Shown here: positions 1 through 64,000 of the stretch, piece by piece
Layout: each line of letters begins with the position of its first letter
Position numbering within the stretch: position 1 is the stretch's first letter
DNA from: Chrysomallon squamiferum
Taxonomy: Eukaryota > Mollusca > Gastropoda > Neomphalida > Peltospiridae
DNA: 64,000 bases
Reading direction: 5' to 3'
Assembly: GCA_012295275.1 (NCBI GenBank)
Contig: CM022665.1
Location: 9,329,476 to 9,393,475 of the forward strand
Made by a program: the position numbers and the translations under genes
The notes under the pieces: generated by a model
What the model was told of the DNA's origin: nothing
Databases searched by the model: none
Seen by the model: only the letters and a program-made list of their open reading frames with translations

Positions 1-348
1 TGACACGTCATTTTGACGGTTAATGTTTAAATATTAAAATTTATTAATGTCCAGTGAAACTGTTGTTTAGATTTATATTTTGACAAAGCAAATATACAAT
101 AGAAAACAAATAAATTGTTAAATATTTATCTGGCTTTTTTCTTGTTTGTTTCATTTCTAAGTTACTGCTGCTATGACAGTATCCTCGCAACACGCCCGAA
201 AGACTCTGAAATAGAGATATAACAACTGCAATATCTATGGCAATAATAACAATGATAAAGAAAACAAAAATTATTTTTATTTTTTTTTTTTTTTTTTTTT
301 TTAGAAAGTAGAAAAAAAGAAAAAAGAAAAAAAGAAACAAAGTATTAC

Positions 349-520
349 TTTTATCACGAATATAACGCACTTCCTGCCCGATCCTGCCATGTCAAATTTG
401 ATGGAAAAAATCTGTGCTCTGTTGGAATGCACATTTCAGAGTTGGTCCGTATCGTTTCGTTTTCAAATCATCGCACGAAGTTGCGCATGCGTAAATATCA
501 CATGCGCTCAAGTGAAGGTG
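349..520 (-). promoter_or_regulatory. Candidate promoter and first exon of a leftward gene
   Basis: A palindromic GCGCATGCG core at 483-491, within TTGCGCATGCGTAA, matches the NRF-1 site consensus and sits in a locally CpG-rich patch of an otherwise CpG-poor sequence. About 95 bp downstream on the minus strand an ATG at 388-390 opens 14 codons (MAGSGRKCVIFVIK) that end at a GTAATA donor-like site. This could be the first coding exon of a gene that continues off the left edge. No second exon can be seen, so the coding part is a guess. The NRF-1-like motif is clear in the sequence. Confidence 0.25.
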
Positions 521-534
521 GCGCAGTATTTTCA

Positions 535-645
535 AGTTTTGCAATATTTTTAATCAGCATATATCATTTTAGAATTGATTGCATTAGGAAGGCATACGTA
601 TTTAAAAGTTTTGCAATATTTTTAATTAGCATATATCATTTTAGA
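535..645. repeat. Local direct duplication
   Basis: A block of about 40 bp beginning AAGTTTTGCAATATTTTTAA at 535 recurs almost exactly at about 608, separated by ATTGATTGCATTAGGAAGGC. That spacer itself recurs at about 1232-1262 with one change, so three blocks of this region were copied locally. No terminal inverted repeats or coding capacity are visible. Confidence 0.7.
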
Positions 646-955
646 GGTAAAAATACAAAGTTTATTTTCGGTAATAAAATATTTATACATTATTCTGTAT
701 TTAACATCAATAAATTATCATTCTGAATGAGATAAAAATGAGTGAATGTGTATTTTCGTTGTACTTATTGTAACATGGACCAACTCATTGTTTGCATACG
801 TAATAGTACGTATTAGAAGTTGAATGCTTTTTGTTTTAACGAAAAAGAGTGAAAATTTAATTTTTAACTAATGCTTTAGCAGAATAACTTGTCCACATTA
901 TGGTACCTAATGACAATAGTCATCTTCATAGTCATGCGCCAGTGTGTGAAAAAAA

Positions 956-957
<2 letters not shown>

Positions 958-1022
<65 letters not shown>
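958..1022. repeat. TA dinucleotide microsatellite
   Basis: An almost pure run of TA/AT with one phase break near 990, followed by a poly-T tract. Confidence 0.95.
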
Positions 1023-1039
<17 letters not shown>

Positions 1040-1769
1040 GGCGATGTAATATCTGAAAAAATATATAGTAGGAAACGTGTACGAGATGGTATGACGTCAA
1101 GGTTCTAAAAAATAAAAAATATAAAGGTTTTCGATCTTTGTAGCAATTTCTACTCAATAACAGACATCTATATATACGAGGCATTGATTAAATGACATAT
1201 TTCCACAAATTAGTTTTAATAATCCATGTAGAATTGATTACATTAGGAAGGCATACGTATTTATAAGTTTGTAAACACTGACTGGCGTTCGGTCGGAAGT
1301 TTCCTGAGCTCACGGAAGTTTTTAAACTTCAATTATTTAGCGTCTGTTTTCTGAATTTTTTCAGCTTTACACTGATAAAGATAAGGATAGTTGTTCATAT
1401 TACCAAACCTTGATATCACGCGCCTTTCATAACTACTTTTTCAACTTAATCAAACTTTTCAAACTGGATTATGTTTGTGCAAATGCGTGCATAATAAACT
1501 AAAATTATAATTCGGTATAAGATTAATTTCTAACTGGCAATATTCCCCGTGTCAGAACCCAACAGAAAAGAACGTTCAGGTGTAGTTTGCATCCATTAAA
1601 TTCTGGAGGCATTTTTTTCCAGTGGCGTAATTTGTGCCGTTACGAGTTATCGTTCCTGTTGGTCCATGCTACTAAATGCTCATTTAATACTTAGATTGAC
1701 AACATAATTTTATTTATTTATTTATTTATTTATTTTTTGGCTCTAGAAAGCTGAAGTTTTGTATCCATA

Positions 1770-2025
1770 TTATCAAGTTGTATGTAGAATTTGAAAAAAA
1801 TAAAATAAAATAAAAAAAATAAAAATAAAGAAATAAATAAAATAAAAACAATATTCAGATGAATTATTTATTGTATGATCTGCAGACGGAGAAATCTCAT
1901 TGTTGAGGTGTAGGCAGAATTTGAAAAAAAAAAAAAAAATAATAATAATAAAAAAATAAAAAAATGTCCAGATGAATTATTTATTGTATAATCTGCAGAC
2001 TAATAAATCTCATTGTTGAGGTATT
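1770..2025. repeat. Tandem duplication of about 120 bp with A-rich core
   Basis: The sequence AGATGAATTATTTATTGTAT, followed by ATCTGCAGAC and TCTCATTGTTGAGGT, occurs at about 1857-1912 and again at about 1970-2023. Each copy is preceded by an AGAATTTGAAAAAAA stretch (near 1786 and 1914) and a variable A-rich tract. The arrangement is a head-to-tail duplication whose A-rich parts have since diverged. Confidence 0.75.
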
Positions 2026-2726
2026 TTCTTAGTCAGGAATGAAAGAAAGATTCCCCTATACACCCCTAACTACATAATGTTCTGGTTTCTTTTTACACGA
2101 CAAAGCACAGAAATAATGATTTGTTGTATAATAAATAAATAAAAACCTATCTTGAAGTGGGTTTTTGAATATTTCATTATTTTCATTATAATTTAAAACA
2201 CTTCATATCACATGATCAGAAAATAATTTGTTCAGAATATCAGAAAGTCAGTTTAGACATGTATGACATCTGAGTTCAAGTCTTTATTATTCTTTATAAA
2301 TTTTGATTCATCTGTTCTGTATTTCTAATTTTGTTAATTTTCTAATTAAGTCTGTGATGGTGAAAGCTGACTTTAGTCTCTGTTCCTTCTTTTCTTTGGC
2401 CTTTACTTATAAACTGGATATCTTAAATTTTCATTAAAAATAATACTGGAGGAAACTTTAAAAGGTTCACAATGGGAATTGTTGTACCATAAAAAAGAAC
2501 CCGTACATAATCTTAATTTGGTATTTTAAATATTTTACAGATTAATTTTGAGAACAAATGTATTAACTGTAAAATGGAATTGTCCCCTCTCTTTTTTTAC
2601 TTTTATTTTTATTTTGAGTGGGAATTTATTCTTTTCTACTACAAATATAACAAACAATATTCAAACAATCTGTTATAAATCATACTGATGCTCTGTTTCT
2701 TGATTCATTGTTTCTTCTACATTTTA

Positions 2727-4314
2727 TCATGTCAACTGAAAATCTATGGAAAGTCTTGCCATTATTTCATTGTCTGGAGTCATCTAAAAACAAATAAATA
2801 AACATGATTTGTCAGAAATGAAATTTCATTATATTAAAACACTGAGTTATTCATTTATATATTTAAATAAAAAAACAAAACAAAAAAAACACAAATGTCA
2901 TCCTTATTTTGTAATAATTAATATAAAATGTTGATATATTGCATTTCTTTAAAATAAAATTTCAAGCAGTAAAACACCTGTATATGCATATAAAGTATTA
3001 ATGATAAATTGTTTCAAAAGTTTACTCAACAATGTACAAAAGTAAGCATTCATCTTACCCTACAGAATTCATCTTTAGTTATCTCTCCTTGTTTAGCCAG
3101 GTCTGGATGTTTCAGAGCCTTGAATGTCAAATCAAGAATTTGGTCATCTGTGACTGCTCTGTCAAACAGTGTCTTGTAGATGCGAAACATTTCATCATGC
3201 ATGAAAACCTTTGTATCGTGCACATCAAACAACTCAAACAAGACTGAAATAGACAAATTATTTGGTGTCAAATTTCACTCCAGCTGTGTCCATTAGAGAA
3301 AAGTATTCTGACCAATTTAAAAATGAAGTTGTCAAATTCAGGAAAAGATCCAGGATTTTTGATCCAGTGGCACCATCTTTACACAGAATTTAATTTGCAA
3401 GTTGAAATGGTTTATTATAAATAATAATAATTATAAAGAGTAGAATAAATTAATAATATTGACATTTTCCTATTTACTACTATGTAATTTAAAGAAAATC
3501 CTAACAGACTGAATAAAGTTGATTTCTCTTCAGTCAGTCAGGTTAATAATAAAATTTTGGAAGTGTTGAATAGTAGGTTGTTTCTCTGTATTATTAAAAA
3601 ACTACATTTTAAATCATATAATAACTTACACTCTTTTTTAACATTTGGAGATGTCCGAATACTGAAAATTGTGCAAATCATCAGAAATTGTTTGGGATAG
3701 ATTCGGTTATTTACATCAATAAATTTAGCTACAACATGAGGAGCAAATTTGTTTCCTGCAAACTCTGGAATGGACAAAACATCATGGTACAGTATGCCAT
3801 GGGACCCTCTCTCAGAACCATCAAAAGAAGAATAGCGTTGTAACAATTTTTCTAGTTCTCTGTCCTTAACTGGAAAATTAAAAAATCAATAATATGAACA
3901 ACAACAACAAAACTTTAAGCAGAGATTTATTATTTATATTTAGAGGTGGTTTTATGATTCAGTGCTAACTATATTAAATTATGTTGTCAGTGAACAGGGT
4001 TTTTATAATGCAGAATTAATTATAAATGGCATTCAGTGAATGATAAGTTTTATTAATGTAATTATTATATATATATATATCTATAGAAACATTTATGTGT
4101 TATTTTTTTGTAACATATAAATGTTTAGAAGCACCAGATAACTGTAAATTATCCTCACAAGTTTAATTATTGAAAATAAAATTAAAATAGGCTTACTAAA
4201 GTTCAATATTTTGTAGTGTCTGTAACTCAAAGTTATAAACTTACATGGTGTCAATTTCTTTAACTCATTAAGTTCATCTTGTGAAAGAACTGATAATATG
4301 GAACCTTGGTTTCC
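2727..4314 (-). CDS. Calcineurin B homologous (CHP-like) EF-hand protein, start exon unresolved
   Basis: Four minus-strand exons join in phase: 4245-4314, 3630-3869, 3059-3243 and 2727-2783, giving about 183 residues after the initiator, ending at TGA 2727-2729. The layout follows the CHP/calcineurin-B family (CHP1 is 195 residues): an N-terminal helix, an EF-hand-like segment with SIPEF, a central region, LFELFDVHD as EF3, and a C-terminal LSIDF that corresponds to the family's MSIRFL ending. The Ca-binding loops are degenerate. EF3 (DVHDTKVFMHDE) lacks the central Gly and EF4 has an insertion, so calcium binding is doubtful. The first visible exon begins GNQGS straight after an AG. If the previous exon ends in ATG, the product starts MGNQGS, a good N-myristoylation signal. 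Candidate ATG|GT junctions are at 4696-4698 and 5065-5067; neither is convincing. Likely a cytosolic or membrane-tethered adaptor; the partner is unknown. Confidence 0.82.
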
Positions 4315-4437
4315 CTATTTAAAAGAAAAACAAATAAAAAGCTAAAACATTTCACTATTTTTCATTAGATTGGTTTGGACAAAAAATATTCACAAAATAA
4401 AAATAAAAATAAAAATAAATAAATAAATAAAATAAAA

Positions 4438-4440
<3 letters not shown>

Positions 4441-4492
<52 letters not shown>
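4441..4492. repeat. AAT trinucleotide microsatellite
   Basis: About 17 uninterrupted ATA/AAT units within intron 1 or the 5' region of the EF-hand gene. A second AAT run lies at about 5298-5332. Confidence 0.95.
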
Positions 4493-4494
<2 letters not shown>

Positions 4495-4959
4495 AGACTG
4501 AGGATCTTTTATTCGAAAAGCTTAGGATCGTATTTCGGATTTTGGAGTATGACGAGTGTCTGAGAATAAGATCTAAATTAAATCCAAAATCCATTTCTGT
4601 TTCATATACAGTTATACACAGTTTACAGATACTTTTAATAATATATTTTAAAAAAAAATAATTTTGTGCATGAAATATAGTTTGTGTTCGTTAACCATAA
4701 GGTAACTGAAAAACATTACTATCTCGACTGCTCGAGAAAAATTTAGAATTTTGTAATCTCGAAAAAAGGATCCGCAACCTAATAATAATAATAATAATAA
4801 CAATAATAGGAAAAATGTATTTTCATTTGTTGGCACTTTGTAATAACTGTTTAAAAATACTAACTCTTACATTTCACACATCATGTATTATATGATTTAT
4901 CGTACGATAAAGATATTTTAATATACGTGGTCGTTACGGTGTTTGTTTTCATCACGACA

Positions 4960-4985
4960 AAATAATCAAAAATGGCGTGTGCTAA
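4960..4985 (-). promoter_or_regulatory. YY1-like element, possible EF-hand gene promoter
   Basis: On the minus strand the sequence reads ACGCCATTTTTG, which contains GCCATNTT, the YY1 core. Such sites commonly lie at transcription starts. It is about 650 bp upstream of the first identified coding exon and lies in a short CpG-containing patch. If it marks the start, the missing initiator exon lies between 4320 and 4970. Confidence 0.3.
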
Positions 4986-5069
4986 TAGAGTTTTTAAGTT
5001 TATATTTTCATGATAACAGCAAATAAACTATAATTATTCAGCTTTTAACTAATTAAATTCTAACCATGG

Positions 5070-5237
5070 TTTATGTGCTTTATGTAGTCATTCACCTAAA
5101 TTCCCAAATGAATTTGAATGCCACCTGTAACGAATATTTTCGCGAATAAACATTGGAGGGGAAATAATACAGAATAAAAGGTGTTTACTTTATTTGGTTA
5201 CCTTACAGCAAATCAATTCTCATTGATATCGAGTTAA

Positions 5238-5272
<35 letters not shown>

Positions 5273-5294
5273 TTTAAATTAAATATACGTTAAA

Positions 5295-5336
<42 letters not shown>

Positions 5337-7346
5337 TTAAATAAATAATATAAAATTAAATAATTTTACAGATTTTCAGATGAAAATTATATTGATTATT
5401 ATGAAATCTGTATGGTAAAATGTATTACTGGTTTGCTTGATGCCACATAACTTGTAAACCTGTGGAACTGGTACATAGTGCCTGTCCATGGAAATGACTA
5501 GTAGGTAATAATAGTAGTAAACAATTGAACTATATGTATTAATTGTAATTAAATGATAGTTTCATGTAGTTATTGTCACCTTATATCAGAAAACACAGCA
5601 TATAACTAATCCAATATTTTTGCATTTTTTAAACAATAAAAAAAGAAGAGAACTGCAAATTACTTAACTTTAAAACTGAAAGAATTTGTAATTTTTGTAT
5701 TTGAGGACTGGTCTATTATAAAATAAACATGAAATTCATGTTATAATAAATGTATTTTGTGAAATGTGTTAACTTTTTATTCATAATTTGATTATATAAG
5801 GTTTATTTTGGAAATTCTACAAAATGAAATTTAATAAGAATTACTTTCATTACTGTCCACTTGCTGTAAAAATATAAATTTATTGCAAAACAAAGAAATA
5901 TAACTATTATTTATTAATGTCTCAAATAACATTTAGTTAAAAAGGAGAAAAAAGGTTTAAGAGTCTGTTCAAATGATTCATAAACAATTATATTTGTGAG
6001 ACCTTAGGGGACATCAGTTATAAAATATGAGACCACTTTTTACAAAGTTTCTAAACACATTGAAATGTACTACTTATTATATTCATTTCCTTCCAGGACC
6101 CCCAAAATTACTAATTTAATTACTTCTTTGTTAGTATTTTCATATGCAGTATCTAAAATTAGATAGAAATATAAAATTATAATATTTGAGGTGTCTACTG
6201 ATTGTTTTCTAATAGTGTGATAAAATCATTTTTGATATCATCTGAATCTATTCAAATACATGACAGAATGATCTAATTACCCACAAAATAAACATTTTTC
6301 ACTTAGTTGTTTTCTCAAAAAGGAACAAATCTTCATTTTTATAAATGAGATATCCAGCAAAATGAAATTTCTGTATTAACCGATACCAAGAATTTTATTT
6401 TTATTTCTTAATTCTTTTAATTATCACAAGTTTCACAATAACAGGTATAGGTTTGGAGTTTTTTTTCAGTTTTTTTCTTTTCTTCTTTCATTTAAATAAA
6501 GACTATAGTAACAATTACAAAAAACACAATATATATTTTAAAAACATTTTATTATATTTATACGAAACAAATCATTAACATGTTAATATACAATAAGACT
6601 TTGATGCAAAATAAAAACAATATAAATATATTCTGTTTTTATAATCTGAAGTAAACAATATGTTTGTAATGGTTTCTGGGTTATCTTTCCTGTGTGAACT
6701 GGCTGGGTTTTTTTTTCTGTTTATTTTCAGTGCTCAGTTGACTTTACGGGTGTTCATGGAACATCCGTATATACAGCTAAAGCCATTTTTTCCCATAACT
6801 GTGATTGTCCACTACAATACTTTAAACATTTTAATAGTAGTTGTAACAACAGAACCATTTTCATGTGACATAACTGCCTTCATGACATTCCTTTGAAATT
6901 CGTGTTCTAAAACCTCAGTAAAAAGATAACATTTTGTCCAATTTTGCATTCCTTATAATAAAAATAATGTAGAGTATATTTTAATATTTTCCAACAACAT
7001 ATATATCAGTATTTATTAAAATGTTTTAATGTCTCCTTGAGTGATAGCAAATTATTTCAGTAATAAAATATGTAAAAATGTTAAATATTTAAAACATTAT
7101 GCCTAGAATAAAACTAATATTGCAAAGGTATTTGACTTTTCTAAAACCATATTGCAGCTAGTTAAAATATATTTAAGTAAATGATGGAGAATCAACCCTT
7201 GCAATGGCAATTTATAAAATGCATATTCTAATAATTCTTTTTTATATCAAAAGCCTGAAATCCCTGTTTTAAATGAGTTACTCAGTGATGTCATGATCCA
7301 TGATTATAATATCAGAGTAATTGTAACATATCTTTTCTTCCAGTTG
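5070..7346. other. Intergenic and 3' UTR sequence, no gene seen
   Basis: AT-rich sequence with a poly-A run near 5245 and an AAT microsatellite near 5298. I find no spliced coding pattern. The right end must contain the 3' UTR of AKIP1, which is transcribed leftwards. The open frame at 6660-6896 is not supported by any family resemblance. Confidence 0.6.
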
Positions 7347-9110
7347 TCAGATAACAAAATCAACACTGACAGAATTCCCCTCCTTGACATGGACAATGTG
7401 TATCTGTTGTTGTTCTGTGCCCCAAACCCCTGAACTAACTGCATAAGTTCCAGGATTAACAACAATATGAACATCTTCTGTTCTTTGCAACTAATTAAAG
7501 AAAAAATAACATACAATAATAACATGTACAAAATATGACAATATTGCAATGGGAAATAAATGTCTAGAAAGCAATTTTCTCTAATGTTATTATATATTGT
7601 ATTTTAAAAAAAATTGTATCTGACAGCAGTGTCAGTGTTCTCATTATGCAATATTAATTATCTGATTTAATCACAAAATTCAAAGCTGATGAGATAGCTG
7701 CAGTCACTGAGAAAATGCAATATATTTTCAAAATCTATGAATATTTAGGTTTCCTTTGCTTGATAATTAATTTAGATTACCATTGTTTCAAATGATTGCT
7801 TTTGTCTGTAACTTTATGCTTACAAATAATCACTGTTTGTTCACTGATGATATGAAATAAATAATTTTTCTTACAGCTGCCTATGTTTCAGTCTTGAAAT
7901 CCTTCTGCAAATTTCAAGTAGAAATGCTCATCTATTTTAATGAATGAAAATAATGATAATAATTTTTTTAAATTCTTACAGGATTTCCTTTGCTCTTTGG
8001 AATATTTTCCTTGTTATGAAATCTTCTACAGTGTAGATCATCAGCAGGAGATTTATAATGGACACTTTTATACAATCTCTGAAAATAAATAGATTACAAT
8101 TTTTATTATTTTTTAAAATTAAATTATTGTAGATCCAGTAGCTTTTCACATGAAATCTTGTCATTTATTTTAAAAAATACAGGTCTTTATATGTCTGGAA
8201 ACAAATATGGTGTGTATTTTTTAAGAAGTTAGATCTATAGTAGAAAATATAATTAGGTACATTTTCTAAAAGTTTAGTTTTCCACACCATATTTAATTAA
8301 GTGAAAAATGCACTGATAAAAGTCTCATCTATTCAGAAAAATGTGATGATCACTATAAAAGCACTGAATGGTTAAATAATCCTAGAATTTAAATTGGTCC
8401 ACAGACCTTGCACTGGCGTGTTGTTGTTGACATGTATTGAAGAACCGAGGCAAATGCTTCATCTAAAGTTGTGTATACCAACGGATCCTAGGAAAATAGA
8501 AACAGAACACTTAAAATAGTCATTTGCAAAGTAACCAGATTCATTCAAATAGATTTCTTAGTTACATCATTTGACATAAATAAATGAAATTCATGAGGTT
8601 TTATGAATGTTGAAGACAAAACACTACAGCTGTTGCTGATAGTAATAAAATAAAACAGTATTTATTATCAAATGTTTTGGTTTCTCTAATAGCTAATGTT
8701 AACAGCCTGGACAAAGACATTTTTAAAATGTTTGCTACATAAACTTTTTATAAAACTGCTTATAGGCAAGATGAAAATATAATTTGTAATATGCATTTTT
8801 ACACTGTGATTAAATATATCAGATGGATTCATGGTATGCAACTACCCCTTAAAATGGTTTTCAAATATCCTTTCATGATTAATCTCTCTCCACCTCAAAT
8901 AGAGGTATATTAATCCAGTTAATAAATGAATCAGAACACAGTTTTTGTAATGTTTTTGCAATTTTTGTAATGTACCTCAACTGGATTCTGTCCATATTCT
9001 TTCTCTTTTGGCCAATGAACACGGCGTGCTGTAGCTCTCTCAAGTACTTGCTGACCAATATGTGATGCACGTTTTAATGTATTTTCTGCCCAAATATTAC
9101 CAACTGGATT
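7347..9110 (-). CDS. AKIP1: A-kinase-interacting protein 1, N-terminal exon unresolved
   Basis: Four phase-0 minus-strand exons: 8976-9110, 8407-8487, 7980-8078 and 7347-7490 (stop TGA 7347-7349), giving 152 residues. Three blocks match human AKIP1 (210 aa) in order: QQVLERATARRVHW against its LEVLERAKRRAVDW; DEAFASVLQYMSTTTRQC against its SASFRTMAEFMDYTSSQC; and the C-terminal VHIVVNPGTYAV...VDFVI against its LYIEVYPGTYSV...VDLVF. AKIP1 in mammals binds the PKA catalytic subunit and the NF-kB subunit p65 and tunes their nuclear signalling. That role is known for the family, not shown here. An exon supplying the initiator must lie above 9113. Two weak candidates are a short ATG frame near 9915-9940 (MHIDEGAQ) and one near 9280-9325. 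The gene is divergent from FANCG. The donor of the second exon, GTCTGT, is weak. Confidence 0.88.
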
Positions 9111-10126
9111 CTGCAATAATACATTTTTTGATATACCAAAATTACTACACAAAATAATAGGTAAAGCAGTATTGTGGGTTCAGCAAATATATATGGTGAA
9201 ATAAATTTAAAACTGATGAAGCAAAGATGTTTAACATGAATTCATAAATAACAAATTATATCATCATGATCATTAGAAATCTACACAGAACTTCAACACT
9301 GACATCTTCATATACTCATATAGTTTAACCGATAAACTGAACGTTTTAACGAAAACTGATAAGTACAGTGTTCGTTGTATGGAAGCGGTGTTATCATTAT
9401 ATGTAATTAATTTATAACAATTTAAACATGTAGGAACATGCAGACTAATTTAGACTAGAGTCCCCAAGTCTTACTCTTACTCTTACTCTTAGTCTAAGTC
9501 TGTCACCATAAATACTTAAACTATTTTTGTTCTGTTATCGAATCCTAAATCAATGAAAAGCAAATAACCTGATCGCACATTGTCTTGGAATAAATTATTT
9601 GCTCTGTTGTTAATATACAGGGTACAAATTAAAGCAGTTGAAATCCAAACATTCAGATTATCTGTTTCGCATTTGTAACTGTGGTACAATTCTTTTTCTT
9701 TGTAAATTCCTCCACATTTTCTTTTTCATTATTTTTCGCAACAGCAGTGTTCGGAGATTCTTATTTATGAATTTATTTACTTTTATTTTTTATTATTATT
9801 ATTTTTCGCAACATTTAGAAATTAAATCAACACACAAAAAAGAGAAAATCATTATTTGGCTTCAGATTATTAACATAAGCAATAATATTTCAACAGCAGT
9901 TTATAAGGATTAACAAACTTGAGCTCCCTCATCGATATGCATTTATGTTCCAACTTTTAATAATTTAGTGAACTGTTCGTGTGAAAATGCGTTGAAAAGA
10001 CAGCTCTTGTGTTTGCATTGTGTTGTTTTGCATGTTTTGTTGGTTAAAAGAAAAATAATTATCTATTTAACTGGTTGTTTTTAATAAAGAAAAGAAAACA
10101 AAACATAGAGGAAAATACACAAAAGA
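9111..10126. promoter_or_regulatory. Divergent AKIP1/FANCG intergenic region
   Basis: About 1 kb separates the first identified AKIP1 exon (minus) from the first candidate FANCG exon (plus), so both genes probably share this regulatory interval. It contains a short (TCTTAC)n-like run at 9470-9492 and some CpGs near 9360-9390. A YY1-like ATGGCGG (10127-10133) marks the FANCG side. The missing AKIP1 start exon should be in here. Confidence 0.45.
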
Positions 10127-13100
10127 ATGGCGGTAAGTTAGAACAAAAATTAAATTAGGAAAGAAAAAGGCAAAAATATTGTTAATTGAATTTCATATCA
10201 ATAATTAAATAAAATAGAGATCAGAGGTATCATAGAACGGTCCCTGATAGGTATAGTATCACACAAATAGTTAGTAAAATATCATTAACATAATAATAAT
10301 TAATATACCACAGTCTTATATAATATATGATATACACTTTAGTCTTTACTCAGATTACTGTTTATGTGTCAACCCATTTTCAGTTTTGTTGGTAACAGTA
10401 CAGAGTACTGTAGTATTGAGTTTTTTATTTTTTATTTTTTATTTTATTTTATTTTATTTTTTTAAATAAGTGTAACGTATTTATTATTACAGCATGCAAT
10501 AATTAGTATTAAAATATTGCATGATGTACTGTGGAACGAGTAAAAAGCCAAGGTAATTTGCTTCATAGAATTCCATAGTTCCTTTTCCACATCTTGTTTT
10601 TGATTTGTTATTGTTAAGAATAATAAAAAGTGAAAGTAATTAATTTTCTATACTTGCACTTTCACTGAGGAGATGTGCTTTTGTATAATGCACTAAAGTG
10701 TTGGTCTCTGGTAATAATAGTTATCTTATTAATTTATTTAAATGAATTGTATAAAACAAACATTGAAGTAAAATATCAGTCACTATTTAGGGACTACCAG
10801 ATCTATCATTACAACAACTTAGAATAATAGTATCAGTATAATATTGTTTCTGATAATCAATATACGGTCTTAAACAGATCAGTATTATTGGAAATATGAA
10901 GAAGTTCAGAGTTACATCACAGGTAAGATGACTCACCAAGTTTTTATAAAAATCCATCATTTGCTTTTACACCTTGCTGTTACATATGAAATAATATATT
11001 AATTTCAGTATAATATTTTCATTAAGTGGAGTATTAAATCACTATCAAAAATGAATTTACTATTTAGTTATTTAATCGTGTTTCTTTTGCAGAGATGGAA
11101 CTGTTTTGGAAATATTTCCATTTTAGTCAGTTCCAGAAATGCATTAACCTCATTGAAAAATCAGGAAATGTGTCAGAAAATCTTTCACTGGTCGATGTTT
11201 CCAAAAATCTCAATTACAAATTATGTAAGCTTCTGTTGTTGGTGAGTTTTTTTTTTTTATTAATATTTTATTTATTATTATTATAATTTTTTTAAATTTT
11301 TCATTAATGGACTGTATACAGTAATTACAGATAGTACAAGTTTTTCACTAAGTGTCTTTCTCTTTAACCAACTATATTAATGGAATGCTATATTGCCTAG
11401 TATTGTACAATGAACATGGCCTTATTGGGCTGTTTACAGTCCTGTGCAATACAAAAGGTTTCGTTATCAAAGGCAGTGGTATATGCCATCCTTTCTGTTG
11501 GAATATGCAAACAGAATTGTCTTATTCTGATAAATAATATTATGTAATTCTTTTGAAACTGCATCTAAGTATTACCACAAGTTTGACATCCAGTGGTTGA
11601 TTATAGAAAATTGATTAGAGTACATTAACTGCAGCATTAAATATACTTGTCATTATTCATATGAAGTTGAATTGTAGGCTTTTTAAAATTTATAATTATC
11701 AGACAATGTTCTGGATTTAGATATTTTGAATTATTTGAAAATGCTTTGCATTTTGTGGATTCATGGAAAATTTTCACATTAGAAAACAAAAACAAAGTGA
11801 TAATTTTTAATTAGTTTATAGTTGATTCATATATCTTTGAAAAATTAATACAGATCTGTAATTTGTTTTGAATAGGGCATAATTTTGTCTTTGTTTTATT
11901 GTTCTTATTTTTATTATAGGATTTAGTAAGGCATAAGTCAGAAGATAATCAAAAATCAAATTTGTCATTTACAATTCAGAATGGGGAAAATGCAGTTCAA
12001 GACATCTTTACTAAAGTAAAAAGTAAGTGCACTATTATTTGCTAACAGAGAATAAGAAATAACAAAATCTACAGTTATTTTATTATTAACATTAGCTAAA
12101 ATATAATGTAAATTTTTTGCTGTATTATCATTTCACTAAGTACTTGATATGTTTATTATTATTTGCTGAATGAAATAGAGAAATAAATGAGTGTGTAGGT
12201 CCATGTTTATATTATTTAATACATACACTGGTGTGTACAGAGCAACAGTGGATTTAGTCTAAATAGCCAGTGATCCTGTCTTGTTTAGGAAATTTGGTTA
12301 ACCATGAACAGTTTTAAAAGTGTGCGTACACACACACATCCACACACACATATATTTATTTCCAGGCCTTCCACCATCACCCGAATGGATGGACATGGAA
12401 CTGACACTTCTCTTCAATGTCCTCAGTTTTCAGTTGTTGCAAACAAAGAAAATCAGATCTGACTGGACAGTTACACTAAAGAAAAGTATCTGTTTCCTGA
12501 GACAGACATTTAAGAGAGGTGAGAAGTGATAAAAATATTCTTTTATCTAACTAAGATCATATAAAAAAATAAGTGTGTGCGTGCATGCTTGCATACGTGT
12601 GTAAAAAATATAGGCATTTTTGAATAATATGGATTTACGAGAACAATTTTATCTGTTATAATAGTAAAATATATAATTTACTCCGAAACCTAACTGTCCT
12701 AAGAATTATGTATCATTTAGATGTTATCTCAACAACAAAGTCTAAACATAAATTAATATAAATATTTAGTATTATAATTTATACATTTTTATTTTACACA
12801 ATATGAAGAGGCTAAAAAAATAATGGTTATCAGTTTTATCAATTTTATAGCTTTTGGTGCACTTCAATTGAAAAAGAGGAATACAAATTTAAAAATATTA
12901 ATTATAACAAAGATAGTATTTGTTTGGAATGTGTTTTAAGTTTGTGTGTGCTAGTGATAATAATATGTATCTTAAAATATATTTTATTTTATGACAAAGA
13001 TGTAAGTTATCTTCAAAATATATGTTTCTGTTTCAGTTAAACTAGCATTAAAGATGACAAGCAGAGTAAACTCTGATCCTGATTCTGACGATAGTGTAGT

Positions 13101-16100
13101 TGAATTAACAGAGAATCTGGTTAGTGTAAAGCATCTTTTGAAAGGTAAAAATAAATGTTTGTTTACAGTGTTCACTTTTCTATCTTTTGTTAATCAGTAG
13201 TGCTATTAAATTTTTAAATTAAATTAAAAAAACATTAGATTAATTAGTCACATTATGTGACTTGACCATAATTTTTAAGAATTTTATTTTATTTTTTTAT
13301 TTTTTTACTTACTTCTTCTAATGCAAACTTTAATTTCATTAATCTTTTAGTTACTGTAGATCATTTTACTGTGATTGCTAAATGAATTTAATATTACTGT
13401 ATTTCAGTATATAATTTGCTTGATTCATTCTGTTTGGTTGTATGTATCCATTCCTTGGTATTGATCTACTGTAAAAAGGTTAACCAGGCATTGTTGTGTT
13501 TAGAAGTACTTGAATCTCTGGCTGTATACAATACAGACTTGGTAAGTTGTAATTGTTTCATAACTAAGTTTATGAAAAAAAGAAAAAAGAAAAAGAAATA
13601 TCAGAGTTAATGAAATTGTAATAAAAAACTGTTAATCTCTTTAATAATATAAATAAACAAGATAAATAATCATGAGATATTTATCATGTAATATCCAATT
13701 ATTAACAGTCTATTTTCATTTAGTTCTTGGTATAATGTTATTAAGTGAGCTTTCAACTTTTGTAGATCAATGAAAATAATTTTTACTTTATTTTATAATA
13801 AGTCTGTTGTTTGTGTATTACAAAATAATTTATAGCTTTTATCTTTTTATCAAAATTATATAACTGATCCGTAACAGTTACATTATTTGGCATCCTTTAT
13901 GGTCTGGAATTATATTTTTGGAATGTAATTTTTCTCTAGAAATTTGGATCAAACCATTAAATAACCACTACTCCTGTTACTTTTATTATTATTTTTAAAT
14001 TAACATTTCAGACAAAACTTCATGCAAAGATGGGAATCCTAATTTATTCATCAGATTCAGTTGATGATACTGCAGATGCAGAAGTGCTAAAACTAATGGA
14101 TGTTGTTAACTTTAGCTTAGGTTTGTGTTACTACAAGTTAAACCAAAGTACATTGTGCCAGTCAGTGTTGAAGAAGATTAATTACAAACCATGGAAACAC
14201 CAGGCTGCTTACCTAATAGGTATTTAGTCACATTTATAATGTTTTCTGTTTTTCTCTTTTTATTATTACATTTTGAGAATTCTTTATCTTAAACGTTCAA
14301 GCCAGGAAGTGTTCAGAGTAGCCTGAGAATAGGATCAAAGTCTAAATAATAATTCCATTTGTATTTCTTATACATTTTTTGCAAATAGTCTGCAAGATTT
14401 TTTTTTATCTGTATATGTAATAATTTTGTTCATAAAATAAAGTTTGATGCAAAACAAATCAAGAACTTTAAGATTTGTTACATATTTTTGTCTAATAAAA
14501 TTTACATAGTTTTTCATTCAAAAATGATAATGATATATTGATAATAAAGATAAAATATTTAACAAGTAATACGTGTAACATAAGTCTAGAGTTCTTTTTA
14601 TATTTGTGTATGTATATAATAACTAGTGTTTCCCTTATGCAAGCAGCCCACCCTACCCCTTTTGGGGTCTGTCCTAGTGCAGTCAATTCAGAAAATGCCT
14701 GCCCACATTTGCCAAAATTCTCAAAAATTACAGCAATATTGCCTCAAATCCATCTATAATTTTTGTTGTCTGAAGGCATCAATTTGTCAAGCAAACAACA
14801 CTTTTTAGTGCCAATAAACAAACACAAACAACACTTTTTAGCACTAAGAAACAAATATGAACAATGTTTTTTAGCACCATCATATATTCATGAAAGCTTA
14901 ACTATGAGACCTTGTCATTTCTGGCCTTTTAATAATATGTATTATGAAAAAAATGCCCCTTTTTCAGTCAGGGAGAAACAGTAATAACTGTGTGTCTCAC
15001 TGTATACTAGTGATGGTACAAAATGTAACAGGAATAACTAATGTCAGCATTATTTATATCTTATTAACTTTAAAATATTTATAGCTTGAAATATGGCTAA
15101 TTGGTTAGTTTTGGTTTTTATTAATGCTAGAATCTCTAGTATAATAAATACTGGGTTAATTTAGTTAAAAGTAAAAACTCATGTTAAAATTATGAATTTT
15201 GTTTCACTCCGTCTGTTTATTATTATTGTTTATTTTTTATTATTAATTACTCTTTGTTTTTAGGTAGTTCATTACTTGCAGAAAATGTGTATTCTGAAGC
15301 ACTAGAATCTGTTACTGCAGTTTTACATGAGGACACAGACTGTACTATTGAATCTCAGCTTAGAGCCAGACTTTTCAATTTACAAGGCATCTGCTTCAGT
15401 AAGCAGGTAACATTTTATTTTAATTTCCTATTAAAATCAACCAAACATGTATGTTTATTTTAGTCTTTCTTTTGAAAGAGCAAAATATGTTGCATTCATA
15501 AATTCAGTGATTCAGTAATCTGGTAATATTTTAATTTCCTACCAAACATGTTTGTGTTACAGTTTCTTTTGAATGAGAAATAAAATATGATAAATTCATA
15601 ATATTATGAGATAATGTTTTCTTAAGTTCAGTTATATTGTGCCTTTTTAAGAACATTTTTAATAATTATATTGAATTTAGTTATGGCTGCTAAACCATGT
15701 ATCACATTGCTGTAACTTTCTTTGTTATTTTTTTTAAATTCCAGAGTAATATACCATCACTCTAAAACTGACAATTAAAATTGTATTTCTAAATAGTTGT
15801 ATTATTTTTCATAGAATTTTCATCACAGTGCTATTGCCGCATTTAGAGAGGCTCTTCAGGCAGATTTTACAGAACTTATTGCACTGTATAATGTTGGACT
15901 ACAGTATAGACATCTTGGCCTTGTAGATGAAGAATTAGAAGCATTGAATCTGTTGATCACAGTAAGCATTTGTTTTTATTATTTCCTTGGCTTGAATATA
16001 TACAACAACAAAAAAACAGCATTGATTGACCTATAATGATATAAACAAAGAGTAAAACTACACATAGTTATGTTTTAAGCAGTGTTGGAAATACACTAAA

Positions 16101-19100
16101 AAAAAAAAAACATCAGACACCAAGGCTGGCAAGAAAAAAAACATCAGACACCAAGGCTGGCAAGACTTAAAAGATTTAAGCTCTGTTGAATCATTGCCAG
16201 TCTAGATGCTGTACAACTGTTTCCAACTGTTTACAACACTATTTTAAGATTAAATATGAACTGTAATGAAAAGCCAACAATATGTCTAGATGCTGTACAA
16301 CTGTTTCCAACTGTTTACAACACTATTTTAAGATTAAATATGAACTATAATGAAAAGCCAACAATATGTCTAGATGCTGTACAACTGTTTACAACACTAT
16401 TTTAAATATTAAATATGAACTGTAATGAAAAGCCAACAATATGTCTAGATGCTGTACAACTGTTTCCAACTGTTTACAACACTATTTTAAGATTAAATAT
16501 GAACTGTAATGAGCCAACAATATGTCTCGATGCTGTACAACTGTTTCCAACACTATTTTAAGTATTAAATATGAACTGTAATGAAAAGCCAACAATATGT
16601 CTAAATGCTGTACAACTGTTTACAATGGTTTCCAACACTATTTTAAGTATTAAATATGAACTGTAATGAAAAGCCAACAATATGTCTCAAAGGTCATATT
16701 TTTGTTTAAATGTTTCCCATTTCTCATGACATTTCATTCATTAAATGTTTGGGATTTTTTGGTTTGTTTTTTAAATTCACTAATAGAAGGTTAGATCCTT
16801 TTTATTATTATTTAATCAGACTATCAAGTATCAAAATTTTATGATTTAATAATATAATGAAAATTGAAGAAATAAAAATAACAGACTTTCTGTATTGGTG
16901 TGTTGTTTTCTGGGTAATATTAATAGATTAAGTCACTTACATTTCTCTTTTATCTTAATTATTTTTATATTTCAGATTCTGGAAGACAGAGCTAATTCCA
17001 GCCAGACTGATTCTTCACAAATTTGCTTTAGTCTATTTTTCACTGACAATATTACCAGTGAGTCAGTATCTCTGCTTCAGGCCTTGTATGCTTTAGCCAG
17101 TCGCACCAAACAGCTAGAAAGGTCAGTTACTGAACATAAATTTCATTTCTTGTCACTATTTTTTATTGAAAAATGTGTTTAAAATCCCACCACCACAACC
17201 AAAAAAAAGAAAAGAAACAAAAACAACAACAACCCCATAAAAAGCTAAACAAAAGCAATATATTTTTTAATATATTAATTTTACCCTGTAGCCGTGAATA
17301 TATTTATAAGTGTGTTAATTTCCAACCTTATAAGTATGTTGGCAGCATCAGTTTGCTTTTACTATTTGCAGCCTCATAGATATTTTTAAAAAAGAATAAA
17401 ATAGTTGATTTTTAATTTGGAAGCACTTTTCTTTAAAATTTTGAAATTCAGTAAATCTGCAGAGCTTCATTAAATTTCTTGTTTGTTTATAAGATTTGTA
17501 ATTTTGACTGAAAATATCAGAATTATTATGTCCCCTTGATATCTTTCTTGAGTTTTGAATTCATGTGGATTTTTGAAATTCATGAAATCTACATAGCTAC
17601 TTAAATATTTTTGTTTTGAATGATTTAAATATCAACCAAAGTGTTCTATCAGTTTATAAGATTTGTAATTTTGACTGAATATAATAAAACAGCATTATTA
17701 TGTCCCCTTAATAAATGTCTTCAGTTTTTAATTCATGCTGATTTTCAAAATTCAAGATATCTACATAGTTTCTTGATAGTTCTTGTTTGTTTTAAAGGAT
17801 TTAAATATCAACTGAAGTGTTCCATCAGTTTTTACAATATTTGAAAATTACGATCTGCCCTTAACTGCTTTTTTGAGTTTTGAATTCATGCTGATTTTTT
17901 GTCATCTTTGAATAATGCCTTATTCTTATTGTCATAAGTAAACAACCTTTTTTATTGAAATAGTAATGTACCATCAGCAATCTAATTTTCCTCTGGTAAT
18001 CTGAGAAAAATGAATTACCTGTAATAATTAATTAGACATAAGTAGTCATGAGTGTTCATTATTTTTATGCACTGTGACAGTTAATAATCATTTTATAAAT
18101 CCAATTTCTACAAAATATTATTCCATAAATATTGTAGATTGAAATTATTTTTATCTGATTATCTGGTAATTTTATAATAATAGGTGAGAAATATCTGTAG
18201 TCCATTAATAAACATGTCAGGAATTTAGAAAACAGTACCTTTAAAAAACCCACTAATTTCAGACAAAGCAGTTTTAAGTTCTAATCAGGAAAGAAAACCA
18301 ATATATTAATACCTTTGTGCTGGGCATTTTGGGGATTTTCAGAATTGAAACAAGTTTCTGCTCATACTCGCCATGATTTTCTGAATGCTGGAGAAGCCCA
18401 TAGTAGATCAGTAATTGCCTACATCAGCACTGAAAGTCACATCACTAACGCGTGACAGAGATCATTGTCATTCAACACCCTGTCAGATATGTACTGCATT
18501 GCAGAGATCTCCGTCATTCAGCACCGAAAGTGTTAATATATAGCACGGAACATTCAACAAAATAAAATCTGTAATTTCTAACACATTCATTTTTCACACC
18601 TCACAAAGTCTTCCATAATTTTTTATTTTTTTTTGGCTGGAAGTTCATTTTTATATGAGAATGTTTAAAAAACAAACTTCAACTAATATGTTCCCATGCA
18701 GAGATTATATTACAATTTGTATTGTGCATATATCTTATCCAGATATATTTAGATAATTAAAATCATGATCAAATTGTTCATGGGTCTAGTTTTTCAGCAT
18801 TATTAAAGTGAATTTAAAACATTAAAATGAAAGTTATTACTGCCTCTAGATATTTTTTTAAAGATTTAATTATTGATGTCTGGTATGTTTCAAATAATAT
18901 ATGCAACACTATCATACTGTATAAACTTTCTGCCTCCATAAATTTTAACCAAAAAAAATGAAAAAGAAAAGAAAAGAAAGAGAGAGAACAAAGTAAACTT
19001 TAATTTCAGTAAGTAGTGTAATGTTTCCCTTCTGTATTTCAATTTTATGGTACTGGATATCATTACAGTCACTTTAATAAGGCCTTTGTTGTAATAAGGT

Positions 19101-22100
19101 AACTAGTAATGAATGATCTAGTTTTGATACAAGTTGGTCTGTGTCTGTCTATGTTTTTAATTAGAGTCCAGTTTGAGATAATGTTTCTTTCTTCTTTTTT
19201 TAAAAAATTGTTAAAATACTTAATGGATTTGATAAGAAGTATTTATAGAATTTGTATTCTAAGAAACTGTAATGTGATATTTTAAAATGAAAGATTTAAA
19301 GAAAAACATCCAAAAACATTATTGACAGTAATACTATTAATGATTAATTTTCTAATTTAAATTGTTTTGTTTTTTTGTGGGGGTGTTTTATTGGTGGTTT
19401 TTCTTTATATATTCAAGGGAGCTAATTTCAGATAACTTGGATAAACCTGCAAATAGATTGTTGTGTTCCCTTTTAAAATACAAATATCTTTTTGAGGTGT
19501 GATACAATACAGTTTTGATGATAATATAAGATTTATTGTCTAAATCTGTTACACACATACATGTAGGCACACATACTTCTACTTACAGGTAAGTAAGTAC
19601 ACACATTCCTACAAACATCATGTGTGCATAGTCATAACTGTAAAGAAAGGCACAGAAGTCCATTTACATCGATTATCAAAATTCACAGATATCCTGAAAT
19701 GTTACTCACTGAAATACATCAATTTAGAAAGAACTAAAAGTTTTCTCTAACAGTTTTCACTTTAACCTGTATTTTAATAATCCTGTTAAATTTAAAATAA
19801 ACTGAATGAGAAATTTAACTGTTCTCATCATATTTAGCAAAAACAACAAACAGCTTATATTTTTCATTTGGTGGGGGGGTTGGCATTAATTCCTATACTG
19901 ACAAGTTTTAAGAATGAACCTATATAATATATTTGTTAATCAAACCCAGCACATTAAGTTTGTCACCCCATTTTAACAGTGCTGAGCAAACACTGTTATC
20001 AGTAGCCAGTTTGGTATATGTGGTCAAGACTGTAAACTTTGTTCACTAGGGTGTGTGTGTATGTTACTTGATACCTTTGTAGTTGGATACCTGTCACTGA
20101 TAGTGATTTGCTGTTTTGATATTTACACATATCTAAACTGCCCAGCCTGCATGACTCATTCTTTGTGGGAATTCCAATTACCTGTAGGGACAATCCGTAC
20201 GATTTTGATGTTACTCTTTTCTCAGTGTCAGTTGAAAACAGAACTTTAAAAACTTGAAATAAAGAAACATTATTTAGTATTAAAAGGGTTGTGCTAAAAT
20301 TTCCAAAAAAACAAAAACACAACACAAAAAAACTGGTAGGGAATGAATAGATGAATCATTAAAAATATTTTACATACAAAGTGTTATAAAATATGTTTTG
20401 GTTAAAAAATAAGGGTTCATTTTAAAATGCAGCATCCAACATTTGTCACATGCTAAAAAATCACTGTAGATATAGTATTAAATATGGCAACCATTTCTGG
20501 AATAATTATGAAATAAAAGCAGAAATTTTTGATCACTGAACTAATATTGTATACTTCCAATCAGTTTTATGTGGGTTTTTTGCAGGTGACTTTTATAAAC
20601 TTTAATAAATAGTCCTTGATGCAAATGATTTATCTGTACATTTCAGTTCAATGCTATTCAGTTTATTACATTGTGAGACCTTTATTTAATATTTATGATA
20701 CTTTATGCAAGATACTTTAAAAAAGAAAAAGAAAGTTTATTGTGTCTATCTACATTTATTTACTCTATGGTTACACTGTTAAAGAATGTTGAGTCTCTGG
20801 TTGAACAAAAAAAGGTACTGCATTAATTTAATATTTAGGATGCCTGATTTATATCTACTGTGGAAAGAACGTTCTTTTATTTCATTATGAATCTTTCATG
20901 ACATGTTAATATATTTTAATATTGATGCTTATTATATGAAAGTTTTTTTTATTTATTTATTTATTGAAGAAACTCAAGTTCCTGTTATGCATTAGTGGTA
21001 ATGAATTTTTCTTTATAAATATCCACAGTTAGAACAGCACATACCACAGTATTTAACAAACCTGTTAAATGGCATTAGCTAGAACAACCTATTCCAAAAT
21101 TTGTTTTTATACTGGTAATAGCAGTAATACTGTGCTCTTTATTCACAGCATAGTTGGCAAGTTGAAATACTTGACATACCTGTTTGAAGCAATGACAGTA
21201 AAACAATGTCTGCATTGTTGTTTTTATATGTCTGTAAAAAAAAACATTTGCAAACAGGCATCAGTGTATAAATATACTACTGTTTTTTAATCACAAAGCT
21301 GTGTCAGAATTGTTTTTTAAAATAATGCTGAAAATAGCAATAAAAGTGGTTTTTTAGGTCATCAAGTCAGTGCTCTCAGGTAAAGACGTAGCGTACAAGA
21401 CAACCATGTTTTGAGTAATTCAGTGTTTTTATTGGGGATTTTTCATTCTGTTTTTCTTGTGCTTACAGAAGGATAGATTAGACATTTTCTTTAATGGCCT
21501 GTAAAATTATTATAGTTATTATGACTTTTATTGTTTAATTTTGTTCATTTGTTGTTTTTATTTTAATTTTTTAATGTACTGCAAATCATTTTAGAGACCT
21601 AAATTCTTTCTAGTCTTTTAAGTTATTTTATTTTTTTCTGAAGTGTTTTTTAATTATAAATATAGATGAAGAAAATATCCACAATGAACTTTAGTTCTTA
21701 TAATATATTTTATTAAATAGTTTTCTCCAAACAAAATTTATAATAAATAACAGTAATAATAACAATAATATATATATATGCATATACACACATACATCCA
21801 TATATTTTTTATTTATTATTATTTTTTTTTTAAATAAGATTATCTTCTTGATGTTATAGAATTTAATTTATGATCCTGAGTATGAATACAAATTAATCTA
21901 AAGTAACTGTCATGAAGAAGTAAAAATGATTTGTTTACCTACCAGAATACAGTTACAAGTAAAGTTTTAATTACACAAAAACATAAGATGATATTGGTGT
22001 GACAGAGACACTGTAATCAAGATGTACAACTGACCTCTGAGTATATGATGTACCTTGAAGGTCAGGCATAAGGGTGGTAGTGACTGAGTTTACGTAAATT

Positions 22101-23576
22101 TGATATAAATTCCAGCCGGGAATTAAACAGGGAGATGTAATGCACACAGAGACAGCCAGTCCATAACATAAACCGAGCAACCAAAGATCCTGGTTTGCCT
22201 TGTTATATCAACATGCTCGAACTTTGTGTTGAAAATGTTTCTCATTTATGCAAACATTTGATATTTTAAAGCTCAGTTTGTTTAGTTTTAATTAAAAATG
22301 AAAAGATGGAGTGAGAATTAAAGATGTGAACATAGGACTAACGCTGCTTAGAAATAACACAAGACTTTGGAATATTCAGAATTCATAAGCTGCAGTCATG
22401 GAGTAGATTGGATTAATGTGAATTGAATTGTAGGAAATGGGGGGGTGAATGTTGATTTAAAATACTGGTGCACTCACATTAATTGTTTGTTACAGTTTTT
22501 GAATGATTTCTTTTGCTGTAATTAAACAATATTTATATAAATTAATGCCACAGGTGTTTTATGGGATGTCTCAGAATTTTAAAAAACTTTATTACTACAA
22601 TATACTGTTTATGCAGAAATAATTCTAGTGTCATTGAGGAATACAAAGGAAATTTTAAAGCTTTTATAAACATAATTTTGAGATGACACTTTTGATCATC
22701 TTTATTACTTGTGATATATTCAGTGTTAAAAAAAGAAGAAGGAAAAATGCATTAATATTACTGAAAAAAAAAATGTTAGAACATCATGTATTTTAATGGT
22801 TTAAGGAAGTGACACAATAGTAGATTTTAATATGATTTTATTGTCATTAAAAATCAAAAATGTGTACACCTGTTTCTGATGATGTGTATACAACATTCAG
22901 TTTTCTGTAGCAATACAATTTATAAAAATGATATTTAACCCAGAAAATAAACATCAATTAATATTTACTAGATTAATGAATGAATGATTCAGGTTAAAAA
23001 AATAAAGTAAAATAACAAAAGACAGGTAGAAAAAAAAATTGCCCTGAATTAATCCATTAAATTTAGATAAATGTAAGGTGGGTCTGCCAAAGTATCAATT
23101 ATCTGTTATGTATTGCTTACATTGCAATATCCTGATTCAGCTTAGCAGGAGTGTCACCTCACCCTTTTTGTTGTTCACTTAGAATTGCTTAAACAGATCT
23201 TGTTCGTATGGTGAACAAATTACCTTTCTTAGACTGACATATGACTCAAGACTTGCGATATCTGCATTTTATGCATAGTTTGCTGACAATTTAGCACTGC
23301 ACAGTGATATAAAGGAAAAACCAAAGGAAATAAAATAGAGGTCACTGAAACTTGTGCCAGAATCCAGACAGTGATGAAAATGATTATATACGCAATTTTA
23401 CCAACAGGTACTTATCACTAAGAATCACACAGCCTTTTATCAGTTTTATGCAACAGTTGATCTTAACATTTGTGTCGACCCAATTCAGTATACATATTGT
23501 GACCTATAAAGTCTTATCTAACAACCCAACTCTGACTAAGCATTTAGTAGTAGATAAAATAATTTTACATAGAGAG

Positions 23577-23625
<49 letters not shown>

Positions 23626-26600
23626 TTTATTTTATTAATATTTTTTTTACCTTTATTGAACCAGGATTTTAAGGAACATAAATAATTTATAAAATTTAGG
23701 AGATGATATTAACAAATCCAAGGCTAGAATCAAGACTTTCTTATCTTACTTCACAAAAAGAAGTTTGTAAGCCTACCCTTCTTTTTCAGCTGGCAAAATC
23801 TGCACTTACTGCCTTAACTATAGGCCTGTATGTGTGGATACACATATCTGCATTTTCTCTTGTTAAATGGTTTGATTGAAACATTCTCCATACATCTATG
23901 TTGTTATGTGAATTATAACTAAATTTATTGTTTTGCTGCAGGCATTTTACTGACATTTAAATTAAGCTATGTGACATCATGTGCCTTAGGCAAGGATACT
24001 TGTACATCACCTGTCAGGCATAATTAATGCTTTGTTGGACCTCCAGCATACTCATTTATTGCCCTAATTTTCTCTCAGGGAATAATGTAATAAATGTATC
24101 AACTACTTAATAAAATGATACCACAGAATATTTATATGTGAAATTCCTTTAAATAAAAAAGCCCAAACATCTTCTTATGGATTAAGAGGTACTTGCAGAT
24201 TAGTATTAAAATGTAATAATAGACTGCAGAATCAGTTTTGATTAATGACTGTACTGAGAGCTTTTTCCCATAGTGCTTACCAGCCAGTAATCCATGACAG
24301 GTTTATCAAAGACTGGTTTGTACATTCACGTGTACAGTAAATTGCATATAATATGTCACTTGCTACTAATAAGTAAGAATACTCATGCAGTTTATTTTAG
24401 TATTACCTGTCATTAAATGTAAAAAAAACCAGACAACCTCCCCAAAAATAATAATAAACTCCCTCCCCCCCAAACCCCCCAAAAAAACCCCAGACATATT
24501 TCATACTAATTATGTTCATATTTTTTATTAAACAATTGTTTATTTATTTATAATATAATCGGCAATAAATATCCAGGTATACAACAGTCATAACACTTAA
24601 TATTTTGATAAAACTCATGATGTAAAATGAAAATAAATCTTTAGGAAAATACACAGTTTCTGGACTAATGTGTGACTAATAGCTTTTGGAATTACAATTG
24701 TTTAGCCGGTTGTTTACCAACAACAAAGTTAGCGTGACATTTGAAAGCAGAACAAACCATGAAATAAATGTGGTGAATAATAAACAACTATATATATATA
24801 TATATATAGCACAGTAAGGAAGAACTGAAAAGCCTGATTAGTCATCTGAAAAAGAAAGAAAAAAGTCATTATTTATTAATTTTATTTTTATAAATAAAAT
24901 TATTTAGAATATGAATCATGATATATTTTACACTTTTTAAAAATATAACAGTGCTTCTGCATTTAATCACTATCTTCTGACTTTTTAATCGACTACTGAA
25001 AAACTTATTTATTATGACAATGGTACACTTTTTAAAGAATTAACAAATAACAATAATAATAATAATAATCATAATATATTAGAACATTTCTTTGTTAAAC
25101 TGGTTAGAATAATAAGAATAACTTGACTGTTGGTAAAAGTAACAACTTGGGTAGCAATTTTGCCTAGGTTAGCTTGTTGAAATCTAGTGTTTATATAGCA
25201 GATATTCTCATTCAGTTTTGAGTTCATTCCTTTCTCACTAATCTAGTGTTTCATAAACAGGACATTGATCTGACTCACAGTCCAACTTTACTATTTGTTT
25301 CCCCAGGAAAAGAAGCTTGAATTATAGTGATTAAATCAGTTTAGTTCATTTCCATTTAATCAAAACCAATTATTTGTACCTGTTCTGTCAATACTGAAAC
25401 TTTATATATTTATAACAGTTTTGCAATTATTGTCTTCAGTCAATGCCTCAGTTAATTAAAGAAAATTGCTATTTCTTTTTTCTTTTTTTTTTTCATCCAT
25501 GGTCCTGTTTATTTCTTGAGAAGTATATATTTTTTTAAGGTTTGGGATAATATCACTAAGCAATAGTATTTATTTAAGAATTACACAGTTAAAGAAAATA
25601 CTAAACCTTTTGTTTTAGACATCTTTTTTTTTTTTTTAGAATGAGCTTAGTAATATTAATCTTTGATGCTTTGTTTTTGAGATTCTGGTCTGAGTTATTT
25701 CATGTTTCAGATTTAATGAAGCTTCAGAAAAATATTTAGATCTTCTGGCAGTAAAAAGTGACCTTTTGTCACTAAGTCTGAAGGTAAATATTATTACTGT
25801 CTGAATTTTAAAAATGTTTCTTAACTTTTTGTATTATTTCTATATTTATTTTTATCTCAGTTTTTAGTTTTAATATTTTATTTTTATTATATTTATTAAT
25901 ATATATATAAAAGAAAAAATATATATATAGATTATTTATTTTATTTTTTCTTTGACTGTAAATAAATATTTATTTGACCTAATTAGATGAGAAATGCAAC
26001 CTAATTATTTTAGTCAGAGTCCATTGCAAATCTAAAAATAAATTACACAAACTGTCTGTTTCTTCAGATTTTATATATTTTATAATAAACATCTCTGAAA
26101 AATAAATAAATAAATAAATAAATTAATATACATATGTATATGTGGGTATGGATGGGTATGTGTTATGTCACTACTGGAATTAATTAATTTTTATTTTATT
26201 TTAGGGAAATGAAACAAATTTGATAAAATTACCAGATATGGTGACTATCTACACTGAATGTGCTTACTGCCTTTTAAAATCAGGTCAGTTCAAGGAATGT
26301 ATAATTATTTGCACCAAAGCTCTGGAAACATACACTTCAACTGTTATGACTGATTCGATGGTGGTTTTTTCAGAACCACTGGAAGACAGTCTTTTTGCAG
26401 ATGATAAAAATGTTCTACAAGAGAACACAGAAAATAAATCTGTCTGGTCACGAAAGAGACAAAGGTCAGAATCTTGTGTTCATTCTGAAGATGTCCAGTG
26501 GAAGGAAATGAAACAGTATATGACGTTGATCTTTTATAAAACTGATGCTCTGTATCAGATGAAAGATTTTAAATCTGCTGCAGATATTCTTCACAGGTAC

Positions 26601-27655
26601 ATAATTATTTTGACGTCATAACAAACATATTTTTTAAACGTATTTTAAATTGATTTATTTTCAGTTATAATATATCAAGATCTTTTAAGACATATGACAC
26701 AATATAAAAACAAAACATTCAGAAAACATCAATGAGGATTTAAAATTTATTTTCTTATGGCAAGATATTATTTTAAATTCATGAAAATGTTCAGAAAACA
26801 TTAAACTATAGCATAATTATGTGTTTTATTTTTGAACTTAAGAATGTTGCTTAAAACTGCCAAACAGGCATTCAAAACATATAGCAATTCATCAATAACA
26901 GTTACATTTAACAGATGTCTAGGTATTTGTTGTATCTAATAATATCAATAAAGTCATACAAAGGTGATGGGTCTTTTTTATGGTAATAGAGTGTATACCA
27001 AAACTCTAAATGTTTTTTTTAATGCTAAATGCATTTACCTGGTTCCAAGATCTCTTGCACACATGTGAAAACAGTCAGTGCTGAGGATGTATATAAAAAT
27101 GATGTAATTTTACCCAATATATGTTCATAACTTGAAACTTCAGCCTAGGAACTGATAAAACCCACATAAATAATAAGGATGCAGTTTACTGTATAATATT
27201 TTGTTTCACTATTTTAGAGCTGTAGTTGGTCAAAACTGTTGATAGCAAACCAACATATTAGGCAGGTCAATTATATAATTATTTTTTTTTACACTGAGTT
27301 TAATAAAAAATTAATTGAAATTGTTAGTTCTATAGAAAAACTTCAAGACAGCTCTGGAGAGATTTTATCAGACAAAGACAGTATAAGTTTAACAGAAGTT
27401 TCTGCTGTGAAGAAACAGAGAATTGTTGATGGACAAATTATAAACCCAGGTAAATAACTGAATGTTTTTTATTTAAAGTTAAATTAATATTCTGTTATAA
27501 ATAGCTTTACTAGATGATTTCCAGCATAAAAGGAACATGTCATAATTAACAGTGCTAGGTGATATGGTTATTTATTTCAAAAACATGGATGATATTTTAT
27601 CTGTTTATTTTTTTATTGACACAAAAATTACATTTTTGTTTTTTTCATGATGCAG

Positions 27656-27698
<43 letters not shown>

Positions 27699-30183
27699 GT
27701 ATATATTATTAGTGGGTATCATTCATTTAACATTCATGGTTCAGCATACCCTTGTTAGGCCTCCAAATGTTTTTGATATTCTTGCCTCCATATATATGTT
27801 GTATACATTTGATTTCTTCCCACTACTAAATCATGTGTTATTTTTGATAAGCTCATACATTCAAGATAGTCTCTTCTTGTATAAAAACAATGTTTACTTA
27901 TCAGCTTATTGTGTTGCCTGTGCCATGATGTTTATAAAATGCATGTCCACTTATAAGGTACCATAAATGTGGATCACTACTATACTCTAGCTGTCTCAGA
28001 AGTGAATTCTGAATCAAATCAAATCTTGATTCTCCATATAAAATACTAATAATGTGCATTTTTGAAAAGAATATTTTGTCACAAAATTACAACTTCTTAA
28101 ATTAGTTAACAGCTTGAAGTATATTGTGTATAATACTAACATTTTTTGTTTTGAAAATGTCTATATGAATTATATTGGCTGAAATTCTGGAATTGTTTGT
28201 TTTCCTGTTTCAGCTAATAGTAACAATGCAATATCAACAATAACCATGATGTGGCAAAAGTTACTGAGTGAAGCTTGTAGCAATCTTGCTAATGTTTTAA
28301 TGGAAATGGACAATTTACATGATTCCCTACATTACTGCAGACTCTCAATACAAATAAATAAAGGTATTTTTAAATCATTTTTTTTCTCCAAATTATCAAA
28401 TAGCATTTATGACATTTATTTTATATTCTTTAAAAAAATGTAGAGGAACCTGAAATGTTAATGTTAAAATCAACAGTTAGACCAAATATATGCTTTGACT
28501 ACAGACATCCTAGTAAAGAGTATTCAGATCTGTTTATCAACACACTGAAACACAGTCTATAGTTTGCACATGCATCATACAGTTGCCCTGTACATGTGTT
28601 TGGAGTGTCATTTTCGATTTTGACAGGTCATTTAATCAGTGTGGAATATTATTTCTGTCAATCTTTTTCATTCTGTTGATCATACAGTTATTATTATTTA
28701 GGTTTTCATCATTTTTATTGTTTGAATTTGCAATGCAGCATATGCAAAATGATAAACATTTGTCAGTGTGAAGAGCTCAACACTTTCAGTGTTTCAAAAT
28801 CACTGATCAGCAGACTATGGAATAGTTTGTCCCCAGTTTGTGCCTACCTTAAGAAGGTATAAGAATGGTGTATGGAGTATAAACATTGGGGTATTTATTA
28901 CCAGTCACATGTCAGATGACTGGTTATGCCTGACAGAAACCCCCTCCATATTGTGCAAAGAAGGGTCACTGGGCAGTACTACTGAGACAGTATATTGACA
29001 CCCTTTATTATGCCAGTTGCTAGAGGTGTGGGTCTAAATTTTGTTTTTCAGGATGACAGTGCCCATATTCACTGTACATGAGTCATCAATGCTCATTGTC
29101 AGCAGCACAAAATACATTGAATATTGTGACTTAAACCTTTTCCCTACTGAAGAGGTCTGGGACATGATAAGGAGACGTGTGCAGCATTGTTAAAGAATGC
29201 CAACCATGAAAGTGCTGGTCCTATAGATGTGAAATGGTGTTGAAATGGAAATGAAGCATCATTGTGAGCACTGCAGTGTTAAATTCCTATCAGTACTACC
29301 ATTTTTCCCCCAAGTTTCATGTACATGCACCAAATTCTGACCATTACATGCTGATTACCTGCAATTGTTGTGCAATGTGCATTAAATTTGTTTTATGGCT
29401 TTTTGGGCATGTTGTCCCAATACAGGAACATTAACAAATGTAGATATTCAGCAACATTGTCAAAGAATATATAAATTTTGTAAAATCAAATACCTTTCAT
29501 CTTTTCCTATCACCTATGCATGTCTTTTTTGAAAAGAGTACATAATTTCTTGAAAACATTACTGTAGAACAAAACATTGATTAACACATTAACACTAGGG
29601 CAAATATGTTTAGTTTTCATCTGACTTGTTTCAGAAAACACTAAATCCTGGTACACACTCTCTCTGGTTCTACAGAAGATGGGACGTCATAATGAATCCA
29701 TCAATTCCTGGCTCCAGCATCGCAGTATTCATCACAAATCAGATTCATTTCAATTAGCCAATGAACTGAAAAGAAGAAGGGATGAGTTTAGGTTTGTTTT
29801 CCATCTGTATGAAATGTAGAGAATCATCTTTCTGGTATAATTAATATAGATATCTTTGTATTTTCTTTTTTCATATTGTACAGTAAATATTAAGTGTGTG
29901 TGTGTGTGTGTGTGTTTGATATCTATAAAGAATCCATTGGCTTTATGAATTGTTTTTGTTAATAATTGTCAATTATAATATTAAACAGGAATTAAATTGT
30001 CCTTGAGTTAGTTAAAAATGAAGTACTTTTCTTTTTTCTTTCAGGCTAGTTAATAAAGACAATGTGGAAATTAAAACAGCTTTATTAGCTGATCCTATAC
30101 CATCATGTGAATTGTTGAAAATGGACATATCATCAATTGAACAGTTACTGAAATGTCAACAGTCAAAATATTTTGTTTATTAA
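10127..30183 (+). CDS. FANCG: Fanconi anaemia group G protein homologue (TPR protein)
   Basis: Sixteen exons join in frame from ATG 11095 to TAA 30181-30183 (798 aa; human FANCG 622): 11095-11241, 11920-12022, 12366-12518, 13037-13144, 13408-13541, 14012-14219, 15264-15406, 15815-15961, 16976-17121, 25711-25783, 26205-26596, 27220-27265, 27299-27449, 28214-28363, 29635-29791, 30045-30183. The order of recognisable segments follows human FANCG: GLVDEELEALNLLI against its ELESLELLVEAL; EASEKYLDLLAV against its DAAEHYLDLLAL; then CLLKSGQFKECIIICTKAL, and YTLSLVLQKMGRHNESINSWL near the end. Several helical TPR-like pairs occur across residues 215-750. A basic SRKRQRSES near residue 535 may be a nuclear signal. 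In vertebrates FANCG scaffolds the core complex that ubiquitinates FANCD2 in DNA crosslink repair. Upstream exons 10127-10132 (ATGGCG) and 10878-10922 can add an in-frame MAISIIGNMKKFRVTSQ only if the second AG of an AGAG acceptor is used. The 27220-27265 exon also needs the second AG and is the least certain. Confidence 0.85.
14785..14880. repeat. Short imperfect tandem repeat in FANCG intron
   Basis: Three imperfect copies of a unit of about 37 bp containing AACAACACTTTTTAGYRC followed by AAACAAA. It lies between the exons at 14012 and 15264 and has no coding role. Confidence 0.7.
16080..16690. repeat. 75-84 bp minisatellite in FANCG intron
   Basis: About six head-to-tail copies start with TCTAGATGCTGTACAACTG (or a close variant) at 16201, 16285, 16369, 16444, 16525 and 16600, with a truncated copy at 16684. 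The full unit is 84 bp. The shorter units lack a TTTCCAACTG or AAAA segment, showing internal slippage. Just upstream, ACATCAGACACCAAGGCTGG is also duplicated (16109 and 16140). It lies between the exons ending at 15961 and beginning at 16976 and shows no coding potential. Confidence 0.93.
18306..18536. mobile_element. piggyBac-like MITE, 231 bp
   Basis: The element starts and ends with TTAA, the target site of piggyBac transposons. Its ends form an imperfect inverted repeat: the left reads TTAATACCTTTGTGCTG and the right, reverse complemented, reads TTAACACTTTCGGTGCTG. The inside is higher in GC than its surroundings, has no open frame, and contains related sub-repeats such as CAGAGATC..GTCATTCA twice. 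This fits a non-autonomous element moved by a piggyBac transposase encoded elsewhere. Confidence 0.6.
21975..22190 (-). mobile_element. Probable tRNA-derived SINE
   Basis: On the minus strand the head begins near 22190 with GGATCTTTGGTTGCTCGG, which resembles a tRNA 5' end and degenerate A box. About 60 bp on, TGTTTAATTCCCGGCTGG (about 22112-22129) resembles a B box (GGTTCGANTCC) with two changes. An unrelated body follows. The spacing suits an internal pol III promoter. No poly-A tail or target duplication was clearly seen, so this is moderate to weak. Confidence 0.42.
23572..23625. repeat. GA/GT dinucleotide microsatellite
   Basis: A short AG run passes into about 23 GT units. Similar GT runs occur at about 27658-27695 and 29893-29915, all in FANCG introns. 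Confidence 0.95.
28780..29400 (+). pseudogene. Decayed Tc1/mariner transposase in FANCG intron
   Basis: Conceptual translation of the plus strand shows pieces of a Tc1/mariner DDE transposase in order but in more than one frame and broken by stops. VTGQYY.DSILTPFIMPV corresponds to the region before the second catalytic Asp. NFVFQDDSAHIH matches the family's NFVFQDDNAPIH with the catalytic Asp. EEVWDMIRRRVQ matches the terminal ...PIEHVWDxLxRRV block that carries the catalytic Glu. The copy is dead, having stops and frameshifts, and lies wholly inside the intron between 28363 and 29635. Terminal repeats were not defined, so the borders are approximate. Confidence 0.82.
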
Positions 30184-30360
30184 AAATTATTTTAAAATCT
30201 GTTTTGTGATTTTTTAAATATTCCAAATTTAAACAGATATACAGATTCCATTATATGCCTTTAGATGTTATCTTATTAAAATTGAATCAAAACTGATATT
30301 TTAAAAAGTATTTGTTTTTAAATTTCTTTTATATTTTTTCCTTTCAGTATTTATTAGTGT

Positions 30361-30366
30361 AATAAA
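30361..30366 (+). terminator. FANCG poly(A) signal
   Basis: AATAAA lies 178 bp after the FANCG stop codon and is followed 14 bp later by a run of about 20 A. The A run may be a genomic tract near the cleavage site. Confidence 0.6.
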
Positions 30367-30502
30367 GGCAAAGGTCTAGCAAAAAAAAAAAAAAAAAAAA
30401 ATGTGTTACATAAAAAAAAAATGTATTTACCTATTAATTTTTTTAATTTGTAATTTATTTATTTTTTTATTTTTATAATTTGTTTTTTTATTATTTTTAT
30501 AT

Positions 30503-30534
<32 letters not shown>

Positions 30535-31738
30535 TTTATATTTTTTTATATTTTTTTGTGTGATATTTACCTCTGTTGATATTAATGTTACAGTTGAATG
30601 ATTTTTAAAAAAAAGTTTATATATGTCTGTATCATATAAACTTTATCACACTGTATAATGGTCAGAGTGGTGTGAAATTATTTTACGGTTAGTTACATTT
30701 ATTAAAAGAGTGAATATTTGATATATTTACTAAGCCTGTATGACATGCTGTTCTATGAATTTATGATGCTGATACACATAGTATTATTGATCACTGTGAC
30801 AGAAGGCAAATCTGTCATACCTTGAAGCCTTTCATATTGTTACATACACCATCTGTTGCAACTTAGATATAGACATCAATAAATCATTATTTTCTTCTAG
30901 CTAGTCTTTAATCTGATTCCTTTGTCACTATAGCATAGTACTGTTTTCTGTTAGTATTTCAAGTTCACTGATATGGCCAAAGGTCATACAGTGACTATCT
31001 GTATTTTTCTTCTTAACAAAGAATCTGTTATTTCAATTTAAGGGTGTTAATAACATTGTTTTCTGATGTTTATTAACATTGAAAAAAAAAAAAAAGATTT
31101 AAAAATTAAATATTTGTTGGATACACAGATAATGTTTAACCTTTTTAGAAACTTGGTGATTAAACTTTTTAAATCATAACTGATGACCAAGAAATAAAAG
31201 ATCTTCTTGAGGTCATGGTATGAAAAATAAACATTGTTCCTGGGTCACTTATTATCCACCAAATACAGATGAAGCATCATTACCAAAACTTTGTTTCTCT
31301 TTTTTAAAAACTTTTTATAAGTTGGATGATCTATTTAGTACACGTTTTTGTATTTTATTGTTTTTTACATGCATTTGCAGATCCTGCCAGACAAGCAAAA
31401 CACAGCAACCAAATGTAATTAAGATAACAATTTATGAAAATCAGATCATTGTCAGCATTAAATAAAAATATTTATATATACTTTTATTTTTACTTTAACT
31501 ATTTCACCAGTGATTTTATTTTATTTTAATTTTCATAACTATATGTTGTGGGTGTGCCTGTAACAAAATTGTCACTCCCTTGTAAGAGCTTTTTTCTTAG
31601 TCAGACATAAACTAATGGATACATTTATAATGAGTGGCCTGGAGATATTCCACCATGTATATTTTTCACATTTTATTTAAAATAGTAGGATACTTCCTTT
31701 TTCTCATACTGTAAAATGTTTGTCTACAGACTGTTTAG

Positions 31739-31772
<34 letters not shown>

Positions 31773-33498
31773 AAAAATAAGTTTGTTTCTTAATTGATTA
31801 TATATATAGCTGAATTGATTAGCAGCCCAGTTCTCTTGTATTTCTGTTCAAAACAAGTTGCATCAAATTATGTTTTTTAATGGATATATCCTAATTTGTC
31901 TACATTAATAAATAAATAAACGATAACAAAAATTCATGATCTCTACCAAACTTGCAGGATGGGGGGGGGGGAAGAAGTTAAAAAAAAGAAAGGAAAAAAT
32001 CTCTTCACCAAAAAAAAAAAAAAAGAGCTAATAATAAATTTAAAAAATAAAATTAATGTATTTAAAAATCTCTTAATATCTGATCAGACATTATATGCTT
32101 ATTTAGAGGAATGTAAATAAGTAACTAAAAATATCTGCTTAGCTTAGAGAATTTATTTACAAAAAGATGTATTATTATTATTTGTTAAAATTTTCAAGGA
32201 AATGTCATATAAGAAGAAATTAATGCAATATGTCATTCTCTGAATAATTCTGGTTTTTTCTTTTTTTTTCTCTTAATAACATGGAAAGCAGATAAAAAAA
32301 AATATTAACCACATAAATAAAAATATAACTGAAAACATCACTGTAATAAAACTTGTTGCATAGGATTACTTGGCATCAGTGTTTCTTGTATGTGTCATTG
32401 TTAACTGCTGTGAATCATATGCTCCCACTCATTTTGTGCAATAACAAGAAGGACCATAATATTTATTTTTGTCAGCTAGTTTATGACCTTATTTAGAAAA
32501 GGTCTTGATACTTCTAGTTGTTTCTGATAATCAATTTTAGTGAATAATAAAAATAAATTTATAAGTAATATTAAACCATTTATCAGCAGCAAAGAATTAT
32601 AATGAGTTTTGTCACATAACTTTTGCTTAATAAGATGACAAACATGTTTTTATTTATTGGAAAAATGTATTCAGAACTTCCTGGCAGAGCTGGTGAAAGA
32701 TATATGAAATCCATAATATACCATCCCACCCAATTCTTTCATAATATTAGCGTGTTTTATGTGAAACTTATTCATTACTTATTGTATAAACAGAGTTTGT
32801 GTGAATGCATATTTCAGAATCTTTTGTACATACACGTACATATCCATATGTATAATTCTTTTGCATGTACTGATGACAATTTGTATAGCATTTTCAAAGT
32901 GTTACAGAATAAAATCCTTTACTGTTCATTTTTTTTTTTTTATGTCTTTCACTAAATTATATGTATGTATGTATGAGTTTCCATTTGGCTCAATACCCCT
33001 ACACTTCTTTTCTTATTATTCTTAATGTAAAGAATAATAATCGTAATATTTCTAACAGACGGTAATAGATCTATAACCCTCCTTGAAGCACTTTTTTTGC
33101 AACCTAGTATTTTGATAATTATTAATAAATTACAGACTAAAAAATAAATAGAAGTTACTTCTATTTTTAGTATTACTATGTTCTGATAAATAGGTGCCAA
33201 ATGGGGATACAGAAATTCATATATATATATATATATATATAAAGATGAAATTAGATACGACAGAAGGTAGCCTTGATTATAATATTATAATAATAATAAT
33301 AATAATAATAATAATTATTATTATTATTATTATTATTATTTCAAATTTTACATTAACTAAGCAAAGTAAATGATAATTTTATAATTATAATTATTATTTT
33401 CCCATCCCCGGAGATAACGGAAATAGTTTCAACAAAACACTGTAGAACTTGGATTATTCTGTACGTGAAACATTTCCGAATTTTCTGTAGTTTTAAAA
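30367..33498. other. Intergenic region between FANCG and CLIC, no gene seen
   Basis: AT-rich sequence with long A runs (31741-31770, 32010-32024), a G run near 31962, TTTA-rich blocks and an AT microsatellite near 33220. Open frames here are short and show no recognisable family. Confidence 0.6.
33278..33342. repeat. (AAT)n-(ATT)n inverted repeat
   Basis: A run of AAT units meets a run of ATT units near 33315, forming an almost perfect palindrome of about 60 bp that could extrude a long AT-only hairpin. It lies about 270 bp upstream of the CLIC start codon. Confidence 0.9.
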
Positions 33499-33612
33499 TC
33501 ACGTGACACAGTTGCTATTAAGCGCATGCGTATTTTGGATGTTATTTTGGGCGAGGCTAATGCGTCATTGATAGTTTATAAAATTGTTTCGTGTTGCATT
33601 TATTTTGTAAAA
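33499..33612 (+). promoter_or_regulatory. CLIC promoter region with E-box and NRF-1-like site
   Basis: TCACGTGAC (33499-33507) is a perfect palindromic E-box of the USF/MITF type. GCGCATGCG (33522-33530) is an NRF-1-like palindrome. Both lie 80-115 bp upstream of the CLIC ATG in a small CpG-enriched patch, which fits a TATA-less promoter. Two ATGGCGG (YY1-like) motifs follow in intron 1 at 33743 and 33810. Confidence 0.5.
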
Positions 33613-34517
33613 ATGAGCGCAGATACTGAGCAAATATATCAGAATGACCAAACGGCCGAAAAGGACAATGATGACCCTAACCAATGTAATTTTGATCTCT
33701 ATATAAAGGTAAGTTAATTGCAGTGTTTTCAATCTCGCTTTGATGGCGGACTACTGGGTATTGTTGCCGACGGATATCCGATACTATCTTAGTTCATGGC
33801 CAGCATTCAATGGCGGATTTTTTTCAAAGCGTATGATCACCGATTTTGATGATGCGGGATTGTTGCGATTTACAAACGTGAAACGATTAAGGACATTTTG
33901 CTAAAATAATCTGAAAATAAAGTGCCATTTCGTACTATTATCAACCACTATAAAGTATAATAACACTTTTTAACAGTATAACGACTATTTTTAATATTTA
34001 GAACAAGACTAAATCTAATTACATAATTTAAAACTACCGTAATGCAATATCATTAACTCGGAATAATGCATTTATGTTATGTCAGGTATATACACTCGTG
34101 TTTTTTGTTCATATTTTCATAATTTTTTTCAAATAATTCAGAGTTCATCCTACAATAACAATTTACAGATTTCATTTACAGGGGTGTGGTCAGAAATTTT
34201 TAATGTTTCCTTAAATAATTTTTTGTGGAGTTCCATCATAATGATAATCGGTAATTATATATGAAGGGAATACAGAACCTAAGATTATAATTTAAACTAT
34301 TTTGTCGTAATTATAGAGTAAATAATGTTATCCATAGTAACAAAAATGTGAATTCAATGTATTGATTTATTCAATTTTTATTTTTTAAAACAATTTATTG
34401 AATAATAAAATAAGGAATACGGTAATATAATAACACTTTACAATCCCCATAAAATTAAAAGTTTTTATTATTATGATTATTATTATTATTTTTTTTTTTG
34501 TTTTAAAGATTTAAAGT

Positions 34518-34554
<37 letters not shown>

Positions 34555-37050
34555 TAAGAGTTGTTACACTGAAGTAAAATAAAACTGCTATTTATTGATG
34601 ATGGTTTTGTGCAGTTTATGAATTTATCATGAATTAAAAATGTTACACCTACATGGTTCATATGCAAATAAAATAAGTATTTAGTCTGAATACACCGGCT
34701 GTTTTGTTAGGTCAAATTCTAGGTATGTAGAAATTAAGTAAAATTGTAATCAGTATAAACCATGTAGGAATATAGTAATAGTTCATACTTGAATTGGGCT
34801 TGAAAATGGTATAGCATCAGACACAACTTTCTATTCTGAAATATTGCACCTGGTTAATCTAATAAACTTCCATCATCCAAGATAGCAAACATGTTTTTCC
34901 TCTTGGAAAATACATACCTTAAATTTTGAGGTCCATTAACATAAGCACTGCACATAGAGAACATTTATTTTATTAACATTCTTATATTACATTTTGTAAA
35001 TATTCTAAAATTAATCCTAATTATATAAGGATAGCTCTCAGTAATAAAGGCGGTGTTATCTTTCATAGACTAATTACATAATAAATAGTTGATTGTTACA
35101 TTTTATTTGGAACTTGTTTTTTTCCATATTTTGTTATAAGCTGTCTAGAAATGTTTGTATCATAAATATATACAAATATTTTGAATGGTATTGTGCTAAA
35201 CTTTTCTTTTTCTTTTTAATTATTATTTGTATTTTCAGGCATCACCCATTGACAAAGAGACAAGAGGACCATGTCCACTGTGTCAGCAATGGTTTATGAT
35301 AGCCTACCTTATGGCTGAAAACCAGGAAGGGGTCGTCTTCAAGGTTTTTACTGTCCAGGCTGACTGTCCTCCAAAGCTTTTTGTGGACAAAGGTTGGAGC
35401 AAGACATTTCCGGTAGTCATTGCAAAAAAGCCTTGTCGCAACAAAGCAGGACATGACTTGGCAGATGAGATGTTTGACACATTTGAAGAACTGGAGAAAT
35501 TCTTTGAGGGCATTAATCGATCATGTCCTGAGTTGAAACGCCACAATGCTCCCAATGCCAATGCTGTTCTTGAAGTAGCAGATATTTATGCTGTGAGTAT
35601 CTTTTATCTAATGTGTAAAATGTTATTCAGGTTACAAAATTCATTTGGCATAGTTATGAACATGGTTCATTACCAAATGTTTAAAATACATATAATTGCA
35701 TATATCACTTACGCTACATGGATTAGATTGGTTATGCTTATACAAAACTAATAAACTTATTTATGTTCATGTTGAACAAAAAAACATTAAAAATTATTTT
35801 CTTCAGCCACCCCTCTATATTTCTTCAGCAGTGATAAAAAGCCTGATTATATAGGTAAACATGATTGAGTTAAATAAAACAATTATTGACATATAGATAT
35901 TATGAACTGTAATGTTATACTTAAAATTCATATTTTTGACACCAGCCATTTTCTTTGCCAGTTTCACAAAGAATAAAAAAAAAATGTTCATATGAAGCAC
36001 ATCAGTCCCACATAGTTGTCACTAAATCTTGGTATTTCAGTGTTCTACAGCTATTAATTACATTTAAACAATTTGATAATGTCATTCAGTATAAAAATGT
36101 ATATTAATAATAAGGTACATAGTGCTTATAAAAGTAGTAGTAAAGCTTTAGGTTAAAAAATTTCAGGAAGAATTATTTTCAAAGTCATTTCCAGGTTGGA
36201 AATGGAAACTGTTTTGGATTTCAGTTTTTCTGAATTTCGTTTCTTCTATTTTTAAAAACAGGTTTTCTGTGGTTTCCTGAAGGGATCCAAGAAACTAACT
36301 CAGCTGGAAAGGAAACTTGAAGAATTGAATGATTACTTAGAATCAAATGAAGGCAAATTTCTTGTAGATGATGTCTTGAGTTTTGCCGACTGTCACCTTT
36401 TACCACGACTGCAGCATCTCAGAGTGGCTGCTGAAGTGAGCAATATAATTCTGAATTTCCTTTTTTTATTATTTCTTTTTTATTTATATATATATTTATA
36501 TATACAATCAAAATTATAAAAATTATGCTAGTTATATTTGTTTTTTATTGTTTATAGTACAACATTGGGGGGGGTTATCATTTGCTTTGGTATAAAAATA
36601 CTAATTTTAAAAATAGTTTACCTGAATTTATTGGTTAAACAGTCTGTGGCTCTTGTGCCTGTTGTACTTTTGTAAGTATAGTAGATTTTAAGCTAATTGT
36701 ATTTTTTTTTTTCCTAGAAATACTGCAACTATCAAATTCCATCCAAGTTCACTGCCTTGTGGAAATATTTGGATGATGCCTACCATCAGCCAGCCTTTAT
36801 TAACACATTGCCATCAGATCAGGATATTGTGTACAATTATGAAAAGAAAACTGCTTTTCCTCTTCCAAAGCGTGGCAACCCAACACTACAAGCTTTCACT
36901 TACACAAAAGATATCCCAGAGGAAGTCAAAGCAGTTTTAAATAAGAAGACTGATGATCAAGAAGTAATGGAAAGTAATGGAGAGTCTGCATTAAATGAAA
37001 ATGAAAGTAGCATAAATGAAGATTCCACAGTTAATGATAGCCCAGAGTAA
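33613..37050 (+). CDS. Chloride intracellular channel (CLIC) protein
   Basis: Four phase-0 exons, 33613-33708, 35239-35592, 36262-36435 and 36718-37050 (TAA 37048-37050), encode 318 residues. The thioredoxin-fold N domain carries GPCPLCQQWFM (Cys44-Pro-Leu-Cys47), the position of the redox cysteine in CLICs and the start of the putative membrane segment. The all-helical C domain has FLVDDVLSFADCHLLPRLQ and YCNYQIPSKFTALWKYLDDAY, which align with human CLIC LADCNLLPKL and IPKEMTGIWRYLTNAY. The protein is longer than vertebrate CLICs of about 240 residues because of an acidic, Ser/Asn-rich C-terminal tail after about residue 262. Family members switch between a soluble GST-like form and a membrane form and act in tubulogenesis and redox enzymology. 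The Met at 33613 is preferred to an upstream in-frame Met at 33526 because it follows AAA and leads directly into a charged N-terminus. The family match is certain; the subtype (EXC-4/Clic-like) is not assigned. Confidence 0.95.
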
Positions 37051-37606
37051 AAGTGAAATTTCACTTTCTAACAACCACTATATTCAGGTTGAACTATTGC
37101 TGCATCAGTTGTTAGCCAGTATAGGGGTGTGACTGTTGCATGCAAAATTACAGTGATGGCATCTGACAGACAGATTTCCTGTATGTATTCAATATCTATC
37201 CAGAGAAAATAAGTATTTTATGAATGTTTAATGGACAAAAATTGTCAGTGTAATTTGAATAACATGTATAGATTTTATTTGATATTATGCTTAAGATATT
37301 GTGATCACGAATATCATTGACATGTAATTCAAATATAAAACATTGGTGTAAAATCAAGAATACCATAATGCATAAATTGAGGACAGTAATGTTTCTCAAA
37401 TCTGAATTAGCCAAAATACAATATTAAAAATCATATTTTTTTCTTCATGTTTATATTGTCTTTATTTTAGACAGGAATCTTTGTTTTTTTTAAAAACATT
37501 TGTACATGGGACCAGATCTAATGCCAGATACAAATTGGCAGAACCAGAAACTTCTGAAATGTAATTTATGCAACAGACATTTACAGACACAATTAATAAT
37601 AGTCAT

Positions 37607-37612
37607 AATAAA
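37607..37612 (+). terminator. CLIC poly(A) signal candidate
   Basis: AATAAA 557 bp after the CLIC stop codon, the first strong candidate on this strand. Confidence 0.45.
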
Positions 37613-40388
37613 GTTTAAAAATATTAATTTATTTTAATTCTGTTTTCTCATATTTTTAAACCTGGTAGGCAAAAACCACAAATTTGAGTTAGACTGAGTA
37701 GGGTGTTTACTGCTGTGCGGCAGTTAATTCTCTGATGTTTTGTAGATAAAGGAATGGGGTCAGGCAGGTTTGTTCGTCATGCATTTGGATAAGACCTATT
37801 TAATGATGGCAAAATATATTTAATTTTAAAATGTTTGGAAAACCACTTTCATTAAACAGTTTGTCATGCATGTCATTATTAATTAATGGTTGTCATAAAT
37901 CAGAATGTAAATAATAAAGGATCTTTAAAATAAGCATTATTGTACTTAGGCTTTTGATAGTGAATTACTTACCATGCTGAATGTTCCTTTAATTTAAAGC
38001 GACAAAAAACCAGAAATGTTTTCTTTTGGATACGTTTAAATAATATCTACACAAGTACATAATGCATACTAATTGCCGTTTCTTCTGTTAGATGTTCTCA
38101 TATGGGAAATTTATTTTTAATTTTATATATATATATATATATAGTTTTTTTTTTTTCAAACTTGCAGAATACAGATTTTAACTAACTCATATAAAGTACA
38201 AGTTAAATCGTTCAGGATTATTTTTCCAAATTATATGTATATTGATGAAAATAGATAATTGCTGAAGAAACATTGCTTTGTGAAAAGAAAAAGAAAAAAT
38301 CTATGCATTATGGAACCACAAACAGTTGGCATCAAATTCTTCCTTTCCCCTCAGATAAATAAATAAATATGATTTGCATAAACTTAGCACTTACCCTTCT
38401 GGTGTATATTAAAATTAGAAAAATGCATTTTTCTGTGGCATATTTTTGGTTAGTTCATATATTAGTTAATGTTTGGTTTTTCTACTCCTTGCTTTTCCAA
38501 CAGTAGGCAAGGCCTTTGGCTTGTAGCATTATATCAAAACATTAGTGCATATATAAATATATATCTTTGTATGTATAATTATATATCTATACATGTATTA
38601 CAATAGTTAGAGAATGAATGTCTTGGCAGATTTTGATTGTCTAGAGACAAAACTTTCTTTGGTGTATAGCCAAATACTTCTTTTTTTTTAAAAATGTTTT
38701 AAATTTTTAATACTGAAGTTAATTTGAAAAGGTTCTGAAAAACATTTTTGAGGTTTTGTTACCATGTTTTCATGTTTCAGTGTTTTTTTTTTGTTTTTTT
38801 TTTATAAAAGATCTCAGTTGATGTTCAGAGGGTTCATATTCTGATGGAGTGAATAACATTACGACGTTTAATATGATGAGCACACATATTTTTCCTGTGC
38901 ATGTTACATTGTTTTTTTAAATTATTTTTTGTAAATTGGGAATTCACCAGTTAACTTCAGTACATTTCCATTTTTTTTATATTTTTTTTTATTTTTTATG
39001 TGTACTTCACATAAAAATAATTTGATTACCTGGTGCAGTATAATACTGCTTTTAGTTTTAATTAAACTGTTTTGATATACTGAAGCAAAAACAACAATAG
39101 TGGGTCTTTAGTCAATCTGCTGTCAGTACATGATTTAAAGTAAGTGGATAAATCTTGACAAAAGCAGTAATTTGAATCAAATAATTATTATCAGGAAGGC
39201 TTGTACACATAAGCACATTTATTGCAATAAAAATAATTAAAACTGGGAAATTTGTTGGTTTTTTTTACTAACCTGACTGGAATGAAATTACTAATATTTG
39301 AAGGCAAGGTTATGTCATGGATATACTATATTTTGGTTTTTTAAAATGTCTGTAATTCACACCTGTTTATATAACTGGAGCAAGACAAACTACAAAATTC
39401 TGAAATTGGTATTTATTAATATAATAAATAGCACATGTTAACTATTTATAAACTTGCATCGTGATCCAGCACATTTAAGAAGTTAATGACAATAATAATT
39501 TAAAATTTTGGTACAAAATTAAAAAAAAAAAAAAAAAAATTCAGCTGAACTCTAAGAAAACGCTGTTTATGCTTTAGAAAGTAGCATTATAAAAACCAGC
39601 ACTATAACTTTAATGGAAAATATTAAAAATGACATTTGAGAAAAAAAAAAAAAAAAAAAAAAATGGAAATCATAATTATTTTCAAAGGACAAATGTACTG
39701 GATATAGCTCAACATCAGAACAGACTACATACATCCTCAATTTCTTAATGCTAGTGAATTGGACTTCGACTGTAGCATTTGTTTTTCTTCTATCCAGTAG
39801 AATAATGTATGTTTTTATTATGTTCACTGATTTCTGCATTGATTTGATTTTTTAATTACATTTTTGTTTTGATGCTAAGCAATAACAATAATCGGTAGCA
39901 TATCAAGAACAGAAACAGAGTGCCTTAAGATAAATGCATTTCATTATAAAGAAAGAAGAAGTCATTTGGGAAAATACATCTGTATATGATAAGTTTAGCT
40001 GAACTGATAATTTCTTGCAAAATGAAGATCAAATCTAGAATGTGTAGTAATATAAAGAAAATATATTTTTACAAACCCATCCAAAGATGAAACATGCTTA
40101 TAATTATTAAAAAAATTGTCATATTAGAATATGGGAAAATTAATACTGCCCCACAAAATCACTAATTAGTAATTTTATGAAATATTTGTCTTTTTTAAAA
40201 CTTTCACATAACAAAAATGGTTTTAAACCTGTGTTCTGCAAAGAAAACTGGAGAGAAGTTTAAAAAAAGAAAGTTGGATTATAAAGAAGGGAGGTAACTC
40301 AAAACAATGAATCTAAAGGATGAAAAAACGTAACAAATTGTTAGCTGTAGTTTTGTTGAATGTACTGAGTTGTCCAAAATCTTGTGCT
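37613..40388. other. Convergent intergenic region between CLIC and profilin-4
   Basis: The two genes face each other here, so the left part may hold more CLIC 3' UTR and the right part holds the profilin-4 3' UTR (a minus-strand AATAAA lies near 39813). There are TA runs near 38128-38145, an A run near 39520, and another near 39641-39663. No coding segment was recognised. Confidence 0.6.
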
Positions 40389-42445
40389 TCATTTTCCTTT
40401 TTCCTTAAAATAATCAGCTAAAAAGAACCAAAAAAAAAGAGAGAACATTCAGTTAAGTATCTATTAAACAATTTTGTTAACTGCAAAATAATGAACATGA
40501 AAATTGAAGAAAGAAATGCATGAAACACAGAAAAAAGAAAACTAAGATCAAGATAAAAATATTAATTTCACACTGAAAAAAAAAGAAAATAGATTACAAA
40601 TCATATTTCTGAGACAGTCTTCAAAGAAAAGAGTAAGTTATCTTTTATGCTGGTTAATAATGCTGGTTGACAACCAGAGAAGGATTATGGCTGTAATGGA
40701 AAATAATGCAATAGACAATCTGAAAACTACTGATCCTGCAGCTTATCATGACCAACACCATTCTTTTAACCAAAGGACTACTGTTTTCATTTTGTCTTAT
40801 AAAATAATGTTAAAAGTGTATTTTCTGGTATGGAAGTTACTGATATGAAAACAAAAATAATATATATATATATATATATATACCTAATTTTTCAACTGCC
40901 TCAACACATATACCAGCAAACATGTTTTCCGTATATGTAGCAACAAGAAGCAGAGTATTGGTTTTAACTAGCACTAGGCCATTCTTGTTCTGAAAAATAT
41001 AAAATGGAATTAGAACAATAACTTATGTCAAACTAACAGAATAACCAGTCAGATATTGCACAATGTAATTTTGAGTTACAGCCTATTATGCAGTCCGGTG
41101 CATCAATAGATCAATTTTTTTTCCACCATAAATAGGTTTGAAAACATCTTGACCCTCATGTCTATATATATATTTTGCTGAAATCGGTCAATAAAACATG
41201 TCAAAATCTTAATGAAATTATGCTACACACTTATTTTCCTAAGATTCATCTAAAATCTCTGACATCACACCCCTATACATTACATATCACTGATCTCTAG
41301 AATGTGGTTTATCTTATTCCAACAAAACTTGAGTTTTGATAATTTTCACCATGTGACTGGTTATCCTATGTTGCTACACAATTACAGTAATTTGTTATGA
41401 CCTAAAATAAATAAGAACAGCATGAAATAAAAAAACAGCTTCATCTAATTATTACAGTAAACTTTGGTAAACTGTCAGCTCTTAAGGCATTCTGATATGT
41501 AAATATTATAATAAAGTTATATTTTTCACCCTGACAAAGCTAACAAAAAGCTTTTTAATTCCATGTAGTTGTAATGAAAAACATTTGATCTCATGAAACT
41601 GGTATTAACAGTTAAAAACAGAAATTATTGTTAATAATAATATGATTCATTGGTGCTGAACATCCTATTATTTGTATAAGTTAATATAACACTGACAGTT
41701 ATGCTTACACATTTTGCATATATTGAATTCCTGTCAGCTCGTACACATTTGTACTGTTGGTCTGAAAAATAGATTCCTTCCTCACGTGTCTGTGGAGGAT
41801 TTCTAAAAGCATCCAATAACATCTGGACTTGATCTGGATACAACTGAAAATGTAAATAATAAAGCATGTTCACATAAGAAATTAGTGATAATAATCATCA
41901 AAAGAAGGCCCAAACTAATATTATTACCAGCTTATTTAATTCTGATTACATCACTGTGTATAATAGTATTTTTTAAAAATCATCTTATCTTTTTTCATAT
42001 TCAATGTGTCTAACATTTATAGTCATTGTAAAATTAAGCAGGGTAGTTAAGGTGTTTAAGAAAACAACATGAAGCAGATGCAATGTTTATCATTCACAGA
42101 ATCATGGTTTTTTTTGCTAAAGTTTTTTAGAGTACACAGATACATCTTAATGTTACCCAACACTATCAAAATTAAATAATCTGGATTCAAATGTTTGATT
42201 TCAGATTTTAATATTTAGTGCCTGAATAAAAATAAAAATAAAATATATATTGCTGTTTTAGAGGACAAGATCAAATATTCAAAATAACATACAGTAAAAC
42301 CTAGAGAACTGGCTCTAATGCTGCAGTCTTTGCAGTAGATGATGGCACACTGCTGTACATGGTCAGTGGAAATCAAAGCATCGTGCAGCAAATTTTGAAG
42401 CTGGTTCATTTTGACAGCATCCTGTGGGGGGGGAACACAAATAAA

Positions 42446-42494
<49 letters not shown>

Positions 42495-43345
42495 TATTTG
42501 CAGATCTGTGTGGATTAAATTATGTTTCCAGTTAGTAGTAATCTCAACATGTCCAACTAAATTTAGATTAAATGTGTATTCTAAATAAATAATTTTAGTT
42601 TGTTAAATAAATTACATGTATATGATCTCTAATATTTTGTATGTATGTTTTGTGCTGGGTTGAACTGCAGCATCTTTGACCTTTAAAAGGAAGTTTAAGA
42701 AAGTCCCTAGCTTCTAATCATTGCATTTTTGGAGACGAACATGCTTAGTATGGAAAAGGTGCTATATAAATATAGTACAATGTATAAATACTGAAATCAG
42801 TAGACATCTGGTTTGTGATTATGTAAAACCCTTTGCTCTTAATCATAAATAACTGATTTGTCATTGATATACTTATATAATGAAATTAATATACAACACT
42901 GGGACTATGCCATGATTTCTGGATTTGTATTAACAACATTACAAAATTTGTCTGCTTTTTTTTTTTATTTATAGTTATTTTTAGATCTGGATAGAATATT
43001 CCAAATTCATGTTAGTATTCTAGTGGTAACAAAAATATTTAACATATTTTAACTGAGTTCCATAGCTATAAATTACATAAAATGCTAAGAATTTTCCATT
43101 GTCACAACTTGAAATAAAAATGAAATGCTGATATTAATATAAAGTTTTAATCATAATAGTCTTATCAGTAACAAGAAACAAACCAGAATTTCAGAAGAGT
43201 CAGTATAAAGTTTCAAACAAGTTCATTATATAAGCAAATGCTTATGAATAATAATATTAATAATAATGAAAATAATTTTAAAAACCCTATAATAATAATA
43301 ATAATATAAAAAAAATAATAATAAATAATAATAATTTTATAAACC

Positions 43346-43391
<46 letters not shown>

Positions 43392-43513
43392 CAAACAATT
43401 AAATTAAATAAATAAATAAAATGATTAAGGCACATGATTGTTGTTAATATAAAACTCACCGGAACTCCCTGAATTTTATAATTGGGATTGTTCTGAAGAT
43501 CTAAATCTGCCAT
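40389..43513 (-). CDS. PFN4: Profilin-4, conventional short form
   Basis: Five minus-strand exons: 43460-43513 (first, ATG 43511-43513), 42293-42421, 41709-41843, 40884-40989 and 40389-40417 (TGA 40389-40391), giving 150 residues. From the Met of [12 protein letters not shown] onward the 128-residue core matches human profilin-4 (129 aa) from end to end: [45 protein letters not shown] and the last exon DYFKEKGK. Twenty-two extra residues precede the core, 18 of them from the first exon. Profilin-4 is a divergent, testis-enriched profilin linked in mammals to sperm-head shaping and phosphoinositide binding rather than strong actin binding. The tiny last exon (29 bp) was found by its acceptor and its match to the family ending. 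An upstream mini-exon array can replace the first exon (see array entry). The acceptor at 42421 uses a C8 tract. Confidence 0.93.
43340..43392. repeat. AAT microsatellite in profilin-4 intron
   Basis: About 15 AAT units just downstream of the first-exon donor; several shorter AAT runs lie between 43240 and 43340. Confidence 0.95.
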
Positions 43514-44452
43514 TTTTATACAATATTTCAGTTTGAAAATTAAAATAAAGGAATTGACTTCTCTGTATATGTAAGTACAGAAATTTTATATATACTGATA
43601 TATCTGTCAGTATAACAAGTAGTTCACTACATACAGTATGATAACACTGATCAAGTCTTTTCAGTAGCTCGGTAACACAAAACTGCAGACTGGGAAACAC
43701 AGAGTTCAACAGAGGTAAACCAATTCAAAGAATTATTCAATAGATTTTGGTAAATCAAGCATATTGTGTGAACACCAGCTGACATTAAAACTGTTGCCAA
43801 ACCTAAACTGTGATTAAAGATACTTAACATCCAATATCCATTACAGTAACACAATGCTGTCTAAATAGCTGATTGAATGCCTATTGTTATCTGCATGATT
43901 GCACTTTGATAACTTTCATGCACACTGATTATGGATAATATACTGAGGAGTGATTAAACGAAAAAATATTTTCTCAGTCTTTTTAAAATCAGAAGACATT
44001 ACTATAAATAACAGCAACAAAAAATAATAATAATAAAAAAAAAAATTAAAAAATGATAATAATAATAGAATAAAAAAAAAAAAAAAAAAACCCAACAAAA
44101 TAACACAAATAATTAGTTACAGTCAGAACTTGAAAATAACATACCAAATCCTAATTAGTATTTATTATAAAATTTTATATACTGAAAAAAAAATAACCCA
44201 GAAAGAAATAGAACCTCTAAAAGAAAATAAATTATCTCATACACACCCACAAACACAAAAGAAAAACTTAACAAAATAAAATGGTGTCAAAAGAGCCAAA
44301 CATAATTATTTCAGTATATTACTGAATCAGATCAGTGAAAATAATACTTTTTTCTTCTTTTTTTCTGGTTAATTTTGACTAATATATGATTTTTGAAAAT
44401 AATCCATCACTGAGGTGGATACAAATTTTTGAATCAAATTAGATCTGTTCTA

Positions 44453-44493
<41 letters not shown>

Positions 44494-44540
44494 ATAATAA
44501 TAAAAAAAAAAATAATAATAAAAAAAAAAAAAAAAAAAAT
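44453..44540. repeat. Long poly-A/AAT tract
   Basis: About 37 A, then AAT units and a second A run. A similar A/AAT tract is at 44030-44092. Confidence 0.95.
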
Positions 44541-45466
44541 AATAGAAAATTAAAATATCACTTAATTTATGAAATTAACCAGAAATTTAATTACCAAGTA
44601 AAAATGTTAGAACCAACTAACAGAAACAACAGTCAAACTTTTTTGCAAACAACACTAAATATCATGCTTGGTGTTCTTTGCAAACTCATATTTAAAGTTT
44701 TCAAATTCAGTTAAACTATACCTACATTTTTTATATACAGATTGATTCTACCACAACTAGAACACATGTTTTTGCTTCTATCAAACTTCAAAATTAGTCA
44801 GAAAAGTGTCTGGAATCTTTAGTCTGTCATAAATTTAAAAAACACAGGCAACTAATATTTTGTAGTATAGACAAGGAAATATAAACAATGTCAAACAGAA
44901 CAAAACTTTACAAAGTTGTTTACAAACAAAAGGTTGATGTGACACAATAATCAACACAATCACACACACACACACATGCACGCATGCGCATGCACACACA
45001 CACACACACACAAAAACCCCAAAAATATCCCAAAATAAATGAAACAGATGAAAAACAGATTTAAAGCAGACATAGAATTATGACACTAACTGATGAGAGT
45101 TTTTGGGGTTTTTTAAATAATGAATTTGTATTGTGGCATTACTGTTAGTGATGTGTTTTTTTAATTACACTGAAATGATAATAAACATATCACTTTATAC
45201 AATGATGTGAACCAAAAACACTTTTTCCTAAACTGAAAATAATTTTCATTTCACAATCATGCCTTTGAAAGATTGCCCAGAAATCAAAACAAAATTTACT
45301 TTTATTAGTTTAACATTTATTGTTTGAATTCTTCTTAATCTAGAAAATGTAATGGAGATACAAAGCAAGAAACCCATTAACTAAACTACATGACAACAGA
45401 TATATACTTGGTAATAATTATTAAAACTAATATTGGAAAAGACAAAGTTTTTGTAAAAATACTTAC

Positions 45467-46391
45467 GTCAGAAAATGTCTCACTATGGGCCTCAGGTAAA
45501 GCCTTGGTTCTTGAATTAGGCTGGAAAATCATTTACAGATAATATTTATTCACATAAATTAATTTTTTGAAGTTGTCTGAAAGTTTAACTTTGTGATGCT
45601 GAAAACTATACATTTCTGAATAATGATACATATTATTATTACTCTGTACAAGAAGTTAAACAAAAACAAAAAAAGAAAAAATGATGATAATAATAAAAAA
45701 TATATATATAAATAAATAAACTAATTAATAATAATAATATAAAAAAATTTTTAAACATTTTTTGTAATTTTTTATTATTATTATTATTTTTTTTAAATTA
45801 TACATTCAACAGTTTTGTTAATTTATACACTAAAAATTTCTAACACTGAAAAATATAACTGTCTAATAGTAAAAAATTATAAGTTATATTTTCTGTCATA
45901 AAATGTCCTGCTAAGGTGATCAAAGAATAAAACCAGACAAAATTGGATCCAAAACCAATGTACTTATGAACCATAACAGCACTGAAACCAGTGACATTAA
46001 CACTTTATATTTTATTATAAAAAATACTTACTTTAGCTCTACTCTTAGTTGTTTCAGGCTGAACTGTGGTATCTAAAGTATCCTTTAATTGTAAAATAAC
46101 ATTTTAATATTAGATTTATTAAGTAGATCATGTGTTAAATCCTATCATTCTGTAAAATAATTATTTCTTAATAAAGTATTTGATTTTTATTATTTAATAT
46201 CAGTTTTATTAAATGTATCATATGCATTCAAAATATAATCATAACTAGAGATCAGACAGGTATAATACTTGAAAAGACACCTTGGACCATTTTAGAAAAT
46301 TTGTATTGACTGAAAAATTATAAATTAATTGCATGAATTCATCTATGTCAAATTAATAAATAAAAATTAATATTGTTTTCATACTTTAATT

Positions 46392-46446
<55 letters not shown>

Positions 46447-49400
46447 AAGCAAAAGTAATTAATTTGAACATTTGTTGTATATGACCAGTTACAAAAAAAA
46501 AAAAAAAAAAAAATCATGAACATAGAATAACATGAATTTTTGGCATGGAACACTTACTGATGATTTGTCACTATTAAGTTCAGATGAATCAGGCTGAAAA
46601 GTAACATTTTAATAATCATAGCTGTGTTTATTAATATGAGCCAACTAAAATCTTGCTTTGTTGTAAAATAAATACTGTGCAAGTACACATTAAGACATAG
46701 GCTACTTTCCAACATTTAATTATGACTTTATTATTAATATTTTAAGTTAAACTAGTGTTCAGATCCACGAAAAATTAGGTCACTTGAATAATTTTGGATG
46801 AAAAGTATTGTGATTGTTTTACTTAAGAATATTCCTATCTTACTGAAAATATAAAATCAAATAAACAAGATTCAGCTTTTGAAATCCACTGATTCCTAGA
46901 GAGAGTAACAAAATAATTGACTTAAAGCTGCTGAGATAGAGTTATAAAAACAAAAATAGAACTGTTTGTAAGAAATACTTACTATTGATGTGGGAGGAGC
47001 CTCAGATATTGAAGTAGCCTGAAAAGTAACATTTCATTAATAATTGTATAGAGTCTTCATGCCACTTTATCCATTATTTGTCATTTTTAATTGCATTAAA
47101 AAAAGAAGAAGAACGAACTAAAGAAATTAACTTTTAAAAATATTTGTGTATGCTTGAGTGACTAGAAATACTTTTGTAAAATCTTCTTTAATATTAAATT
47201 CATTACAAAGGATTCTTGATGAATGTTTGTGTCATGTGTGTGGGTGGGTGGGTGTCTGTGTGCATACATGCAAACTTACTGCAGATCGAGAATAAGACTT
47301 GATAAGTGATTCAGTCTGAAAAACAATATTTTAATAACAACTATGCAGATTTATACAATAAATTATAAAAATTTCAAGACTGTGTAACATTAGAACACAC
47401 CAAAGTAAAGTTTTATTTATTGTTACATATATATATAATTCTCCATATAATTCTCCAATCTTTTAAAAATTATATACTTTATAAAATCAAATACTTGACA
47501 ATATTTACAACAACTAATGTTTAATGAAAGCCCAAGTCCTTAATTAACTAATAGAATTTGTGAATCAAAGCACTTACTATAGCTTTTGTGGAAACATTGG
47601 CTCCTAAACCAGACTGAAAAACAACATTTCAGTAAGAACACATAAGTTTTGTAAACAATAAAAATATCTATCCACAATACAAATCAATAAAACATTTCTT
47701 AAATTACCATAAATTAGCAAATATTTTTATTATTGTAAGAAGGACAAATAATATAAAATGAAGTTAATGAAAATATTCAGTTAAAACAAATAGTTTTAAA
47801 AAGCAATATAAATATGTTACAATATTTGTTTGATTATTAACACAGGCAGAACATTACAGAAATACATGCACTTACTTTAGTGATTGAGTGAGACTTTGAT
47901 CTTAACCCAGTCTGAAAAATAACATTTCAGTTTTATTTCTCCGCACTGATAATAACTAAACAGACCCATCAATTTTATAAATTAAAAAAAAAAAAAAAAT
48001 CTATATATTATAAATAATAAAATATCTATATAACCACATATACAAATACATTTATACAGATCAATTAGGTATTTCTTACATTATCTCGTTAGCTTTTGAA
48101 GGAACTGCCTGTAGATATAAACAATTATTTTTATTATTATAAACTTTGAAGGACCACCAAAACAAAACAATAAAGAAATAAAGAAAGAAAGAAAGAAAGA
48201 AAGAAAAAAATGTTACTCTAAAATGTACAATCATTAACAATAATGTGATTACAAGTATGTCATAATATTTTCAGTAATCAGTGATTAATTTAAATATTTC
48301 TTTATTAACTGAGGTTGAACTTGTTTATCAAAATGCTTACTTTAGGTTGAGAGTGGGCCTTGATACCTGATCCAGCCTGAAAAATATTTCATTAATAACT
48401 AAAGCAAACAAACACAACAACAAAAATCTCTTCAGTTTTATAAATAATAAAATATCTATCAACATGCATATACAAACACCTGAATGAGTAAGACATTGCT
48501 TGAGGATATTTACAAATATTTACATTGTTATAAATTTAACAAAAACCAAGAAACAAACAAATAATAATAATAAAAAAAAACATAATTTAAGTATGACACA
48601 ATATTTTCAGTAATCAATGATTAAATTAAGTATAATATGCCATGACCTACTGAGGTGGAACTTGTGTATCAGAATACTTACTTTAATGTTTGAATGAAAC
48701 CTGATACCCGAAACAGCCTGAAAAATATTCAATATTATTATTTTTGTTTTTTGTTAAAAAAAAGCATCAATTTTATAAATAACAAAATATCTACACCTAT
48801 ATAAACCAATCAGGTATTTGTAAAGTTAAACTGAGCATATTTACAAATGTTTGTGTTATTAAAAGGTTAATAAAGACCACAATAAATAAATAAATAAATA
48901 AATAATAAAAATAAAAAGAAAGAAAACCAAAAAATAAAAATATATTGAAACAGTTTACAAAAATAACATGCTGATAATTAAAACTATTTAATAATATTTT
49001 TTGTAATCAATGATTAAGTAATAATTTTATGATTAACAAAAACTGAACATATGAAAGCACTTACTGTGGTTTGAGGGTGAACCTTTGTACCTGGTCCAGA
49101 CTGGAAAAAAAAGAAAAGAAAAAGAAAGATCAAGGAAAAGTACTAAATTAAAATATACTATTAAAAAATGATAATAATAATAATAATAATAAAAAAATAA
49201 CAATAATGAAATTATGAACAGGTAATTAAACTCTCATGATATTTGCATAAATAAATCTAAATTTCTTGATTAATTTAGTGGAATTTGTGTGGAATCAAAG
49301 CACCTACTTTAATATGAGAAGGAGTCTTGGCACTTGAACCAGGCTGAAAAATAACATTTCAATAATAACCCCACACACCTAATTTTTGAATGTAAAAAAC

Positions 49401-50588
49401 CAAAAACAAAACAAAAAACAAATTAAAAAGTATAAACATTTGACAAATTAATAAATATTTTGTACAAGAGTATAAACAAATTATTTCGTCAAATACTTTA
49501 TTAAAAGATCTGAAATTATACCTACCTCTCATTTTTATTGATATTAATTATTATTAATTTGGACACAAAAGGGGATAAAAAAAAAAAAAGAAAGGCAAAG
49601 AGAATGATCAAGAAAAAGAACTAAATTAAAAATATGCTATCAAAAAAAAAAAAATATATATATATATATAATAATAATAATGAAATTATGAACAGTAATT
49701 AAACTGTCATGTTTCGTTAAATAAATATAAATTTCTTGATTAATTTAGATTGAATATCTATGGAATAAAAGCACTTACTTTAATATGAGGATGAACCTTG
49801 ATTCCCGAACCAGTCTGAAAAATAACATTTCAATAATAATCCTACAGACCTTATTTTCTTTAGTTCTTTCTAAGTTTCTGGATGTAAAATAAACAATTTA
49901 AAAATAATAAAAAACAAAATTTAAAAATTTAAAAAAATTAAAACATTAATAGAAATTAATAAATATTTTGTACAAGAATATAAACAAATTATTTTGACAA
50001 ATACTTTATTAAAATACCTGAAATTATACTTGACTACTTTTTATTGATATAATTTATTATTAATTTGGACAAACAAAAAGAACAGAAAAATGATGTTTCA
50101 GAAATATTCTTCTCTAAATATATATATGCATGTGATTAGAACTACTTATTAATAGTACTTACAAAATTCAGTCAAGGAGTATTTTTTAATTAGTGAAAAT
50201 TCAATATATATTTTACTGTATTACCAGTCTTTTAACTTGATTTAATTTTTAATTAATGGCAATATAACATTATTGTACTTTATCATTAGATTCAAATTAA
50301 ACTATAACCTGAAAATAAAAAAAAATTAATTTTGGTTATTTGTTTGTACAACCATAAATAAAGATGTAACCAATAAAATCAGTGGCAATTGCCAGTAGCC
50401 TTCATCTTTACTAAAAAAAAAATTAAAACATGTCTCCAAAGTGATTGTGCTAAATTATTTATTTCAATGTAGAGAATTCCCTTCCTACTCCAACATTATT
50501 AATACAACAGTAAAAGAAACAACAGAAGAGTCTTTAACAAAGAATTACTTACATGGGTTTTATTAACTGGACTCCCAGGTGATTTAGT
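45467..50588 (-). CDS. Tandem mini-exon array, alternative 5' part of profilin-4
   Basis: Thirteen phase-0 minus-strand exons without stops, in transcription order: 50553-50588 TKSPGSPVNKTH; 49779-49814 TGSGIKVHPHIK; 49308-49343 PGSSAKTPSHIK; 49065-49100 SGPGTKVHPQTT; 48682-48717 AVSGIRFHSNIK; 48341-48376 AGSGIKAHSQPK; 47876-47911 TGLRSKSHSITK; 47578-47613 SGLGANVSTKAI; 47280-47315 TESLIKSYSRSA; 46983-47018 ATSISEAPPTSI; 46558-46593 PDSSELNSDKSS; 46032-46082 DTLDTTVQPETTKSRAK; 45467-45520 PNSRTKALPEAHSETFSD. Eleven are exactly 36 bp. Each has an AG acceptor and a GTAAG-type donor (GTAGGT at 49308), and the acceptor side keeps an ATGTTATTTTTCAG-like block, so exon plus flanking intron was duplicated. 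The last exon joins in frame to 42421 (profilin core), bypassing 43460-43513. The peptide is rich in Ser, Lys, His, Pro and Gly and is probably disordered. The start exon is not resolved; ATG|GTAAAA at 51810-51812 is one candidate. Confidence 0.8.
46394..46442. repeat. CA dinucleotide microsatellite
   Basis: About 24 CA units in an array intron. Another CA run interrupted by GCATGCGCATGC lies at 44961-45011. Confidence 0.95.
48080..48108 (-). pseudogene. Degenerate array unit (29 bp, frame-breaking)
   Basis: The sequence lies in register within the array, between the exons at 47876 and 48341, with a CTACAG acceptor and a GTAAGA donor. It is 29 bp, not 36, so inclusion would shift the frame. 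It starts GCAGTTCCTTCAAAAG, which resembles the A-V/S-K pattern of its neighbours. It is probably a decayed unit skipped in the mRNA. Use as a switch exon that ends translation is an untested alternative. Confidence 0.55.
48179..48207. repeat. GAAA microsatellite
   Basis: About seven AAAG/GAAA units in an array intron; a similar GAAA run occurs at 52420-52460. Confidence 0.9.
49485..50090. repeat. Duplicated intron segments within the mini-exon array
   Basis: About 95 bp at 49488-49570 (TATAAACAAATTATTTCG, then CAAATACTTTATTAAAA, CTGAAATTATAC and TTATTATTAATTTGGACA) recurs with few changes at 49980-50075. The offset (about 490 bp) is close to the spacing between the exons at 49308 and 49779 (471 bp). 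Whole exon-plus-intron blocks were therefore duplicated here, probably the most recent expansion of the array. Confidence 0.8.
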
Positions 50589-50666
50589 CTGAAAATAAAA
50601 ATGTGTATTATTATTCAAAGAGCTAATAGTGATTTGAATAATCCTGTGCTGCTCAACAGTGACAAA

Positions 50667-50709
<43 letters not shown>

Positions 50710-53340
50710 GGCTTAATTTTTTTTTTTTTTGGAGTGTGTTATTTTCAAATGATGTAGGAAGATAATTAAATGAAATGTTGTCACTTTTCACTAGCAGATA
50801 CGGAGCTTGTTCTATGGATCTCTATATCCGGAGTGGTTATCTAAAAACCCCACACTTCTTGGCAGTGCAATGGTAAATATTTTAACATTCTGTATAATAC
50901 TAAGTAACATACATTTATTCTGGTAAATGTAACATCATGGATTTTTCAGTAACAAATATCTAATTCAATCCCTATTAAAAGGTTTAATTCTAATTTCTGT
51001 GATATTATAAGAAAGGCACTGAAAAATGCTGCACTTCGTATACTAACTGCACCACACTTATTAGACTGTATTGGGTTTACACAAATCTGAATTCCATTTG
51101 ACATGTTTAACCAAGGAAATAGTGGGAATCTTAAACAAGCTTGTCCTAGAAAATACACTGCCTACATTTTTGCAGTAAGAAACTACTTCTCAGATGATCT
51201 CAATAAATGTGACTGTTTTTACATCTCTGATTTGCTGCATATAGCCAGTGTATATTTTTAATTAGTGTTCATGAAACAACTGAATATGAAATAAAATTTA
51301 TATTTAATTCTGCAAATACAAAAGTATAGTTTCAAGGGTGGCACGAGGCATGATGGTATGGGTGCTATATATGGGCTGATATGTTATGTAATATACTGTT
51401 ACAGCATTTATGGGATCATGTAATATTTATGTCATGAAGCTGTGTACCGCTTAAAAGTTACATGTAATGTACTAATGCAGCTAATTAGTTATAATAACAA
51501 ATATTTTCATTATTATTATTATTTTTATTTTATATCATTATACGCTGTTTAATATGTCATTTTAATATTTGTTACATTTTCGTTTTATAAAAAGGCACAT
51601 ATGTGTGTTTACAAATACACGCACACATACACACAGTATGAAAGACACAGAGGGTGACGGTGAGAAAGAAAATGAGCGTATAAATAGTTTAACTGAATGT
51701 GTATACAAGAACAAGTTTGGAAAGTTAATAAAATATGAATATATACGATAAGTACTATTAATAAAAATGTATTGGTACATACTAGACACAAAGCTTGCTT
51801 TTATTTTACCATCTGTTAATAATCTTCACATATATATATGTTACATTACATACAAACAAAGTGTGTATTGTTGCAATGCAGTCTGTTATCTTTCGTTTGA
51901 TTAATTGATCGCCTACTAAGCTACGTGATTGATTTTGCTGGAGAATAATTTCAATCATTTTAATTTAAAGCCATTTCTCCTAGTATTTGTTTATTATGCT
52001 AGCAGTATACGAAAAAAATGCAAAATAAAAGCATTTCATTGTCAATACAGTGATATATGTAAGAATTGTAAGGTGCTACGATAAACTGCAATGATAAATG
52101 CTTTGTGACACTAATATGAAATGATAGATCCCCGTTGTCACGCGGAAGTTTGGCAACAACACCGACTGTGAGTATTTATAGCAAAACTTCAATTATGGAC
52201 TTAAAAAGTAAAATGATATTTTCTTGGTGCAGAATAAACGAAGCATTACCTGTCAGTTTTGTGTTTTGTTTTGATTTTTCTCACAAAACCAAACAACTAT
52301 TTACATCCCAAAATATAAACAAAATAATTGTCTTTGTCAGCCATATATTTTGATAATTGGCCTTAAATTTAATCACGTGACACCCCCAAATTACAAGCAT
52401 CAACATTATTTGTGTCAAAAAGAAAGAAAGAAAGAAAGAAAAGAAAAGAAAAGAAGAGAAAGTTAGAAAAATGAAAGATTAAAGGAAAACAAGTAAATCA
52501 CTTTATTTACCATTATTCCCAATTTTTAAAATCTGATAATTTTTAACCTAACAATAATTATATATATACTAAAATAATTGAATTATTAGTAGAAATAATT
52601 ACTAATAAATTCTTTCTCCACACACACACACACACACACACACACATCCATATGAATTATATCGCATACAAATACAAAGAAAAATAAATTTTTAAAAAGT
52701 GAATGCCTTACAAATTTCTGAACAATTTATGTTAACATAAAACTGTAATAAATATTCAGGAAGCGATATACATGAATATGTTATGTTTTTAAAATTAAAT
52801 ATTGAACCATAACGTTTTTTAATTATTCCAAAATTCAGCATTTCATTTACTGTTAATAAACAAACAAACAAACAAAAAAATAAATATTTTCCAAATAATA
52901 ATAATAATAATAATAAATAATATAACAATAATAATAAGAATTATTACCTTTATTAAAAGAAGGATATGTAATATAAAATGTAATTTATAATATACCAGTT
53001 GCAAGAACGAGAAAAATGGTTAGTACAGAAAAGTGTGAACAAAACAAATATCGAAAGAAAAATAAACAATCACTTAAAATAATAAAGTATATGATTTATA
53101 CTGATTTCAGATAATTAGCAATTAACTGAAGTAGCTTTTTGAAAAATCTTACCAACACATACTGTACTATTTAAAAATAATGAAAAGAGAATTATTGAAA
53201 AGAAACCAATAAAATAAATTAATATTAAGCTGTTACCATGTTGCTGGGTTTTTCTTTCAGTCTTTCTTTCTTTCTTTTTTTTTCTTCTAAATAATAATAA
53301 TTATTTTATGATTATTCTTTTGTTGTTGTTGTTCAATAAT
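50589..53340. other. Upstream region of the mini-exon array, start exon unresolved
   Basis: If the array is transcribed, its first exon and promoter lie in this stretch. It has a TA run (50670-50704) and two small patches unlike the AT-rich surroundings: 52130-52165 (CpGs, an ETS-like CGGAAGT and a GGCAAC half-site) and an E-box CACGTG at 52374-52379. ATG|GT junctions that could supply an initiator in phase 0 occur at 51810-51812 and near 53237. Neither has supporting homology. A segment near 50990-51290 is less AT-rich and may be a repeat remnant, but I could not classify it. Confidence 0.4.
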
Positions 53341-53521
53341 AATTAGTCCCGCCCCTTAACAGTTGACCCTTGACCCGTTTCTATGTGACGTTGTTAGTAT
53401 ACAATATGGCGGACAGCTCTGTGTTACAAATATGTATAAAATTGTAACCGATAGCTATTTTTCGGATTTTTAAAAAAGAAACTATTAAAGTGGAAATTTG
53501 TCAGAATTAAACTGTTTTAAA
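53341..53521 (+). promoter_or_regulatory. FAM228 promoter and 5' leader with uORF
   Basis: The region holds a GC box (CCCGCCCC, 53348-53355), TTGACCC twice in tandem (about 53363-53376, a DR1-like spacing of TGACCC), a TGACG half CRE at 53396-53400 and a YY1-like ATGGCGG at 53406-53412. It is clearly richer in CpG than its surroundings. The ATG of the YY1-like motif opens a 13-codon upstream frame, MADSSVLQICIKL, ending at 53447, 74 bp before the main start. If the mRNA includes it, the uORF could lower translation. Confidence 0.55.
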
Positions 53522-53792
53522 ATGACATCCCTGTTATGTGTGAAACATTTAGGAGGTAATGTACAAGTTCATAAGCCAAAGGAAGCTGTGCCAGTCGAAG
53601 AAGATGATTCGTACAAACACGTAAGTGATTCACAGTTGAAACGGTTTACACCCAGGAATATGTTAACTTGAATAAAATTTGTTAGCGTTGATAAAATGCT
53701 TCAGAAAGTTTGTTTTCTTCAAATGAAATGTATCTATCAAACATGAATTATAACAAACATCAGTTGTATACGTTACTTACACATTTATTTAA

Positions 53793-53829
<37 letters not shown>

Positions 53830-56800
53830 AAATAAATAATAAATTAAATAATAAATTATTGTATTTTTCATAACAGTATCCAGTGTGTGTGTGGTGAATG
53901 GCTAAACTATCTGCCTTTTGCTGCTATTTCATCATACAAGGATATTATATGTCATATATAACATATTATTTTTTAAAAATATCATTCTTCATAAAAGTTT
54001 ATAAAAATAAGTAAATAGTGAAAATCAAGTTATCTTTCAAACTGTATTAAATATTTCATTTGTAAGTTACCAGCATTCTACTTTAGAACTAAGTAAATAT
54101 TTTGTTTCACAGTATCTGATGACTGATCTTTTGGCAAATGTTTCTTTCTTTTTATTAATTTTTTGTTTGCCATATTGTGTGAATCTTCAGTATTTTAATG
54201 TTTTCAGTTAATTTTTTATTTTATTTCTGACCTCTTGAACTTTATCACACAAATTAGGTTACTAAACTGTATACGCTGAAAATACACACACAAACATAAT
54301 TAAAATTGTTCAATAATTTTTACTTTAAAATATATTTGTTTCAGTTTATAATCAGAAGTAAAAAGTCTAAAAGTCACCCTGGATCATCTAAATACAGCCT
54401 TTCAGAAGCAACAAAAAGTCCGAGTAGTAATTCCTTTAGAGTGCAAGACTGGTTGAGTGAAAAGTCAATTAAGGATTTGCAGGTTAAAATGCTACTTTTA
54501 CATCTATTAAGTGAAATTCATGCTAATTTTGTATATATTGAGATTTTAATTTATTTTAAAAAAAAAAAAAAAATTTTATTATTCATTTATATATTTTTAA
54601 ATGTATTATTGTAATTTTTTTTGTTTGTTACTGTATTGTGGAAAAAAGCTGATGATATATTTTTTTACCTGTTGTTTTATTTAACTTTTTTGATATCATA
54701 CTTTAGAAATTATAATATTATTTTAAAAGTACTTTAGAAATTATAATATTATTTTAAAAGTAGGCTACATGTCAGTATGGGTTATTTTTAATTATTAATT
54801 TCAGGAAAGATCTGATGACGAATCCAAATCAGCTAAAAAGCTTTATAATCCCATACTTGAGACAGAAAAAACATTTGTACAGGTAAGATAAAAATACGGG
54901 AAAAGATTATTGTATAAATAGATGCTGCATAATTGGTAAGTAAAATATTGTTTGGATTGTAATATTTTCTTTGAAGGAATGAGAAGTTATTTTGTCTGTG
55001 TTACTGGGGGGGGGGGTATTTGGAAAAAATATAAAGTGCATTTTATTGTTTCATATAATTATTTTTAGAAAATAAACATTTTTACATTTATTTCATATTG
55101 TGACATCTTAATGACACAGTGTATTTGCTAAAGTAGAATAATAATTTTTAAAATTTGTAATATACTATATTGCAGGATTTAGACAATTATGTACAATATG
55201 AAGATTTACTAGCTTTAAGAAAAAAAGAGCTTTTGCACAAACGATGGACAGATAAAGTGTATGAACCTCTAAGAAGGGAGATCATTAAGGTGATGGACAG
55301 TTGCAGATGGCAGGATGTAGACAGAAGAAAACGAATATTGCATAAGCAGTTCTTGGAATTTGTGAATGAAAAGGTGAATATTTATGTACACATATTACTA
55401 TATACAAATTCTACAACATTAATATGTAGAAACGTTTATTTTTCTTTATGCCATTTAAACGATATTTTTAATGTTAGCATTTTAACATTTATTTAGAGAT
55501 TAAAAAAATAAAAAAATATTGGAAACAATTTTAAATGACTGGAAGTTGACTGCTTTCAGTACAGTTATTAGATGCACATAATGTAAACTATTTGTATGTA
55601 ATTATATTTGATGTTTTTCTTATTGTCTATTTTAGGGACATATTTTCCTTGAAACATTAAATCCACAAGAGTATTATGCCCAGTCCCTCAATGGTTACAG
55701 ACCAGCACCTATCAAGGTATATTTTATAATATCATAACCATTTTGTTTCAGTATTTTTCTAATAACAATAACTTACCTCCAAATTATTTCATTTGCAAGT
55801 CTGAAACTAAAAGAAAAAAAGAATTATAAACAGCATATATAATGTTTTATGTAATGTGCTAAAAAGCAAAGGTGACAGCACAGTAATGTTTATCTTTTCT
55901 CTGTGTTCACAATTAAATACCATGAATAATTACAGGAAATACTGATGATAATATGAAAGTATGTCATCAGGTTTGCTCTCTAACACTCTCTACATTTGTA
56001 ACTGTTCATATAAAATATGTCAAGGTAATGATTTACACCATTCATTCATTCTATCTTTAAAACTACAGGTAGAGGTAAACAGACTTCAGGATCCACTCAT
56101 ATCACAGAGTAGAGAGCGATACCAGGAGGACAGAACCATTCTGCAGTGTCTGACTGGGGAGAGGTTCACTGATGAAGATATTGAACAGGTTCGGATGCCT
56201 CTTGAGCCATTAGTTCCCCTGGGAAGAAAAGATGGAAACAGTCAGTCCTGGTTGTCTATGCCTCTTTGTGACATTGAGAGTCCAGCAAGGCGAGCAAGCA
56301 GGTAAAACAGTGTTTGTTTTCTTTCTCAATTTCCTATAATGATTTTAAAATATGCAAGGAGAAGATTGTGATAACTTTACTTTTAGAATAAGATATTTTA
56401 TGAAAATATATTTAAGGTAAAAAAAAAAAAAAAAAAAAAAAGTAAAAAACTATTAAGTGTTTGGAGACTTATGACTACTGGCATTGTTTGCCAAAAATAA
56501 ATGCTGGAGGAAAGTTTGATCTGCTTAAAAGTCCTCCAATTAATAAAAAATTGTTTTGCCTTTCTATCTGTCAGTGTCTGTCTGTCTCTCATTGTCTGTC
56601 TGTCTCTATCTATCTATCTATCTATCTATCTGTCTATCTCTATTTACCTGTCCCTCTATCTATATATGTATCTATCTTTCTTTCTACGTTTCTGTCCTCA
56701 AAAAATATTATGCCCATGCTTATGACATTAGTTTTTTGCTTTTGATAAGCAGTATATATGTTTTTGATTTTATTTAGTGGTGACAATCAAATTAAAAAAT

Positions 56801-59366
56801 TTTCTGTAATATATTGTGTTGATTCTGTTATTGTTTCTATGTATATTCAGAAATATTTTGTTACTATCCATAAAGATAAATTTTGAAAGATAAATTTTGT
56901 TTAATTTGTTTAATACAGTTATATTTCTTAAGAATAAAAATATTCATTTCTATAAGAAAATAGTATGAGAGAATTTTATTTAACACAACGATAATTTCAT
57001 ATTAAAAGATTGATTAATAATGACTATTACTCAGTCACTTCTGTTTTTATTGTAGAATATTTTTATTGGATGATGGAAATGTAAGCATAATAAATAAAAA
57101 CAATCCATCCATGTCATTTAAAATTATTTCTGTTCTATTTTTCTTTGCTGTTGCAGTTTGTTTATTAGAATATTTTAATCTTCAATGGTTTCTTTTTCTG
57201 AATCTCTTTGAACTCGAAGCACAACATCTTTGCAGGATGCTTGCACATTTATAGATGTTTATTCTTATTATATACCTATTTCAGATCCAAAATTGACAAA
57301 CAAAATAAGTAAGATGTGCTCTTTATTAGAAATAGAAGCTTTTGAGAATGTTAAGCATTAGCAGTACTTGGAAAATGGAGATATACTTACAAATTAGTTG
57401 TTTCTGGGATTTGTTTTTTGATTTTTTTCTCGCTTTTTAGTAATTACAACCAGGGGGTTACATCCAGTGCATAACCCCTAACATTTTTTTCCATAATTAT
57501 ACTCATTTGATATTGAACATTAAACCCATGACAATTATGGCATCCCTATTATGTGACATTCTGCATCCATCTCATAAAATGATGGAAACAGAATGGTTGT
57601 AGTTCTAATAATCATACTTTTAGATGCTATTTTGGAAAATTAAACTAAATAAATATAAACTATATTAATTTCCTCATCAATTTTTAGACCAGCTAGAATG
57701 ATTCCATTGGAGAAGGTAACAACAGATATTTTTGTGTTTAGAATAAGCAGTTGAAGCAAATGTTCGTAAGTCACTTGAATTCCATGTTACTGTATCTTCA
57801 CATTATTTGTCTGACAGTTGGAAAAGGTTTATGGGGCTTTGTAATAAGTAAGGCACTATGACAACATCAGGATTGCTTATTAATAACCTATAGTTCTGAA
57901 ACATTTTACTTTTATCTATTTACTCTGTTCCAGTTCTGGTAATTTATTAACCAGTTTTAAAACATTTATCTTTTCCTATATTTTTAGATACTGATTAACA
58001 TTATTTTAGTTTATATTTTTAGGTATTTTCTCCATTTAACACACGTCAAAAGTAAATGAAAATATTAATTACATAAAGTATTTTTGATATTTTAATTTCA
58101 TTTTAATTTTATTTCTATTACTGTTTGTTTCACTGTGTAATGTTATATTAATAGTTACATTACAGAGGTATTCTGTTGTTGCGTTTCTCTTTATTTTATT
58201 AAAATTCACACACTGTCACAAAGTATTGCTAAAAGGTACAGGTGTTTTAATTCATGTTAAATAATAAAGATGAAGTTTTATCTTTAAAATAATAACAACA
58301 AAATCTGGATAGATTAAAAATAGTCATATATAACAAAGAAAGTAATATTAAGTAATCAATTATTTATATATACATAATGTATGAATTGTTCTTTTTAAGA
58401 ACTTACACATGCTTAACGTACAAATAAATATATTTTATACATTTATCTTCCTAGTAATAAATAAAAGCATGTCCTTACCTTCAGTAATTACTTTTATTAA
58501 ACACTGAGTCACTTTTCTATATTTGTGGTAAGAAATCATAGTTTTGTGGCACTTTATATAACTCAAAAATTAATATAAAACGTAAAAAGAGAAATACCTA
58601 AAGCTAAAAATATTTGCTTTTAATAAAAATAACTCTTTGAAATTATATCATGTTCAACATAAATATTTATTTATAAATAAAATTTAAACAGAAATAATAT
58701 GATCATATTTACATTTATCAATATTTCTTTGCTACACCGTTAAATTCTTATTTCATTTTTAAACTTAAAGCACTTATTTCTTTTTTTCCAAGTTGATTTG
58801 GTGACTTTTAATTTAATTTTTATATTTTTTAAATGTTATTTCTATAGTTTTAAATTTTTAAATAGTTTATTTGATATTTTATTGACTATCAGTTCATCCT
58901 CCTCAATTGCTTTGACTCTTATTTAGTTTATATTAAAGCTTTTGAACCCATTTGGTTTAATTAATCTTTTTAACATTTTTATTATTTTTATAATTTTTTT
59001 TTTTTAAAACGAGAAAAATGAACCATTAGTATTAAAATATTAATTTATTGGTTTAATTCTATGGATGCAACAAAAACACAAATTTTGTTTGGGACAGTGA
59101 ATTTTTAACAGTTAGATCACAACGAAGCAGATATCTTTATCACTGTTATTGTTAATTTATTATTAATTACTTTGTACTTTATTTACAGACAAAGAATGCG
59201 TGGAATTCAAAGTAAAAGTAATATAGATTTGGAGAGCTGGTCCAAAACTCCAACTGATGCTGAAATTATTAACAAAGAATGGCAAATTCAGAAAAAAAGA
59301 ATGTATTCCATTACTCCACCTTTCAATGCTCCACCAGTGAAGACTGCAGACAAATTACTAGCATAA
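53522..59366 (+). CDS. FAM228 family protein
   Basis: Seven exons, 53522-53620, 54345-54482, 54805-54882, 55176-55373, 55636-55716, 56069-56301 and 59189-59366 (TAA 59364-59366), encode 334 residues in one continuous frame. The middle matches human FAM228B: LDNYVQYEDLLALRKKELLHKRW against [23 protein letters not shown] is the strongest block, followed by a stretch ending EFVNEKGHIFLE against KHVNKKGNAFIE, then LNPQEYYA, RTILQCLTGERF against RTLLQCETGKIY, and WLSMPLCDIES against WLKLPTRYIES. It is a highly charged, largely helical protein with no membrane segment and no known enzyme motif. The molecular function of FAM228 is not established. It is divergent from the profilin-4 locus, as human FAM228B is next to PFN4. 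Two short exon-like segments at 57056-57080 and 57688-57715 would accept the same splice phase but then break the frame (see separate entry). Confidence 0.93.
54699..54760. repeat. Perfect 31-bp tandem duplication
   Basis: TACTTTAGAAATTATAATAT followed by TATTTTAAAAG occurs twice in direct succession in a FAM228 intron. The identity of the copies suggests a recent event. Confidence 0.9.
56555..56690. repeat. TCTG/TCTA tetranucleotide tract
   Basis: An imperfect run of TCTG, TCTC and TCTA units in a FAM228 intron, preceded by an A run at about 56419-56440. The open frames it creates are artefacts of the repeat. Confidence 0.9.
57056..57715 (+). other. Two possible alternative FAM228 exons
   Basis: 57056-57080 (25 bp, after TGTAG, before GTAAGC) and 57688-57715 (28 bp, after TTTTTAG, before GTAACA) both start in the phase left by the exon ending at 56301, giving RIFLLDDGN and RPARMIPLEK. 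Both end in phase 0, whereas the final exon at 59189 needs the other phase. Including either one therefore leads to early stops. They may be unused or may make shorter C-terminal forms. Confidence 0.25.
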
Positions 59367-59900
59367 AACAGGAAGAAATATCTGTAAAATGGTACATATA
59401 ATTTATTGTTATGATCAGAAAGAAATTGCTGTGTGTTTGTGGAAAATTTATAAATTGTGTTTGTATAAAAAGTTTTTAAAAACAATAGTAACAATTATCT
59501 AATTAAGTAACAAGAAAGATGCATTCCGAAAAACATTAAGCTGAACAAAAAGGATAGGTTTATTTGCTGTCTTAAGTTAATTGTTTGTTTAATCTGTTGT
59601 GTTGTTTTTTTTGTTGTTTTTTTTAAATAATAATAATAATAATAAAAAATTAAAAAAAAGTTTAATAAAAGAAAAACCCACAAAAAAACACCCCCACCAT
59701 GACCTATGTTTCAAGAAAACAATCTGAGAATACAGAAAAAAAAAGACATTCAGTTATGAAAATGACTTAATGATTTGTGAGGAATTTGTAGTTGCACAGA
59801 TAACCGTATATGAAAAGAATTGACTATTTAATCTGTGATATATACATTTAGTATCAAACTGGCTTCCTTGCTAATAGATAGACTAATTATTGTTTTTTCA

Positions 59901-59906
59901 AATAAA
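59901..59906 (+). terminator. FAM228 poly(A) signal candidate
   Basis: AATAAA 535 bp after the FAM228 stop codon, followed by T- and GT-rich sequence (TGTACTGTGTTGTTG) typical downstream of cleavage sites. Confidence 0.55.
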
Positions 59907-62900
59907 ATATCTTTTAATGTACTGTGTTGTTGTAATGCATTAAATCCCTGTTTGCCAAAATGATCAATAATTTGACAGTATGACATATGTTTGTACAGTC
60001 TCTTTTTCTTTTTAATGTTGGGATTATAATTCTTTTAAAAAGAATTTGTTTTTTGTTTTTATTTTTTTTTAAATCTTTTTAAAAAAGATTTTTTGAATGA
60101 CATTTAGCATATGGATTATTTATCAAGATTAAATATTGAGAAATTAAAGAGAAAGTACAGCATTTACTCAACTAATGTCACATTATTTTGGGTGTTTAAG
60201 TCTTAATGTAAAGCAGCTGGGAATAAATAAATAAATAAGTGACCAAGTAAAAATTGAATCAAATAAAATAACAAAACATAAAAACTGAAATACATTATAT
60301 AATTTAAGAAAAAAACAAAACATCTAAATGTTAATTTTACATTGAAGGATAATTATTTTTGTATTTTAAATCTCTGATTTGTGTCCATGTTATGTCCCAT
60401 GTTGGTAGAGCAGTGAATTTCATTGGCTAGTTCTGTTCAGTGAATTATTAATAATTCCAAGTAACCAAACAAAACTTTAGAGACCAGTTTACAACTGGTC
60501 ATCAAATCGTTTATTTATTTAAATATATATTTTTTTAAATGTGCTTTCTGTACAGTTTTTGTTTTCTTTTGTGTTTTTATTTTCATGAAATGTTTGTTTT
60601 TTGTTTTTTAATAAAATAAAAAAGACATTAATTAAGATGTGTATTTTTTTGTTGTTTTTTTCCTGCATGGCTAAAATGTTATATCTTATATTCATGAAAA
60701 TCTTTTGAGTGTATTTGTGCATGAATGTTTTGAATTTACATGTCTGCAAGTGTCTGTGTAGGTGTGAGTGTGTGATGTGTATGTATGTGTGTGTATTAAA
60801 ACTCTTGGACCGATATTGCTTCTGGTTTTACAGCAGTACTTTAATAATGTGTGGAAAGTATTACTCATCTAATAATGACTAAAACATATTTTTTTTCTTA
60901 ATAAATATAACTTGACACTGTTGGCAGTAGCCAGTAATTATACACACACCCTAAAGAAAGAAAAATAAAATAAAATAAATAAAAGCATTCAGCCAAACAA
61001 AAGAGCACAAACAATAATAGTCTCCTAATATACCTTACTACCTACACACACACACACAAAATAAAAATAATCATCCTTAAAAAAAACCCAAAGGATTCAT
61101 CCACATTATTAAATAATAAAGGAACTGGAAATAATCTAGCTAATGTATATTATTTATGAGTAATATCTGTGTCCTAAATATGTTGTGCATTTAATTTCCA
61201 GCATTGTGAATTAGGCCAGAGCATAATTATTATGCAGGGAGGAAATAATTGATTAATTTTCAAGTTCATTATATTTGAATAAAGCTCAGTGTAGCCTTAA
61301 TGGTCATATGCTGATTTGTGACTCATAAGCATGATATTCATCTTTTAAAACATTAATAATTGAGTTTATTGAAAGCTCTGTCTACTAAATAAATATGTCC
61401 AAATGAATAAATAAAAACACTACTTGGAAATGCTTTTAAGAAGATGAAAAACCATATTACAATCATTCTTTTGTTTGCTGTGATCAAATTTGAAATATTT
61501 ACAGATGTACACATTATAAGTACATATATATGAATGCTGCATGTTTTAACTAAGAGTTCTTTGAAAAGAAATTGTTTTAAAACTGTATTTGGTTTGTTTA
61601 TTAATGTAGCATTAACATAAAATGTACAGTTGACTTGGTATTAATCAGTGAAATAGGTTAATTATATGAACTGATTTTTACTTTTACAGGATGTATGTAA
61701 AATTATGTCTAATTCAGATATAAAATATAATTTTTTTTTTTTTTTTAAATATATAACATTTTACTTTTATGATTAATTTTTTTCTTTTAATTATTTATTT
61801 ATTTTTTTTTTTTTTTTTTTTTTTTTGTGTTGGATTGGGGTAGGCAAAGAGTTGTATAGACAATCAATTTTTGATATAAAAAAAAAAAAAAAAAAAAAAA
61901 AACAATAAAAAAAACAATACAAATTTAAGTGTTACAGAAACCCAATAATTATTAACATGAATTTGCTAATAAATATAGCTCATAGGTTTGTCATCAGTAT
62001 TTACAATTATGCTTACAAAAGCAAAATGCATTATGCATCTATTTATGTAGTGAATGGGGAAAATTTACATTATTTTCATTTTATGTAACACTTGTTAATA
62101 ATAATCAGTAGATTATGAATAGACTGATATATCAGTTAATTTCCCATGAATTTAATCCATTTAAACCTAAAAACTGTAAGTGTTAACAAGACCAGAATGT
62201 ATAATATATATAGCCAGCAATTCATTTATTAGTATTATATTTATTTTCAGCATTTCATAGATATTAGCTCATAGTTTATTACTGACCTTTGAATGTCTGC
62301 TTTCTTTTCACACGATTTTTAATGACATAGCTGAAAACAAATGAGTCTTGTAACTTAATAAAAATTCAGTCCTGCTCAGCATAAGATTGTATTGTTATCC
62401 AGAAATTCTTTGTGATCAGAGTGGGGCATAAATATCAATTTAAAAATATGTACATAGGGTAGAGATGTCTGCTGAGGTTATTATAATAGTGTGAACAGCA
62501 AAAAAAAAAAAAAAAAAAAAAGAAACAAAGAAAAAAGAAACAAAAACAAAAACAAAGTAATCATGTTAGCATAATCTAGGATTTTCTTACTTTAGGAATG
62601 ATATGGCCTACACCAAGGAATATTTCTCTGGGTTAGATCATGATGGTTCTAAGATCTTCAAATTTACCTCGCCCCAATGTTACAATTATTAATTATCAGT
62701 TGTAAGACTGAAAGTATATAGTACAGATATTTAAGCCAAAAATAAACAAGATCAAATAACAAGTAATTCTTGGTAACATATATGTTTTCATTTTTTTATT
62801 ACCCATAGTCATGATCAACAATTTCACATTAAAATCATACCAGCTGCTTCAAGCAGTTTAACCATTTTTATACAAACAATGTTAAATACATAAATGTTTT

Positions 62901-63766
62901 AAGAGCATTCAGTTAGATTGTAGAGTTTCTATTTTTCAGAACTGATTTTCTTTCTTTCATATTTATCTTGTCATTTCCTAATAATATATTAGTACTCTGC
63001 AGAATATCTGAAAGTCTGATGTTAATGATTCAAGCCATTTTTATTGTGTCATTATAAAATAGTCTTTTTGTTGTGAATTAATATTTATAAACTAACTGTA
63101 TTTAACTCTTTATGGACTTCATGAACTTAAAATATCAATAATAATTTTTGTTATTGGCCACTGAAGTTATAAAATGTATTTTCAACTTTCTAGAATGTAA
63201 AACATATGACCATTTCATGTTGTTGACAGCTGATCCAATAGTACTATTCAATTTTACCTAATAAAAATAATAAATTTAGTGACTTTTAAAATATACCTTT
63301 GAATTTTACACAGAATATAATTTATGTTATGTTTGCCTGTATTGTATGTACTGTGTCATCACACTGTTGCAGAAGTTTTTAATAATGAATGTTAAAATGA
63401 TATCAAATCATACATCACATTATGACAAAATTTTATGTTATTAAATGTCTCAGTCACAGGTGGGTAACAGTGTCTGTATCCCTAAAAGAGCCTGCAGAAA
63501 ACAGAATTTTATTTTGACAGAATAGATAAACACTGTCAGCTTTGTTTAGCCATGATTTCACAAGACATTAAACTAAATATAATATTCATTATGTTTCTGC
63601 AGCAAATATGAAAATACCTCACAAAAGGGACTTTAATATTTGTATTGAAGAAGAAAAACACGATTCTTATTCCAGAAAAATAACCATGTTAACAATTTAT
63701 ATTCACTGAATATAAACACACATTTCTTTTTTCTTATATGAACAGAAAAAAACACAAATTTCATTA
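59907..63766. other. Intergenic region right of FAM228, no gene seen
   Basis: AT-rich sequence with a T run (61806-61826) and an A run (61880-61903) that could pair, GT-rich stretches near 60740-60800, an A run at 62501-62520 and scattered AAATAAAT tracts. The right end should contain the 3' UTR of the minus-strand gene that begins beyond 64000. No family resemblance was found in any short open frame. Confidence 0.6.
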
Positions 63767-64000
63767 TCAGACCTGTGCTTCACACAGGTTAATGTACAGA
63801 TCGCTATCATACGAAACAGTGGCTGTCGATTCTTTTTCTTGGCTGGGAGGGTCAAAAAGGTCAACTCTAACATTGTCCGTTTTTTTACTTTTCTTTGTAT
63901 CATTTGTTTTAACAGAGTTACTGTCCTTGCTGCTAGACTTTTCTGTGTTGTTTGAAAAAGTGCTGTCCGAGGGTCCATCTGTTATTGTTTCTGAAAACTC
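63767..64000 (-). CDS. C-terminal end of an unidentified protein (partial)
   Basis: A minus-strand frame is open from the window edge (64000) to TGA 63767-63769, giving 77 residues. It is rich in Ser, Thr, Asn, Asp and Lys, with [20 protein letters not shown] and the ending [13 protein letters not shown]. Its GC content and codon use are higher than in the flanking AT-rich DNA, and it ends abruptly in AT-rich sequence, as a last coding exon does. The composition suggests a disordered cytoplasmic tail or linker. I do not recognise the family. An AG at 63991-63992 on the minus strand might be the real exon start. The overlapping frame at 63703-63978 is judged to be a shadow. Confidence 0.5.

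Follow-up and report, generated by a model that had tools for sequence, protein, structure and literature searches.

The closest known layout to the locus described here is found in the micro-exon genes (MEGs) of Schistosoma, which, by one account, comprise 10–20 exons of very small size, most of them with a length divisible by three, separated by introns of 0.1–5 kb (PMC10526429). The same source describes 35 MEGs in S. mansoni, in which most exons are 15 nt and isoforms have been verified, and depicts these genes as difficult to annotate and their proteins as highly variable, with a constant N-terminal signal peptide in S. mansoni (PMC10526429). Here, we analysed a window of 64,000 nucleotides from the genome of the gastropod Chrysomallon squamiferum, and found on its minus strand an array that resembles the schistosome genes in having 13–14 exons of 30–54 nt and introns of 207–738 nt. 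All 13 exons of the array proper are short, in phase and multiples of three (36, 51 or 54 nt, phase 0). It differs from the schistosome MEGs in that eleven of its units are copies of one repeated 36-nt exon at a single locus in a mollusc, and in that no convincing first exon was found for it. The PEVK region of titin is an example of a one-repeat-per-exon protein that has grown by tandem exon duplication; like such proteins, the array has symmetric exons that were duplicated along with their introns, and a predicted low-complexity product, whereas its units are very short, identical in length and gave no homologue in our searches. The third comparison is with profilin-4, which shares the strand of the array and has an acceptor at 42421 that is compatible with it in phase, but whose own conserved first exon intervenes. 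Taken together, we consider it somewhat probable (roughly 0.55) that the array forms the main part of a separate putative protein-coding gene on the minus strand, one that evolves fast and is restricted to its lineage.

The array spans positions 45467–50588, where the minus strand carries eleven exons of exactly 36 nt, one of 51 nt and one of 54 nt, all of them in phase 0, without stops and preceded by AG. In minus-strand order, the 36-nt exons lie at 50553–50588 (TKSPGSPVNKTH; splice-bounded and open in frame 0), 49779–49814 (TGSGIKVHPHIK), 49308–49343 (PGSSAKTPSHIK), 49065–49100 (SGPGTKVHPQTT), 48682–48717 (AVSGIRFHSNIK), 48341–48376 (AGSGIKAHSQPK), 47876–47911 (TGLRSKSHSITK), 47578–47613 (SGLGANVSTKAI), 47280–47315 (TESLIKSYSRSA), 46983–47018 (ATSISEAPPTSI) and 46558–46593 (PDSSELNSDKSS). 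Each of them was detected by a unit matrix, which recovers these eleven by construction, as well as by a generic scan for splice-bounded exons, and intron comparison added to the evidence for those beginning at 49779, 49308, 48682 and 48341. Their donors are GTAAGT in nine cases, GTAGGT in one and GTAAGC in one. The 54-nt exon at 45467–45520 (PNSRTKALPEAHSETFSD) was likewise found by both scans. The exon layout proposed in an earlier, sequence-only reading of this DNA, including the AG acceptors and the GTAAG- or GTAGG-type donors, is confirmed by these results, and it holds in part for the 51-nt exon at 46032–46082 (DTLDTTVQPETTKSRAK), which is open in frame 0 but has a poor acceptor (ttaaag) and was missed by the unit matrix; the generic scan did not list it at its 51-nt length either, but offered forms of 27 and 32 nt. 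The 27-nt form, which uses an inner acceptor, is in frame too. Two further details of that reading need revision: the shortest intron between the 13 exons measures 207 nt (the longest 738 nt) and not about 165 nt, and the unit pattern xGSGIKxHxxxK is complete in only two of the eleven units, with K6-H8-K12 present in three. A splice-bounded segment of 29 nt at 48080–48108 was set aside, as it breaks the frame and misfits the unit matrix.

Splice-bounded candidates of exactly 36 nt number 11 in the interval, whereas 1000 dinucleotide shuffles gave 0.166 on average and never more than 2; the generic scan returned six elsewhere in the window on both strands. When the exons are joined into 501 nt, frame 0 contains no stops, frames 1 and 2 contain 4 and 24, respectively, and the antisense frames contain 10–19. 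Shuffles carry about 9.4–9.5 stops per frame and reach zero in about 5e-5 to 1e-4 of cases. Of the three sense frames, frame 0 has the best codon usage (+14.6 bits versus −20.2 and −29.0), as judged from a small and slightly noisy training set, from which three of seven plus-strand pieces that had no open frame were dropped and in which one piece that was used (15815–15980) enters an intron; in this scoring and in the search for a start exon, the coordinates of the training pieces and of the profilin-4 exon 1 and 2 donors were slightly off, and the profilin exons listed below carry the right ones. On the same measure, two antisense frames, scored regardless of their stops, come out above frame 0 (+40.2 and +33.6 bits).

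Neighbouring units are homologous in exon and intron alike, which identifies a tandem array. The nearest unit pairs have intron alignment scores far above those of shuffles in a comparison that took masked bases for matches; with this corrected, the four nearest intron pairs diverge by 11–27%, and the introns of the unit at 49779 are homologous with the introns of the unit at 49308. Because the introns are homologous between units, whole exon-intron units must have been duplicated, which shows that a 36-nt phase-0 exon and its intron went through several tandem duplications at this single locus. Since then the introns have gained indels and the exons none, and exon length and frame therefore look constrained. 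At the intron rate of 0.196 indels per substitution, 4.5 exon indels would be expected in two tandem pairs and none is seen (P 0.011), while a per-base count predicts 2.75 against the same zero (P 0.064); the indel count depends on gap costs, and masking covered simple repeats only. We do not rely on a tree-length version of the indel test (P about 1e-12), which takes no account of saturation or relatedness. The residues behave differently: between copies, exon divergence equals or exceeds intron divergence, and the comparison of pooled pS (0.451) with pN (0.527), which are about equal, gives no sign of purifying selection. As for diversifying selection, an excess of exon over intron divergence appears in both tandem pairs and is non-significant (P 0.11 and 0.11). 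The earlier argument that the coding frame is under selection is supported by these signs of constraint on length and frame, with exon indels absent where introns have changed; for the residues, no purifying selection is seen. The array offers a clean case in which to ask how an exon can combine drift in its residues with an exact length and a fixed frame.

The sequence-only reading had attached the array to profilin-4 as an N-terminal extension. In this alternative, a distal promoter would be used, the exon at 45467 would be spliced to the acceptor at 42421 with the proximal first exon bypassed, and skipping would yield extensions that differ by 12 residues. The two are on the same strand and phase 0 is compatible between 45467 and 42421; nevertheless, a phase match with a neighbour is not evidence of fusion. 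Profilin-4 is complete from its own first coding exon (43460–43513, minus strand), which resembles the N-termini of other animals, is conserved and sufficient, and lies 2 kb downstream of the array, between it and the remaining coding exons (42293–42421, 41709–41843, 40884–40989 and 40389–40417, minus strand). Exons 2–5 match profilin-4 over its full length, with the best identity in the snail Gigantopelta aegis. An N-terminus of the type encoded by this first exon, G-x-P|D..KMNQL, occurs in 17 of 124 retrieved proteins. In favour of the extension, other molluscs have alternative profilin-4 N-termini joined at the same D..KMNQL position, such as the ..VV|D type in 5 of the 124. None of the 124, however, has an array-like extension: an amphioxus model has the longest sequence ahead of the profilin core, at 106 residues, and the next longest has 65, as compared to the 167 residues that the array would add. 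The array was also set against the 59 extensions that are 15 residues or longer; the best of these outscored 199 of its own 200 shuffles, which is chance level among 59. A query of array plus profilin drew 656 candidates and gave 21 matches, in none of which the profilin carries an extension like the array; the search requires shared five-residue words, and a fast-evolving extension could therefore escape it. Furthermore, tblastn with 13 alternative or extended profilin N-termini recovered exons 1 and 2 of profilin and otherwise, on the minus strand at 42.4–63.9 kb, nothing better than chance-level matches (E 0.12 or worse). The extension model lacks a start exon too, and a stop-bearing exon that would suit as the terminal one is present 0.6 kb beyond the last array exon. 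Fusion to profilin-4 was accordingly rejected as the main reading, in view of the conserved first exon and the lack of any profilin with an array-like extension among the proteins found, and we regard it as quite unlikely.

The candidate terminal exon (44794–44823, minus strand) emerged from an acceptor scan with a stop; it is in frame, would encode TKDSRHFSD followed by a stop, and starts with ACT, while all eleven units start with NCT. At the other end, a start exon would have to supply the initiation codon and perhaps a targeting signal. Eight start-exon candidates, defined by an ATG, at least five codons and a phase-0 donor (relaxed donors were tried as well), were obtained between 50.6 and 63.8 kb with codon scores of −9.2 to +1.0, and none is convincing. 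The nearest, with its ATG at 50910 and donor at 50854, was discarded for its weak donor and poor codon score (−6.0). Within the array itself there is no in-frame ATG and hence no Met codon, and the joined 501 nt hold one ATG in any frame where 7.0 are expected (P 0.005), as in a leader. Such scarcity, along with the lack of a start exon, of homologues in the protein collection and of exon conservation above that of introns, would suit a non-coding RNA or a set of 5′ untranslated exons whose open frame is a by-product of the recent duplication of an open 36-nt seed. We hold this to be unlikely, since stops are absent from frame 0 alone and the eleven copies, whose mean identity per exon column is down to 0.49 (0.30 is expected at random), have drifted apart without acquiring a stop or an indel, while their introns changed in length. 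Highly doubtful, in our view, is a once-coding array that has decayed since the loss of its first exon: the missing start exon, the unconstrained drift of residues and the poor acceptor of the 51-nt exon agree with it, but all 13 exons are still open in frame, and eleven retain good splice sites and exactly the same length, features that one would expect decay to damage.

The separate coding gene that we favour would lie between profilin-4 and a divergent plus-strand neighbour, whose first coding exon was read by eye at 53522–53620; we take this neighbour to be FAM228-like, and Pfam gave no match for it. A transporter gene to the right was rejected as the owner of the array, as its last exon extends into the window and is closed there by stops of its own near 63765. 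Joined in order, the exons of the favoured gene would give about 176 codons ending with TKDSRHFSD-stop at 44794. The predicted product is a basic tail rich in Ser, Thr, Lys, Pro and His, probably disordered, which may serve as a modular linker or low-complexity region variable in length and composition. Over evolution, such variation could come from changes in copy number, and within the animal from the skipping of exons that leave the frame intact, and the demands on individual residues would be weak. A more specific and tentative possibility, which we rate below an even chance by a wide measure, is that a micro-exon gene arose independently in this free-living mollusc, with selection on length and frame rather than on residues and with putative combinatorial skipping that would yield many protein variants, possibly in the male germ line, beside profilin-4. 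If transcribed, the array would represent a micro-exon gene layout that arose outside parasitic flatworms, and automatic gene models can overlook genes of this kind.

Membership in the schistosome MEGs themselves was rejected, as this is a mollusc genome and no shared sequence was found: the array peptide drew 54 candidates, and not one protein among them matched at E≤1. It had no match in Pfam, nor did minus-strand translations (one frame at 53.5–64 kb, the other two at 50.6–64 kb and all three at 50.6–53.6 kb), and Rfam gave no match. Among the open-licence papers listed in literature searches, none reports a comparable molluscan array in its title or in the start of its abstract. In the 30 kb to the right of the window, the matrix found no 36-nt units, and two overlapping plus-strand matches there (92 and 124 nt) are not unit-like. 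Against the genome, the array peptide matched its own two longer exons only, which is a weak test, since such a search cannot pick up exons of only 12 residues. The DNA of one unit, compared with the 404.6-Mb genome, matched itself and its sister unit and nothing further, and the exact 3′ splice motif occurs three times in the genome, each time inside the array.

The minus-strand interval 45467-50588 carries thirteen mini-exons, eleven of them exactly 36 nt long and the others of 51 nt (46032-46082) and 54 nt (45467-45520). All are in phase 0, each is preceded by AG and followed by a GTAAGT-type donor, and joined they are free of stops, which confirms the mini-exon array that the sequence-only reading had described upstream of profilin-4. 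A generic splice scan (donors scoring 5 or more, YAG acceptors rich in pyrimidines, lengths of 15-90) identified 11 segments of precisely 36 nt within the array interval, as opposed to 0.166 on average and never more than 2 in 1000 dinucleotide shuffles; the rest of the window has 6 on its two strands. A matrix trained on the eleven 36-nt units recovers these at scores of 29-51, by construction, and scores the 54-nt exon at 20.0; elsewhere in the window it picks up only three hits, scoring 20.0 (a stop-containing 120-nt segment of the plus strand), 16.6 and 12.6. The 51-nt exon, which has a poor acceptor, is as such absent from both the matrix and the generic scan lists, and an inner acceptor would yield 27 nt, likewise in frame. 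The adjoining 30 kb beyond the right-hand end of the window contain no 36-nt unit. In searches of the species' own genome (404,604,130 bases in 22 contigs), the DNA of one unit matches only itself and a sister unit, and the three genomic occurrences of the motif TGAAATGTTATTTTTCAGNCT all fall within the array, with the proviso in both cases that more diverged copies may escape detection. The array is real, non-random, locus-specific and tandem. The intron between the units at 48341 and 47876 also holds a 29-nt splice-bounded segment (48080-48108, minus strand; AG before, GTAAGA after) that would disrupt the frame if included, and which is a cryptic exon, a decayed unit or a chance occurrence.

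Intron alignments between neighbouring units far exceed shuffled controls, with a nearest-pair divergence of 11% and 19% for the introns around the units at 49779 and 49308, and a divergence of 21% and 27% around 48682 and 48341. That neighbouring introns can be aligned shows that the array grew by tandem duplication of whole exon-intron units. Across four intron comparisons, 785 aligned bases contain 30 indel events, or 0.196 per substitution. The exons of two tandem pairs have no indel despite differences at 23 of 72 positions; the expected number is 4.5 when scaled by substitutions (P 0.011) or 2.75 when scaled by bases (P 0.064). In both pairs the exons (10/36 and 13/36 differences) are more divergent than the homologous introns (77/462 and 76/323; P 0.11 each), pS is 0.451 and pN 0.527 across all 55 exon pairs, and the codon position with the highest similarity is, if anything, the third (0.548 versus 0.426 and 0.503). 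Since exon indels are absent and substitutions are at least intron-like, length and frame appear to be kept while residues are free. The earlier argument from exact exon length to selection points in the right direction; selection acting on unit residues is unsupported.

The joined 501 nt of the array contain 0, 4 and 24 stops in frames 0, 1 and 2, respectively; the same letters shuffled give about 9.5 stops per frame on average and zero stops in about 1 in 10,000. Relative to about 518 codons from neighbouring genes, codon usage over 176 codons scores +14.6 bits in frame 0 and comes out at -20.2 and -29.0 for the two remaining sense frames, which is a weak measure when taken alone, because two antisense frames reach +40.2 and +33.6 bits with stops ignored. 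The 167-residue peptide (S 32, T 20, K 18, P 14; pI 10.1) lacks Met and is probably disordered, and ATG occurs once in any frame of the array as compared to 7.0 expected (P 0.005).

The proposal that the array forms an N-terminal extension of profilin-4 is not borne out, as that gene is complete without it and no array-like extension is present among 124 retrieved proteins. Its first coding exon (43460-43513, minus strand) is followed on the same strand by exons at 42293-42421, 41709-41843, 40884-40989 and 40389-40417, and the joined protein matches Littorina and Babylonia profilin-4 at 79% across the full length. Of 155 candidates in a protein search, 137 reach E<=0.001, and among the best 120 of these Gigantopelta aegis profilin-4 is closest by identity (89% over 85% of the query). 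An N-terminus of the type G-x-P/D..KMNQL, with the slash marking the join, is common to 17 of the 124 proteins, including those of molluscs, annelids, a nemertean, a bryozoan and a tunicate. In other molluscan profilin-4 proteins the N-terminus differs but is joined at the same point (VV/D type in 5/124), which makes alternative first exons probable for the family, and the shared joining point suggests alternative promoters. Several such molluscan N-termini meet at one joining point in P0007, P0010, P0014, P0015 and P0043. A tblastn search with 13 alternative or extended profilin N-termini found profilin exons 1 and 2 only, with the remaining minus-strand matches in 42.4-63.9 kb at E 0.12 or worse. 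A 299-residue array-plus-profilin query returned 21 proteins among 656 candidates; this search depends on five-residue words in common and accepts lengths of 0.55-1.75x the query, which means that an extension evolving fast could evade it. Among the 124 proteins, an amphioxus model (P0079) has the longest extension, at 106 residues, and no other exceeds 65; the most array-like among the 59 extensions of at least 15 residues is equalled by 1 of 200 shuffles, which is chance level because 59 were compared. The crane protein P0123 joins the quinone oxidoreductase PIG3 to profilin, probably through annotation read-through of neighbouring genes. Profilin-4 functions in mouse manchette and acrosome formation, according to an excerpt of PMC9481974, and a germ-line role of the array, from its position beside this gene, is speculation.

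The array is most likely a separate, fast-evolving putative gene. The closest layout is that of the schistosome micro-exon genes, in which, according to the excerpt of PMC10526429, 10-20 short exons whose lengths are mostly multiples of three are separated by introns of 0.1-5 kb; those genes also have splice variants and encode a signal peptide. On paper the putative array gene would work like one of them, but it is no member by descent or sequence.

Downstream of 45467, an acceptor at 44823 opens a candidate terminal exon (44794-44823) reading TKDSRHFSD-stop, picked from 25 acceptor-like sites by its phase, first codon and an HFSD end resembling the TFSD of the preceding exon. It begins with ACT, the first codon of 11/11 units is NCT, and ATTAAA (44591) and AATAAA (44166) lie beyond it. 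On the other side, the search up to 63.8 kb gave no convincing exon with a coding start for the array. The minus-strand gene to the right, matching the MFS family just below the Pfam cut-off (32.1 bits versus 33.4, E 7e-8), has its terminal stops near 63765, and a coding array gene that is not trans-spliced should thus start between 50.6 and 63.7 kb, perhaps in a short or unusual exon. This missing exon is the chief weakness of every coding model. The 3' end of the MFS-like gene (63765-64000, minus strand), which runs on into the DNA beyond the window (L002), encodes a long Ser/Lys-rich tail, and the gene presumably resembles a monocarboxylate transporter.

About 3 kb beyond the 5' end of the array, a divergent gene starts on the plus strand from 53522 onward; it has no Pfam match and we take it to be FAM228-like. 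Elsewhere in the window, a tandem repeat with an 84-bp unit and about 6 copies (16200-16687) lies in a region of plus-strand exons, one of which (26205-26621) has weak TPR matches, and a plus-strand exon at 35200-35751 shows a CLIC-like N-terminal match of 21.6 bits versus a Pfam cut-off of 23.5 (E 2.6e-4).
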